A DNA stretch of 64,000 bases. Source: Panorpa germanica (Eukaryota > Arthropoda > Insecta > Mecoptera > Panorpidae). The position numbers and the translations under genes are program-made. The notes below the pieces were generated by a model. The model worked only from the letters and a program-made list of their open reading frames with translations, did no database searches and was not told where the DNA came from. Location: the NCBI GenBank assembly GCA_963678705.1, contig OY783203.1, forward strand, positions 42,842,347 to 42,906,346, written 5' to 3'. Shown piece by piece: positions 1-64,000 of this stretch (its first letter is position 1; every line of letters begins with the position of its first letter).

Positions 1-301
1 TTCAAATTATTATAGGTATTTTAATTAAAGTTATAATGGTAATTAACTGTTTGGTTTCAATGCACTTCACAGTTGCTTAATTTAATTTAAAATTAATTTC
101 CGTAATAAATATTCAATTAATAGTTAATGGTCTTGCTTCTAACTTATTAGCTTCAGAATTAAGAAGCACAAATTTCAGCTATGAATCAAGCATACAAAAC
201 AAAATAGATATTTTCCTAACAGTATATAATAAATGTAACGCTTGCATGCTTAATGGAATTTGTCTATTATTATATATATTATATATATATATGCCATATA
301 C

Positions 302-331
302 TCATAAAGTTATTAAGTAGCGGTGTTGTCA
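302..331 (+). repeat. SINE-A body fragment
   Basis: A 30-base piece resembling the SINE-A block ATAATCATAAACTTATTAGG followed by CAGCGGTGTAGC. It sits directly 3' of a short (TA)n run at about 270-296. Too short to be secure alone; called because the same block recurs in about 20 better copies in this window. Confidence 0.4.
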
Positions 332-416
332 ACATACCATATTAATTATTTTATATATATAATATCAATAAATTTAACAGAAATAACTTCATAATTTATA
401 TATAATTACAAATATA

Positions 417-596
417 GACGACACAGAGGGCGAGAGCATTAAGACTTCACGCAAGACTGCTGTGTGTTCGGGATATCTGTTTAATTTATTATCTATGGTA
501 CATACATAATCGTACACTTATTATGTACTACTTATGTAGCGGTAAATGTAATGTATATATACATATATAGCATTGCAGATAAATAAATTACTTAAA
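417..596 (+). mobile_element. SINE-A copy, degenerate
   Basis: The head reads GACGACACAGAGGGCGAGAG and continues through GACTGCTGTGTGTTCGGGAT, matching the tRNA-like 5' part of SINE-A. The box B region and the block after it are deleted or diverged. A body remnant (TACATAATCGTACACTTATT, then GTAGCGG) and an AAATAAATT-type tail follow. It cannot be a functional tRNA because the T-arm is lost. Confidence 0.7.
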
Positions 597-1200
597 CAGC
601 AATAAAATAACATATTAACTTCCTTTGAAAAGAAAAAGCTGTATAGAAAACCAAATGAACAGTAATGAGTTAAGAGATCTATTTAAATCATTATTACGTT
701 ATAAGTAGCAAACTATGAACAAGTAACTCTTTTAGAAAATAAGAGAAGAAATTTCTAAGAGAGAAAAATATAAAGAAATAAAGAATAACATAAAATCCTA
801 AAAACGTTTTTGTGTATACAAAAGTCTTACAAGGTTATACGACTCTTTAGGTAGAAGAAAACTTTTTTAACTCAGTTTTAGTTATATCCGTAATCATATT
901 TCGTAACTTTTTACTTTTCGAAATATTTCAACTGATTACTCGATTTGTTGTCTAATGTATAATCAAAGCGTCTGGTTTTTACCACAAAACTCTTGTATAT
1001 ACCATAAAAGTACATGTTTGGAGCACTTTCTAAAGAAGACTTTTAGTAAATAAATTTATTTTCTGGTAATGGAATAATAAAACGTACATATGTGTTTGGT
1101 GTTCAAAGCAGAATGAGATCAACATTCAGTACTTGTAAAGTAAAGAGAGAAAGGAAGTGAAAATGATTCAGGCTGGGGAATGAAGAGAGAGAGGCAAAAA
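597..1200. other. AT-rich DNA, nothing recognised
   Basis: AT-rich single-copy-looking sequence with A-rich and T-rich runs. No open frame of note, RNA-like fold or terminal inverted repeat was seen. Confidence 0.5.
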
Positions 1201-1202
1201 GA

Positions 1203-1284
1203 GGTAAGTATGCGAGTATAGGAGTCAGGATAAAGTGAAAAGTGAATTAGGCTTAGAAGAGTTGTTGCAAGGAAAGAGGAAAGG
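1203..1284 (-). repeat. pyrimidine-rich dispersed repeat, copy 1
   Basis: The reverse strand aligns with 30470-30552 over about 75-80 bases, sharing CTTTCCTCTTT, CTTGCAA, a CTCTTCTAAGCCTA-like block, TTTCACTTT and TCCTGAC. The surrounding 1140-1340 is strongly purine-rich on the plus strand and opens an 87-codon minus frame (1119-1382) by composition alone. Origin unknown; I do not regard the open frame as a gene. Confidence 0.55.
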
Positions 1285-1344
1285 AAAAGTATAGATGACG
1301 GGGGAAGGAGAAAGAGAAGGGAGAAGGTTGGGAAGTAAGAGCAA

Positions 1345-2690
1345 TGATATATTTGATTTTTAACAATCAAACTCAAAAGCATATGAAACCATTGAAAAAT
1401 ATTTATAAATAAATTAGTATAAGTGAAGTAAATCCTTCTTGGAAAGACTATAATTATTTTATAACATTTCTTTTTACAAATTGCGAAAATAATTTATCGT
1501 TTTCAGTACATACTCGTCATATTTTATTATTATTCAGATTCAGATATTTTTTTTATGATAAACAGTAAAATAAAATCACTAAGTCGTCTACAATTTTATG
1601 TCTCTTTATTACCCTGTTTCAAGCACTTACCCTCTTCAACAAAATTATAATTCAGTATTTCCATCAGAGAATCTAAGGGAATTGTATAATGTCATTCAAG
1701 TGTTGAAACAGATGGGGAGTTTTGAGCTGAGCTTATAATATTTTTATGATTTTGAATCAAAAAAAATATTTTATTAGGTTAAATGTAATAGCAAAGTAGT
1801 AAACTGTAATAATTTAAGGACTTTATATACTAAGACGAAGACGAATACGCAATGAAAATTGTATGTAATATGGAAGATGCAATAGACTAATTAAAAGATA
1901 CTATATATTGAGTTATTTATTTAGTTTCAATTGAATCGAAATAGGCTTCTGAATCATGACTAATTTTCTATACTAAATTTCTGTACTAAATTACTGTACT
2001 AAATAATGATAAATTTGGCTACCAGAACCTTAAATAACCAATTATTTTTTTAAAACTCGTTATATTTCAGAACAAATTAACAATTAAAGTTAACGATCCA
2101 AAATTATAGAAAATACCCCTGCATGGTACGCTACGTCCGCTGATTTGTCGTCTCTTTTATTCGACAGAGAAGAATACGTGTGTGTGTGTGATACGTCATT
2201 TACTACTAACTGTTGTGCTGTGCATCTCATTAACTTTTATATTACAATAGTTGACATGCTGTAAAAATGAACTCTGTCAACTTTAGGATATTTAAAAAAA
2301 TACAGACGTCAATATACATAAATTAACCTTTATTTCAATAAAAAAAAACGAAAAAAGGTGGGTGGAAAAGTTGATGGTTTGAAAAGAAATTGATGTGCCG
2401 TATTGCGTCAAAATTTTCTTTTGTTCTTCCAGTGAATTTCTCTTATATACGACTCTTACTCAGTGGCTTCAACCTTTATTCCACTTTAATTTTAAATGCA
2501 CTTGTGTGCAAGTCGTGTTAACCTATCGAAAGCGAGTGAACAGTTATTGGAACCATTAATTATTGATTTCCCGAATCGTATTTAATTTTGTTTGCTGTTT
2601 ATTGTTGTTTTGCTCCGATTTTACAATGGTTGGTTTAGTAAATTGTAGTTTAAATATTGGTTAATACTTTCGTTTCTTAGCTCTGATTTT
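1345..2690. other. AT-rich DNA with a short (TG)n
   Basis: No gene seen. A short TG run lies at about 2178-2191. A patch of higher GC at 2115-2230 has no recognisable coding potential. Confidence 0.45.
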
Positions 2691-2699
2691 GGATCAATT

Positions 2700-2850
2700 T
2701 GAATATAACTGTAGCATAACCAAAAAAATTACAAAGGGTAACTTTTTCGTTAGTTACCTATGGCCTGTCTTTGATAAAACTTGAATTGAAATATCCATTT
2801 TATAGATCAATATCATAACTGTAGTTTAAGTAACTATTGAAAAATCGACG
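2700..2850 (+). repeat. diverged dispersed repeat D, copy 1
   Basis: Shares an ordered series of blocks with 61745-61895: GTCTTTGA, AAA.TT.AATTGAAA.ATCCATT, then ATAACTG followed by TTTAA.TAA. I estimate about 70% identity, which is near the limit of what can be trusted by eye in AT-rich DNA. Confidence 0.4.
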
Positions 2851-3998
2851 CTCTAAATTATATTCTGTCCAGTTGGTGTTTTATCAAGCATAATTATTTA
2901 TATTTAGTGACAATTAGGCCTTGCCTCATAAGTAGCTACCTAGTGCCGGTTGCTTATTAATGTTTTTGCCATTAGGCACTACATTCTTCTGCATGCTTTC
3001 TGTCATTAAATTACATATCATTGTGCTTAATTACATTTGTGATCCTTATTATATCTAAACATTCTCACTCCTTCCAAAAGAAAATATAAAAAGAAAAACA
3101 AAACATATAAATTGAAACCCCTACTGATTCACTCTTCCTGCTACTCTTCCTCCTGTTTCTACTTTGCCATTCCTTCTCTTCCCTTGCTCCTTTTCTCTAT
3201 TTCCGCCATCCACATTTTCCTTTCACTGACTCTCTTTAATAACTGCACAATATTCTTTTCGCTTTTTACCTTTTTCTCACATGGTTGCTTATATTATTCC
3301 ATTTTAAATGTATCAATGGTGACTGAATTAATAATTAATTATTAAACAACAGGTTAAGTGGATCAATCGAATAATTTAAATAAATTCTAAACAAATAAAA
3401 GTGATATCTTAAGAATCAAATATGAAAAACTCTGTTATATTTAAATAAATAATATAAAAAATAAATTTACATATATCAGATCTTCGTATTCAACTTTCAT
3501 ATTTTATCTTTGATATTTATATTCATATTACATGGTAGGTTAACTTCTTGAAATAGACCTTAAGTGATTCTACCATTAGGGAATATCGTCTAGATTTTGA
3601 AATTCAAATAAATGAACTAATACTATAAATCAGTAAATTAAATGGAGTTTAAAAGTTTTAACTAAATGAATAACAATAGAAAAGTTTTGGTATGATTTGT
3701 ATTCAAATTATTAAAAAAATTATTTTGGGGGATGTGCTGATTTTAACCATGTTCCGTGCGTCACGTCCTGCCGCGTAGTAAGCTATAAGGAAAATGTTTT
3801 AAGGGAAAAATGTGTCTTTCGTTTCCATTATATTTAACCACGGTAATGGAATATAAATAATAACACACTATAGTAAAATAATCTTTTTTTATATATTGTA
3901 TACATATATACCAATATTCATTTTACATATGCATATAATTTTAATAATTGTGGTAGAGATCATATTAAAATCATGGATTTTATATTTTTATTTTTTAG
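2851..3998. other. AT-rich DNA; pyrimidine-rich patch at 3060-3290
   Basis: The patch at 3060-3290 is C/T-rich on the plus strand and opens a 77-codon frame (3112-3345) by composition only. It resembles the pyrimidine-rich DNA at 30470-30780 but I could not align it securely. The rest is AT-rich with nothing recognised. Confidence 0.4.
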
Positions 3999-4052
3999 CA
4001 TCATATATAAGCAATACAGCGCTGCCTAATAAGTTTACGATTATGTATGTAC
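3999..4052 (-). repeat. SINE-A body fragment
   Basis: The minus strand matches the SINE-A body: CATATATAAG, then GCTGCCTAATAAGTTTACGA and TTATGTATGT. Compare the minus copy at 9196-9345, which shares GCTGCCTAATAAGTTTA. No tRNA-like head or tail remains. Confidence 0.6.
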
Positions 4053-4571
4053 AACTGTATATTATACAGTCTACTTTTTTCACAGATAATATACAATCCA
4101 GGTCACAGATTACATTCTATGGAGTATAAATTACACTACAAAATAAATTTTATAACAACCCTAAACTGTATAGGATGTAAAATAAAATACGAGATATTAA
4201 TATAAATTTACACTAGTAACAATTTGCTGATTTTCAAACATTAATTACGAAATGATATTTATTGATGTAAATGTGTCGCCAAATTTTCTGAGGACGCTAC
4301 TACGATAATGCTGCTCTTATTAAAATTTTATGCTTATTCCTTTAATAGTATTATGTTAGGACTACACGTAGGTCATCTATTAATAATGCATTACCTGTCG
4401 TTTCTTAATCCGTTGTTATTAAGCATCTTGAGGTAATGCCATCAAAGGAATAATAAGATATACTTCTATTACTGTCGTTCTAAAAGAACTACATCAGATA
4501 CAACATTTCTATAAACCAGCGAAAAACAGTTACATGCATTTAAGGATTATCTATATGTATTTAGTAGACAT

Positions 4572-4572
4572 G

Positions 4573-4655
<83 letters not shown>
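4572..4655. repeat. (TA)n microsatellite
   Basis: About 84 bases of almost uninterrupted TA, with one TACATA interruption near the left end, followed by a T-rich stretch. One of thirteen such loci. Confidence 0.97.
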
Positions 4656-4659
<4 letters not shown>

Positions 4660-4845
4660 TTTTTTTTCTTTCTTTTTTTCAATAGACAAACTTTATTCTT
4701 TATTAGATAAACTTAGAAGAGAGAGCGATTCAAATACTAGACTTTTATATGATATTGGAATTATCGCTAATCTAGCTCACACATAACCCCTATCCTAATC
4801 TTTTATGATTAACCAAATAAATCCAATATTTATATCTAGTTATGT

Positions 4846-4878
4846 ATAGCCTACAAGTCGACGTTAAATAAATTAAAT
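4846..4878 (+). repeat. possible SINE-A 3' tail fragment
   Basis: GTCGACGTTAAATAAATTAA resembles the SINE-A end GGCCGACGTTAAATAAATTA. Only about 30 bases, so it could be chance. Confidence 0.35.
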
Positions 4879-6838
4879 CCTGTTCTAAATAAACACTCCA
4901 GTGCTTCTTCGCAAGTTGTTTACTAGTATATTTTTATCTTAATTTTTTAATGACAAATTCTAACCTATAAATGATATAAATATTTAGGTTTCAATTATAA
5001 TTCTATTTTTGTTTCTCTGAATTAACTAATAAAGAGCACGCACGCAATTCTATTGACTTCTAATTATAGGACAACAAATAAATTATGGATATTATAAGAT
5101 TAATTACTGACACAATATTCTGAGAACTGTTTCGTAATTTGTTTTAAAATACCTGTTAGATATGTGACTGCGCATTGTCTAAAATGATCTCTCATATAGT
5201 AATGTATGTCTTAATAAATTATAGGTACTTTGCTTGTTATGTTGTAACATTTAGTATCTACATACGGAACTAGTTACTTTTGATACTCCAATGCTATAGA
5301 ATATAGAAATACTATAGACACTATAAAATTTAATGTTTAGTTGTATTAATAAATTTTACTCTGGACTAGAACTCAACTTGCTTAGCCTGACTAGAACCCT
5401 ATCAGGTTCCTAACTAAAACCCTATCAGGTTAAGCCCCTCTTGAGGCAGTCGCATTTTTCTCCTACTAGAATCTTGTGGATCGTTATCGGGATCCAATCA
5501 ACATCTAGTGTAAAATTTTACTCAGGTAGAGACACTCCAACACTGATACTTTATTAACGATTTCTTTTATTAAAATTGCAAAATAGGTTGTTATATCGCA
5601 TATGTCGGTAAAGGTTTTTGTTTGTATATTTTATTTGAACGGCTTAAATCTAATATTAGAATTAGTATCGATGATCCACTCAACGAGGTTGGCAGTTTTA
5701 CCGTTGACTAATAATTTTATGATTGTATATCTGGATTGTATAATCCGGAAATCGAAGTCAAATGCACAGTACCAAGACGTTAAAACCTCAACTATATTTA
5801 ATTCTGTGATTTCTTTTTTTTTTATTATAATTAAGCTATTATATACGAGTATGTAAATTATAAATAAAAATTAAGGTGTCTAGGTTGTGTCTACCTTGTC
5901 AATGAATTCAGTGTCCTCCTCTACCCGATTCCTACGAACACTTAGCATCACGTGATGATAATTAAAGACAATGATCGAAATAGTAAAAACTAATCTGGAC
6001 GAAAGGTCTCACGACAAAAAACAAATGCAAGTGCGTCTATTGAAAAAAACTAAATAAATAAATAACGAAAAACAGCTCTCTCGCTGGTCAAATGTTCAGA
6101 TGGAAAAATGTGAAAATGCGTTCTTTTTAATCTTTAGTAAACACACAGGACAAAACGTCTGAAGGAGTGCTTGTTCCTAACAGAACGGTTGGCAACTGAA
6201 CTGTCCACCAAAATAAAAATATTAAAATTTAAATTATTAACTTTGTTAAATTAATTTTCTAAATTACGAGTTCGTACAGTTACATATGATTTTGTAAGTG
6301 TAATTAAAATTTTTTTTGGTAACAGCTCTAAATACCTTCAGGTAAACTAAAAGAAGGTGAATAAATAATTCTTTGATCCATGTTTACAAAACACATCTTA
6401 TTTAAGTAAGCTATTCTAAAGCATTATATTATCAATAACAAATAAGGAATGAAAAACGAAATAAGTATACATTTCAGGGTTTGTAGATTTATATTTTCAG
6501 TTTTTTTTTTTTATTCAAATATTATTATTCAAACAGAATATCAATTCAATTGATCAATTCTATTTGGTTTACATGTAATACTGAAATGTAAAATATACAC
6601 AAAAGGCATACAGAACGTACGTGAACATCGTATACATATTTATTGAAGTAAAATAATTTGAAAGATATTCGTCTTTACAGTTGAGGAACGCAAACGCATA
6701 TCGATATTCCACTATCTTATAGGGATGTGCACGTATGCAGACTTGTCGAAACATTTCTTTATTTATGTTTTTTTCTTTTGCATTTTCTCAATATGTTATT
6801 TACAATATATGTTGTATAACTTAATGATTATAACTTCA
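4879..6838. other. AT-rich DNA with a small duplicated motif
   Basis: At 5386-5430 the motif AACCCTATCAGGTT occurs twice in close succession; it is itself weakly palindromic (AACC...GGTT). Otherwise there are no genes, RNAs or transposon ends I can support, and the 84-codon frame at 5602-5856 has no recognisable features. Confidence 0.45.
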
Positions 6839-7115
6839 GTTTTTTTTAATATTTATTTAGGTGCATCAACTTTTGATAGTTATTAGCACTTAAAACAATA
6901 TAAACATTTATAAATATTTTTTCTGTTGCTATTGTAACTCTTTCTTGTATTTTTTTTTCGTATTATTATTTGTTATGTCATTGTCTGATGCTTCTTTTTG
7001 CAATTTTTTTGAAACTGACTCGACAATTGTAGTGGGGCACTCAATTTTTTTGGGACACTTTGTAGTTACTGAATCCTTAATGATATTTCTTTTAGATACT
7101 TTTCCATAACTCAAG
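6839..7115 (-). mobile_element. retroelement-like 3' end, tail copy 1, with coding remnant
   Basis: Read on the minus strand, a 61-codon open frame (7114-6929) is followed by AGTGCTAATAACTATCAAAA, GTTGATGCACCTAAATAAAT and a poly(A) run. The peptide ends QKEASDNDITNNNTKKKYKK and is related to the peptide of the copy at 26774 (ETSDND..., KYEKE...). Tail plus shared C-terminal peptide suggests the 3' end of a non-LTR retrotransposon, truncated at its 5' end as is usual for such elements. The family is not identified. Confidence 0.55.
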
Positions 7116-7119
7116 AAAT

Positions 7120-8480
7120 ATTGAACATTTTTTTTTAAATGCCCATTTTAATTTATTATTGAAATATAATTGCTATTAACATGGTATTCTCATTATTATT
7201 TTATTGATGATTTATCGGAAGTGTACCGATGTTAAATAAATTATATAAATAATTTCTATTTCATTAAAATAGTTAAACCTCTTTCCCACTCACTGTTTAT
7301 TGATAGCTATTTTACATTTTTTTCTTTACTTTAATATTTAATTTTTATTTTAATAAAGAACTTCTTTTAAAAATAAAAATTTACTGCATTTTAACAGATT
7401 GTCACATTCACATAATATAGTATTTTTGTTTTAGAAACATTGGGCCCTCCAAAGAAACAAAAAAAACATAAATTAAATTCTAAATTAAAAATGGTACAAT
7501 GACTACGCATATTGCCATATGCTGTACAATTTAAATGAAATACAAAATTAAAAAAAATTAAAACAGTGAGTAGGAATGATACTTCATTGTATGTAAATTG
7601 TAAATAATCATATTTTTTGTAGGGGGAGTGGGAGTAATGCAAATAAAAAATACTGCGTAACTCTTGTATGGAGTGTATAAATACAAACCTTTCACAAGAC
7701 AAAATAAAAATATTTTTATCTGTTTACCCCATATAAATATAAATACATAATTTATTACAAACAGATACTTTTAAAAATTGATTAAACATTTTATATACAC
7801 ATACATTTATTATTAGTTATTATAGAAAGTTTAAATGTATTCGTGTAGATATTGTATTTTTTCATTCATTTCTGGTACTGCAAGAGGTGGAATTTTAAAT
7901 ATCATTGAAACATAATGATGAAAGTAATTTACGAGTACATCAACTTGAAAGTTTCTTCACCACACCATTCAGATATGAATAAAGAAAATTGAAAAAGAAA
8001 ATTCTTGAATACGAAGCTTATATTTAATTTGTAATCATTGATGAATGAAAAACCATTCATTGCTAATAATATTGAAAGCAAAAGTATAGCATTAAATATT
8101 TGCTATAGAATTTTTGTAAATTATATTTTAAAATAACAGAATATATAAAAGAAAAAAATAGACCGCTAACAGGATGAATATACTTCTAGCGTTTTTGTAA
8201 AATGTATGTAGCAGATACATTTATAGCTAAATACAAGTATTACAATGTTCTCGTTAGTGAGAATAATTTTCTTTTCAGAAACAGAATATATTATTATATA
8301 TTTCTTTTCATTATTACAGAGTACGAGTTATACACTACACTGTGTGCAATGAAATCCTTGTCGATTTTTTCTCCACTCTTGGAGCTTATGCGATACTAGC
8401 ATTTATTGACCATACATAACTCGCTAAATTCGTGAAGAAATTGCATCTGCTTGTGTACGAAGAAGATAGAATTTTTGAAA
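7120..8480. other. AT-rich DNA, nothing recognised
   Basis: Includes a 103-codon minus frame at 7391-7702 with AT-driven composition and no recognisable motif. I do not call it a gene. Confidence 0.45.
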
Positions 8481-8481
8481 A

Positions 8482-8725
8482 CATGATGCCAGGCAACTGT
8501 GTCTATCTTCGTCTTCGTCCTCCGGACTAGAGTTATACTTTCTAAAGTCGGTTGTTATCAAAGTTTAATTGATGATGTCAGAGTTCACAAATATCATAAA
8601 CTTATTAGTCAATGGCGTAAGTTACATATACAAGACCATGACTACATAGAAACTGCCAACAATAGTAGGAGGTCATCGGTGATCGGAAATAGGCCGACGT
8701 TAAATAAATCAGTTTAAAAAAAATT
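8482..8725 (+). mobile_element. SINE-A copy, near full length
   Basis: Carries, in order, a degraded head (ACTGTGTC, then CCGGACTAGAG), GGTTGTTATCAAAGTTTAAT, ATCATAAACTTATTAG, ACTGCCAACAATAGTAGGAG, GTCATCGGTGAT, and CGGAAATAGGCCGACGTTAA plus ATAAATC and an A-rich tail. A 72-codon open frame inside it (8499-8717) is a by-product of the repeat. Confidence 0.85.
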
Positions 8726-9195
8726 AATTATTAGTTATATATTCAATTATATAAAATATTGTTAGTTACAATATATATATAAATTTCAATTTAAATTCAT
8801 CTTGAGATTTCAATTATTTCAATAAAGAAATAAATTTAAACTTATACAAATAAGAAATATTCCTTTATAGACTTTATGATAGAAGTGATTGAAATTGAAA
8901 ATCTATTTTACAACTGACGAAACAGTTGTGGCCAACATGAGATCATCAGAGATCCAACATTAATCTATATGTTCTACAATAAAAAAGAAATAAGGAAAAA
9001 AACCGGTGATTTTTTATTTTTGTAGAAATCTACAGATGTGGTGTGGTGGTGTGTTATATGATTCCATGTGTTACAGAATTCACGTTTTTTCCGCGTGGGA
9101 TTATTCCTCAATGGGGTATAGGTCTTAAAATATTAAATTAAAAGATTCACAATTGATGTGAAACTTTAGCATTGTACTGTATTTTTTTCGAGTTT
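8726..9195. other. AT-rich DNA, nothing recognised
   Basis: AT-rich sequence with homopolymer runs; no repeat, gene or RNA supported. Confidence 0.45.
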
Positions 9196-9345
9196 AACTT
9201 ATTTAATATTGGACTGTTTTCGGTGCCGAACTTATCACCGACGACCTTCTACTTTTGTGGTGTCATGGCCACATACATATGGGCTTCATCGCTGCCTAAT
9301 AAGTTTATTATTATGTATGTACATAATAAATTTAACTTATTAACA
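9196..9345 (-). mobile_element. SINE-A copy, 3' two-thirds
   Basis: The minus-strand copy retains the tail (CGGTGCCGAACTTATCACCG, ACGACCTTCTAC), the central GTGGTGTCATGGCC block and GCTGCCTAATAAGTTTA. It fades near ATAAATTTAACTTATTAACA, so the tRNA-like head is missing. The 87-codon frame over it is a shadow. Confidence 0.8.
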
Positions 9346-9877
9346 AATGTAAATGTAAATTTTAATAACGAAATATCAACTAATGTAGAAGTATTTTTAA
9401 CTATGATAGCAGATAGCTATGAAGCAATTGACTGAAGTAAGCCGTGATTTTGCTACATCTGACATGGAATAACACTTCATAAAGGCATGGTTTTAATTTA
9501 ACCAGTTACCAAAATGCGTGTATATCACCGATACAATATGCAATTAAAATTTTAACTAACTGACTGAACGTTAGAATCAATTTTGTTATCGTTATTCATT
9601 ATAAAAGGATATTCATTACGCGCTAATTCAAACGTGAAAGCAGTATTTCATTATTACTAGAATGTTTATTTGCGTGTTATACAAAATTTTATTTGAGATA
9701 GAATTTATTCGAATATAAATCAATTATTTTAGATAGGCTATAGTATTGGGTTATAGTAAAACTTAAATATAAAAACCGCTTTATAGAATGCCCGAGTTCT
9801 ATTTATTTCTAAACGCATACGATAAAGATAAATATGTCAATTTTGTTTGTTTTAGAAGTCAATTTAAAAAGAGTTGG

Positions 9878-10012
9878 CCCTCGTATAAAGCAGTTGAAAG
9901 GTTCGATAGCATCGCCGTGTTATATAAATGATGTTATACGAGACCCTACCGAAAAAATAAAACGTATTTATACATACTAGTGATTTATATCGAATATCGC
10001 GTTATACGAGGG
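9878..10012. mobile_element. small inverted-repeat element (MITE-like), about 135 bp
   Basis: The ends are CCCTCGTATAAAGC and, inverted, CCCTCGTATAACGC (13 of 14 match). An internal GTTATACGAGACCCT is a third copy of the end. A related end, GCGAGGGTTAGG, occurs at 27166-27177. No coding capacity; target duplication not resolved. Confidence 0.5.
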
Positions 10013-10697
10013 TTAGGTACACTTTAAATAATATGTGCAATGTTAACCCAACATGTTCATCAATAAAGTTAATGATTTGATTTTATATAACGGTGATAGT
10101 AGACAGTTGTAATGTTAATATTATCAACTACACATTTTAAAACGGCTCATAAAATAAAACTATAATAATTTATATATTGTTATGTTTATTAAAATTTTAA
10201 TAATCATTATTTTAATAATAATATTTACCATCATAATAATATTTAATATCAATATTAAAATAAACAAAATCATGTGACCACAAAAAAGTTAATTAAGTTA
10301 AGTACTGGGAAATGTTTTTTTGCGTATAATATTAAAAATTACATAATTCAATTAAGACCTGACCTATTAAGATCAGTTACAAATTACTCATAAAAATTAT
10401 AAAACTCCGCTTGCTTTATATCTCTCTTTTACATTTTATTACATTAAGAGCCACAAGGAATAAAAAGTAAAAACTAATTACAAATGTTTTCCACCAGTTA
10501 CAGTTTTAAACATCAAATTATTGTCAGAATATTTTGTATTTAATAAAACAAAGTTGAGGTAATTAAGTTTGATGGTTTGCGGTTAATCAAAAAGGTACTT
10601 TTATTAAAGATAGTGTAGAAGTATTCGTTATAAGGAGTGGTGTATTAAACATGGCGCAACAATACAATTGATTTCATTGACATATCATTTTTTGCTT
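10013..10697. other. AT-rich DNA, nothing recognised
   Basis: Many AATAAT/ATTATT runs at 10140-10260. No gene seen. Confidence 0.45.
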
Positions 10698-10897
10698 NNN
10701 NNNNNNNNNNNNNNNNNNNNNNNNNNNNNNNNNNNNNNNNNNNNNNNNNNNNNNNNNNNNNNNNNNNNNNNNNNNNNNNNNNNNNNNNNNNNNNNNNNNN
10801 NNNNNNNNNNNNNNNNNNNNNNNNNNNNNNNNNNNNNNNNNNNNNNNNNNNNNNNNNNNNNNNNNNNNNNNNNNNNNNNNNNNNNNNNNNNNNNNNN
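10698..10897. other. assembly gap, 200 N
   Basis: Exactly 200 ambiguous bases. The round length suggests a fixed-size scaffold placeholder, so the true missing length is unknown. Three apparent reading frames that cross it are artefacts of translating N. Confidence 0.99.
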
Positions 10898-11588
10898 TTT
10901 TCCATGAGTTTCATACATATTACGCATTACAAAACTACTCGTATATGCATTTATCTCTTCAAATTGACATATTATATAACTTTATTCATCATATCTTTCT
11001 TCGAGATAATGACACCAACAATATGGGGCTGATTACCATAATCAACATGATTTCCATTATATTTAAATTACGTAAATGTTCTATCTCTGCAAATGGAAGA
11101 ACTCTGTCATTCATTTTAACATGAAAGGGAAAATAAGAATACCACAAAAATACATCAGTAACCATTTATTTCCTTCCAATGTCGTAGGGTTATTTCTTCT
11201 ATTATATGCCAAGGAAGTTATCAAAACTCGAATAGAATTGAATTTTTTTATATCAAGAAACATTTTTTTATTACGAATATTTTTTTTACTGAAATCAATA
11301 GATTAATATCAATTCTATTACATTCACAACTTAAGTGTTATATATACCAACTCGTAAATACATGAAATTTTGTTGTAAACGTTTGCAATATTTATTTATT
11401 TATCTGTGTTCATTACAAATAAATCCATTGTTCATACTTTATAAATTACGTTGTACAGTAAAAATGTTAAGTCAGAGCGATGATACTTGCCGCTAGATTA
11501 CTGTGTCTGCAAGTTCAATTTCTGAACCAGCGCTATATATTATGAGTTTGGTTACATTTTCCAACTGATTATATATTGTATAATCAAA

Positions 11589-11591
<3 letters not shown>
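10898..11591. other. AT-rich DNA, nothing recognised
   Basis: Contains one TACTCGTA octamer (10936-10943). No gene or repeat supported. Confidence 0.45.

Positions 11592-11674
<83 letters not shown>
11592..11674. repeat. (TA)n microsatellite
   Basis: About 83 bases of uninterrupted TA. Confidence 0.97.
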
Positions 11675-11675
<1 letters not shown>

Positions 11676-12425
11676 GTAGCAAAAGTAAACTAAAATTTCG
11701 GTTTATCATTTAACAAAACATAGGAAAGGAATCAATTCTATCTATAGCATATAAAATGAAATAAATAATCTAATCAGCACAGTTTGTAATCAAGAGTTAT
11801 ATAAAATACGTTCTGTTTTACAATAAACCACTTTGTGTAAGGAAACGAGACCTGAAAATAATATTTCATCCTATTTCGCACCGGAAGTGTATCTTTAGAA
11901 GCTTTAGAACCTATAATTACAGTGCTATGTGTAATATCACAGGAAGTACTTTCAAATGTACATTAACGTAAAATGTCACAGGAGAAACTTTTATCAACTG
12001 TAATTCTTTCCTTTTTTTTTCGTAAAATGCATCGTAAATACATGTTACATATATAAAAAATAAATTACTAAGTATTATTTACAGATACATTAAGAAAGAG
12101 GACGCTGGATGAGAGAAATGGAGTGGTATCTGTTTCTGGGATGTAGTTGTTCTAGAAAATAGACTAAAGCTGAAATTTTTCAAGTATAGACTACCATTTC
12201 TTTAAATTTAAATCACTTGTTGTTATGTTAAATCAACAGAGAAACGCAATATTTTTGTAAATGGTGATAATGTTTTTATTTTAATACAAGTACAAACACT
12301 GAGGTCACAGCACCATAGGTCCCTACATACTATTATAGTACCATAAAAAAATGTAGTTTGAAATACTTTAACATACATTTTAAAATCATCAATAAAAATC
12401 ATTCGCTTTAGTTTCGTACCAAATT
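11675..12425. other. AT-rich DNA, nothing recognised
   Basis: Scattered moderate-GC patches (11880-11990, 12100-12150) but no coding signal or repeat match within the window. Confidence 0.4.
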
Positions 12426-12478
12426 ATGCTCTGGTCCAGGATTCGAATCCGTAGATACAGCAGTGTGACGTCAATCAT
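12426..12478 (-). repeat. SINE-A tRNA-like head fragment
   Basis: The minus strand keeps the box B part: TCTGGTCCAGGATTCGAATC, CGTAGATACAGCAGTGTGAC and GTCAATCAT. The box B here (GATTCGAATCC) is close to the RNA polymerase III consensus GGTTCGANNCC. The body is absent. Confidence 0.65.
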
Positions 12479-13097
12479 GTTATACAATTTATTAAAAGGA
12501 CTATATACGAAAAAAGAAATTTAATAACGAAATGATATACAGCAGAATTCATTTACAATTGAACATAGGTCCTTGATCTGTAGGCATGTTGTAATATTTC
12601 ATTATAGCGGTTTTTCTCATGAATATTTTTAATTTATTCTTTTCATTAATAATAAAATTTATGACTATTTCAATAAATTCTAATTTATAACATTTTTGTT
12701 TTAAATAAAAACCACTTGAAATCAAAAGCTTATTAGTGAATAAAATTATACATTTAATTATTCGCAGAAAAAAATACAAAAGTAATTAAAATTCGTAGGG
12801 TGCTAAATATTCAATAACGTCTCATTATCATAAATCTTTCATAAAGTATGATGAAATACACTTAATTGAAAAAATTATAATAATATTCATTTCATTTAAT
12901 TATGTAATTAATTTACCATTTTTCAGAGAGTTATTTTAACGTTTGTAAAATATTTAAATGGTTTTAAATTAAAAAGTTATAACTGTCTTCTTTATTGTTA
13001 GAACAGAATATTTTAAAATGTTAATTATGCTTTATAGAAAAATGAAATGTGTCAGCTTCATTTATAACATTTTATTTAATTATCAGCTTGATACATA

Positions 13098-13101
<4 letters not shown>
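12479..13101. other. AT-rich DNA, nothing recognised
   Basis: Contains a 76-codon minus frame (12549-12779) rich in K/I/L/F from AT composition; not called as a gene. Confidence 0.4.

Positions 13102-13151
<50 letters not shown>
13102..13151. repeat. (TA)n microsatellite
   Basis: About 50 bases of pure TA. It generates the YIYIYI stretch of a 69-codon pseudo-frame. Confidence 0.97.
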
Positions 13152-13153
<2 letters not shown>

Positions 13154-13417
13154 CTTTTTTTAATATATATTTATTCCTTTTAAAACTATTTTATTTATAT
13201 AAATTGTCTGGGTTAAAAATAATATAATCCTACTCGGTTTCCGCGTATGTATTTTTCTATTTTATGCTTGTCTAGTTGTTTAAGTTGATCTTAAAATCAT
13301 ATAGAGGTAAAAGTAATGTATATAAAACTTATTCGTAGTTTTATTTTGATCAATATTAGATTTCATCTCAACTTTATATTTTAGTTATACATCGTTAACT
13401 GGCTTAACAAATACATA

Positions 13418-13602
13418 GCACATGGGCTGAAAAGTCCCGGGCCTAACACATAGATGGCGCTAGTTTTATTGCAGTCATCTTTTTTTCAGTTAATACTAAC
13501 CTTCAAAAGAGAGCTGTTAAAATTTCATGATATTCTATTCAGTAGTTTGTGAGTTATTGTGCTAAGAGTGACGCTACTTTTGTTATTTTTCAGCCCATGT
13601 GT
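13418..13602. mobile_element. mariner-ended MITE, 185 bp
   Basis: The left end GCACATGGGCTGAAAAGTCC and the inverted right end AACACATGGGCTGAAAAATA form a terminal inverted repeat, bounded by TA at 13416-13417 and 13603-13604. Inside the left end is CACATAGATGGCGCTAG, a block I associate with termini of insect mariner elements. There is no transposase sequence, so it is an internally deleted, non-autonomous copy. Confidence 0.8.
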
Positions 13603-13604
13603 TA

Positions 13605-14399
13605 TTTCGTATTTTGTATTACCGAGAGGAAACTTTTTACATTGACGGTACGCTTACGTCGGGTATCTCATTAAATAGCACCCTGGTACTGCAACGCATG
13701 GTAATGTTTATTTTATATTTCTCACAGTGTAAGCAACAGATAATTTCCTAATATATTCAGTTATATACCTGCCGATTAGGCGTTGTCATGTCAAATAGAC
13801 CAGTTTTTGCCAGCATCTCTTGCCATTGCGAACAGAAGATAAACAACATTCGGTCAAGTTACATAAGTACAAGAATGTGTTCTTATGGAACATGAAGAAT
13901 GTATAACTAGATAAGAGAAACTATAAAAAAAGATCATAAAACCCAGAAATTTAGGTAGTTTAGAACATCTTTAGAAACAGAGGAAAGCTATAAATACTTT
14001 GAGATATATGCTAATGAATTATTTGAACTTAAAATGAAATTCTCACAGATAGAGTTGAGATCAGAATAGATTATAAGCTATATATTCCAGAAAAGGAACA
14101 CGATCATAGACTAATCATAATTAAGAAAATATAAATAAGATACAGTATTGAGATTACATATGGCATGTTATATACAGATTATAAATATAATGATAAAATT
14201 AGAATGCTCAGGTAATTCTGTAAGTTCAAATAACTGAAAAATAATTGTATAGTTGTTTATTTAAGAAAATTCGTTCATATGTATTATTAAGTACTGTATG
14301 TCAAAATATTATATTTTACACATCTCATTTCGAGTAAAACATTTTGTGTGATATTTTAGATTCGAAAAGTTTTTGGAATACTCATTAAATATAGTATTC

Positions 14400-14402
<3 letters not shown>
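13605..14402. other. AT-rich DNA, nothing recognised
   Basis: A moderate-GC patch at 13640-13700 has no identifiable feature; the rest is AT-rich. Confidence 0.4.

Positions 14403-14483
<81 letters not shown>
14403..14483. repeat. (TA)n microsatellite
   Basis: About 81 bases of pure TA ending directly at a duplicated block (14486-14553). Confidence 0.97.
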
Positions 14484-14484
<1 letters not shown>

Positions 14485-14485
14485 C

Positions 14486-14610
14486 CCGTGTCAAGAACTA
14501 AGCTTGGCTTAAAGCGTATAAAAATAAAAACTGTCGGACATTTTTTCTATTATTCTTATCGCGCTAAGATAAAAATCTGTGGCTCGAGTCCTAGTCAGAT
14601 CGTTGATTTT
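14486..14610 (+). repeat. duplicated block F, copy 1, with tRNA-like box B
   Basis: The first 68 bases (CCGTGTCAAGAACTAAGCTT, GGCTTAAAGCGTATAAAAAT) recur almost unchanged at 15552-15618. Beyond the shared part, GTGGCTCGAGTCCTAGTCAG at 14579-14598 resembles a polymerase III box B preceded by a possible anticodon-arm-like stretch. It may be a second tRNA-derived SINE family, but box A is unclear. Confidence 0.5.
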
Positions 14611-14702
14611 TTTTAAATTATTTTTTAAACAGTTTTACACACTTTGTGTAATATTGCAACATTATAATTCTAGTCAAGATTTGATGAAATGCAAAGTTTT
14701 AA

Positions 14703-14706
<4 letters not shown>

Positions 14707-14763
<57 letters not shown>
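14707..14763. repeat. (TA)n microsatellite
   Basis: About 57 bases of TA with one phase shift (TATTATAT) near the right end. Confidence 0.95.
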
Positions 14764-14769
14764 GTATTT

Positions 14770-15550
14770 AGCTGCTACATGGGATATTTGATTAGTTTGT
14801 AAAATGAAACATGTTTTAATTAATTGTTTCAAATAGAAACATATCAATAAAATTATTTTGCGGATTGCAGAACTCATGTTACAAAATTAAGGATGAATAT
14901 TCACGTTATATAATATTCAAATTATATATAATGTTATATATTCTCTATTACATATATACTAGATATGGATGTTACTAAAAATTATGTAATATTTTATTTA
15001 AGCAAAACCTGGTAATATTAATTTAAACCTAGTCTAAATGCATTCTTAAAAGCGCGTTTCATAAGTAATTCTACTGTGCAAAACGGTAGATTTATTTTTT
15101 AATAATGTCTTCCCCTTACCCCTAGTTCCGGAACCGACAGCAGGCATTTTAAACATATTAGTAAAATACAAAACTGTAAAATACCTCCTCTGCAAAATAA
15201 CTATCTCTGTATTGGCGTATGATATTAAATACTTAGTTACGCTAGAAAAAGTAACTAGTTACAGGTAAGGCTACTTGAAAGAGACAAATTGCAAGTATTT
15301 TTCTTAAATACAACGTAACTAGGCAAGTATCTAGGTACTGATACTTGCAAATATAAGTACTTATATATATTTATCTTACTATTATTCTTTTAACTTAGCT
15401 TATAAGAATTAGATATTAAAAATTTAGAAATATTCAACGCAGGAAGTATGATAAAGTTACGTTTATAATAAATTTAATTGCTCCTGATAAAAAATATTAT
15501 TTTAAAAATATAAGATTTTATCTTATTTTTGAAATAATCCATAAAGCGAA
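14770..15550. other. AT-rich DNA with short palindromes
   Basis: At 15240-15365 there are repeated GTAACTAGTTAC, AAGTACTTAT and CAAGTAT motifs, reminiscent of subterminal repeats of DNA transposons, but no ends could be defined. No gene seen. Confidence 0.4.
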
Positions 15551-15551
15551 A

Positions 15552-15618
15552 CCGTGTCACGAACTAAGCTTGGCTTAAAGCGTATAAAAATAAAAACCGT
15601 CTGACATTTTTTTTTTAT
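15552..15618 (+). repeat. duplicated block F, copy 2
   Basis: Matches 14486-14553 with about three substitutions over the first 55 bases and ends in a T-run. The downstream box B-like part of copy 1 is not present here. Confidence 0.75.
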
Positions 15619-17266
15619 TATTTCTACAGAGAATTTTTGATAAGATTTAAGAAAGTTACTAATTTTAAAAAAGGTTAGCGATAAAACAAAAATAACATTT
15701 CAATTAAAACCGTAACAGTGTTGTCAGGTTGTCACAAATAAACCTTAAATCAAGAAAATATTTATATAAAATGCCATTTGTAATTTAAAAAATGGTTTAT
15801 GTCGACAATCTTAATATATATTAGACTACTTCGATGCTAGGCCTACTACCGACGAGTTTCTAGTATGTGTCCAGATTTTATGCTATTCTATATTTATATA
15901 CGTATGCTACCTATTTAATTTGTTTTACTTACTTCACTACTTAAGTTCAGCTTAATATACTTACTTCATTACTTAAGCTCAGAATAATGAAAATTAATTT
16001 TTGTTAAAACCATGATAAAGTTTTTACTATGAGTCTTGTTTAATGAGAATATGAAAACTACAAGTGCTTCAAAAGTAAAAACAATTCAACAAGTAGCCGT
16101 AGATAAGCAAGTTAAATTAAAAGAAAACTACAAGGTTAATTAAAATACCGTGATTTCAATAAATAAAGAAATTCTCCTTGTATAATACACGAACGACTTT
16201 AGTTAATAATACTTTTACGTTATTCTTCTTAATTTTACAACATTTCTATTTACTAGTTTCAAGTTCAAAGTATTTGTATTGCTATATAAGTTTTCTAGTA
16301 CATTTGTTGTATATTTCTGATGTATATTTTAAATAAACCTAGCTAAAGCTATCATTATTTTAATTTTAAAGTTTCTATTTATTAAATGGAGTTGGATAAC
16401 GGTAATTTTGTTTTTCTATGTGCAAAAAAGGGAAAAAGCACTTCTTTTAAATGGTGAATGTTTTGTATTAACATTATCTGTATTAAGTAAACGTGAAAAG
16501 CACATAAAAAAAACAGAGACAGACCTTTTTAAGTTAAAAATAAGTACTTGAAACAGGGTGGTTATTTGTTGTTGTAAACATAGTTCGCAGGTAAAGTATT
16601 AGTAAAATATTTTTAAAATGAATATTAATTTTTGATAGTTAATTTTAATGGTAATTTTGTTTAACCAGTGTGTGTAAGGTGTTGTACGCGTACACATAAT
16701 AATAGTACTCTTAATATTACCAGAGTGCATAAAAAACCAGAACCATAATAAAACATCATTCATTGAAATAAATTAAAGTGGGTGCTGACATAAATTAAGT
16801 AAAGCCAGTTTAAAAACATACTCGTAAATTAAGTAGTTAAAATTACATCTATTAAAGTTAATATATTTTATGTAATCATAAAACTTAATATGCATAAAAT
16901 AATGAAAATTATAATTATATCATTGTCCATGATAATGTTAATGAGCTTTTTACATCGAGATTATCCCGAATGAGAGATCAAAAAGCTTTCGAGAATGTTA
17001 TAGCGAGTAATATTCTGCATATTATACCTATGTATATAAAAGTAATACAGTATTGCGTGAAGTAAAGTTCACTTCAACATTTTTGGCAAGCACTAAAAGT
17101 TTTAAACGGCAGCAAAAAGAATATGGAAATAAAAACTCAACTACAAGAAGTTAATGTTTTGAGCATTTAAATGTTTTTGAATTAGGGCTGAGAATAGGAC
17201 GAATTTACAATTCGATGTTATTACAAATAATTAAAATATGTAAATGTTTACTCTTAATAGATGAAA
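15619..17266. other. AT-rich DNA, nothing recognised
   Basis: Long AT-rich stretch with no open frame, tRNA-like fold, repeat match or inverted terminal repeat that I could find. Confidence 0.45.
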
Positions 17267-17500
17267 CCGTGACTGAGAACGATAATGCTTGACGCCAGCT
17301 TATGGTAGATTTGCGAACTATTGTTTTATTGGATTGGATTGTTATAGCACTATATATTCTCTAGGTTTCGTTGTAGTTTCGATAAATTGATTATATGCTA
17401 TCATAAAAATATGAGACAGTGGCACAATATAAATGGCAAACATTATAGGAGGTCATCGGTGATAAAACAACTATTGGAAACGTACCGATGTTTAATAAAA
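17267..17500 (+). mobile_element. SINE-A copy, highly degenerate
   Basis: Recognisable by order of blocks: CGTGACTGAGAACGATAATG, CTTGACGCC, TATATTCTCTAGGTTTCG, GATAAATTGATTAT, CATTATAGGAGGTCATCGGT and a CCGATGTTTAATAAA tail. Indels are frequent, which suggests an old insertion. Confidence 0.65.
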
Positions 17501-18748
17501 CAAAATCCTGTTTGTAGCAAGAATTGTAGCAATGTCAAATAGAAAAGTTTATATATTTTTAATAGGTTTATTTTGTGTTTCACTATTATTTATTAGCACC
17601 AGGACATTACCTCTAATTCTCAGTGTACCGAAAAAATTAATTTTGGTTCATTTCTTCGCATATAGAGTGAAACAATTATACATACAAATAATAAGTAAAA
17701 ATTAATCGATGTTTTAATCAAATAATTTTGAAAACTGACTGAGTGCTTTTACAAATGAAATAACTAATTTAATAATAAACAATTTATAAATTCTAAAATG
17801 GTAAAATTATTACAGTCATGCTAATTATTCTGAATAACGAGAAATCTTTTTCAGACTCACTAAAAAGGATTTGCAAAATTAATTACTTCAAATACCTATC
17901 CTTGAATTTTATTTAGTTTACAACATTAATTGGATTAATATAGAGAGATATATAGAAAATGAATGTCGATATCAATAACCGATGTCGGTTTTTTAATAAC
18001 TAACATTTTGACACCACCACGTTTTATATAAACGCATTTAGTGGCTTTTTGACTGAGCACATAGCAGTTAGGCATTTAAAATTGAATGTTAAGCGTATCG
18101 GAGACAATTAAAGTTTTTCAGAGAGCTTTTCCATAATTTATAATAAGAGTGGCTTTGTGAAAGAAAATATATTACAACACGTAGGCAGCCACGAAGGAAA
18201 TAAAATTTATTTCAAGTTAACAAAAAGACATTTTTAAATAGAATTGTATAATTATTTGCCAAAGAAAAACTAAATTAAGATTTCATTTAAACAAGGAATT
18301 ATCAGTGATAGTAAGCTGATATTTTGCAAAATGTTTACTTAGGTAATTTTTTTTGCCAGTCCAAAATTTGACTCCAAATTGTCTGCGTTATATTTATATA
18401 TGTAAGTAAAAATTAATACTGTTATTAAAATATTTGATTGAATTTTTTATAGACAAATTTAAGTAATTTCAAGAAAATAAGTTGTTGCAAACTTGTATAT
18501 TTAGCATTCATTGATGCTGAAAATTACTGAAAATTAATATTTATCAGATTTAATGAATCATATTAAACAAAAGTGCATTTTAATTATAAGATATGGGCTT
18601 ATTTTTCTCAACTTAATTCACTTCACTCTTCATTTAAATAAATCCTCTCCATCGTTGAGTACAAGCAGTTTTAGATTAACCCATATACTGACTAAGCTAC
18701 AGCTTAGAGCTTATAAAATATAATAACTTGCTCTCAGAAAGTGACTTT
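17501..18748. other. AT-rich DNA, nothing recognised
   Basis: No gene, RNA or repeat supported. Confidence 0.45.
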
Positions 18749-18934
18749 GGGGCTATCCATAAATGACGTCACACAAACTCTCTGCCCCCCCCATTCCAAT
18801 TTTTTTTTAACCCTATTCTTAAAAATAGAAATTATATTTTTTCACAAAATTACTATATTTTTTATATATTATGAATTCTATGCTACATGTGACGTCACGT
18901 CACTTAGTTATGAGACGTAGTTTATGGATGGCCC
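18749..18934. mobile_element. MITE with GGGCTATCCATAAA ends, about 186 bp
   Basis: The left end GGGCTATCCATAAATGACGT and the inverted right end GGGCCATCCATAAACTACGT form a terminal inverted repeat of about 20-28 bases. A C-run (GCCCCCCCC) lies just inside the left end. Similar GGGxxATCCATAAATTAxGT ends occur at 28252 and 39062. I recall related termini as common in animal genomes but will not assign a superfamily. Confidence 0.7.
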
Positions 18935-19939
18935 TTTTCAAGAAAGAATTTAGAAAATGTTTATTGCAGTTTATTGGATAAAATTGTTCGAATAAGTTTC
19001 CGATTTTTCTAAAAAGAAATGTTTGAAATTGGATACTTTTCTTTTAGATTTTAAGAAAAGTCCAAGGAACCATTGACTTTTGCCAATGAATGTTTGCATG
19101 ATACATCAGATTACTAATAATAGTTCTGAAAATTCGTTTCTAATGGAGAACTACTGATCTTGCTTAGGCATAACTAAAACAAGGTGGTAATATAACACGG
19201 ATACATACTTGAAAGTAATATGAACATCATAAATCTTAAATTCAGTATTGTGAGCCGCTTGGGGTAGTCATATAATATTTTAACTATTGCACTGGTTCTA
19301 CAAGGATTTAACCTCATAGTAATAAGCTAAAAACTTGTATAAATCCAATTTTTGATATAAGTCGTGTTTTCAAAAGTCAAATCCTTTGTAAAACATGGAA
19401 AATGGGGAAGTTTAGGTGACTCCACATCTAATAATGATCTAGTCATCAAACTCTTTCACTGTACCAAATGTTACATTTCGGTCAAAACCTTGCACTGTCT
19501 CTCTAATAATTAATTCCGTGTAAGCGTTATCTTATACACGGGTCGCGCCCCCAATTTTCCGCGCTATATCTCGGGAACGCTTGATCATATGAAAAAATGC
19601 ATAATATCAAATTTGTGGAGAATTTTATGCTCTACAACTTTACTAATAACTATAAATGCCATTGAGAGCATAGGAAGCGAGATATCTACAAAAAACCGAT
19701 TTCTGTGACTTTAGACCTTTGAAAAACACGACTTGCGTATACGCGTTACTATGAGATATTTGAGAGAACTTATAAAACGTCAATACAAAGATTTACACAA
19801 GTTTTTATTTTGAGATTTGTCCCATTTTTCGTCTTAAATCATTGGAGTATATTATTCTATATATATGTTATATCTTTTTTTTAAAATAGATAGTTACCTG
19901 ATATATCTTAAGTAAAATACTTTCATTTTAACACTCAAG
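18935..19939. other. moderate-GC complex sequence at 19500-19760, otherwise AT-rich
   Basis: 19530-19760 is less AT-rich (GGGTCGCGCCC, CGCGCTATATCTCGGGAACG, GAGATATCTACAAAA) and looks like part of a complex interspersed repeat. I found no second copy in this window and no protein match. Confidence 0.35.
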
Positions 19940-20032
19940 TTAAACTATACATACGTAAGCATAAACGAATTCAGCGTAGAAGATCGTCGCTGATAGAACT
20001 AAGCATCGGAAATAAGTCGATGTTAAAAAAAA
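19940..20032 (+). mobile_element. SINE-A 3' part
   Basis: Body and tail remain: TACATACGTAAGCATAAACG, GTAGAAGATCGTCGCTGATA, AGCATCGGAAATAAGTCGAT and GTTAAAAAAA. The head is missing, with an internal deletion between the two blocks. Confidence 0.7.
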
Positions 20033-20348
20033 TTACAAATTCTTAAAATACGAAGGTAAGAAATGTATACTTATTTATTCTTCACTTAGAAATGTAAAAC
20101 GATACCAGACTTACATATATTGTATATCAAAAAGGAATTGTTGAATGCTTTCAAATTAATTAGTTTTCTCAACCTTTTATTGATGAAATATCATAAAATT
20201 CTTAGTAATTTCTAACAACGCTTATGTTCTTTAATTTAACATTTGACAGGTCTAGACATAACTTTTAGAATTACTTAAATAAAAAGTTACAGCAATATTA
20301 ATTGAGGAGAAATCATGTATGCTTCTATACATAGATACTTATATAAAT

Positions 20349-20350
<2 letters not shown>

Positions 20351-20410
<60 letters not shown>
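20351..20410. repeat. (TA)n microsatellite
   Basis: About 60 bases of pure TA. Confidence 0.97.
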
Positions 20411-20412
<2 letters not shown>

Positions 20413-20667
20413 CCAAACAAGTTATGTTTCGTTATTTTTTGATATTATATCATTTTATTTACAAAATTATCAAGTTTTTATATGTTCTATCTAAATTAGT
20501 GAACTAGTCTACTTTGGAGAATAGACGACTATTTGTCTAATTCGTAAACACAATGATTTCAAAATTACGAGGTAAAACTGTAGTAGCAATTTCTAGTTTT
20601 AAACGTATTTCGTTATTTCTTTTTTGTATACAATATATAGGACTTTATAATATGACTAATATTGTGT

Positions 20668-20855
20668 AGTGAACCAGAATTCTATTTTCTGGGTTTGGTT
20701 ATTATCAAGTTAAATTTATTATGCACATACATAATCATAAACTTATTCAGCAGCGGTTGAGCCTGCTTATATAAGGCCACGACACCACAAAAACCGCCAA
20801 CATAGTAGAAGGTCGTCGGTTAGCACTCAGAATTTGAATAGAATTTAATTAAAAG
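20668..20855 (+). mobile_element. SINE-A copy, 5' truncated
   Basis: Begins near TGTGTAGTGAACCAGAATTC, then TTTTCTGGGTTTGGTTATTA, ACATAATCATAAACTTATTC, GCCACGACACCACAAAAACC, GCCAACATAGTAGAAGGTCG and TCGG, ending in a diverged TTAATTAAAA tail. The central blocks are well preserved. The tRNA-like head is lost. Confidence 0.85.
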
Positions 20856-20859
20856 AATT

Positions 20860-21169
20860 AATATTGTGTCCAGAAATTTTTGCATTTGGAAAAAATGATT
20901 AATTGTAATAATAATTGTAGTGAAATAATTAAAAATCTTAAAGAATTTATTTGGACTAGTCTGTAAAGTCTAACTATATATTGACTTAACCCATCATGGA
21001 AAAACCCAGAAATAACCCAAAATAAATATTTTGCAGAGGGACGACAGAAAAAGGGTCCCATCAAATTTTTCAGCCTAGGGCCCTGCACACATATGTTATA
21101 TACGTATTTTGTTTAAGCAATCAAAAATCATATGTGTCTGCTTTCCTATATTATACCAACATGGTACTT
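20860..21169. other. AT-rich DNA, nothing recognised
   Basis: A 76-codon minus frame (20858-21088) starts inside the SINE-A tail and has no recognisable domain. Confidence 0.4.
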
Positions 21170-21175
21170 TCCCGC

Positions 21176-21360
21176 TTCAATAGTTTGCACCCAGTGGACC
21201 ATGGCGGTTTCTTTACGTTGTTAGTTCCATCACCATCGGATGTTAAGCATGACAGGGTCGTGATCTAATCAAATACACCAATGAGGAAATATTGTCACCA
21301 ATCCAATGGGAGGATTAGCTTCAACGCTTATTCGAGAGATATGGGTTTGATTATCAACGC
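21176..21360. repeat. moderate-GC block, possibly 5S-like or repeat-derived
   Basis: A compositional island in AT-rich DNA. CATCGGATGTTAAGCATGAC followed by AGGGTCGTGATCTAATC loosely resembles the internal promoter region of 5S rRNA (GTTAAGCA... then GGGT-GTGGT-AGTA), but the flanking 5S parts do not match well. It could equally be a fragment of an unknown repeat. Confidence 0.25.
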
Positions 21361-23371
21361 CCACTAATAGTAAAAAATTATATACACGAGCTCTCAGAAA
21401 AAGATTGAAACTTAGGGCGGCGTATATTTTTGAGGTTAACTTGAACAGTTAAAAAGAAATAAAAGTAAATCTCCTACAAGTTCGGTGGAACGATTTACAG
21501 TTATTTCTCTTTAACTGGTAACTGATTATTGTGATAACTGTGCATACAGTACTAAGTAGTAACTGTGAAATATATTAAATGAAAAGAACATGTAAAATAC
21601 TGTTTGTCTTATATTTTAACAAAACTTTGAATTTTTCCGTTAGTCCAAGCCAAATAAACTTTTATAAATAAATGAGTGTTTAGAATAAATCTATATATAA
21701 TTATTGTTAGAAATGGATTCGTAACAGTCAATAATAATATTCAAACATCTGATTGAATCCGACTAACTATACATTATTACTATTATTTTTGTTCTTGTAT
21801 TTCTAAAACAAATAGTTGTGTGTATACTACGAGAACGAATACATTTAAAACAGCACGTCACGTAGTAAATCGGTCAGGCTTATGAAACATGTTTGCATTT
21901 TGAATATTATAAGCGATAGAGTCATAGATAACGTTTTTGTATTATTTATATATCAAATAGAGACTTAAATTTGACGAAATATTATACCATACTTCAAAAG
22001 CTTTGATTTTCACATTTTTTAGAAACATTTTATCACTAATTCTTGCTTTTTCAATAGGGACATGCTTCTGTGCATGCTGTTTAAGAGTATACTACGTACT
22101 TCTAAATTGATACTCCTTTGATCTCCGAGTCGTTAAAAGGACATATTTCAATATCAGATGCGTTATTATTTTGTACATCATATTTTATTTAGATCATTAT
22201 ACTTATTTTAAGTACGATATTGAACGGATACTCTGATAGTAATTTATTGAATGAAACAGCTTATTAATCACTTCATAAATATCACATTGAATAATTAATT
22301 AAATGCAAAATTGAGTTAATTACTCGTTATTTAGATATTATTACTTTAATTTAACTAGAAATTGTACGGCAACTAAATTAATAAATAAATGTCATTGAAA
22401 TTTAACTAAATAGAAATAAACAATTTACTAAAGTCTTAAAATAAATCAGTGCTTTATTTAAGTTGTGTTCATTGCTTGAAAACAAATTAGATCAATAAAA
22501 TATTGAATAATTAAACGTACAAATTGTTTTTCTTGAGAAATATATAGAACTTGAACTTACTGTAACTAGAAAAGTTAGTTAGAAATCTTAGTAGTATTTA
22601 GTATTTGATATTTTAAGACTTGAGGAAAATTAATACTTTAATCATGTCAAAAATGTTATAAGCTGCTTCGAAAAGTTATTAAACAAAATTTTGTGAGGGG
22701 AAATTGTTAGGAAATTGTCTTTTAATGTCCGGAAAATAATAAAATTATATTTATACTATTGTTCAATATGACATTAAAATATTTTATAATAAAAAGTGTC
22801 TTTTGGTGTAAAATAATATTATGTATTACATTTTATATTTGTGTATAATTTTGCAAATGATCGAAATTCTATTTCAACCTATAAATCATTACAAATATCT
22901 TAAGAACTTTTACATAAGTTTTAATAACTTTTTTTACCGCTAAGAAACTTTGCGTGAGGCTTTTTTATTTGATCTTTTTTCTAATATGACGATCATACTA
23001 ATTTACAGGTATTTCATGTTATTTATTGCTATATATTAAAAATATTAGTTTTAAAGTTCTTACGTGTTTTGTAATTTACCAATCAAATAGAAATATATTA
23101 TATTAGAATAAGACGAAAAATAACATTTCTCATTTTTATTTGATGTTGATATTAAGATAACATTTGTTATAAATTATTTATATAAATAATAAATACATAA
23201 ATTATATAAATAATTATAGCAATATTTTAACAGCTTTAAAAAATTAGGCAAAGTTGCAAAATATATCTAAAAATTTTGTTACAGAAAATTTCGGAAACAA
23301 TTGAAATTTTTATTTACTTTCAAAGTAGTCTACTACTTTATATATAAAATATTTGAATTATTTTACTGTAA
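21361..23371. other. AT-rich DNA, nothing recognised
   Basis: About 2 kb without any open frame of note, repeat copy, RNA-like structure or transposon end. Confidence 0.45.
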
Positions 23372-23611
23372 GACAACATATTGGGCAAGAGCATTGGTGC
23401 TTGACGCTGACTCTTGCGCCTTCGGGTTTGATCCCCGGACCAGAATTATAATTTCTGAATTTGATTGTTATTAAGTTAAATTGATTATGAACTTACTAAT
23501 ACGTATACTTATTAGGCAGTGGTGTAATTCACACATATAATAGTCGCGACACCACAAAAACTGATAGGTCTCAGAAACAGAAATAGACCGACGTTAAACA
23601 AAAAAAAAAGT
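23372..23611 (+). mobile_element. SINE-A copy, full length (reference copy)
   Basis: The head GACAACATATTGGGCAAGAG has a box A-like part; CTTCGGGTTTGATCCCCGGA holds box B. Then come GATTGTTATTAAGTTAAATT, ATACGTATACTTATTAGGCA, GTGGTGTAATTCACACATAT, GTCGCGACACCACAAAAACT, AGAAATAGACCGACGTTAAA and an A-run. The GCCAACATAGTAGGAGG block is deleted. The tRNA-like head, unrelated body and A-rich end are the standard tRNA-SINE layout; amplification would depend on a partner LINE. Confidence 0.92.
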
Positions 23612-24966
23612 TCCAATAAAATTTCATACCAACTATATTACCTTTAGAAAAAAAGTAATACATTGTTGAAACAGTTGTGTTAGTATTAGTAAAAATAATG
23701 AATTTTAGAGCATTATAGCTCAAATAATTTTAATGTAACATTTTTCATACTAGCCAAATTTTAAATTTTATTAAAAAGTATTTGTAAGTAATATATTAGT
23801 TTTAATATAAAAAGCGATGCGTTACATTTAACGCTTAAGAACAAAGATTTATTTTATTGCCTTTGCGGGTGAAAACTAAAAGCTCTAGCTTTGATAATAA
23901 TTACATTTTATAAATTAAAATAAATTAAAAACTTTCAGTTTCTAAAATGAGCAATAAATTATTTAATCTAAATTTAAATTAATTTAGAATTTTTGTTTAA
24001 AAATAAATTTCGCAAAAACGTAATTTTTTGTAGCTGTTTATAAATAAAATAATTTAAAAATCACTAACCTGTTTGATTCACTGACGACAATGCACTCACT
24101 ATAATAAAGTATTCTTTTAGAAAGATTTTCTATGCTTTGATAGAAGTCGACAAATAATTGAACTTTGTTAAAGTTTAAAGTAAGTTTGAATAGACCGCTG
24201 ATGGTAGTATTTAGAGGTGTTGCTTCGGCGACAGTCGGTGCATGTTTGAGATTATTTTGGATCCGCGAAGCGCTTTATATCGTAGCGGGCTCTACACTCT
24301 ACAGGCACAGAAATAAGTTTTGGTCTACTACGGCAATACTACGACTGCGACTTCGACCACGACTACGTATTCGTGACATCGATAAAGAGCATTGTAATGA
24401 AAAAATATTTCCCTCAACTGTAATTTAATACGAGTATTTCGCAACATGTTTTTTTTACAATTAATGTGCTCTTAAAAATCGAGATAAAATTATTTTTGCG
24501 TTGTTATTTCAAGTTCTAACTAATATTAATGAAATAATGTAACGTAACTAATTCTAAATGATTGTTCGAAGAGTTTATTAGAAGGCACTATTTTAAGTAG
24601 CGTATTAATCTCACTGTACTCATCTAAGAAAAATTAAACAAAAAGTAAAACGTTTGTTAAATCTGTAGAGCGTTACGTAGTTTGATATTTAATATTTGAT
24701 GTATTATAATCTAATTTATGTGTTAATATTTAAACATGTGTGTTCTTTAGTTCTTATATGATTTTAAATATAACCCAATCATTGCGCTAAATGAATTGAA
24801 ATAAATTGACCTGTAAGGATTTGACGCAAGGACGAAATTTGAAGGAAAAAAATTAACAGTTTACATAAAAAATAATATAAAAATAGCGGTAATTTACATA
24901 ATAGTTTTTACACTTAAAATGTTATGCAAAGTTGTAGTTTTATTCACTTATGTAAAAATTTCGTTT
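23612..24966. other. AT-rich DNA; moderate-GC patch at 24180-24390
   Basis: An 87-codon plus frame (24165-24428) crosses the patch. Its later part (LRLRLRPRLRIRDIDKE) comes from near-repeats of CTACGACTGCGACTTCGACC. No recognisable domain, splice evidence or homologue seen, so it is not called as a gene. Confidence 0.35.
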
Positions 24967-24967
24967 A

Positions 24968-25200
24968 GACGGCATAGTGGTCGAATGTGATAATGATTGA
25001 TATAGCTATATTTTCTGGGTTTGGTTGTATCAAAGATAATGATGTGAGAACTCACAAATTTCATAACATTGTAAGGCAATGGTGTAGCCCACATAAACGA
25101 AGCAACAGTACCATAAAAACTGCCACCAGTAATAAGAGGACGTCGGGATGGAACTCAATATCGAAAGTAGGCTGACGTTAAATAAATATATTTAAAAAAA
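24968..25200 (+). mobile_element. SINE-A copy with shortened head
   Basis: The head GACGGCATAGTGGTCGAATG jumps to TATATTTTCTGGGTTTGGTT, so box B is deleted. Body and tail are complete: ACTGCCACCAGTAATAAGAG, GACGTCGG, GTAGGCTGACGTTAAATAAA and an A-rich end. A 62-codon frame inside it is a shadow. Confidence 0.88.
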
Positions 25201-25433
25201 GAATGTTTGTTGTAGAGGTGTGAGGTTTATAGCGTAACTAGAGTTTCTATAAGTTGTGGAGAGGTACCTCTTGGTGGTGGTGATAGCCTTTAGTATTCTT
25301 CAAAAGTATTTAAATAAGTATATAAGATAATCTAACTTTTTTCAATGGTTGCCTACGGTATCTCTGAGTTAAAATCTTGTATCAGTTGCACTGTTGGGAG
25401 TACAGGGTACAAAATATAATACGTATATTATAG

Positions 25434-25435
<2 letters not shown>

Positions 25436-25491
<56 letters not shown>
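25436..25491. repeat. (TA)n microsatellite
   Basis: About 56 bases of pure TA. Confidence 0.97.
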
Positions 25492-25494
<3 letters not shown>

Positions 25495-26226
25495 CTAGAC
25501 CAAGTGTAGAGCATATACTGAAAAAAATAATGGAACCCCTTCATTATCCACTTGTTGGAAAGTATTTGTTAATGTAAACAAAATTCTGCAACTCTCCCTT
25601 TTGTCAAATTACTGCAAATTACTTTTTTTTTGCTTTCACACCAATGTCATTCTTTGTAGATAAAATTTACAAAATGGTACCCATACTTTTGGACCGTGTG
25701 TTTAAGCTTCATCTATGTGAGCCTAAGGCAAAGCTGGTGATTTCATATACGAGGCTAGAACAAAAAGCAGCTCTCATACACCGAAAACATTTTTAGAAAC
25801 TCACCAATTTATGATAAATAATCAAAAGAGAAATCGAAATGAATAGTGCAATTGAAACAAAACATTGCAATACATATAACAAGCACCATAGATACAGCGT
25901 GAAACTGCAGGTACATTTGATATTTAAAGATTCTAAATATTATTATTTTCAGAATTTTAATATTAAATTACGAAGGCAATTTCATTGTCAAAGGCGTAAC
26001 AGTGGAGAGTTTTGAGGAATTGCCGCCGGAGAGCCATCTTTCTGGATTAGGTTTTCAGATTACCGCTTGTTTTTAATATCTAATTACACACAACGTCAAC
26101 AAACATGGGTGTCTCAAAAGTCATGATACATATCGTAATAATTATTATAGAAATTAATATATAATACATAATACCCAAAATACAACACCGATAATAAATA
26201 TTACTTTAAATAAAAGTTTGAAATAT
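25492..26226. other. moderately AT-rich DNA, nothing recognised
   Basis: 25500-25800 and 25980-26110 are a little less AT-rich than the surroundings, but I found no second copy, coding signal or transposon end. Confidence 0.4.
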
Positions 26227-26227
26227 A

Positions 26228-26320
26228 CGAGGCGTGTTTTTTAAGTAAGTACCGTTTTGGAATTAAAAAAAGACATGCAAAGATATCGCAATAATTTTAT
26301 TTTTACATGAAAGCCTGTAC
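26228..26320 (+). mobile_element. DNA-transposon terminal fragment (Tc1/mariner-like), tentative
   Basis: After TA at 26227-26228 comes CGAGGCGTGTTTTTTAAGTA and AGTACCGTTTT, the style of terminal sequence seen in Tc1/mariner-like elements (TA, then CGAGG.GTGTT). A similar start, TACGAGGAATGCCTAAAAAA, lies at 32007. No matching opposite end or transposase was found. Confidence 0.4.
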
Positions 26321-26773
26321 CTTAATCTACTTTTGACCATGTTTATAAGCTGTGCCCTTTCTGGACACTAGTGTACTGCCTTAATCGATATTTCTAATTC
26401 TCATGCTTACTGGTTTTCCTAGGCATTTGCGTATATTTTACGTCTAATAAGTGAAGCCCAGACACAACACCCACAATTGACGGCGCTGGCGAAATAATCC
26501 CACATTCATGCTGTTCATTGTCACAAACAAAACATATAAAGAAAATTACGTAGCTTTATTGTATCTAACAGTTTGTCTGACGTCAAACATAAATAGCAAA
26601 AACATATGCAACATGCATTGCTAATATTGCGGAAAACATTAATAAGTGTTTTTACGTAAAGTTTTTCCTATATGCTGCGTTATATTTACGCTGTGTGTTT
26701 AGCGGATTTATGTAAATGATAAACTATATATTCGATAATTTCAGACTTTGATTTTGTTTTTGTTGAAAATGTA

Positions 26774-27152
26774 ATGACATATGCCAGCAGTTCTCAAACT
26801 TTTTACTTTTTACCAAAAATTACCAGGTCCAGAATAGAAAATAAAAGGAAAAAGAATGAGAGCACTATAATTAAAACTACAAATTCCAAGTCCGATAATC
26901 AGGATCATAGTTCGGATTCAAACATGGCATCGAAAATAGAAACATCAGACAATGACTTAATGACAATGATAGACAAAGAAAAATACGAAAAAGAGACAAG
27001 AAAACAGAAAGAGTTACAAGAGCAACGGAATAAAAGAATAAAACAAATTTGTAAAAGAAATGGATATAATTAAAATGCATGTAAATTTTTAATTGCTTTA
27101 AGTGCTAATAACTATAAAAAGTTGATTCACTCATATAAATATTAAAAAAAAA
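26774..27152 (+). mobile_element. retroelement-like 3' end, tail copy 2, with 99-codon coding remnant
   Basis: The open frame 26774-27073 ends in a highly charged stretch (KEKYEKETRKQKELQEQRNK, then RIKQICKRNGYN). It is followed by AGTGCTAATAACTATAAAAA, GTTGATTCACTCATATAAAT and an A-run, the same tail as at 6839, 38401, 46985 and 56345. The SDND and KY.KE motifs match the minus-strand copy at 6929-7114, so the frame is probably the C-terminus of an element protein. Near its start, CAGCAGTTCTCAAACTTTTT resembles a hAT end, possibly by chance. Confidence 0.55.
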
Positions 27153-27159
27153 TCCGTGT

Positions 27160-27570
27160 AATGCGAGGGTTAGGTGTATCACAAATGGAGCAGCCTACTC
27201 TACACTTTCATCTCTAGAAAGAACAAAAACATGTTTGCAAAAATTTTTGCTGAATAATATGATAATATTAGCACACAACGCATAGGTATATTAAATTAAA
27301 ACACAAAAAGTTGTGCACGTTAAGAGAAGACTTTTATTATAATGGAAAATGCGACGTGCCTGTCTGTTGTTATCGGTAAACATTGCGCGCTAAATTATTA
27401 TACGACAAGCAAGAAACTATGTAACTGAAAAAAACTATGTATGTACCGTTGGTCATGTAGGCGAGTGCGCCCCTACATTCTAAACAGTGACTCTTATTTA
27501 TTAGAATACATCCATTTCTATAATTTAGTTATTGGAATGTTTAAAAGAACTGATAAAAAATAATATCTTA
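27160..27570. other. AT-rich DNA with a GCGAGGGTTAGG motif
   Basis: GTGTAATGCGAGGGTTAGGT at about 27160 resembles the right end of the small element at 9878-10012. Nothing else recognised. Confidence 0.4.
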
Positions 27571-27643
27571 ATAACTGCCAACATAGTAGGAGATCGTCGG
27601 TCGTCAGCATCGGAAATAGGCCAACGGTAAATAATTAAAAAAG
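27571..27643 (+). repeat. SINE-A 3' fragment
   Basis: AACTGCCAACATAGTAGGAG, ATCGTCGGTCGTCAGCATCG and GAAATAGGCCAACGGTAAAT followed by A-rich sequence. This is a clean copy of the SINE-A 3' third. Confidence 0.85.
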
Positions 27644-27721
27644 AAGATATGTAAACTGACCTGTTTTAATAATAATTAAATCGTGAACATATCTTTTTAA
27701 CGATTAGATTGTTTAAAATTT

Positions 27722-27841
27722 ATTTTATTTAATATTCACCTATTTCCGGTGCTGAGTCCTATCACCGATAATGTTCTACCATGTTGACAGTATTAGTGGT
27801 GTCGTGCCTCATATATGTTGGTCGCTGCCTACTTAGTGTAC

Positions 27842-27904
<63 letters not shown>

Positions 27905-28024
27905 ATATATGTATATAATCAATATACGTTGATAATAAGTAATCCCAGAGAACTTAACTTTGGTTCGGAGATCGAACTCGAAGACATAGTAGTCTAGCAA
28001 CAATGCTCTCACTCACAATATCGT
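27722..28024 (-). mobile_element. SINE-A copy interrupted by an internal (TA)n expansion
   Basis: On the minus strand the whole SINE is present: tail (CCTATTTCCGGTGCTGAGTC, CTATCACCGATAATGTTC), central GTGGTGTCGTGCCTCATATA, then CGCTGCCTACTTAG. A (TA)n array occupies 27844-27900. The 5' half follows (GATAATAAGTAATCCCAGAG, TTCGGAGATCGAACTCGAAG, TCAACAATGCTCTCACTCA-like). The array replaces the AT-rich part of the body. Confidence 0.88.
27844..27900. repeat. (TA)n microsatellite inside SINE-A
   Basis: About 57 bases of pure TA lying within the minus-strand SINE-A copy 27722-28024. Confidence 0.97.
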
Positions 28025-28030
28025 CTGCAA

Positions 28031-28139
28031 GTAATCAGTTAAATTAAACCATATCCAAACCCATATAAAATAGTTCTGCTCTGAAAATCGAACCCGAATA
28101 CACAACAACTTTACTTCTAACCAAGACTATGTGTAAACC
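28031..28139 (-). repeat. SINE-A 5' fragment
   Basis: The minus strand holds the 5' half: CAGTTAAATTAAACCATATC, CAAACCC, CTCTGAAAATCGAACCCGAA and TACACAACAACTTTAC. It lies a few bases from the preceding copy in the same orientation, so it may be a partial tandem duplication of the head or an independent insertion. Confidence 0.65.
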
Positions 28140-28251
28140 AATACATCTGTGCTGATGCATTTCACATTAATTTCATTTTACTAAATAATAAGATGAAACG
28201 TTTGCTGAAAAATATTACATTATCATATGATAGTCGTACATGAAATATATA

Positions 28252-28320
28252 GGGGGACATCCATAAATTATGTCACACAAATTTTCAGTAATTTTGACCC
28301 CCCCGTCCTGGAACTGGTAC
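28252..28320 (+). mobile_element. solo end of the GGGxxATCCATAAA MITE family
   Basis: GGGGGACATCCATAAATTAT, GTCACACAAATTTTCAG and GACCCCCCC share the end and adjacent C-run with the element at 18749-18934. No opposite end was found downstream. Confidence 0.6.
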
Positions 28321-28988
28321 AATTTTTTTAAACAGTATTTATTTTAATGTATGAAACAATTTTGGCTAGTTATTAGATTGAAAACAATACATACTCGTAC
28401 ATTTTGAATTTACATTTACAGCAAGATCTTTCAACGTTGTTAAATATAAACTTTGGTGTTACAAAGAAAAGTTGCACAGTGGTAATGTTTCTTAATATTG
28501 ATCTCTTAAAAGTAAATTTATATATTAATTAAATCACTGTTACAGTTTTCTTTTGTTATTGACTGTGACACCTAGGCTACCTACAAAATTATCTCAACAA
28601 TAAATTTCAATTTGCTTTATTGATTTGGAGGGCAAGATTTATATATTTGTGGTTGCATCAATCGTACAATGAACTGTGTCGGATATCCGCTGTTGTTTAG
28701 CGTAACGCTTCAGTACAGTCAAATATTATGCAATCAACTACAATATGGTAGTAGTTAATTAAAAACTTAAAGTTTATTGTATAAAAAAAACAAAACAAAT
28801 AAGGAAATTTGTTCTGATTGAAGCAGAATCCAACCGTCTGTAATGTTTATGCATATATTCAAATACTGGCAACGAAATATATTATTTCCTTGACTGGCAA
28901 TTAAATAACTCACCATTTATTAACAAAAACAATTATTAAATAAATGCGAATTTGCAAAATATCGTCAACCTTTTACGTATTGCGGATT
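28321..28988. other. AT-rich DNA, nothing recognised
   Basis: No supported feature. Confidence 0.4.
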
Positions 28989-28989
28989 C

Positions 28990-29130
28990 CAGTATTTGTG
29001 GTATGGTGATGAAGCACATAATCAAGTTAATTCTGATAAAAACCAAATCCAAAATATATAGAGCGAATTCTAGAATCCAACCCAGATGCACAGCAGTCTT
29101 ACATCAAGCATCAATGCTCTCAACCACTGG
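28990..29130 (-). mobile_element. SINE-A 5' half
   Basis: The minus copy with GCACATAATCAAGTTAATTC, ACCAAATCCAAAATATATAG, GAATCCAACCCAGATGCACA, GCAGTCTTACATCAAGCATC and AATGCTCTCAACCACTGG. The head is well kept although box B has decayed (AGAATCCAACCC). The 3' half of the SINE is absent. Confidence 0.8.
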
Positions 29131-30018
29131 AGCATTGAGATACGTAACAACAAAATACTTTTTTTAAAATGGACTAAGCACAACTAGCTGGTAAGCCGGC
29201 TACCCTTGACAAGCTGGTAAATAAACTTTTGTGACTAGTTTGGATGTAATGATTCCGAATGTTTTGTTTACCAGTTTCTATTTTGATAATTTAGGTCTAC
29301 ATCTTGAGAAAATGGCGGCTAAAAACGGTTTTTGAGATATCGAGTTGCACCGCTGTAAAAAGGAGCATTTTACTGAAAATTGGTATTGATTCAAAAGGCG
29401 AATGACATTCAACAATGCTTAAAATTTTGCTCATCTTTCTTATGCCCATCATTGTACGTTATAAACACATAACACTGTGCTGCTTTAATGCTAGATCTGA
29501 AGAGAAATATTTAAACCACAATTTTACAAGCTGAACATTTTCTGTTCTAAGCGCGGTCCAGAAATACGTGGCTCGTATTATGCCATATAGCTAATGCGGC
29601 AAAGATTGCAAGAAGGAAAAAACGATATATCTGTACTGTTTTTGTCAATTAAGCCTTTTCAAATGTTTGATTAAGAACTGATTATACTTCAATGTCATCA
29701 ATTAGTACAAATGTATCTCTAATACAGATAATGAAAGATAATACCACTGTATAATTGCATTTGCAATGGAAATGGATATAAAAATACATTTCGACCTACT
29801 TTACTTGTTTACGAGCAAACAAATGTAAAAACAAATCGGATTTTGATAAACAATCACAGCAGGAAGAGAAGCAAACATCATTTGAAAGTAATTACGAGTA
29901 ACTCTCAAAATGCTAATATAGTTGTTTGTGTTTTATTTGTTTTGAATAGAATTATTTCCGCGAAGACCTTGTTCAATATTTAGTTCTGCTAATCAGAAAA
30001 ATATCGTTTTAAAGAGTC
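29131..30018. other. AT-rich DNA; complex sequence at 29280-29420
   Basis: 29280-29420 (GAAAATGGCGGCTAAAAACG, GAGATATCGAGTTGCACCGC) looks like a fragment of a complex interspersed repeat, but no second copy was identified. Confidence 0.35.
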
Positions 30019-30145
30019 TTTCAACGAGAGGTGTCATTTTAAATCAACATTAAAAAACAACATTTTTGAGAAAAGAGGTGATATTTTATTTTTAATCCAA
30101 AGCATAAACTCTGAGATTAGTAATGGAATACAATATCTGCCAAAT
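30019..30145 (+). repeat. dispersed repeat C, copy 1
   Basis: CGAGAGGTGTCATTTTAAAT, ACAACATTTTTGAGAAAAGA, then AAACTCTGAGATTAGTAATG and CAATATCTGC match the same order of blocks at 60164-60280. A shorter minus-strand piece is at 35470-35500. Origin unknown. Confidence 0.65.
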
Positions 30146-30249
30146 ATCACCGCAGTGACGGTTGTATGTTGACAGTTCAGAACAATTCGGGAAATTAATT
30201 AAAAACAATCCTCTTGTTGAAAGACACTGTATTAAGCATTATTCGTATT

Positions 30250-30320
30250 ATAAATATCCTTAACATTGTAGGAAGTCATCAGCAATAGGTCTCAGCATTA
30301 GAAATAGGCTGAGTATAATT
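30250..30320 (+). repeat. SINE-A 3' fragment
   Basis: ATCCTTAACATTGTAGGAAG, TCATCAGCAATAGGTCTCAG and CATTAGAAATAGGCTGA match the SINE-A 3' third with scattered substitutions. Confidence 0.7.
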
Positions 30321-30469
30321 GTAAAATAGAAAGTGTGAATAAATAAATAATTTCTAAGCACAAACATTGTTATCACTTTATAAAATTATTGATCTAGTGT
30401 CAAACTCATAATCTATAGGAAGGAAGTAAGTGCCCTATTTTTTCCTACATCCGGATGCCCCTTTCGCCC

Positions 30470-30552
30470 GGATGATCCTTTCCTCTTTGCTTGCAAAATC
30501 TCCTCTAGGCCTACTGGACTTTCACTTTCTCCTGACCCGTACTCTTACTGAA
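30470..30552 (+). repeat. pyrimidine-rich dispersed repeat, copy 2
   Basis: Aligns with the reverse strand of 1203-1284 (shared CTTGCAA, CTCTAGGCCTA, TTTCACTTTCTCCTGACCC). The following 30600-30780 remains C/T-rich without a clear partner. Confidence 0.55.
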
Positions 30553-31164
30553 CTCTAATGGTCGATAGGACAGTGTTCTTTTTATCTCATTAGTATATAC
30601 CCTACAAACTATCACGCTTCACTCCTGTTTTTAATTTCTTTTCTCTTACTTTTAACCTTATTCATCCATTTTATTCCCTTCTTCTTCCCTTGCAGGATTA
30701 CTTCGTTTTCCTTCTTCTCCTTATACACCTACTCTTAATATTCTCTAATGTTTCTTCTTCCATGCCACACATTCCTCTGCTCCCCTAATATTACTGAATA
30801 ATTTCTTGAAAATGGGTGTCTACTTGAATAAAATTATTAATGAATTCTATTTTAAAAGATAAGAAACAAATTTTTTTAACAACCTAAGAAAAAAATAGAA
30901 TAATGAATTTACTTAAGAATTTATATTCGTTATAAATTATTAAATAAGCTTCAGTCACAACATTTTTTTCAGATTTTGTACGCAACTCTATACGGCCGGA
31001 AAACTGAAAATTTAAAATAATATACGCATTCTGAACGGAGTAGAGATGGTGGCTATAGAACCAGCTATTTTTGATTAAAACATATTTTACGAGCAAATTC
31101 ACATTTTACGTAATTCACATATATGAGGCCGTGGAGGGATATATGGTAATTTATACTTTATTTG
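30553..31164. other. pyrimidine-rich then AT-rich DNA
   Basis: C/T-rich to about 30785, then AT-rich. No gene or RNA supported. Confidence 0.4.
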
Positions 31165-31592
31165 ACTAACTTTTTTTCAAAATTTGGAATTCTTTTTACA
31201 AAATTACAACTTTCTAATAATTTTTACCATCAGCAAAAACCGCACCCGTGACTCCAAATAAAATTGGGATTATTTTTTAATTAGATTCTAAATTATTATT
31301 GAATCACAAAGTTCCATACCAGGCCTCTCAATTTTCACAACGCCTTTTCTATAACAATTTGAATTTTTAAATTTCGAAATATGTTTCCATTGAATGGCAT
31401 AATATACATTGTGATATACATGCAAAATTTTTACGAATTAACAGTTATACAGCAAAAAGCACCCACTTTTTCCAAAATGACGGTTTTCCAAGAAATTCAG
31501 GGAACAGGAACTCCAAAAATCTTACAATTTGTTACTCTACGAAATAGTAAATTTTCAAAAAGATGCATATATCCTTTTTCGAGCCATAATGC
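31165..31592 (-). repeat. dispersed repeat A, copy 1 (minus)
   Basis: The reverse strand matches the repeats at 52672-53135 and 58733-59052 in order: TATGGCTCGAAAAAGG, TTTTTGAAAATTTACTATTT, CGTAGAG, CCCTGAATTTCTTGGAAAAC, CGTCATTTTGG, TTTTTGCTGTATAACTGTTA, ATTCGTAAAAATTTTGCATG and TGTATATCAC. The far end (GAGTCACGGGTGCGGTTTTT) matches 53060-53085. The 76-codon plus frame here is on the opposite strand and is a shadow. Confidence 0.8.
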
Positions 31593-31599
31593 AAATTGC

Positions 31600-32080
31600 A
31601 CAAACATATAAACAAATAAACATGGAACATAATAAATAAGATTTTAAAATAGAAAATAAAATGTAATAAGTTAAATCACAATGCGGAACTATTTATATCA
31701 GTAATTGTAAAAAAGGAAACTGACAACCAACAATTGTATCACAATTCACATCTCTATTTTTATTATTATTTTTCATATCTAAGTGACACACTGACAGATA
31801 AGACACGTTTTTATCAGATGCATTATACAGTCACCAGACAACTGCAGCGAATATTATATGAAGCATAAGATGAATCGTTTTCAATTTTATACACTACGAA
31901 AAATTAAATTAGTACTTCTTTTATTATTTATTTTGAATTTCTTATAAATTATTTAAAATAAAACTCTGTAAAATTATTCGTACTGACTTATAAATATGTA
32001 GATACGAGGAATGCCTAAAAAATAACGACATTGATGCTGTAAAACTTTTTACTTTAAATTTATACATATTTAGTTACTAT
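31600..32080. other. AT-rich DNA; possible transposon end near 32007
   Basis: TACGAGGAATGCCTAAAAAA at 32003-32022 resembles the terminal sequence at 26227. Nothing else recognised. Confidence 0.35.
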
Positions 32081-32176
32081 CAGAAAAGAGCATTGATACT
32101 GTGACATTGTTGATTGATTGCTGTGCCTTCGAGTTTTCTGGGTTTGGCAATTATCAAGTTTAATAGATTATGTATA
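32081..32176 (+). mobile_element. SINE-A 5' part
   Basis: CAGAAAAGAGCATTGATACT, GATTGATTGCTGTGCCTTCG, AGTTTTCTGGGTTTGGCAAT and TATCAAGTTTAATAGATTAT. It is cut at a TA where the transposon 32177-32704 begins. The expected 3' half is not found on the other side of that transposon. Confidence 0.75.
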
Positions 32177-32704
32177 CATAGTGTCTCATAAAGATCCAAC
32201 TATTTTAGGTGCGAACGAGATGGTACGATACCGCGAGAGTGGGGAGAGCGTTTAATAATTTTTAATTCCTATTATGCCGTACACGGGAGAGTAACATTGT
32301 GTTTTTTTGTGTGCGTACGTTTTTCGAAACCAGCCATTCGACTTAACTATCGATTGCGGAATATTTGTGAGGCGCCAAGGAGCCCAGACATTACTCCATA
32401 CGATTTTCTTCTTTGGGGTTACTTTAAATCATGAGTACGATAATTCTCTACAATCTTTAGTGGAGTTGAGGACAAATATCACAGAAAAAATTGCATCGAC
32501 TTCCAGACCTCTTCCTCAGAAAGTTTTTAGAAACCTACATCTGAGAATCGAGGAATGTTGTCAGCGAAACGAACGTCACCTCAACGATATTATTTAAAAA
32601 ACATACAAATTTGTTTCTTTGCGAATTAATTCTTAAAAAATAAACAATTTTAAAAGAAACCTGTTTTCTCTGTTTTATTGTTCTTTGAGAGATGAGACAC
32701 CCTG
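32177..32704 (+). mobile_element. internally deleted Tc1/mariner-like element, 528 bp
   Basis: The left end CATAGTGTCTCATAAAG and the inverted right end CAGGGTGTCTCATCTCTC are terminal inverted repeats flanked by TA on each side (32175-32176, 32705-32706). The interior keeps only the C-terminal part of a transposase (32351-32597). A full element of this type would be well over 1 kb, so most of the gene is deleted. It inserted into or abuts a SINE-A fragment. Confidence 0.75.
32351..32597 (+). pseudogene. transposase C-terminal remnant (Tc1/mariner-like), frameshifted
   Basis: In one frame, 32351-32401 reads toward APRSPDITPYDFLLWGYFK, a hallmark of DDE transposases of Tc1/mariner-like elements (the D of PYDF lies where the last catalytic acidic residue is expected). 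A stop follows at TCATGA. The reading then continues in the frame 1 nt back (HEYDNSLQSLVELRTNITEK, then PLPQKVFRNLHLRIEECCQR) to a stop near 32597. The N-terminal DNA-binding part and first catalytic residues are absent. Dead gene. Confidence 0.8.
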
Positions 32705-32706
32705 TA

Positions 32707-32991
32707 TAAAAGCCACCCTGTATTATTATAATGAATATAATAATTTCTAATAAATACATGCACAATAAGTACAATCAAAATAAAATTTAAAAACTAAAAC
32801 GATAGGTGGGTAGTGCACCCGAGACAGCTCTGTGTAGTCAGCTATATTTACATTATGTTCTGTTAACACGTAAAATTTAAGTGAATATTTGTTATAAGTT
32901 TTATTAGTATACATAATATTAACTAAAGTGCGCTATCGCTATTTCTTCAAACTAACTATATAAAATAGTTAGTGTGAAGTAATAACTTATC
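32707..32991. other. AT-rich DNA, nothing recognised
   Basis: No supported feature. Confidence 0.4.
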
Positions 32992-33131
32992 TATAGTTCA
33001 AATTAAGAGAGTTCGGCGATGACTCATGCTTAAAATAAGTTGTGTCAAACAAATGATTCAACACCGTATCGCAGATTTATACGACACATATAACCTATTT
33101 TAAGCACCAAACTCTCGTAATTTTAAGTATA
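32992..33131. mobile_element. palindromic MITE P, copy 1, about 140 bp
   Basis: The left arm TATAGTTCAAATTAAGAGAG, TTCGGCGATGACTCATGCTT, AAAATAAGTTGTGT pairs with the inverted right arm TATACTTAAAATTACGAGAG, TTTGGTGCTTAAAATAGGTT, ATATGTGT; the right arm lacks about 10 bases. The whole element aligns end to end with the reverse complement of 48123-48276. No coding capacity. The outer ends are TATA, consistent with a TA target. Confidence 0.8.
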
Positions 33132-33139
33132 TCAGAGTC

Positions 33140-33477
33140 TCATTACATGATATGAAATGCACCGTTTATTACCTACTAAAATATACAAATGCTCTAGAAT
33201 TATCTCTCGATGAGCAGTGTTATATCCACTTCAATTAGAATAACTATTTTTGTGCTATGCAATAAATAATGTCACTACAAAATATAACCTATTGTCGCAG
33301 TTAACTTGGAAGTGCATTAAATCTGACCTTTAGCAATTGTAACTATTTTAGTAAAGTATTGACATATTGTCAATGAAGTTATTTTAAATATATGCTTGTA
33401 GTTGTAGCTAAATATAACATCAGCTCATAATATAATTTCTTTTAATCATTTCTTCAAATATCGGAAACCATACGAGG
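33140..33477. other. AT-rich DNA, nothing recognised
   Basis: No supported feature. Confidence 0.4.
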
Positions 33478-33485
33478 GCAGCGAT

Positions 33486-33667
33486 CAGGGCCGGATTTAG
33501 AGGTGTGGGAACCCTGAGGCAATGAAGGAGCGGAGGCCCTTAATTATTTTCCGAATAAAAGGAACAATTTTTTTCCGTCAAGTCTTTCAAAAATTTATTG
33601 CTTTTATCATTATTGTGTAGGTCCCGGGGCAGCAGAACCCACCTGCCCTCCCTCAAATCCGGGCCTG
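33486..33667. mobile_element. hAT-type MITE, 182 bp, with 8-bp target duplication
   Basis: The left end CAGGGCCGGATTTAGAGG and the inverted right end CAGGCCCGGATTTGAGGG are terminal inverted repeats of hAT style (CAG.G..GG). Flanks are GCAGCGAT on the left (33478-33485) and GTAGCGAT on the right (33668-33675), an 8-bp duplication with one mismatch, the size expected for hAT. Small minus-strand frames over it are not genes. Confidence 0.85.
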
Positions 33668-33712
33668 GTAGCGATATAGGGAGGTTTATTGAAAATAACT
33701 TTAATAGATGAG

Positions 33713-33760
33713 CAGGGCCGGGTTGGCACACGTAACGTCGGCGAGCGGCAAATTCTAATA
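33713..33760 (+). mobile_element. possible second hAT end
   Basis: CAGGGCCGGGTTGGCACACG resembles the hAT-type end at 33486, 46 bases beyond that element. No opposite end is visible, so it may be a truncated neighbour. Confidence 0.4.
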
Positions 33761-34754
33761 TATATAGAGTTTACAATTAATTCACGTATAAGCATTTTAT
33801 TTTTATTCAATAAGTTTGTACTAATTATTAAAAAATGTGAATTAATTATGAAATTGTTATACATAATACATTGGAAATTTTCTTAATTTCAAGTTATAAA
33901 ATATTTAAACTATCAAATTCGTTATTTTAATGAATTTAATTTTTATAAATTTGTATCTTTTCTTATATTGATAAATTATTTATAATAAAATTATTGAGCA
34001 TGTTATGTAGTCGCTTATTTATTAATTAAAATCATTCAAAGCTTTGTAAGAACTGTTTAACACTTGTAAAGTTCTAATTAATTTTACTATTAGTATTATT
34101 TTTGTATAAATCAATCTTATTCAATGTTCATTATTTGGAAAATCTTTCTTTTTAATTAAATATTACATTAATTTCATTATTCATCGCACTATATTTCTAT
34201 GATAGCTTGAAATAATTTATTAGAACACATTTTTCCGGTGTCATTCTGTAATAGATTCTAACTTTTTTATAAAATTAATTTAACTGATGGTACGAAATAA
34301 CCATTTTTGCTTAAGTTATTAAAGTTAATGCCGGGTTTTTCTCATAAGATTGTAAGGAATGTAATTTAATCAATATTTCAAAGAAACTGATAGAGTGTAT
34401 TAAAGTGCAATGTCACACTTACAGACTTTTTTAAGAATACGAATATACTAAACAGAGCCGAATTATGTTTCGTTAGGAAATTTATATTCTTTACTGTGGG
34501 CGTATTTCTGATGATAGTTTAAGTAATTTATTAAAAACAATTTAATATATTCATTTAAAAAAAATGGACAATGGTGTTTTATTTTTTCAAGTCGCAGTTT
34601 GACTTACCTATCTAATGTTGACAGCAGCATTTCCTTTGTAGCGAATCAGGTGGTGTCAAAAATGTTTCGTGTATGGAATACCCACCAGAAGAGAGCCTTA
34701 GTTTAACTGTAAATCTTGTGTTGAATCTGAAAAAAAAAAACAGAAGACTATTAA
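33761..34754. other. AT-rich DNA, nothing recognised
   Basis: An A-rich run at about 34728-34741 precedes the tRNA-like block. Otherwise nothing supported. Confidence 0.4.
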
Positions 34755-34755
34755 C

Positions 34756-34835
34756 GACTCTCGTAGCTCAGTGGTTAGAGCAGTATCGTACAATAATAAA
34801 GAAGACAAGATCTTGCAGGTGAGTTGCCTCTCCAA
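34756..34835 (+). repeat. tRNA-like pseudogene or SINE head with strong box A
   Basis: GACTCTCGTAGCTCAGTGGT and TAGAGCA are an almost perfect tRNA D-arm/box A (TAGCTCAGTGGTTAGAGC). About 50 bases later, GCAGGTGAGTTGCCTCTC is a decayed T-arm. The acceptor strands do not pair and the anticodon arm is not resolvable, so this is a tRNA-derived relic, not a functional tRNA. It differs from SINE-A and may be the head of another SINE family. Confidence 0.6.
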
Positions 34836-35705
34836 TTATGCGGCGATTGCACAACTTCAATATTGTTGATCTAGTCTGTCTGTCCAAATCTTAATCAGAT
34901 CTTTAATAGAAGACTGAAAAGAGTTAAACCTTTTGAGTTAGTTTAATGAAATGAAATTAAATGTAATCGTGCAAAACGTAATAAATATTTATGTTAAATA
35001 TTTTATATAATACAATAAGGTATTCTGAAGAGCAAAACTTTAATGTGTCATAATATTATATTATGTTACCGTTAAATTGCTTATTAGTCTAATAAACTAA
35101 TTTGTAATAGTTAAAAAAAAAATCTTTAATGATTTAATGTTGTATTTTTTTTCAAAAGGTTGTATACAAGATCGATTTTAACAAGTAGTTTTTTAATCAA
35201 CAAAAAAATACAATATTTTCGTTAAAAGCGATGTCATTTTTATTTTAATGCGAGGTAAGTAATGAAACAAAATTTAAAAAATTTAAACACAAATCTTAAA
35301 TTAACTATTAGAATTTACAAACTATCAAGCTAATGATATTAAGTAAATTTTCTGTCACAGAGCTACTGGCTATGAGTAGTGGATCCACTTTCCCCTACTT
35401 TAAATTAAAATTATATGTACTTATATATATTTATATATTCATTTGTCGATATTTGTATTGGGAATAAGTCTGTGTGTGAAATATAAAATGACACCTCTTC
35501 TTGAAATATCAAATATCTTGCAAGATATGTCGTACTGTTATTCGGCAGTGACATTTACTGTATTATAGTGTTGCACAATGAATGTTATTAAACATATATT
35601 ACCGTCTGTACCGAAGATTACTGTCTATTTAAGCATAAACGGTCTTGGCCACAGTCTTAATTGTTTTCTGTTGTTTTATGCGGGACTTAACCTTGACCTT
35701 ATAGT
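34836..35705. other. AT-rich DNA; short repeat C piece at 35470-35500
   Basis: GAAATATAAAATGACACCTC at 35478-35497, inverted, matches the AGAGGTGTCATTTTA block of repeat C at 30021 and 60166. Nothing else recognised. Confidence 0.4.
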
Positions 35706-36480
35706 ACGGGGGTAGTTTGATAATTCAGTGACTTTTCTTTTTTGAAAAAGCGCTTTATTTCTCAATGAAAGATATTTTTTTCCAATTTTTCTATTCCTTC
35801 CAAATAGAAGGTTTTCTCAAGGTCCTCTTTGTTAGACTCAAATCTCTTACCGCTCATCCATTTTTTCAGATTTAAAAATAGGTAATAGTCCCGGGGGACT
35901 AAATCTGAAAAATATGCTGGATTATTGCCGGGTAGTACTTCGTAGCCCAATTTATGGATTTTTGCCATGGTGACTAAACATTCAATGGCAATCGCGGCAC
36001 CCATTGCGTGGATGCAAATATTCACGTTAAATGTATATATATATATAATATAATGTAATAAATAATATATATTCACGTACGAATGTACTGCTCGGATGAG
36101 ATACCTACAGCCTCAGCCACCTGATGCATTTTCATTCCCCGATAGTCCAATATCATTCCATGGACTTTATCGATTATTTCTGGCGTGACGACCTTTTTTG
36201 GGCGAACTGAACATTCGATGTCACTTGTGATAGTACGATAGTTACCATTGAAATTGATGGTGCAGAGTCCAATTAGTATTTATGAAGGTGATGGTTTTTT
36301 TACGCGAAATCCACATTTTTCCATTTTCATTAAAATTCATGAGGTTGTCTGCTTTCAATTGCTGTCAAACATAAACTAAACGATGCAGCTTGCTCATTTG
36401 ATTGTAGTCTATTAATACCTGGCAGTTGACAGGAGCAGTGTGGCATTTAAAGTTACTGCGCGGGAAATTCAAACAGTCCT
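35706..36480 (-). mobile_element. mariner relic, about 775 bp, internally deleted
   Basis: One end (TACGGGGGTAGTTTGATAAT, TCAGTGACTTT) and the inverted other end (ACAAGGACTGTTTGAATTTC, GCGCAGTAACTTT) look like diverged terminal inverted repeats. Between them on the minus strand are N-terminal and C-terminal transposase pieces with a (TA)-rich stretch (36025-36072) in the middle. A complete mariner is about 1.3 kb, so roughly 0.5 kb is missing. A second fragment of the same family is at 62367-62735. Confidence 0.75.
35762..36330 (-). pseudogene. mariner transposase, broken and internally deleted
   Basis: Minus strand, N to C. 36230-36085 reads SDIECSVRPKKVVTPEIIDK, VHGMILDYRGMKMHQVAEAV and GISSEQY, the second helix-turn-helix region typical of mariner transposases, then a stop. 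After a TA-rich gap, 36000-35762 reads VTMAKIHKLGYEVLPGNNPA, YFSDLVPRDYYLFLNLKKWM, SGKRFESNKEDL and YLEGIEKLEKNIF, the mariner C-terminus. The aspartate of PRDYYLF is where the last catalytic D of the DD34D triad lies. The central region with the other aspartates is missing, and there are stops and frameshifts. Non-functional. Confidence 0.85.
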
Positions 36481-36485
36481 TGTAA

Positions 36486-37663
36486 CTTAACCTGAAGTCT
36501 ATAAACGTGCATGGATTTAGTAACAACCGCAATACAAATAACTATGACAAACGCTTGTCATAATTCACTACGACTTCAAAATATGTTGAGCCTAGCACAT
36601 GAAGCGCTGGAATACTCCACAGCTTGTGTAATAATTCCTTGCAGTGGCTAACAGTCAACCCATTATTTGAACGCTGCGCAAAATGTATTCTATGTATTTT
36701 GAAGTACATATCACAAACAACTCGAAATTCCAAACCTCCTTTAAGCAAATATCGATTTGTTTAAAATAGAAATGCATTTATATAATGAAACGTTGCCTCC
36801 TTTTATCTCGTCTCGTGTAATAAACTTGTCCTATACACATTCAACATCACGGGATGAAAGTGAGATATTTTGTGACGTTGAAGTGCAACAAATGCTTTTA
36901 TGAGACTACTAAAGCTCACTTTTTTCTCCTACGCTTATTCATACGTACATACATGTATGAGTAAACTAACAACACTGTGTTCGCATACAAGATATTTCTA
37001 TAGGTTTATTATTGTCTATATGTTTCCTTTTTTCAAATGGAGAATTTTGTAATGATCAATGTTTCTTTTTCTTTTACTTTTCCTGCTTTTACTATTGTTG
37101 CTTTATTCATGTTTTATTATCCTATATGAACCAGATATTTAAAATCAATGATGTAGCAGACTACTCGTATATATGATAACGCTCCTTTGCTCGTGTGGCG
37201 TTATAGCTTCATAAGACCAAGGGCAAGTTTGAATTTAGGGGCCCACCAACTTTAATTTCGATATTCTCACTATAGTAAGGAGATCTTAAATAATTAGTTT
37301 ACCCGTTTATATCCATGGGCGTAGATGTTTTCAGTAATTATATATGACAAGTATTAGGCCACTACTTTACCAACATTACATATCGTATTATGTTATGATC
37401 TATAACCGAGGAACGCAAACTTGGGTTAGCTTAGCACCGCATTACTCTCCCTTTGTGGTACTTCGGCAAGTGAAAATTCTCTGGATATCATCGAATATCA
37501 TGACTATATGTTGCCTGCATATAAAAGAAACAAAAAAGAAATTCTTTATTTTAAAAAATCATAAAACAAAAAATGTTGGAGATATCATTTTAAATCTTTT
37601 TCCTTTTCATAGAGGTACATTTAAAGTTTTTTAAATTACTTCTTGAAATGAATATTTTGAAGG
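36486..37663. other. less AT-rich unknown sequence, then AT-rich DNA
   Basis: 36540-36760 has near-coding composition and a 68-codon minus frame (36542-36748) with no recognised domain. A short inverted repeat ATGACAA/TTGTCAT lies at 36544-36561. 37344-37634 contains a 96-codon plus frame, also unrecognised. No gene called. Confidence 0.35.
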
Positions 37664-37867
37664 TGCTTCCGTCCAACCAGCGACGAACTAATATAATATT
37701 GCCAGTATTTACGGTGATGCTCATATATGTCTACCTCATGGCTGCTTCAAATGATTTATGATCATCAAATTACATACTCACACAAAATAGCACATAAACA
37801 AATTAATTTTGACAAAACCCAATCCCAGAAAATATATCAGTGATTCGGAGATCGAACCCTCGTTTAC
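37664..37867 (-). mobile_element. SINE-A copy, nearly full length, diverged
   Basis: Minus strand: GCCAGTATTTACGGTGATGC, TCATATATGTCTACCTCATG, GCTGCTTCAAATGATTTATG, GACAAAACCCAATCCCAGAA, AATATATCAGTGATTCGGAG and ATCGAACCC. Box B (GGTTCGAT inverted) is intact. The extreme tail and head ends are eroded. Confidence 0.78.
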
Positions 37868-37869
37868 TG

Positions 37870-38129
37870 TGATATTGCAAAATATCAAATTCCATTTCAT
37901 CTAGTGCAAATTCCTTGAAGATTGGTTTGGGGTTCTCATATTAAGTTAAACCTTGTGAAATTGTCTATTTTGCCTAAAGGACGACGCGCCACTGGCGCCA
38001 CAGTAATACATGGTACTGTATAAGAAAAATCAGAAGATTACACATCCAACTCATAATTAATAAGTTATTTTTTTTATTGAAAACAATACCCTTTACATTG
38101 ATATGGTCTTACTAAAGTTCAAACTGAAA
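37870..38129. other. AT-rich DNA, nothing recognised
   Basis: No supported feature. Confidence 0.4.
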
Positions 38130-38452
38130 ATGAGACAGAAGTATATGTGAACAATGTAACAACAATATGTGAACCAAGTAAGAGTAAATCATATTATTCT
38201 TCAAGGCTCCAAGAACTCATCGCACAGACAAAACTGTACCTGAAGACTATAATCAGATATCGGAAAGCAGAGAAAGATTTAAAAACCTTATTGTCTTGTT
38301 AATTAACTAATTTAACCTCAATATTTTAATATTTGTACTCGTATTCATAGACTATAAATTATGTGTTACATATGTTTATAAATGTATATGTTGTTTTAAG
38401 TTGTAATAACTTTCGGTAATTGATGCACTCAAATAAATATTTTAAAAAAAAG
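38130..38452 (+). mobile_element. retroelement-like 3' end, tail copy 3
   Basis: Ends GTTGTAATAACTTTCGGTAA, TTGATGCACTCAAATAAATA and TTTTAAAAAAAA, the shared tail. Upstream (38191-38303) a short open stretch reads SSRLQELIAQTKLYLKTIIR, YRKAEKDLKTLLSC then stop, again a K/E/R-rich C-terminus. The junction with other copies is not defined, so the left limit is approximate. Confidence 0.5.
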
Positions 38453-39058
38453 ACAGAACTCAGTGATGATAAGAAAGCAATACTTTATAGTTTTGACTTA
38501 ATAGTAATAGAAGTCTAAATGTACGAATTCAGTTATTAAAGAAACAATTTTTATTTCATTATTATTAGCTCCTATAAGTGAATCACATTTATGACTATAC
38601 CAATAGCATGGAAAGTTCTCAGTTGATCATCCTCTAACTAAGTTCAATTTTACATAACTTCAGCTCTCGAATGATAGCTGGTGGGAACTTCATTACGATT
38701 GCAAGTATATACTTTTTAAAAAGTGTCTCTATTACAATCGATAATTATCCAAGTGCACCCTCTGAAGATTTAGGAAACTAATTTACTAATACAATGATAA
38801 TCAACATAATCTACGATATACCCTACTCGGAAATAGCACGAAAACATAAGCACTGCGTATTAAATGCACTTAATCAACATGTTTGCTTTATCTGCGTCAC
38901 CCACCCACATAACTTCTACTATTACGATCCCTTAAAAATAACAGTCACTCTAAAAATATTTGTTTACTGTAATAGCATAGAATAGCATAATCTACATAAT
39001 AAGAATAGCTGGGAACGTCGTGAAAAAGTTAGCTGAGAATTCAAATTTATTTTGGTAA
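38453..39058. other. AT-rich DNA, nothing recognised
   Basis: No supported feature. Confidence 0.4.
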
Positions 39059-39061
39059 TAG

Positions 39062-39145
39062 GGGTTATCTATTAATTACGTAACACACACCTTTGTTACG
39101 TAAAGGGAAGAGGGGTCTCGAAAGTGTGGCAAGACGTGACAAGCA
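39062..39145 (+). mobile_element. solo end of the GGGxxATCCATAAA MITE family, diverged
   Basis: GGGGTTATCTATTAATTACG, TAACACACAC, then GAAGAGGGGTCTC correspond to the end and inner G/C-rich region of the elements at 18749 and 28252. Sequence at 40090-40145 (CTCTTACGTAACCCC) might be a distant inner piece, but I could not link them. Confidence 0.5.
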
Positions 39146-40734
39146 AGGTAAATGAGTCATGAGCTTCATGACATTACATTTAATCCAAAATTCGTCTTCC
39201 AAGAACAAAAAATGCACGTAATCATAAAACAACAGGGAAAACAATGTTATTGGTAATTTGGTAATTTAATTAGCTCTATTGTGTGTTTAACAAGTTGAAA
39301 GTTTATTTTGGATATTATGTAATTGTTATTTTATATTGTAAGTTCAAGTAGTAACTAAAATAAAAATATTGTAAGCCGAATCATTTTTCGTTGCCAAATA
39401 CATTCGCAAAAAAATCGCATAATCTACTGCAAATGCGAATGCAGAAATTCGTTACATCCCTAATACATACAAGTAATTTACAATCTCTTAACATTTACCA
39501 GTATATAGTAAAATTTAAAAGTGCAAAACTCAATTGTGTAATTATATTACACAGTTATCTTGTAACAACCTGGTTGTACAGTTGTCTATTTGTCGGTAAT
39601 TTCAAGCGTAATCCAATTAACAAGCTTTTTGACTTTGTGAACTCGCTTTGAGTTCTTAGTACTAGAGCAATTGAAGATTATTTCAGAAGAAAGTAAATTA
39701 TTTTAGAATTAGATTTATTTCAAAAGTTTATTATGTTTATATTAAGAATTTAGTAACATTATAACTTGTAGTAAATAGAAAATACAATTATTTCATAGAA
39801 AGTAAAATTATTCAACTTTTTCATCAGTCTGTATTCCTATTTAAAGTAGATGGTAAACAAACAAAATTGCTTAAATATAAAGAATTTTGATGACATTTAG
39901 CTCACCCTTTCAATGTACGAATATACGTGCGTACACGCACAGTAAAGTCATTAGGTATTTAATGATGTTCACTGTGTTGATTCGAAGTCATTAACTTTAA
40001 ATGTTTGGAGAATGAATTTAGATATAAGGACTCACCGCAACTTAAAGTTACAAATGTGTTATAAAATGTGGAGCAAATATGTCGCAAAAACAACCCCTTC
40101 TCCCTCTCTTACGTAACCCCAACGCCATTTCGTGTAACCCATTGAGCCCACCTCTTAACTGTCAAGCCTTAAATGATGCTAATTAGACCATTATTACATG
40201 ACTATATTACTGACGACTGGTGGCCTACGTGTAAGTGTAAAGTCCTGTACATACTAGTGTGACTACGGCTAAGACATGCGACATTCATTTAACTCTACTA
40301 AACTCATACAACTATACGAAAATTCAAAGTATTTTTGTTATATCCATTTACCGACTCTGACGCGGTAAAAATCAAAATTCTTTTTATATTTATAAGACAT
40401 TTTAGGAATTGTAAACATTAAATCAAACTTATGTGTTGCTTCTGAAATCAAAATTTGTTTTAGTAATTTACATACTGTTTAACTTAAATCATACTATCAT
40501 ACCTGAAATCAAATAAACGACATTAAAAGTTTATTACTTAAATTATCAATTTCCTCTTATCTAATTTTATTATAACCTAACATTATGCACGATGGCCGTT
40601 ATTTCTTACAACGTTACTTGTTGGAGTACACACACAACAATGACAATCGATAAAACTACCTCACCTGATCAGAATGCAGTTTTAATATCTCTGCTCAGTG
40701 TTACTAACTAAAGAAATATAATTTATTTTCATGT
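39146..40734. other. AT-rich DNA, nothing recognised
   Basis: A slightly GC-richer patch at 40090-40270 has no recognisable content. The 86-codon plus frame at 39391-39651 shows no domain. Confidence 0.4.
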
Positions 40735-40964
40735 TTTAATATATTTCCGTTGCTGCGTCCTATCACCGACGACCATCTACTGTTTTATGGAGTCACGACC
40801 TCGTATATGTGAGTTACACCACTGCCTAATAAAAGTATGACATTTGCGAGCTCTCACATTATCATCTTTCATACAACCAAACCCAGATAATATACCTCTG
40901 GTCCGGGGATCAAACCCGAAGACACAGAAGTCAGCGTCAAGCATCAATACTCTGACTTACTGTG
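40735..40964 (-). mobile_element. SINE-A copy, full length (minus)
   Basis: Minus strand: TATTTCCGTTGCTGCGTCCT, ATCACCGACGACCATCTACT, GGAGTCACGACCTCGTATAT, ACACCACTGCCTAATAAAAG, CAACCAAACCCAGATAATAT, TCTGGTCCGGGGATCAAACC, CGAAGACACAGAAGTCAGCG, TCAAGCATCAATACTCTGAC and TTACTGTGT. Head, body and tail are all present. With 23372-23611 and 60972-61240 it defines the family consensus. Confidence 0.92.
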
Positions 40965-41852
40965 TTTTTTTTATTTTTAGGAACTGTCTTTTTATGATCA
41001 ATTTAGTCTGAAGCAGTGTTACCAAATAGGTCTCAATGTTTTTTTTTACGTAAATGGTTACTTTTTATGTTAAGTAAACTTTAAATACATATAACTGTTT
41101 TTAGTGGTACTTTTAGTATATTTTTATTTCCTTTTTTTAAAACGTAGCGAATATTTGCGTCTATCTCTGAATTTTCTTTTGAGTTAAAATGAACACTGAC
41201 AGCACAACAGGTGCACATTCCGAGAATTTATTGTGGGTAACTTTAATTGTTATATATACTCGTATAACTTCATGCCCAGCGAAAATTCGCGCTAAGTAAA
41301 TCTTATGGCTACATTAATGTTGCTAAAATGCCGGAGTCATTATTACTACGGTTGGTTAATTATACATATATTATTTATTTAAATATTATAAATTTATATT
41401 CATAAATCACAATTAGTTTTAGTTATTGTCTTTGTTTTAATATTTTGGAGTAAATTCAATATAGATTCAGTTCCAAATTGGAACTACCCGTAAATCTTGT
41501 AGACAAAATATAAAATATAAAAAAAAAAATATAAAATAGCAAAAAAATGTTTTTTTAATATATCAAAATTTTAAAAATTTTAGTTTTTCTTTAATTTAAA
41601 AAAAATTGTATTAGGTATCACACGAAATCATTAATCTTTTTGCAGAACTGGCGGAAGCAGCAATAATCAGTTGTATACAATCACAATTGTCCCGATTGAA
41701 TCTGGGCACATCTAAATTTTCATTCTAAATTTGTGAGATATTTGTGATATTTGTCTATTGGTTAATCCAGGCCTGCTTAGGTTAGTTATTATAACTATTA
41801 TATTGGCATAATTTAGGGTAAGTTCGAATATCAAAAATATGTTATATTTGAC
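40965..41852. other. AT-rich DNA, nothing recognised
   Basis: No supported feature. Confidence 0.4.
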
Positions 41853-42052
41853 CAGCACGGGTTTTAGAATCTTTGGGCTTTTGGGCTAAGATTGCGGTGC
41901 GGGCCACACTACTCCCCCACCTTTCTACATATTATTATTACAGAAAACCATTTTTAATTTTTTTTATTTTAGATATTTTTCATTTTAGTTTTATTTTGTA
42001 GTGCGTGTCCCTAGAATGCAAACTATGTAGCCTGACCTTAAACGTGGCACTG
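41853..42052. mobile_element. hAT-type MITE, 200 bp, with 8-bp target duplication
   Basis: The left end CAGCACGGGTTTTAGAATC and the inverted right end CAGTGCCACGTTTAAGGTC follow the hAT CAG.G..G pattern. Flanks TATTTGAC (41845-41852) and CATTTGAG (42053-42060) match at 6 of 8 positions. The G/C-rich inner left part (GCGGTGCGGGCC) contrasts with the surrounding AT-rich DNA. No coding remnant. Confidence 0.7.
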
Positions 42053-42060
42053 CATTTGAG

Positions 42061-42448
42061 CGCTTAAAAAGTTAATTCATTTCCGTTACTATTTCTAAAT
42101 TTAAAATACATAGAAACATATTCTCTTTATGTTTTTCCTGATTGCTCAATAAATATAACTGACATGTAACAAATCAGCAAAATAATTCTTCGATACTGAG
42201 TTATCTTTTATACCTATGCAAAAATGTTCTTAATATTTCTTAGAAAAATTTAAAAGCAAACTCTTTTGTTATACGGAAGTAAGCTGACAGGTTTTGAATT
42301 GCTATGAGATCAGAAGAATTGCATTTTACATTGTGATTCTAAATAAGTTTGCTCCATATGTTCAGAATTCTTTTTCTGTAATCACAACAAAATTCATTGT
42401 AAGTTTTTTTTAAACAGGTGAGATGTAATATTTTTTTTAAATTTATTT
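42061..42448. other. AT-rich DNA, nothing recognised
   Basis: No supported feature. Confidence 0.4.
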
Positions 42449-42530
42449 AATCTGATAACAACCAAACACAGAAAATGTAGCTATAGTCCTGAGATTGAAC
42501 CCGAAGACACAGTAGTCAGCGCAGTAGACG
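42449..42530 (-). repeat. SINE-A 5' fragment
   Basis: Minus strand: CTGATAACAACCAAACACAG, AAAATGTAGCTATAGTCCTG, AGATTGAACCCGAAGACACA and GTAGTCAGCG, the tRNA-like head and adjoining body. Confidence 0.8.
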
Positions 42531-43307
42531 AATTTGTGGAGGAGTTGAGCCATTAACTTATATCTTGACCAAGTTTTGTAAATAATAGAAACGTATTATT
42601 TTTCTGACCTATGAATCAATTTTTGTTGTTTAATAACAAAACCCAAGGTTAGCTTTGTTATTGAGATCGTTATTCTCTCTTCTTTAACATGGATCATAAA
42701 ATGTCATATGGAATAAAAATAGTTTGCCCTAGATTCTATTTAAGGACTTTATCTCATATTTTATTTTGTCAAAAATTGCTTAGATGAGTATAGTCCCAGT
42801 AAACATAAATGTAGTATTCGTGTAACATTTATGTAGCAGATACGATTAAAGGTAAACATGTAGTTGTAGAATTTTATGAACTATCATACAATTTTAATGG
42901 ATATTACATTAGATGTTGAAGTGATACTTCTTTTATATTAACAGCTGTAATTTTTCCTAACTTACTGACTATCTTACTGTGGTCAAATCGATACAAAAAA
43001 AGCATATTTTCGATAATGTTTTTTGACGACACAGTTAATATATAATTATTTCTGTAATTACTTCATGATAAAGTAACATTTAAAGAATACTTTGTGAAAT
43101 TTGCATAAACAAATATCAGGAAATGAGGCATTGACTGCGAATCTCCGCAGACGTTACAAAAAATAGTTTCATTGCGGTGTCCCTCATAACTCATCACTGG
43201 ATTATTTAAAATCAAAAAACCAAAATTATTTATTAGTTGATAAGTTTCTGCTTAGGAGTCAAAATACCGATTTTTCATTTAAAAAATCAGTAACTGTGTT
43301 ACTTTAA
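42531..43307. other. AT-rich DNA, nothing recognised
   Basis: TGTAGCAGATAC at about 42832-42843 also occurs at 8206-8217, possibly part of a further repeat. Nothing else seen. Confidence 0.35.
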
Positions 43308-43412
43308 GGTGAAGACTTAAAATTTTATATCTCCGACTGTTTTTCACCAATCGACTTCAAATTTTCACACAATAAATTTAATATGTTATACAAAAATATA
43401 GATAAATAAAAA
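43308..43412 (+). repeat. dispersed repeat B, copy 1
   Basis: AGGTGAAGACTTAAAATTTT, ATATCTCCGACTGTTTTTCA, CAATCGACTTCAAATTTTCA and CACAATAAATTTAATATGTT match the reverse strand of 51262-51391 closely. This is an inverted pair about 8 kb apart. No coding capacity. Confidence 0.8.
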
Positions 43413-43932
43413 AATATATGAAACCTTACCCCCCGCCTCCTGTAAAACTAAATCATTTAGTAATAAGAAATAAGAAATTTAATTGCATTGTAATAAAAAT
43501 GGTCGGGGAAAAAGCTACAACACTATCATATAATAAAAAATCTACTTAAAAACTAAAAAAATAAAGTAAGAAGATCTAAGAAATGATCCTTTAATAATTG
43601 TAGCAAGTACGCAATTATTATATTCACTATTCGTTACCAATTTCATTCTTATTGATTTATTATTTTGTAGCCAAATCTACTGGCACGTTTTGTTAGAATA
43701 GCAAATAAGCATTATATAAAAACCTCAACCCCTTTAAGACAAAAAATTCGGATGTGGAAACATATGCATAAAGAACAAAATTTATTTCAAAATAACAATA
43801 TTTGCAAATAAATTGTATTCGATAAGGAAAAAGGAAAGTTGGTTTAGAATATTATTGTTAAAAAACTGTGCATTTAAATTCAAATGTTGAAACTTTTTTC
43901 TGTTTAAATTGAATATAGCGATACTCATATAT

Positions 43933-43934
<2 letters not shown>
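43413..43934. other. AT-rich DNA, nothing recognised
   Basis: A short C-rich piece at 43428-43441 follows repeat B and may belong to it. Confidence 0.35.

Positions 43935-43988
<54 letters not shown>
43935..43988. repeat. (TA)n microsatellite
   Basis: About 54 bases of pure TA. Confidence 0.97.
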
Positions 43989-43992
<4 letters not shown>

Positions 43993-45250
43993 GGGAGGGT
44001 CTATTGGTTCAATAATGCGACTATAAATTGATCGTTGCAGGTCATTGTATTTTACCCTTGTTATTTGGATACTGTGCGCCAATATATTTCGGATTATCTG
44101 GGTGTATCTGGGTGTATCGTGGTGCGCATTTAATCCTTGGTGTGTGTATCTTTATAATGCCAACAAACAAGAAGTATGTTATTAAACCATGTCTTCAATT
44201 CTATAAAACTATGTTATAAAGTAGCCTACCAAGAAATCAAATATCAACTGATTTTTAATAAGAGGTCATATTAAGGGAGATATAAACAAACTTTTTGTAC
44301 CTTTAATCCAAATTAAAATAATCTTTGCATATTTTGACGTCAAATCCATTTTCTACTATTATCTCTTATATGAATTTCCATCTATCTCTGTTATACAACA
44401 TAATGTTGAAAAGATAGCATACTCAAACTTAAAATACTATTTACTGCTGTCTCGAGTAACACAAACAGTTTAGATATTATAAAAGTAGTAAACAAAAACA
44501 AATTATTCGATTACTTATTATTTTACAATTTTCTAATGTGACTTAAAAAATACGGGTAAAAATTACAAGTGCACCACCCGCGATGAACATCACTGACTTA
44601 ATAATTTCATAGTAACGTGTACTCTTTCGAAATCTAGACCAACTAGAGCATTCTTTTGGTTTAGTTTATTTTAAAGTCTAACCAACGGCGCATTTCATAC
44701 CACAACGACTTAGGCCTATATAAACTTCTATTTATGAGTATGTTATACAACATTACATATTATAAGTTGGTTAAACTAAATAATCATTATTTGCATATAG
44801 ATTGTTTTCATAATATTGTTTTCTAGTCTCGAACACTATTTGTTTCTGCATCTGTAAAAGGATCGAGTTTGAGCAATCTACACTACGATTGTTAAAACTT
44901 TTAAATTACATAAACAACATATAACTTCTGCGATATGCATATTCAGATATTTACAATAATATTACTACAAGTTTTTAACACAATACAATATTGTTTTAAT
45001 GTATATATTATATTTTTAATTACTTACATACTTAAACTAGATATTTATAAAATAACATTAAAACTATGTATAATAGTTACATAGGATTTCCTGTTTTCAA
45101 CATTTAACAACACCTGAAATACAGGAGTATAAGAACTATTATACAGAAATAATTTAATGATAGAAGTATGCTCATATATTTCTATTTTAATTTCACGAGT
45201 ACAAAAAATTGACTCAAGACATATTTTGATTATTCTCCCGTTAGTATTAC
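43989..45250. other. AT-rich DNA; triple CTGGGTGTAT motif
   Basis: At 44098-44125 CTGGGTGTAT occurs twice, followed by a CGTGGTGCGC variant, a very short tandem. Otherwise nothing recognised. Confidence 0.4.
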
Positions 45251-45254
45251 TTTT

Positions 45255-45300
45255 GTTTTAATGGTGTCGAAGCCTCATATATCTGACGCTCAACGCCTAT
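45255..45300 (-). repeat. possible SINE-A body fragment
   Basis: GGTGTCGAAGCCTCATATAT, then CTGACGCTCAACGCCTA, resembles the SINE-A minus-strand block GGTGTCGCGACCTCATATAT...ACACCGCTGCCTAA. Short and diverged. Confidence 0.35.
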
Positions 45301-46899
45301 ACCAAAGATACGCAAGATTATTGACATGGGTATTGTTACCGAGAATACAACCTGGGTACAACATATTCGATTCCATATTATTATGTCAGGGTAACAGTTA
45401 TATCTCACAGTTATTCTCTATAACGTTTGACGTCAAATGTAAATTGAGTTCTGTGTAGCTTGGATGTTTAAAAATAATTATAAAAAGTTTGAAACTTTCA
45501 TTGGAGACACAACTGTGTTAATGGGTTATATACAGTCAGAAGGTCCAAAAAAGCGATTTTTTAAGAATTTTTCCTGAGAAGACTTTTAACTTTGTTAATG
45601 TAACATTTTTTATTTGTATTTTAACATTTTTGTATTTGTAAAAACAATAATTTTAAAGCTATAGCTGATCTCCAGGAGCTCCTCTCAAAAAGGGCATCTT
45701 GCAGTGACCACGATATCTCTGGACTGGATCATGTAAAATGTAAAAACCAAACGGATTTCGTTAAAGTAATGTATACTCTTGTAATCGAAGGACTAAGCAA
45801 AATAATTTTTTTGGACAAAATGGCGGCTTCTCTATTGAAAAAAATTAATTTTTGACCAAAATTTTGGCCTTAAATTGTTTGTAAAAAAAAATATAATTAT
45901 CGGTGAGAAGAAAGCTTTGATTAATTAACAAAAAATATTCTTAAGAAGCTTGTGTTAAGATTTGAGACTGGTCGCTTCAGCCGTTTCCGAGAAATCTTGG
46001 TCACCGACTTTAAAAATTCAGTTTTTAGGAAAACTCGTTTAAAGTTCAAAAGCGCTTTAAATAGAGTAAGAATTTTATTTTTCAACTTACATAACTTTGA
46101 AAATAATCGCCGGATTGACTAGAATTTTATGTGTGAAAAGTTTAGATATTCAGTATGGGTCATGCAAACATATGAAAATATAATCGAAAAGTCTGTCTTA
46201 AGTCAAAATACGATAAGAACCAAAACAAAATTATCTTAGGATACTTCACTTCTTTATAAAATGTATATGAGTGCGCCGAATTAAAAAAAACTGTCTTAAA
46301 ACATTTTTGTCGGAAGAAGAGAGAGAAAAGCAAAGAAAAATTTTGAGAAAAAAAAATATTCTTGCAAAATACATGATATTGTGAGCTTGATTGAGTCTGA
46401 CAGAATATTTGAAGTTGTATCTTTTTGGAACCACAAGCTGATTGACTTTCAAAAGCAATTCAAAAGTAAGGATTTTAATGTATATATAAATATATATGTG
46501 TGTGTGTATATAATATTTGAAAAATCTATTTAAACTACGCACAAACTTTGATTGTGATTCTTCATTGCACGTAAAATAAAATATCCAAAACGATAAAATA
46601 TTTGTTTATGGCTTATGGCAGTCAAAAAATAACTGCCTTTTGTCGTTTAGGTTAAAGAATAACCATTTTAGTGCTTCAGACAACACATAAAGCACTTGCA
46701 GATCTGCTTGTCGTAAAATAAAAACCTGATATATAAAATTATTGAAATTTCTTATGTGGCTGTTATGTAAAATAATAAATTTTAGTAGCTAACGCAACGC
46801 CTAGTGACTAACTTTGCAATACATAGATCACAACTTTAAAAAATAACACAATAAAAATTTAAAAATAAATAGAAACTATAAATGAAGAATTACTTATGC
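45301..46899. other. complex, probably repeat-derived sequence at 45530-46210
   Basis: 45530-46210 has the look of a decayed complex repeat (GACAAAATGGCGGCTTCTCT, GTCGCTTCAGCCGTTTCCGA, GGTCACCGACTTTAAAAATT), but no second copy occurs in this window. The 98-codon minus frame at 46246-46542 includes a (TA)-encoded YIYIYI run and is not a gene. Confidence 0.35.
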
Positions 46900-47038
46900 T
46901 TTGGCTTTGGAAATGGAAGGGGAAAAACTGAGAAATAAGAAAATTATAAATTGTAAAAATTATGTATTACGAAATGTTTGTAAAATGCTAACGAATAACT
47001 ATCAAAAGTTGATGCACTCAAAATAAATATAAAAATAA
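46900..47038 (+). mobile_element. retroelement-like 3' end, tail copy 4
   Basis: ATGCTAACGAATAACTATCA, AAAGTTGATGCACTCAAAAT, then AAATATAAAAATAA, the shared tail. It runs directly into a SINE-A 3' fragment at 47039 with no spacer. Upstream limit uncertain. Confidence 0.55.
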
Positions 47039-47146
47039 ACTTATGGGGCAGCGGTGTAACACATTCTCTTCACTAACATTCTAGGAGGTCGTCGGCGATA
47101 GCGCTCGGCATCGCAAATAGGACGACGTTAAATAAATTAAATAAGT
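47039..47146 (+). mobile_element. SINE-A 3' part
   Basis: TTATGGGGCAGCGGTGTAAC, ACTAACATTCTAGGAGGTCG, TCGGCGATAGCGCTCGGCAT and CGACGTTAAATAAATTAAAT, a good copy of the SINE-A 3' half. Confidence 0.82.
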
Positions 47147-48090
47147 TTCGAAACAGTATACCGTACGATTCATATTAGACATTAATTTCAAGTTGGAAGT
47201 TTGTTTAAATTAATTAAGTTGCAATGTCATTTAATGTTTATCATTAACTATTTAATGTTTATCATTTTATCATAACTATTAAATGACAGTAGGTTTGTAA
47301 TAAAACTTTAAGTGTTAGAATCAATAAATATGATGAAACAAGAAATTCTTTCTTTTGCCCAAAAGTAACATAGTTTAGGGTTACCACATGTGACATGTCT
47401 TTGTACATACAATACATATTTGGGATTTGTAAAAGGGAAAATGCTCGAGAACCGAGTCTTAAAATATACTATACATATATGTGGTTATACAGGAAGGGTC
47501 AAATGTTTGTCTAACTGCGAATAAGATAACGAAATTTTTTTCTTATACTATGAAATCGGTAAAAATACATTACATATTAATAGTTAAATGAATGTTGTAT
47601 AATTATTGAGAGAACCCTAAGAATATTTTATTAGTTAGCATGACGCGATTCATATTCCGTAATTGCTTCCAGCCGCCACCTACAAAAACTGAATTATATT
47701 CTACGACGAACTAATATATTGGAATCCCTTGATCTACTACTATAAATTTTACTGTCATTTTAATAAACTATTACTATAATTTTACATAGTAGTGGTAAGT
47801 TATATATTTCTATATTGACAAAATTCTTGCATCATAAGTAAAACTTTTCAAAAAAGGAAATGCTTTCTGAATCAAACTAAAACATGAAACCCACTCTGTA
47901 TTAGAACCAGGTGCCGTTGTATGAGGATGATTTTTTAAAATAATTTTGTTTTAAATACTTCTTACTCGTATCCTAATTTAAACGACATTTAAAATATTTT
48001 ATTATATAAGGAATAAATGTAGGTTCATAGGAAAACATACAGGTTTATTATATTGATAAACATATTATTTGGGGAGAAGGGGGGAAGTTT
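47147..48090. other. AT-rich DNA, nothing recognised
   Basis: A short tandem of TTTAATGTTTATCATT lies at about 47230-47262. No gene seen. Confidence 0.4.
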
Positions 48091-48331
48091 GCATAATCCA
48101 ATTGAATTAAATAACAACCACATATATATAGTTCAAATTGCGAGAGTTTGGCGGCGACTTATACTTATAAAAGAGGTTATAAGAGCGGTATAAAATCTAT
48201 AATACGATGTTATTAATACTACAACTTGTTTTTAGTATGAGTCGCCGCCGAACTCTCGTAATTTGAACTATATATAGCGCTGAGGAGAACCCGGAGACAC
48301 AGCAATCTGGTATTCAGCATAAATGATGCCG
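48091..48331 (-). mobile_element. SINE-A copy split by MITE P
   Basis: The left part 48091-48122 (CATAATCCAATTGAATTAAA, TAACAACCA) is the SINE-A body on the minus strand. The right part 48277-48331 (GCTGAGGAGAACCCGGAGAC, ACAGCAATCTGGTATTCAGC) is its tRNA-like head. The palindromic MITE 48123-48276 lies exactly between, in the ATAT part of the SINE. The MITE is therefore younger than this SINE copy. Confidence 0.75.
48123..48276. mobile_element. palindromic MITE P, copy 2, 154 bp
   Basis: The two 43-base arms (48123-48165 and 48234-48276) match at 40 of 43 positions when inverted: TATATATAGTTCAAATT, CGAGAGTT, GGCGGCGACT, ATACT. The core also aligns with the core of 32992-33131 in inverted orientation (AAGTTGT, ATCGTAT, AGATTT, ATAACCT). 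No protein. Transcribed, it would form a long hairpin. Confidence 0.9.
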
Positions 48332-48334
48332 ATA

Positions 48335-49107
48335 GAAATTTACAGTAGATATAATCAATTATTGGGTTACCAAATAACAGGCAGTGCATATTATCTTAAA
48401 TTATATAATAGGTCTCTAACTTTCCTTGGTTGCATATCACGAGTATTATTACAGTAGAGCCATCAGAAACCCACCCCATTAAGGGGGCTTCGTCAGATAT
48501 TACATCGTCAGAAATTCGTGGCCCAGTTTCATCATATCAGCAAACCACTGCTCGTCTAGGACGATATTTCCTCCCAATAGCGCTCCCCCGAGATGCGCTC
48601 CCAAAAGAACGAGTATTATTTAGCATCCGTTTGTTCATTATTTAGAAAACATCTGATAACCTTACCCGATTAGATGCTGCGCCGACCCCAGTATGTTCGA
48701 CCCTCGTACTCAAGAGCTTTCGCCTACGCTAAGGACTATCAAGATATTAAAGTATAGCTATTTTTTGAATGCACCTTACATTTTATTTAATAAGGATAAT
48801 CATATGCTTATCCAATATGATAAATGTGATGGGAATCCTATCCTGTCACATTTATTAAAATTATTGCGGGATCATTAGACAACGGTTTTGTACTGGTTTT
48901 GAAACTCATACACAGACACTTATTCGTATGTATACTTACGACTACATGGTTTATTACACAAGTTACTGTGGAGTTATCAAATATGCAATAAATTCATGTC
49001 AACTAAATATGTTTTTGCTTAAAATTATATGTATATCAGATAATGATAAGATAATGTTTATATCTAAAATTACCCTTTATGTATTTTACGCACGCAGTGA
49101 GACACAG

Positions 49108-49109
<2 letters not shown>
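48335..49109. other. moderate-GC block at 48460-48730, otherwise AT-rich
   Basis: A 71-codon plus frame (48430-48645) contains ARLGRYFLPIALPRDALPKE, resembling LHFRYFLIPIAVPRNTIKIF at 54486-54788. The blocks may be copies of an unknown element. There is no further support, so no gene is called. Confidence 0.3.

Positions 49110-49165
<56 letters not shown>
49110..49165. repeat. (TA)n microsatellite
   Basis: About 56 bases of pure TA. Confidence 0.97.
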
Positions 49166-49170
<5 letters not shown>

Positions 49171-49347
49171 CATATAACACATTACTCAATAAGTTCCTAG
49201 GATAACATTGATAAAAATAATGATATATATCAAAATTTCATGACATTTCGACCATTAGTTTACCAGTTACAGTGATTTTAGTAATGCTACTTATATAATT
49301 TTCAAAAGAATGACAAATCTGAATTTCGTATGTGTGTAAAGCTTTGC

Positions 49348-49430
49348 TTTTTAATGGGAAAAAATACCGAATTCGAATAACACTTGTAAAACCATAGTTT
49401 TGCTTTAACGGTATTTTTTCCCATTAAAAA
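49348..49430. repeat. perfect inverted repeat / hairpin
   Basis: The left arm 49348-49369 (TTTTTAATGGGAAAAAATAC then CG) and the right arm 49409-49430 are perfect reverse complements of 22 bases, separated by 39 bases. Partial pairing may continue outward (AAAGC on each side). It could be a foldback element, a recent inverted duplication or a hairpin RNA. No flanking duplication was identified. Confidence 0.85.
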
Positions 49431-50700
49431 TCCTTGCTTTATTAAAACACGAAATACAGATTTTTCCATTATTTTTAAAATTACTGATATATTTGAAATT
49501 TTCAAAAATTAATTGATAAGAAAATGTGATAATTTCTCGATTATTTTCAAATTTTAACATGAAGAACATACTTATTTTATTATTATATACTCATCTTGGC
49601 TTGCAAACATTTAAAGACCAATACTTGTGTTTACAATAAGTCAATAATAAGATTAACTTATTAATTTTTGGTTAACCCCTTTAACACTATTTTTAGAAAT
49701 AAATCCAATTCAAAGTTTTTGCAGTATTCTGCCAGCTAAATGTTCATGTAGCAAATAAATATTTAAATTCGAATCTAAAGTAATTTCAACAGTATCGCTT
49801 TGAAATAACCTAGTTAACAATCGTGATTCTAATGTTTAAATGTATATTTTTATTGATGCAAAATTTGAAACTTACATTCTGGACCCTGACATTGTTTATT
49901 CATCTAATATAAATTTAATATCAATAGTAATTCATTTTCTTAAAGAAAAATCGGTAATATCAATGTTCATATTGTATTTCAAAGTAACAGGATATTTTAT
50001 TATCTTATTATTGTACATAGAAATCTAAAAAAGAAAATCTCTATAAAAAACAGAGTTATAATAAAGTTGTTATTAAGATCATATATCAAGTGTACGAGTA
50101 CAAGCCAGAAAGCTTTTAATACTATTATATCTCTTTTATATGTGTAAATCATTTCAGGTGAAATAATTCCTCTACAATACTCATATCCTCCTCCTACATG
50201 CTACTAACAACAGACACAAACAAACATTTACGGTTTCTTATTTATCCTTCATATTGAAACCTTAAAAAATACAACAAAAGTGAATGTAAACCTTTTAATA
50301 GCTCTGACCATTATATCAGTTGTGGAAAAGCTTCAAACCGAGAGCCATTCAAATATTATTAATTTGTTTACCGTAGTGATTTGGGCAGCACACCGTGCCG
50401 GGGAATTGGGACGGGAGAATGGACAAGGGATAGCCACCCTCACACTCACTTCTACCTTTTCAGTATCGCTATAAGTAAATAGAAAGTGCACATGTGGCTA
50501 AATATCTTTCGCCAACGGAGGTTTCAAATCGAGTGAAATTTTGAAAAGCAAACGAAAAATAATAACCAAATTTAGATATATTCAGTCACAATTCACTTTC
50601 TAAGAGGCCCGTTTTTCTGCTTTTTGAGCCATAGTAAACCTTTAAACCAAGTAGGTATAAGATCACCAGTGATTTATTAGTAGCCATCGCGTTAAAAACG
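49431..50700. other. AT-rich DNA, nothing recognised
   Basis: A slightly GC-richer patch at 50370-50460 has no recognisable content. Confidence 0.4.
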
Positions 50701-50818
50701 ATGTACTCGTACAACGCAGCCATTTATTTTAATGTAGCTTCGCGATTCTACAACCATTTGCAGCATTTGTTGTGAATGACTTCGTTTGCGCGTCACGGGT
50801 TCGTTCAAACACGTTGCA

Positions 50819-50846
50819 CGGTGTAGGTGTAGGGTGTAGGGTGTAC
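50819..50846. repeat. short GTGTAGG tandem
   Basis: GGTGTAGGTGTAGGGTGTAG followed by GGTGTACT gives three to four imperfect GTGTAGG units. Not a telomeric TTAGG array. Confidence 0.6.
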
Positions 50847-51007
50847 TGATGATACTGCCTGAGTATAAATAGAATATAATTAAACGTGGGACTTTAAACC
50901 CATTTATCTCACAGAGTTTCGATAAGCAAATAACACAATAACAGTTGGGGAAGATCAATGAAATCATAGAGAATACTCGTACATTGATTAAATTGAAGAT
51001 ATCGTCA

Positions 51008-51173
51008 TCGTGTTGGTGTATAAATGTCTAAAGCGAACATCCGTACTCGGATCAAAAAATGTTCTCATACTAGGAGCAAAAGCATTCGTGTTTGTGTACA
51101 AATACCTTATGTTTGCCCTGTGAGTTAATGTAAGTATCAGTACATTCGTTTAGATATTTGTACACCAACACGA
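51008..51173. mobile_element. palindromic MITE-like element, about 166 bp
   Basis: The left arm TCGTGTTGGTGTATAAATGT, CTAAAGCGAAC and the inverted right arm TCGTGTTGGTGTACAAATAT, CTAAACGAATG match with a few substitutions over about 31 bases. A third related motif, TTCGTGTTTGTGTACAAATA, lies inside (about 51088-51107). No coding capacity and no second copy in this window. Confidence 0.7.
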
Positions 51174-51261
51174 ATATTGGCAGCGGGTAAGGTTCACCAT
51201 CCAGTTGCATATTTTTGCCGTAACAAATTATGACACAATATCATAATTTTTTTAAAAATAT

Positions 51262-51391
51262 ATTTAATACTTTTTTTCTTCATTTCTTTTATTTATTTAT
51301 ATTATTGTACAACATATTAAGTTTATTGTGTGAAAATTTGAAGTCGATTGCAGTAAAACTATTGGAGATATAGAGTTTTAAGTCTTCACCT
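51262..51391 (-). repeat. dispersed repeat B, copy 2 (minus)
   Basis: On the minus strand AGGTGAAGACTTAAAACTCT, ATATCTCCAATAGTTTTACT, GCAATCGACTTCAAATTTTC and ACACAATAAACTTAATATGT match 43308-43412 with a moderate number of substitutions. Confidence 0.8.
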
Positions 51392-52573
51392 CTTTCGTCT
51401 TTCTTTGAAACGAGTTTTTCTCACCCTTAGCTTTTTTAGAGTCGGTGTTCTCTCTAGCACAAAATCTACTGCACTGATCCTTTTGAAATTTTGCACACTC
51501 TTTCTTTACATAAATCGGCATTTATGTCGATAACGCTGTCGAGTTTTTTTTTAATTCTAATTCTAATATAAGAAATAAACTAGACAGAGTTACCTGTAGA
51601 AACTTATCAACTAATGAAAATTTGGTTTTTGAAAATGCCTTAATATACTTTCTTAGCAAATATATTAAAAAAACTAGCTTGTTCTTTAGAGTGGTCTGCC
51701 AGTATATACAAGCTGTTTAAAATGCTGTAAACATACACACAGTGAAGTTGAGATTTGATTCTGCATATTTTATATTCAGACAATAAACGGATTACATTAA
51801 CATAACCATTAGGTCATGTCACAAAAAATTTAAATATAATAAACGAACTATGACCAAAGCTGACTATGCATGCAGAAATAAGAATTTATTCATGTAAAAC
51901 TTAAATATAACAGCCTTCATATAAACATAACATCATTTTGACATTTACTGTCCAGAGACAATTTGACAGTTACAAAGCCTAAAACTTTCCTTCTAGGACC
52001 ATGCATATAAAACGGATTAATAGGAAAAAAATATATATGTCTAAGTATTTGTCCTATTTCTATACAGCTGCTTTTAACATTGCGTTAATTATTCTAACAT
52101 GAAGTAAAAGAAGTTGTAGAATATAATGCAATGTTCTTTGATATTTTAAATTACTTCCTATACATTTTACCGGTATATAGTGCCAAAGTCTTGCTTAATA
52201 AATATTTATCTCTTTGTTGTTTGTATTTATTTATTTAGTTGTCTGCCTTTTAGCGATACAATCTTCTTTACATATCCTTCCTTAAACTCTATGGTTATTA
52301 TCCTATAAGTATGTAATTCTACAGTACTGTAACATCAGGTGGCGCTGCTTGAGAATGCCTGCAGAGCTACAATGTTTACAAACGAGTATTACGTATCCAA
52401 CTGTCGTACAATGACAAAATAATGTTTAAAACTCTACGAGCAAGTGCTCAAGGACTTACAAAGTTTTGAATTACCAAAAAAAAAAATATATATATATTTT
52501 CTTGTCTTTCTTGTTATTTTAAGTCAAATTTGGGATAGGTTCTATTACATCTAGTATATTTTAATCTTATTTT
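51392..52573. other. AT-rich DNA, nothing recognised
   Basis: No supported feature. A short patch near 52335-52375 is less AT-rich. Confidence 0.4.
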
Positions 52574-52671
52574 GATGGCACAGTGACCAAAGCATTGATC
52601 TTTGAGGCAAGACTGTTGTGCGTTATAGTTCAATCTCCGCTCCAGCAATAAATTTTTTGGGATTGGGATGT
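52574..52671 (+). mobile_element. SINE-A 5' part
   Basis: GATGGCACAGTGACCAAAGC, ATTGATCTTTGAGGCAAGAC, TGTTGTGCGTTATAGTTCAA, TCTCCGCTCCAGCAATAAAT and TTTTGGGATTGGGAT. The box B position reads AGTTCAATCTC. It is cut where dispersed repeat A begins. Confidence 0.78.
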
Positions 52672-53135
52672 TTATATGTTTATGCGATTCGTATGGTAGC
52701 TCGAAAACGGCTCCGCGCATTTTTTTGAAAATCGTCTATTTCGTAGAGAAAAAAACTCTAAGACTTTTGGCGTCCTCGGATTTTCCACTGAATTTCCTGG
52801 AAACCCGTAATTTCGGAAAAACTAAAAAAAATTTTTTTACTTTTTGCTCTATAACTTTTAATTCATAAAAGATAGAAAGTTGAAACTTGGAATGTGTATT
52901 ACGGTGCAAACGTTTTTGGAAAATTAGAAATTGAAAAATTGGAAAAGGGGGCGTTGAGATAAATAATGGGCCCGATAGGAAAAACACTCAAATTTTGGAT
53001 TACTTAATAATAAAATATATTATTAAACTAAATAAAATCAAAATTAAAAAATTTAATTTGGGGGCACGGGGACGGATTTTGCCGAGAGTAAAAATTAGGC
53101 TTGAAAGTTGAAATTTCATATACGGGCTAACTATG
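52672..53135 (+). repeat. dispersed repeat A, copy 2 (longest)
   Basis: Ordered blocks shared with 58733-59052 and minus 31165-31592: GTATGGTAGCTCGAAAACGG, CTCC, TTTTTGAAAAT, TATTTCGTA, AGACTTTTGGCGTCCT, CTGAATTTCCTGG, AACCCGTAATTT, GGAAAAACTA, TTTTGCTCTATAACTTT, ATTCATAAAAGAT, GAAAG, then GGGGGCACGGGGACGGATTT. On the minus strand two copies keep the peptide LVFPKLRV.RKF..KS.DAK open. Function unknown; possibly part of a larger element. Confidence 0.85.
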
Positions 53136-53269
53136 GTATCTAATTTAGAAATTGAAAAAATATATATAATAATAAATATATTTAAAATAAATATTATAAA
53201 TATTATATAAAAATATTTTTTTCATCAGTTTATATGAAAAACTAGAGATTATAAGAGAGAAAACTAGAG

Positions 53270-53277
<8 letters not shown>

Positions 53278-53322
<45 letters not shown>
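53278..53322. repeat. (TA)n microsatellite
   Basis: About 45 bases of TA, followed by a short tandem of ATATCTCGTCACGATAAAAA-type units (53330-53380). Confidence 0.95.
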
Positions 53323-53323
<1 letters not shown>

Positions 53324-53324
53324 C

Positions 53325-53385
53325 GGAAAAAATATCTCTTCACGATAAAAAATATCTCGTCACGATAAAAAAATCTCGTCACATT
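53325..53385. repeat. short tandem, about 20-base unit, three copies
   Basis: AATATCTCTTCACGATAAAA, AATATCTCGTCACGATAAAA and AAATCTCGTCACATTTTTTA are successive imperfect units next to the (TA)n array. Confidence 0.8.
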
Positions 53386-53499
53386 TTTTATTTGTAAATT
53401 AAATTTTATTTTAAATTTTTATTCCATTTTTAAATCGAAATATTATCAAAAAAAAAAGTATTTTCAATTTATGCGTTCTTTTGCTGAGTGGACCATTTT

Positions 53500-53545
53500 G
53501 TGGTGCAAGCCACTGGCCTCGTACCTATGCTTAAAAGCGGCACTG
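53500..53545 (-). mobile_element. possible hAT-type end
   Basis: The inverted sequence CAGTGCCGCTTTTAAGCATA, GGTACGAGGCC resembles the right end of the 41853-42052 element (CAGTGCCACGTTTAAGG). No opposite end found. Confidence 0.45.
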
Positions 53546-53883
53546 GGCGCCAGTAGTTAGTAAAATTATTATATCATAAAAATTCACTGTAATATATCTA
53601 TATTATTATTTATTGAAAAGCACGTTAAAACATGTGTTAATGTATTTGGTTTTATTGATCATAATGACAAATTTATTACTTATTAAAGCCGAGTACTCAA
53701 TATATCGCTGAAAGTAATGGCATTGATAGAGTAATAAAATACACATTGGGGGATAAAAATTTAAAAGTTCCTATAAATAATATTACTTAATTCGAAAGCA
53801 ATAAAAACAAATATTATATTTATTTCTGGTATAATCTCTTATGCTACTTTCCTCTACTTCAAAATATATTTCTTAATTATTTT
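53546..53883. other. AT-rich DNA, nothing recognised
   Basis: No supported feature. Confidence 0.4.
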
Positions 53884-53955
53884 TTTTAATATATTTATTT
53901 AACATCGGCCTATTTCCGATGCTAAGTCCTATCACCGACACTGAGTGTTGGTAAT
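53884..53955 (-). repeat. SINE-A 3' fragment
   Basis: Minus strand: TATTTATTTAACATCGGCCT, ATTTCCGATGCTAAGTCCTA, TCACCGACACTGAGTGTTGG. This is the extreme 3' end of SINE-A, including the TTTATTTAAC tail, with the central block gone. Confidence 0.85.
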
Positions 53956-54035
53956 GCAATAGTAATAGAAACGGAACACTTCACTAAATTGTTTACTGGG
54001 AAGGAGGTAATAATGTTGTCCTAATATTTTAAAGA

Positions 54036-54115
54036 TGGCAGTTCACTCGCGCTGGGACAGGCGAGATCGAGTGTATACAGTAGAACGCTCTCTTCTTGCC
54101 GAGAGTGAACTGCCA
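54036..54115. repeat. hairpin with 13-bp perfect stem in a GC-richer patch
   Basis: TGGCAGTTCACTC at 54036-54048 pairs exactly with GAGTGAACTGCCA at 54103-54115. The inner 54 bases (GCGCTGGGACAGGCGAGATC and on) can add partial pairing. The patch 54030-54160 is GC-rich for this window. It could be a small hairpin RNA or transposon end; not assignable. Confidence 0.6.
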
Positions 54116-54159
54116 GCATAAGAGATTTAAAGCGTCTGGCCGAAGTTAGGGTCCATGAC

Positions 54160-55097
54160 AGGGGTGAGGAAATAGCGAATGTTGGTTTTTAACAATATTC
54201 TTTAAAACATATACAAAAACCAGCCATCACACTTCCACCGAGCTGGATGAGGTTTTTAAGTACCTCTTGCACCTGCTACCTGTAAAGCGAGCTCCGATTT
54301 GAAGCTAGCAAGTACTTAACTACATATTACACTATTTATTCTCAAAATGTTATCTTTTATAAAGTGATACAGGTCTGGGGGCTCTGTGATCTTACTTTAT
54401 ACTATTAATTCAAAAAATGCAAATTTCTGTGTCGACCAGAATACCCTTGATTTCACTGTAATAATAAAATAACCTCAATTTTCTTATGTGGGACCAACCA
54501 TTAAACTCTGCTTTACTCCATTTTAGATATTTCTTGATCCCTATTGCGGTCCCAAGGAACACGATCAAGATTTTCTGTGTTACATTTCCACACTTTGCTT
54601 CATGGCACGTTGTCTTTTGCCCTCAGTGTCTCTACTTTGGTACTACAATACTACATAGCATAGCATATCACAAGCAAATTGTTGATACGCCAACGCGTGG
54701 GGTATTATCAGAGCATATACGAGTATATGGTGCTCGTACACCTCGAGGTATTTATAACATGAATAATGTAAAACAGCGTGAAAATTAAATCAAATTTACG
54801 TTATGACTAAAACTTGTAATAAATGGGGAATCTAAAGTGATTAAAGTGAAAGAATTTTTTCTATATGAAATAATATCAAAGATGTTTCTATCTTTATGGA
54901 AATTAAATTGTTTATTAAATTGTATATTAATTACGGTGTTAATTTTTAAACAAAATAACCAGAGACAAAAGTTTCTGGTTAAAGATTGTATAGTAGTATT
55001 TTGCATATAAATAATGAAGAAGAATTATTTATCAAGAATCTAAATTTATATACAACACTACATACCATTATGACAAATGTAATCATTCCATACATAG

Positions 55098-55099
<2 letters not shown>
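54160..55099. other. AT-rich to moderate DNA, no gene called
   Basis: A 100-codon plus frame (54486-54788) contains RYFLIPIAVPR, resembling part of the frame at 48430-48645. No domain recognised. The rest is AT-rich. Confidence 0.3.
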
Positions 55100-55146
<47 letters not shown>

Positions 55147-55158
55147 ATATAGCTATAG

Positions 55159-55237
<79 letters not shown>
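55100..55237. repeat. double (TA)n microsatellite
   Basis: Two TA arrays (about 55100-55150 and 55160-55237) separated by CTATATAGCTATAGCC. The second copy of AGCCTATATA suggests the flank was duplicated with the array. It generates the YIYIYI part of a 124-codon pseudo-frame. Confidence 0.95.
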
Positions 55238-55239
<2 letters not shown>

Positions 55240-55242
<3 letters not shown>

Positions 55243-55897
55243 TAAAAATAGACCACTAGCTTATATACTCTTAGCGTTGTTTTTTATAATTTATCAGAAT
55301 CGTGAAGAAACTAAGTACGTTAGTCTTCAGAGAGGTGAACTGATCAATAGAGAGAAATAGTTATTTTAATGTAGAGAACCTACACTACATCTAAGGTATT
55401 CTTTACCTGTCTAGCCTATATAAATCCATTGTATAAGGGTTGCAATTTATGCAGGTCTTAAGTTAACTTGATGTCTGTAGGGCCAGTGTAATAATAAGGT
55501 ATAAAAAGCAAGGTATAAACATGTAAAATAATAAAATAGCAAGGTATAAACATATAGTTGGATAATTCTACCCCTAGCACGCATGATAGCATCAATTCTT
55601 ACGATCAAGGTATATAAGGATTTAACTACCACTAAGGTCTGCAATGATGGCGGCCAGCCATTTTCACGACCCGATTTTTTTGCTCACACCACCATGACCA
55701 TTCTACCTATTAAGGCTTTATAGTAATTATAAAAAAGTTATAAATATTTCACTTTTCTCAACAGCAGCGAGTATAGGCATAACGCTTCAGCGGCATCTGT
55801 TTTCAAATAAACACATGCCCAGGTAAACTTGTCTTGTCTTAAAGTGCAGTTTAATACTTGCTAGCCTGTCACAAGCTAATTCCTAGGTTAATTTTAA
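55240..55897. other. AT-rich DNA with a small direct repeat
   Basis: AGCAAGGTATAAACAT occurs at 55507-55522 and again at 55538-55553. A 65-codon minus frame (55447-55644) is unrecognised. Confidence 0.4.
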
Positions 55898-56010
55898 CGA
55901 CACAGTTGGGCGAGAGCTTGATGCTTGACTCTGTGAGAATACTGTGTCCACGGGGCCAGAGATATATTTTCTGAGTTTGGTAAAAACAGGTTGTGTGTAG
56001 CCATAGAAAT
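55898..56010 (+). mobile_element. SINE-A 5' half
   Basis: CGACACAGTTGGGCGAGAGC, TTGATGCTTGACTCTGTGAG, AATACTGTGTCCACGGGGCC and AGAGATATATTTTCTGAGTT. The head is well kept, with the box B core deleted. It is cut shortly before the next retroelement tail copy. Confidence 0.82.
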
Positions 56011-56029
56011 GAATATTGAAAAAAATTAT

Positions 56030-56396
56030 ATTGTATATTGTGAAAAATTCGACAAGGAAAATAGAAAAAGGAAAAAAAAGAAGAAAAGAACAGCTTTAGA
56101 AGAGATTGGATGGAATTCGGAACATCATAGTTGAGGCGATTCCTGTGTCATACCAAGATGCTGAAATAGAAAGAAGAAATAGAGCGGATGTTGAACGTTG
56201 AATGCAGAGGTGATTGGAGAAGCATCGCTGGAGGAATTTGTAATGTAATAATGAAGAAAGCTGATATATGGAAAAAAGAATTATTATATTTTGTATAAGT
56301 TATGTGTTATAAGATAATGTATATAAAAATGTAATATTGATTTAAAAGTGCTAATAGTTACCAATAGTTGATCCACTCATTATTAAAAAAAAAAGG
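56030..56396 (+). mobile_element. retroelement-like 3' end, tail copy 5
   Basis: Ends AAGTGCTAATAGTTACCAAT, AGTTGATCCACTCATTATTA and an A-run. Upstream is a purine-rich stretch (56040-56260) with an open segment reading RLDGIRNIIVEAIPVSYQDA, EIERRNRADVER then a stop, preceded in another frame by MNIEKNYIVYCEKFDKENRK and a K-rich run. These look like decayed charged coding sequence of the element, with a frameshift. Confidence 0.55.
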
Positions 56397-56399
56397 TAA

Positions 56400-57015
56400 T
56401 TACAAAAAAATTAAAATTTTTAAAAAAAAGGGTAATTTTCTATTTCATATATAGAAATTGTTTTGAAATGCAGTTTCACACTTGCTAGCTTATTAAAAGC
56501 TAATTACAGTGTTACTCTTTTACCTATGTAAAGGTGAACTCACCGACTGCCGCTGATATTAATGCATTCATAATATGCAGATTGTTAGTAGAAAAGAACA
56601 GTGTTTTATGTTACTCAGTGTTCACTTCTATTCGATTTATCTTTTAGAAGTAAAAAAAAATAATCTAGCGAAATGTTTTCTAGTATGTATTATACTTTTA
56701 CACAATACAATAGTAATTTCTTTTTCATGCGTAGGGAGATGTTCTGTGTTCAAAGAAAAAAAAAATCAACTAACATTTAAGATTAAATCTGAACTTTACA
56801 GTTAATCTACACCCTAGACGTTTTTAGTTGTACGTAACCCTCTATATATACTTGTAGAGTAAAATTTAATAAAATAAATGGATTCTAGGGCGGACTATCT
56901 TACTTCAATAGTCCATATTCATTACTGTAAAAGCTAGAAGTTTGTGAACATAGACTTTTGGCAGAAGATGAAAAATCAAGTGCGTCAATATTCTTTACTG
57001 TAAAAGCCAGATATA
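56400..57015. other. AT-rich DNA, nothing recognised
   Basis: No supported feature. Confidence 0.4.
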
Positions 57016-57060
57016 CAGGGTGTTCAAGAAGTCGACGTCAAGCCGGAAGTGGGTCATAGG
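57016..57060 (+). mobile_element. possible transposon terminus
   Basis: TATACAGGGTGTTCAAGAAG, TCGACGTCAAGC has the TA + CAGGGTGTTC form common at the termini of Tc1/mariner-like elements. No inverted partner was identified downstream, so this is tentative. Confidence 0.35.
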
Positions 57061-57550
57061 CCAAGTCATAACAGTTATCAGAAAAATATTTTAAAAATTA
57101 TTGGCATTAAAAAAAAATCGAGAAAATCTGCACCCTGTGACTTTTCACTCCTGTTGCTACAAATCTTAACTTTTAAAAAAAAAAAATTTTGTTATGTGAT
57201 CCTGAATAATGTTTCTGTAAACTATTGCTTAAAAGGTAAAGCCAACTGCTCCAGCTTGGAAGAAATTGTCACTTTTTTTCCAACCAAATATTCAAGATTA
57301 ATTCTTCGCCCAACTTTGAGTGACTGTACTGAAAAAAAAATACTATGCGAGTTTGGCAAGTACCATTAAAAGTTGGCGCACTTAATATGGATTCCAAAAC
57401 GTTATAAAAACTTAGTAGAATATTTCTTAAATTTTGGATAATTTCTTCTTTTGCAAAGTAACCCCGATTTGAACCAATTCTTCTTACTAATTTAAAAATG
57501 ATTATAGTGTACCCAAAGCTTTTCTAAAGGCCGTAACTTTATAAATATAG
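57061..57550. other. moderately AT-rich DNA, unrecognised 106-codon frame
   Basis: The plus frame 57049-57369 has no recognisable domain and contains AAA-encoded lysine runs. Not called as a gene. Confidence 0.35.
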
Positions 57551-57560
57551 TTTGAGTGAG

Positions 57561-57662
57561 ACCGAGAAAGTCGTTTTACGAAGTGTGAGCGAGACAGAAA
57601 GTGACGCTAACGTAACAGAGGTGGAGAGAGTCGTTTTACGAAGTATGAACGAGACAGATAGT
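57561..57662. repeat. tandem duplication, 60-base period
   Basis: 57561-57602 and 57621-57662 share GTCGTTTTACGAAGT, then GA.CGAGACAGA, at an offset of exactly 60 bases, with about 35 of 42 positions identical. Unusual for this window in being purine/CpG-containing (GAGCGAGACAG). Two units only. Confidence 0.85.
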
Positions 57663-58732
57663 TTTATGCTCGGATGAGTCGACATTCGAAGAGTCGCCTA
57701 TTCGTGCTCTTTTCCAATTCTCAGATTCCTACGCTTTCAAATAACTGTTACTTCTGATATACAGATACTTTTATTTATATTTTAGCAGAAAGCGTCTTAA
57801 TGATCCAGCTTTTACAGTAAATACTACGTACTATGCACACCGATACCACACCAGATGGCGTAAAAACGATTTTCCAGAACATATAAAGATCCTGTGTTTA
57901 TTTTTACTGTCTGGACTAGTTGATCCAATGGCTGAAACAGTTTGCTGGTTTTAGTAACTGAAATATTAATAACTTAAAAATAACTTTCAAAAGTGAACTT
58001 GAACTTGAATAATACAGTTTACATATCTAGAGATATATCTGGTGATGTGACATCCCTGGCCAACGACCATTTGTATAGGTTAATTCTGTAATGGACCGCA
58101 TTCTTCGCATTCGCACCAGCTGGTATGCTTGAGTATGTGGAAACACTATCAATAAATCTTTGTAGGATGCCACAGTTACCACAATTCAGTGACTATTCTA
58201 ACGCAGAAGCACGCTTTTAATGAACCAACACTAAAATCAATTGGGTTGTGAACCATAACTGAATTTATTTATATAAAGTTGCCTATCAAATTCTCAAATA
58301 TTCGTTTATTTTTATTCAATTTGCACTATTATAAAAGTTACTAACGATTGAAATAGTCATTTTTTTCTTTTAATAATTAAAACGGTCAAAAATTACAAAA
58401 ATGCCTTCAGTGTGCAACGTTATTTCCAACCTTCTTTACCTCTAACATTTGGCAACCTTTACAATCACTCATAAACAAGAGAAGAGCGAAAGAGATGCAG
58501 TATTAGACGTCGAACCTATAGCAGCTGATCCTTCGACCCACAGTGTTCAACACAATAACACCAAAAATAAAAACAGTACTTATTATATTCTTTTCAGTGT
58601 GTGACGTCATCAATTACTAGGATAACGACCGGAATATAACGCAGTAAAATAAAATTTAAACTTTAAATCCTATATTATAATGTTCCAAGTGTATATTTAT
58701 GATATTATATTCTTATATGTTTGGTACTGAAT
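57663..58732. other. AT-rich DNA, nothing recognised
   Basis: No supported feature. Confidence 0.4.
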
Positions 58733-59052
58733 TTTGTATGGTAGCTCGAAAACGGCTCCAGGGAAGTTTTTGAAAATTTAATATTTCGTAAAAAAAAATT
58801 CTTAGACTTTTGGCGTCCTTCGATTTTTCCCTGAATTTCCTGGGAACCCGTAATTTTGGAAAAACTAGAAAAATAGTGGGCTCTTTTTTGCTGTATAACT
58901 TTGTATTCATAAAAGATTGAAAGGTGAAATTTTGCATGTGTATTACGCTATTGAATGCGAACATACTTCAAAATTTAGAAATTCAAAATTTTATAAAAAG
59001 GGCGCCGAGAAAATTAAGGGGCACGGTAGAAACGTTGAAACTTTTGTAATAA
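58733..59052 (+). repeat. dispersed repeat A, copy 3
   Basis: TTGTATGGTAGCTCGAAAAC, GGCTCC, AGACTTTTGGCGTCCTTC, CCTGAATTTCCTGGGAACCC, GTAATTTTGGAAAAACTAG, TTGCTGTATAACTTTGTATT, CATAAAAGATTGAAAGG and GGGCGCCGAGAAAATT, in the same order as 52672-53135. I estimate 75-80% identity. The minus frame shared with copy 2 (LVFPKLRVPRKFREKSKDAK) stays open. Confidence 0.85.
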
Positions 59053-59054
59053 TT

Positions 59055-59707
59055 GAATATTATATTAAAGAAAAAATTCCAAATTTTGTTCTTGAAAAAA
59101 AATCTACATTTTAGAGTATTACCATACTTATTAAGAACACTTTTTATGTAATTAAAATAACACTTTAGTAATGTAAAGTGTCATCCATGTTTTAAATTTT
59201 GCAGGCTAACGCGTGAACTTTCAATAGATTCAACAAGCCCAAGAGATTTTCTTGAAATGTTTCTTATCAAGTATTTCACTGTCACTGATACTGTTTGGGT
59301 ATTATACTAAGAATCAAGATCAAGCAATGTTTTTTTCGCATAAAAAATCAAATATAAATATTTTAAAAATAAAGTTTTGTATGTGGGTTCCTAATGGATA
59401 GCGATATTAACCCATGTAAAGTTATAAAATACAAACATTCTTCTTTCAAATGGTAGCATAATACTCCGTTATACTTTCTTCATGTAGATGATATCTCAGA
59501 GGTTCAGAAGTTATAAAGTGTTTTCCAACATTTTTAATTGACTTTGTAAATTGAGATACCGTTAATTACTAACTTCAGAAATATATCCCGATGCTTATAC
59601 AATATATAAATGTTTATAAATTTTATTTTTTTTATATTTTTTAATTTTTTTAATAAATTTTTTGACATAAATAAAGAAATTACGTAATGGACCAAAAATA
59701 CTTTTTT
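59055..59707. other. AT-rich DNA, nothing recognised
   Basis: No supported feature. Confidence 0.4.
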
Positions 59708-59824
59708 GACGACACAGTGGGTGAAAGCATTTATGCATAGTGCTGTCTGCAGTGTCTTTGGGTTCGATCCCTGGGTAAAAGAAAATTTTTCTGGGCTTTG
59801 TTGGTATCAAGTTGAATTGATTTG
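59708..59824 (+). mobile_element. SINE-A 5' half with intact box B
   Basis: GACGACACAGTGGGTGAAAG, CTGTCTGCAGTGTCTTTGGG, TTCGATCCCTGGGTAAAAGA, TTTTTCTGGGCTTTGTTGGT and ATCAAGTTGAATTGATTTGA. Box B (GGTTCGATCCC) is perfect. The 81-codon minus frame over it is a shadow. Confidence 0.87.
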
Positions 59825-59971
59825 AGCGCCTTAAAATCATGAAAATATTAGATACGTATTTGAAACATTTAAAGTGATTGATTTTTTTTTATTTACACAG
59901 ATATATATATGTTAAGATAAAACAATGAATTATATTTTCCGTTTTAGATTATTATTAAATTTTATCTGGTT

Positions 59972-60012
59972 ATGTGGTCATATAATCATAAACTCATTAG
60001 ACAGTGGTGTAG

Positions 60013-60048
<36 letters not shown>

Positions 60049-60072
60049 GGTCATATATATGAAGCCGTTACA
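59972..60072 (+). mobile_element. SINE-A central part with internal (TA)n
   Basis: GTCATATAATCATAAACTCA, TTAGACAGTGGTGTAGCACA leads into a (TA)n array at 60015-60045, then TATATATGAAGCCGTTACAC. In the consensus this point is CACATATATGAGGC, so the array expanded from the SINE's own ATATAT. It may be the 3' continuation of the copy 59708-59824 after an insertion of about 150 bases. Confidence 0.8.
60015..60045. repeat. short (TA)n microsatellite inside SINE-A
   Basis: About 31 bases of TA within the SINE-A body. Confidence 0.93.
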
Positions 60073-60163
60073 CTATGTATTCGATATTAAATAAACAAAG
60101 AACTAAGTTGCTTAAAGAAATGCGTGCAATATTTTTTTGGATAACATTGGCATAGCTTGATTT

Positions 60164-60280
60164 TTCAACAAGAGGTGTCATTTTAAATGAAGGGAACAAC
60201 TTAATATTTTAGTGAAGAGTGGCACAAACTCTGAGGTTAGTAATGCAACGCAATATCTATAAAATGGTACCACAATTGCA
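60164..60280 (+). repeat. dispersed repeat C, copy 2
   Basis: CAACAAGAGGTGTCATTTTA, AATGAAGGGAACAACTTAAT, AAACTCTGAGGTTAGTAATG and CAATATCTATAAAA match 30019-30145 in order. Confidence 0.65.
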
Positions 60281-60971
60281 ATGAAATTACAAACGAAATG
60301 AAAATTAAAATGCACTTGTTAAGATGCACTAATTAATGGTAAAAACTAATTAGTTAAGGGTACTATAAAATAATTTCACTTTTAATTTAACTAGCTGTTT
60401 AAAGCGTCGATTATAGCTAAATAAAATCTATAGTCAAGGAAACACACAATTCAGTTTTGGCTATTGTTTAAAAACAAAAGTATAAAACATATAAATAAGA
60501 AAGGTACAATATTCTCAATAATTTGGGAAGCAACACTTCCGCAAGCGTCCTCACTAATCACCAATATCCGGGCGCCACGTGGATACGATTAGGATTAAGA
60601 CATTCCTATAGATTTGTATTTTACGTCTATTTCGCAAAGCAGTGATTTCTTTATTTTATTGTTCTTTTATTTTATTTCCAGCTTTATTTCTTTAGATCTT
60701 TTATTGTATATAATAAATACTCATTATTTTCTTAATGAGAATTTTGACCTACATTTACTACAATTCTGATTGAACAAATTCCAAAAGAATAGAAAACCGG
60801 ATTCTACACGTTTTCAATACGATTTCTAATTAGCAGATAATTCAAAATAATGCTTTAGAATATATTATAATAAGATCTGAGTATTGTCCAGCGTTAAAGC
60901 ATTGGTGATAATTGAAACGATCTAATCTCCTCCACAAAATATGTACTCGTATATTCTCTTGAATAGAAGTA
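60281..60971. other. AT-rich DNA, nothing recognised
   Basis: A slightly GC-richer patch at 60530-60600 is unrecognised. One TACTCGTA octamer lies at 60944-60951, just before the next SINE. Confidence 0.4.
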
Positions 60972-61240
60972 GACGACACAGTGGACGAGAGCATTGATGA
61001 TGACGCTAAACTGCTGTGTGGTCGGATACAATTCCCGGTACAGAGATACATTTTCTGGGTTTTGTTATCATCAAATTATATGAAGTATATACATAATCAT
61101 AAACTTATTAGGCAGCAGTGGGGTACACATATATGATGCCACTGTAAAACAAATACTACCAACATAGTAGGAGATCGTTGGTGCTAGAACTCAGCATCGT
61201 AATTACACTGACGTTAAATTAATTAAATACGAAAAAAAAT
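60972..61240 (+). mobile_element. SINE-A copy, full length
   Basis: GACGACACAGTGGACGAGAG, CATTGATGATGACGCTAAAC, TGCTGTGTGGTCGGATACAA, TTCCCGGTACAGAGATACAT, TTTCTGGGTTTTGTTATCAT, ACATAATCATAAACTTATTA, GGCAGCAGTGGGGTACACAT, ACCAACATAGTAGGAGATCG, ACTCAGCATCGTAATTACAC and TGACGTTAAATTAATTAAAT plus an A-run. All blocks are present in order. The minus-strand 69-codon frame is a shadow. Confidence 0.92.
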
Positions 61241-61744
61241 ACAAGTAACATTTTATGGAATCAATTAATATTTCGTGTATTATTTAAATTACAACATAAA
61301 ATAAAGGTAAAATACATAAATTAACCTGAAAACGCATACAGTAAAAATACAGTAAATAAAGTATACAGTAATAGATTTATGACACAAATTTCAAATAATT
61401 ATTTAATGCTATAGGAATTTTTGGCTTAAAATCAATATAGCGAGGTACTATGCTACGTAGTAATTTTTACTGTATATATCTCACAGTGTAATTGATAATT
61501 TTTATCAATTATAGATAATTTTTTTATGATAAATGTGTAATTGTGTTTTGTGAAAATGTACTTGTAAAAAATTTATGTAAAAGTTCGTTAAGTTTTGGTA
61601 AAAAATGAAACATAACATGAGTGTATTAATGTACATTAATTTACGTTTTGTGTTCAACGGGTTTGTTGTCCTTTTAGAAATAGTTAACTGTTATTTATTA
61701 ATGAGTAAATATTAGTAATAACCATTTTTTGACACTTTTGTATC
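61241..61744. other. AT-rich DNA with a small palindrome
   Basis: TAATTGATAATTTTTATCAA then TTATA at about 61490-61514 is a short near-perfect palindrome. No gene seen. Confidence 0.4.
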
Positions 61745-61895
61745 TCTTGAACCTAACTGTACTTTAACTAAGCAAAGTACCCAGCTTACATTTTTTATTG
61801 GTTAATTTTGTTCGGTCTTTGACAAAATTAAAATTGAAAAATCCATTATTTAGGTGAAACATCAGATATAACTGAATTTTAACTAATTAAATAGA
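61745..61895 (+). repeat. diverged dispersed repeat D, copy 2
   Basis: The partner of 2700-2850: GGTCTTTGACAAAATTAAAA, TTGAAAAATCCATT, ATATAACTGAATTTTAACTA. Confidence 0.4.
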
Positions 61896-62366
61896 CCATA
61901 AGCAGTCAAGAAACAAACCGTTTATATTGTAAGGCTATTTATTATATGTAAGCAATTCCTAAACTTTAAAACTTAGAACATAGTTCATCTACAAACTCAA
62001 TGACTCATATTTGTTGAGCTTATATTTGTTGAAAAACTAACCACGGTTTTTCTTTCTTTTTTCCTTTTAAAAAATCATCCGTAAAGATTTAGATATGACA
62101 CATTTTAAAAGAATTTTAAGATCGTACTCGAAAACAGTATACTATATACGGGTTTATTGAGGAAATTAAATGAAGTATATAAGTTTGAAGGAATGCTGAC
62201 CTACTTTGTTAAAATATTGCAGTAGCGTATCTTCAGTGCTACAGGAGATGCAACTGCACTAAGAATTTTCAATAATTCACAAAGGGTAAGTTTCACTTTT
62301 TGTCGTTAACAGTAATCATGGCCTTGGGTGTTAAATGTAAAGGGGTGTATAAATACAATACGAATG
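61896..62366. other. AT-rich DNA, nothing recognised
   Basis: No supported feature. Confidence 0.4.
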
Positions 62367-62735
62367 TACGAGAATCGTTTGAGAATTCAGTAAGTAGTTT
62401 TTTTTTAAAAGCGCATTATTTCTCAATAAAAAATATTTTTTTCCGCGAAAAAGCGGTTTATTTACAAACATAGTCTCTTTTAAGATCGATATATTTAGTC
62501 CAGCGTTTTTTTCAATTTCTTTATTCCTTCCAAATAAGATGTTTTCAAAGTAGGCCAGCCCAGCCATTTCTTCAAGTTTGAAATCAGAAAATAGTCGCAG
62601 GTTCTAAATATAAAGAATATGCTGGATGGGGTAGCAGTTCGTAGCCCAATTTATGGATGTTTACCATAGTGACTACACACTGAACCGCATTCTCGCGGTT
62701 GTGTGCAGCCGTCCTTGCCGTTTATACATAATTTG
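62367..62735 (-). pseudogene. mariner relic, 3' half only
   Basis: The end TACGAGAATCGTTTGAGAAT, TCAGTAAG and the adjoining AAAGCGCATTATTTCTCAAT match the mariner at 35706 (TTTGATAATTCAGTGAC, AAAGCGCTTTATTTCTCAAT). The minus-strand coding remnant, across three frames, includes VTMVNIHKLGYELLPHPAYS-like sequence at 62690-62610, then KTSYLEGIKEIEKNAGLNIS in the C-terminal part. The aspartate-bearing motif is ruined (LYLEPATIF). The N-terminal half is missing. Dead. Confidence 0.78.
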
Positions 62736-62891
62736 TTATTAGATGTTATTAATGTTGCCTTATCATAAACATTGAAGGGGCTCAATTACATCTATTATTA
62801 TATCAATTTCTCAAGGATTCAAACCTTTGTTAAAATTATTTATTTTCGTACACTTGTTTCATATATATAAATAAATTCTCAACTCATTTTA

Positions 62892-63083
62892 GACCAGAGA
62901 AATTAAGATTGGCACTTCGGCACTAGCGTTCGATCCCAGGATCACCGCTACATTTTCTGGGTTTGTTTGTTATCAAAGTTAAATTGATACATAATCATAA
63001 AACTTATAACGCAGCGAGAGAACACATGAGGTTACAACACCATATAAACATGTTAGCAGACGTTAGATAAATTAAATTCAAAT
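62892..63083 (+). mobile_element. SINE-A copy, internally shortened
   Basis: AGACCAGAGAAATTAAGATT, TAGCGTTCGATCCCAGGATC (box B), ATTTTCTGGGTTTGTTTGTT, ATCAAAGTTAAATTGATACA, TAATCATAAAACTTATAACG, CACATGAGGTTACAACACCA, then GCAGACGTTAGATAAATTAA. The TAGTAGGAGGTC block is deleted. Confidence 0.83.
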
Positions 63084-63500
63084 AATAAATAAACAAATGT
63101 TTCAAAGAATCGGATAAGGCACGCGAAGAGCGAAGTAACTTCTCCTTTTATTATAACGTGTTGAGAAGTATTTTAATTAAAAACAGGAAATTAATATCGA
63201 TTATGACAAAGAAATTTATTTTACTTTTAGAAATATTTGTATCAGCTTATAATGGATTTCATATTAGATAAAATAACACAAAATATAGATAATATAACAT
63301 AAAAATGTTTCTGCAAAATTTTAATATACTAAACCATCAGAGCCGTATATCCAGACAACTCGGAAAACGGGAACTTAACCATATTTCTATCGATAGTAAA
63401 ACGATATCTATATTTCCATTTGAAAACTCATATACCTAAATATGGTACACGGTTCCTATACTTAATTAAAATATTGTAACACTCGGTAACGATATCCAGG
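63084..63500. other. AT-rich DNA, nothing recognised
   Basis: No supported feature. Confidence 0.4.
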
Positions 63501-63655
63501 TGAAAAATAAACCTTGAGGGTAGCTTGTAGTAAGCGAGCAAGTAAAAACCTTGCAGTGCAAGATAATTTGTATATGATAAGTTGAAAATAAACCTTAAGG
63601 GTAGTTTGTAGTAAGTGAGCAAGTGGAAACCTTGCAGCACTAGACAATTTTCTAC
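63501..63655. repeat. tandem duplication, 81-base period
   Basis: ACCTTGAGGGTAGCTTGTAG, TAAGCGAGCAAGTAAAAACC, TTGCAGTGCAAGATAATTT at 63511 recurs at 63592 as ACCTTAAGGGTAGTTTGTAG, TAAGTGAGCAAGTGGAAACC, TTGCAGCACTAGACAATTT. The 81-base period equals 27 codons, so the duplication keeps two overlapping minus-strand frames open (63428-63640 and 63462-63704). I see no other sign that these frames are genes. Confidence 0.88.
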
Positions 63656-64000
63656 CTGGGTATAACCGTTTTCTATTCAGAAAAGTATTGCTTTCGTTTT
63701 GCACTTCTCTTTGATTTACCCTAATACACTATAATATTTACGGGAGCAACTAGCCATTTTCCTTAGTCTTATAACCAACGACCTTTTACCCGCTAAACAC
63801 AAAACACACGTATGTAATAATACATATTACATTCATGTAGTATTTTACTAAAATAAACCTAGTAATGTTTCCTCCAAAAGGAACTGAAGAAACTTCTTAA
63901 GATTATATAATCCCTTATGATTATGTTAATAAAAACGAAATGTTTTATTTTAGGTAACATTATTTGCGTAACAGATATGTTTTGTTACCAGTATGTTAGA
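63656..64000. other. AT-rich DNA, nothing recognised
   Basis: No supported feature to the end of the window. Confidence 0.4.

Follow-up and report, generated by a model that had tools for sequence, protein, structure and literature searches.

The DNA analysed here, called the window throughout, is a stretch of 64,000 nucleotides on the X chromosome of Panorpa germanica (contig C21, 42842347-42906346), and the genome searched was ijPanGerm4.1, as 464,208,970 bases in 249 contigs (PMC11464959 gives 464,228,243 bases in 254 scaffolds, the longest of which is X, with 47,989,005 bases). About 28 copies of a tRNA-derived SINE, SINE-A, had been claimed for these 64 kb in the initial annotation. With a single young copy as the nhmmer query, 29 window matches were obtained at E<0.01; the controls, 10 first-order shuffles and the window reversed, had none. 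An iterated SINE-A profile gave 29 window matches at E<=0.05, of which 28 reached E<=1e-3, and again none in these controls. Four queries (the profile, the young consensus, the young copy and the window consensus), each of which detected 25-28 window matches at E<=1e-3 and none in the controls, were then merged into 29 places, 19 on the + strand and 10 on the - strand, that make up 6.6% of the window. Since 27719-28109 consists of two pieces, and 59708-59851 and 59928-60023 are one interrupted copy, these places correspond to 30 pieces and about 29 copies, which agrees with the earlier count. The features are listed below; they were detected with the profile unless another basis is given.

23372..23609, +, SINE-A copy named in the initial annotation, with head, body and (A)n tail (profile and single-copy searches)
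23378..23397, +, D-arm/box A-like part of its head (position of the D-arm block aligned to tRNA-Ala; box A degenerate)
23425..23435, +, its box B/T-arm, GGTTTGATCCC in this copy and GGTTCGATCCC in the young consensus (sequence; labelled by the box B consensus)
23590..23609, +, its 3' tail, GACGTTAAAC(A)10 (sequence)
290..336, +, fragment (E=1.5e-4)
417..558, +, copy without the 3' part
3998..4054, -, body fragment
5692..5773, -, weak fragment (E=2.4e-4)
8481..8712, +, copy with body variant B
9193..9346, -, copy without the 5' part
11469..11595, +, head and part of the body, followed by (AT)n
15831..15910, -, 3' fragment
17260..17501, +, full-length, strongly diverged copy (K2P 0.40; profile and consensus distance)
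19972..20030, +, tail-only fragment
20671..20837, +, 5'-truncated copy with a perfect 11-bp flanking duplication, TAATATTGTGT (profile and flank test)
24968..25188, +, copy with body variant B
27563..27639, +, tail fragment
27719..28025, -, full-length copy, expanded internally by (AT)n
28032..28109, -, second fragment, adjoining the 27719..28025 copy
29000..29134, -, head and part of the body
30250..30315, +, tail-only fragment (found by full-length queries only)
32087..32192, +, fragment
37668..37860, -, copy without the 5' part
40742..40965, -, nearly full-length copy with body variant B
42440..42521, -, head/body fragment
47002..47144, +, 3' half and tail
52574..52685, +, head, abutting another repeat at 52690
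53891..53953, -, tail-only fragment (found by full-length queries only)
55897..55981, +, head fragment
59708..60023, +, one copy, interrupted at 59852-59927
60972..61229, +, best-scoring full-length copy, with a 9-of-10 bp flanking duplication (profile and flank test)
62889..63059, +, copy

The box B head, the AAATAAATT/A-rich tail, the occurrence on both strands, the truncation and the strong divergence that had been described were all recovered in the window copies, which are about 220-310 bases long when full-length. The first 192 bases of the 23372 copy are 80-83% identical to many copies elsewhere in the genome. Sixteen of the 17 coordinates that had been proposed match a significant hit; the exception, 48091(-), was not accepted as a significant SINE-A copy, the nearest match (48271-48325, E=0.0089) lying beside an imperfect palindrome. 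This palindrome (48123-48276) and a second one (49296-49483) match their own reverse complements at 77% and 73%, respectively, and are perhaps MITEs. Some open frames do overlap copies (e.g., 9157-9435 and 3857-4129); seven open frames of the window had no Pfam match above the cut-off, and no exact SINE-A core was found in viral contigs. Long (AT)n microsatellites were also observed in the window (4573-4659, 11592-11674, 14403-14483 and 55100-55237); the one at 11592 begins where a SINE-A piece ends, and a further (AT)n run lies within the 27719-28025 copy.

Anatomy and age of SINE-A

A young consensus was obtained from 27 loci that were read with their flanks, among 39 other genomic places scored. 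Young SINE-A is a 264-bp element that starts with GACGACAC and carries an exact box B, a body and an (AAAT)n/poly(A) tail. At 24 of the 27 loci the copy starts at GACGACAC or one base later, covers the element up to its final or penultimate base, and has TTAAATAAATTAAATAAA(A)n, or some variant of it, as its tail. The identity to the young consensus is at least 99% at 16 of the 27 loci, seven of the copies being identical to it over the aligned part, and a 102-base young stretch has 59 exact matches in the genome. An exact flanking duplication of at least 9 bp was found at 23 of the 27 loci, compared with 15 of 702 mismatched flank pairs, and none of 9 bp was found at the other four; two of the 23 (L002 and L015) have AT-rich low-complexity flanks. 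Hence, duplications of variable length accompany the A-rich tail at these 23 loci, as in a SINE, and no terminal inverted repeats were found in the young consensus. When 11 window copies were subjected to the flank test, duplications were seen at the 60972 copy (9 of 10 bases) and at the 5'-truncated 20671 copy (11 bases, perfect), and most of the 11 had no convincing duplication, as expected from their age. The duplications, the A-rich tail, the sharp 5' end and the truncation are marks of target-primed reverse transcription. The element is short, putatively non-coding, and dispersed in many copies in both orientations: an 18-base core (2 mismatches allowed) has 5,441 sites in the whole genome, 2,687 forward and 2,754 reverse, and the reversed pattern has 14. 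Two of the copies on X (L003 and L017, at about 9.75 and 8.59 Mb of C21) have their upstream flank in common, which points to segmental duplication on this chromosome.

The window copies belong to the same lineage as the young ones and are old. The window consensus (26 pieces) is identical to the young consensus at 218 of 235 positions (93%), and the single window pieces differ from the window consensus by 9-31% (K2P 0.09-0.40), a spread of ages that bears out the long period of activity proposed earlier. Since the two consensuses are alike while the pieces have decayed, the source of SINE-A has changed little. Thus SINE-A is old and decayed in the window, and near-identical young copies are present elsewhere in the genome. 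A second body variant (variant B, GTGAGAGCTCACAAATATCATA) marks the window copies at 8481, 24968 and about 40742, and exact matches to its pattern occur at 64 sites besides these three; the youngest copies seen carry the first body variant.

The head of SINE-A was compared with tRNA sequences from this genome, nine in all and of four kinds (Lys, Arg, Cys and Ala). The best match was tRNA-Ala(TGC) (L065), with alignment scores of 23.0 for the young consensus and 19.75 for the window consensus, Ala thus being the best of the kinds compared. With a gap-tolerant scoring, which was picked after the first alignment results were known, none of 1000 dinucleotide shuffles reached the score of either consensus, and for three body segments used as controls 904, 155 and 219 of 1000 shuffles were as good. 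The D-arm and T-arm blocks align in order, with 16 identical bases in the T-arm of the young consensus; box B (GGTTCGATCCC) is intact, the D-arm block has about 8 extra bases, and box A is degenerate. Under local scoring 2 and 5 of 300 shuffles were as good as the head, and the result was weak when box B was removed (17 and 19 of 300); a semi-global alignment with free end gaps was uninformative (252 and 164 of 300). No tRNA was detected by ARAGORN or the Rfam tRNA model in the window and the young copy, or by ARAGORN in both consensuses, and the minimum-energy fold of the head (RNAfold) is an extended hairpin and not a cloverleaf. The absence of a tRNA fold from the head, which the initial annotation had named as grounds for refutation, therefore applies if taken literally, so that the tRNA claim rests on sequence homology. 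The cloverleaf has been lost in many SINE heads and hence is not a requirement, and the head of SINE-A appears to be tRNA-derived by descent, not by fold. A TTTT tract, which could stop Pol III early, lies just 3' of the head in both consensuses.

Mode of spread and relation to known SINEs

The tRNA-Ala homology, the precise 5' end, the A-rich tail, the flanking duplications and the 5'-truncated copy uphold the earlier classification, and SINE-A is very probably a tRNA-Ala-derived SINE of Panorpa germanica that has spread by retroposition, with a preference for the X chromosome. In the mechanism that we propose, RNA polymerase III would transcribe the element from a promoter inside its head, with the intact box B and the degenerate box A. 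A LINE that accepts poly(A) ends would then reverse-transcribe the RNA at a nicked target, and this target-primed reverse transcription would yield the flanking duplications of about 9-17 bp as well as the 5'-truncated copies. SINE-A may have been at work for a long time from its little-changed source, possibly up to the present, and would land or survive preferentially on X, where the window would be its densest part among the places looked at.

The putative helper was sought by comparing the 3' sequence past the reverse transcriptase at four LINE loci that have long open frames (L059, L060, L070 and L071, a clear 3' end being present in L059 and L060 only) with SINE-A; the best match was an A/T run with E=0.04. 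When the genome was searched with the tail alone no match was returned, a result that carries no information since common words are skipped. A tail in common with the SINE is not required of a poly(A)-using LINE. One of the four LINEs, whose frames reach 926 aa, has a poly(A) end and is a candidate helper on the sole ground that such an end might be enough.

A LINE family whose frames reach 946 aa was also read at six of its 3' junctions (L060 and L075 on C14, L074 on C2, L072 on C16, and L073 and L076 on C21). At two of them a spliceosomal RNA, matched from model position 1, begins no more than 20 bases from the LINE end (U1 at L060, 150 bits; U5 at L074, 85 bits), and Rfam gave no match at the other four. 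The L072 and L076 junctions have CCACTATGATGAT in common. Two junctions that had looked snoRNA-like by eye were not borne out by Rfam or by folding. The L072 and L073 junctions fold no better than shuffles. Such junctions might be template-jump chimeras, or the LINE might insert immediately 5' of small-RNA genes.

Three other origins of the window copies were considered and rejected. The small size and high number of the copies, the internal palindrome GATTATG..CATAATC, and the palindromic repeats nearby (e.g., 48123-48276 and 49296-49483) could indicate a non-autonomous DNA transposon (MITE), moved by a transposase and not via RNA. This is next to impossible in our view, because the duplications are of variable rather than fixed length and lie next to an A-rich/poly(A) 3' tail, which weighs heavily, and because the young consensus is devoid of terminal inverted repeats, 5' truncation occurs together with a duplication, and the head is homologous to a tRNA. 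That the copies represent 3' ends of a LINE or of several LINEs, with no independent SINE, is extremely unlikely: tail-only pieces of the kind that LINE 3' ends would leave are present at 19972, 27563, 30250 and 53891 of the window and in one further locus (L039), but the young copies start at one sharp 5' base, carry a tRNA-like head and are flanked by duplications, and the four LINE stretches compared do not match SINE-A. That a few insertions were multiplied by segmental or tandem duplication to crowd the window is also very unlikely, since the window copies are unlike one another in truncation, orientation, subfamily and divergence, are evenly spread, and show no obvious long shared flanks in a self-comparison of the window; the common flank of L003 and L017 does show that copies have been duplicated on X, and the pieces that end at 28025 and 28109 are adjacent.

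The retroposed SINE proposed here would work like three groups of insect SINEs, to which it is likened by their descriptions. HaSE1 and HaSE2 of Helicoverpa armigera, two families with a common head and central domain, are likewise tRNA-derived, with a body, duplications (5-18 bp) and A and B boxes, of which box A is degenerate in SINE-A, and 5'-truncated copies are described for HaSE1 (PMC3272025). HaSE1 is 386 bp long and has a cloverleaf head and a TGA-repeat tail that matches HaRTE1.1 (PMC3272025), whereas SINE-A, compared by description only, has 264 bp and an AAAT/poly(A) tail, with no cloverleaf or partner found. PxSE1-PxSE3 and their relatives, from Plutella, other Lepidoptera and a baculovirus, are tRNA-derived SINEs of 252-339 bp with hundreds to thousands of copies and, in PxSE2 and CfSE1, ATTT-type tails; the heads of PxSE1 and PxSE3 were compared with tRNA-Arg (PMC8010984). 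Metulj of heliconiine butterflies resembles SINE-A as an abundant insect SINE with an A-rich ancestral tail; it has very many subfamilies, its hits are confined to heliconiine genomes according to its authors, whose correlations leave the LINE partnership unsettled, and no X bias is mentioned in the available portions of that account (PMC6685494). No account of SINE-A was found in the literature on SINEs in Lepidoptera, Hymenoptera and Mecoptera and on Panorpa transposable elements, surveyed mostly by titles and including few subscription papers, and the titles on Mecoptera and Panorpa indicated no described SINE.

Local density and the X chromosome

The density of SINE-A was sampled with one profile in 200 kb of random autosomal and 50 kb of random X sequence. 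The profile gave 28 matches in the 64 kb of the window, 4 in the autosomal sample and 3 in the X sample, i.e., a density in the window 15.6-fold that of the pooled 250 kb and 7.3-fold that of the X sample; the difference between the X and autosomal samples alone was not significant (p=0.15). The frequency of one copy per 2.3 kb that had been proposed thus applies to the window and not to the genome elsewhere, with its 7 profile matches in the 250 kb sampled. This profile was built from window copies, and the young consensus, built outside the window, reproduced the contrast (26 window matches versus 5 in the 250 kb). The core pattern was found 7 times in the window, versus 0.75 expected per 64 kb from its 5,441 genome sites. 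The sampled sequence suggests about ten thousand SINE-A pieces genome-wide, as an order of magnitude only. Within the window the copies are evenly spread (4, 4, 4, 5, 2, 3, 2 and 3 of 27 per 8 kb). Eleven other window repeats were tried, and nine of them, excluding 52690 and 51279, whose families were each represented by another member, were summed without an overlap check; together they are only 1.4-fold denser in the window than outside, and singly they range from depleted to 3 per 64 kb versus 3 per 250 kb (repeat 6835), with two at 2 versus 0.

X accounts for 10.9% of the placed sequence, and SINE-A patterns exceed this share. An exact old-type pattern has 23 of 96 placed sites on X (2.6-fold, two-sided p 2e-4), and a second one at least 21, among the 100 listed of 108 (at least 2.2-fold, p 3e-3). 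Variant B, whose pattern was designed on three window copies that were removed before counting, has 28 of 64 (6.3-fold, p 3e-11), and the exact 102-base young pattern 15 of 57 (2.9-fold, p 1e-3). Unplaced sites were dropped (2 of 98 old-type, 0 of 67 variant B and 2 of 59 young, as well as 1 of 41 in the LINE group below), and the four sets are not fully independent, the two old-type patterns having at least one copy in common. Two X sites of the first old-type pattern lie near the duplicated L003/L017 flank; with one fewer (22 of 95) p is 7e-4. The abundance of SINE-A is thus a local and X-chromosomal excess.

Other families were placed as well. One LINE group, taken as 41 equal-scoring copies (150 scored of 6918 candidates), has 2 of 40 placed copies on X. 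The repeat family of window 42981-43434 has 1 of 39 best other places on X and 17 on chromosome 5, an excess on a chromosome that is 5.7% of the placed sequence; these are from the best 40 of 3723 candidates, nearest to an X-born query. A repeat of about 470 bases with three window copies (31147-31635, 52690-53157 and 58666-59078) is X-rich, with 13 of 39 best other places on X, from the best 40 of 5200 candidates, also nearest to an X-born query. As the comparison families differ in their X share, the X bias is a property of some families.

A general retention of old DNA in a gene-poor region of X, unrelated to SINE-A itself, could in principle produce both the X excess and the hotspot, and we consider it a serious possibility that falls short of an even chance. 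It is consistent with the X-rich 52690 repeat (13 of 39 among its best listed places), with the seven frames that lack a Pfam match above the cut-off, and with the window counts of repeat 6835 (3 versus 3 in 250 kb) and of the two small repeats (2 versus 0). However, the youngest, identical copies are X-rich already (15 of 57), the other nine window repeats reach 1.4-fold where SINE-A reaches 15.6-fold, and the LINE group has 2 of 40 placed copies on X. That the youngest copies are already X-rich would favour, as the cause of the SINE-A bias, a bias at insertion or rapid loss from autosomes rather than slow retention. It is conceivable, and in our estimate improbable, that SINE-A is X-directed, by a helper that inserts preferentially into X chromatin, and that the resulting SINE layer could mark or organise the chromosome. 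Panorpa males are X0, and if this were true the layer might have a role in dosage compensation or in silencing the lone X of the male germ line, and the window would be one of its densest parts.

If SINE-A is new, it would provide an insertion marker system for scorpionflies, together with a long age series from one slowly changing source. An X bias that is seen even among identical copies represents a countable case of chromosome-biased retrotransposon build-up, and it could be used to test explanations based on insertion, selection and recombination.
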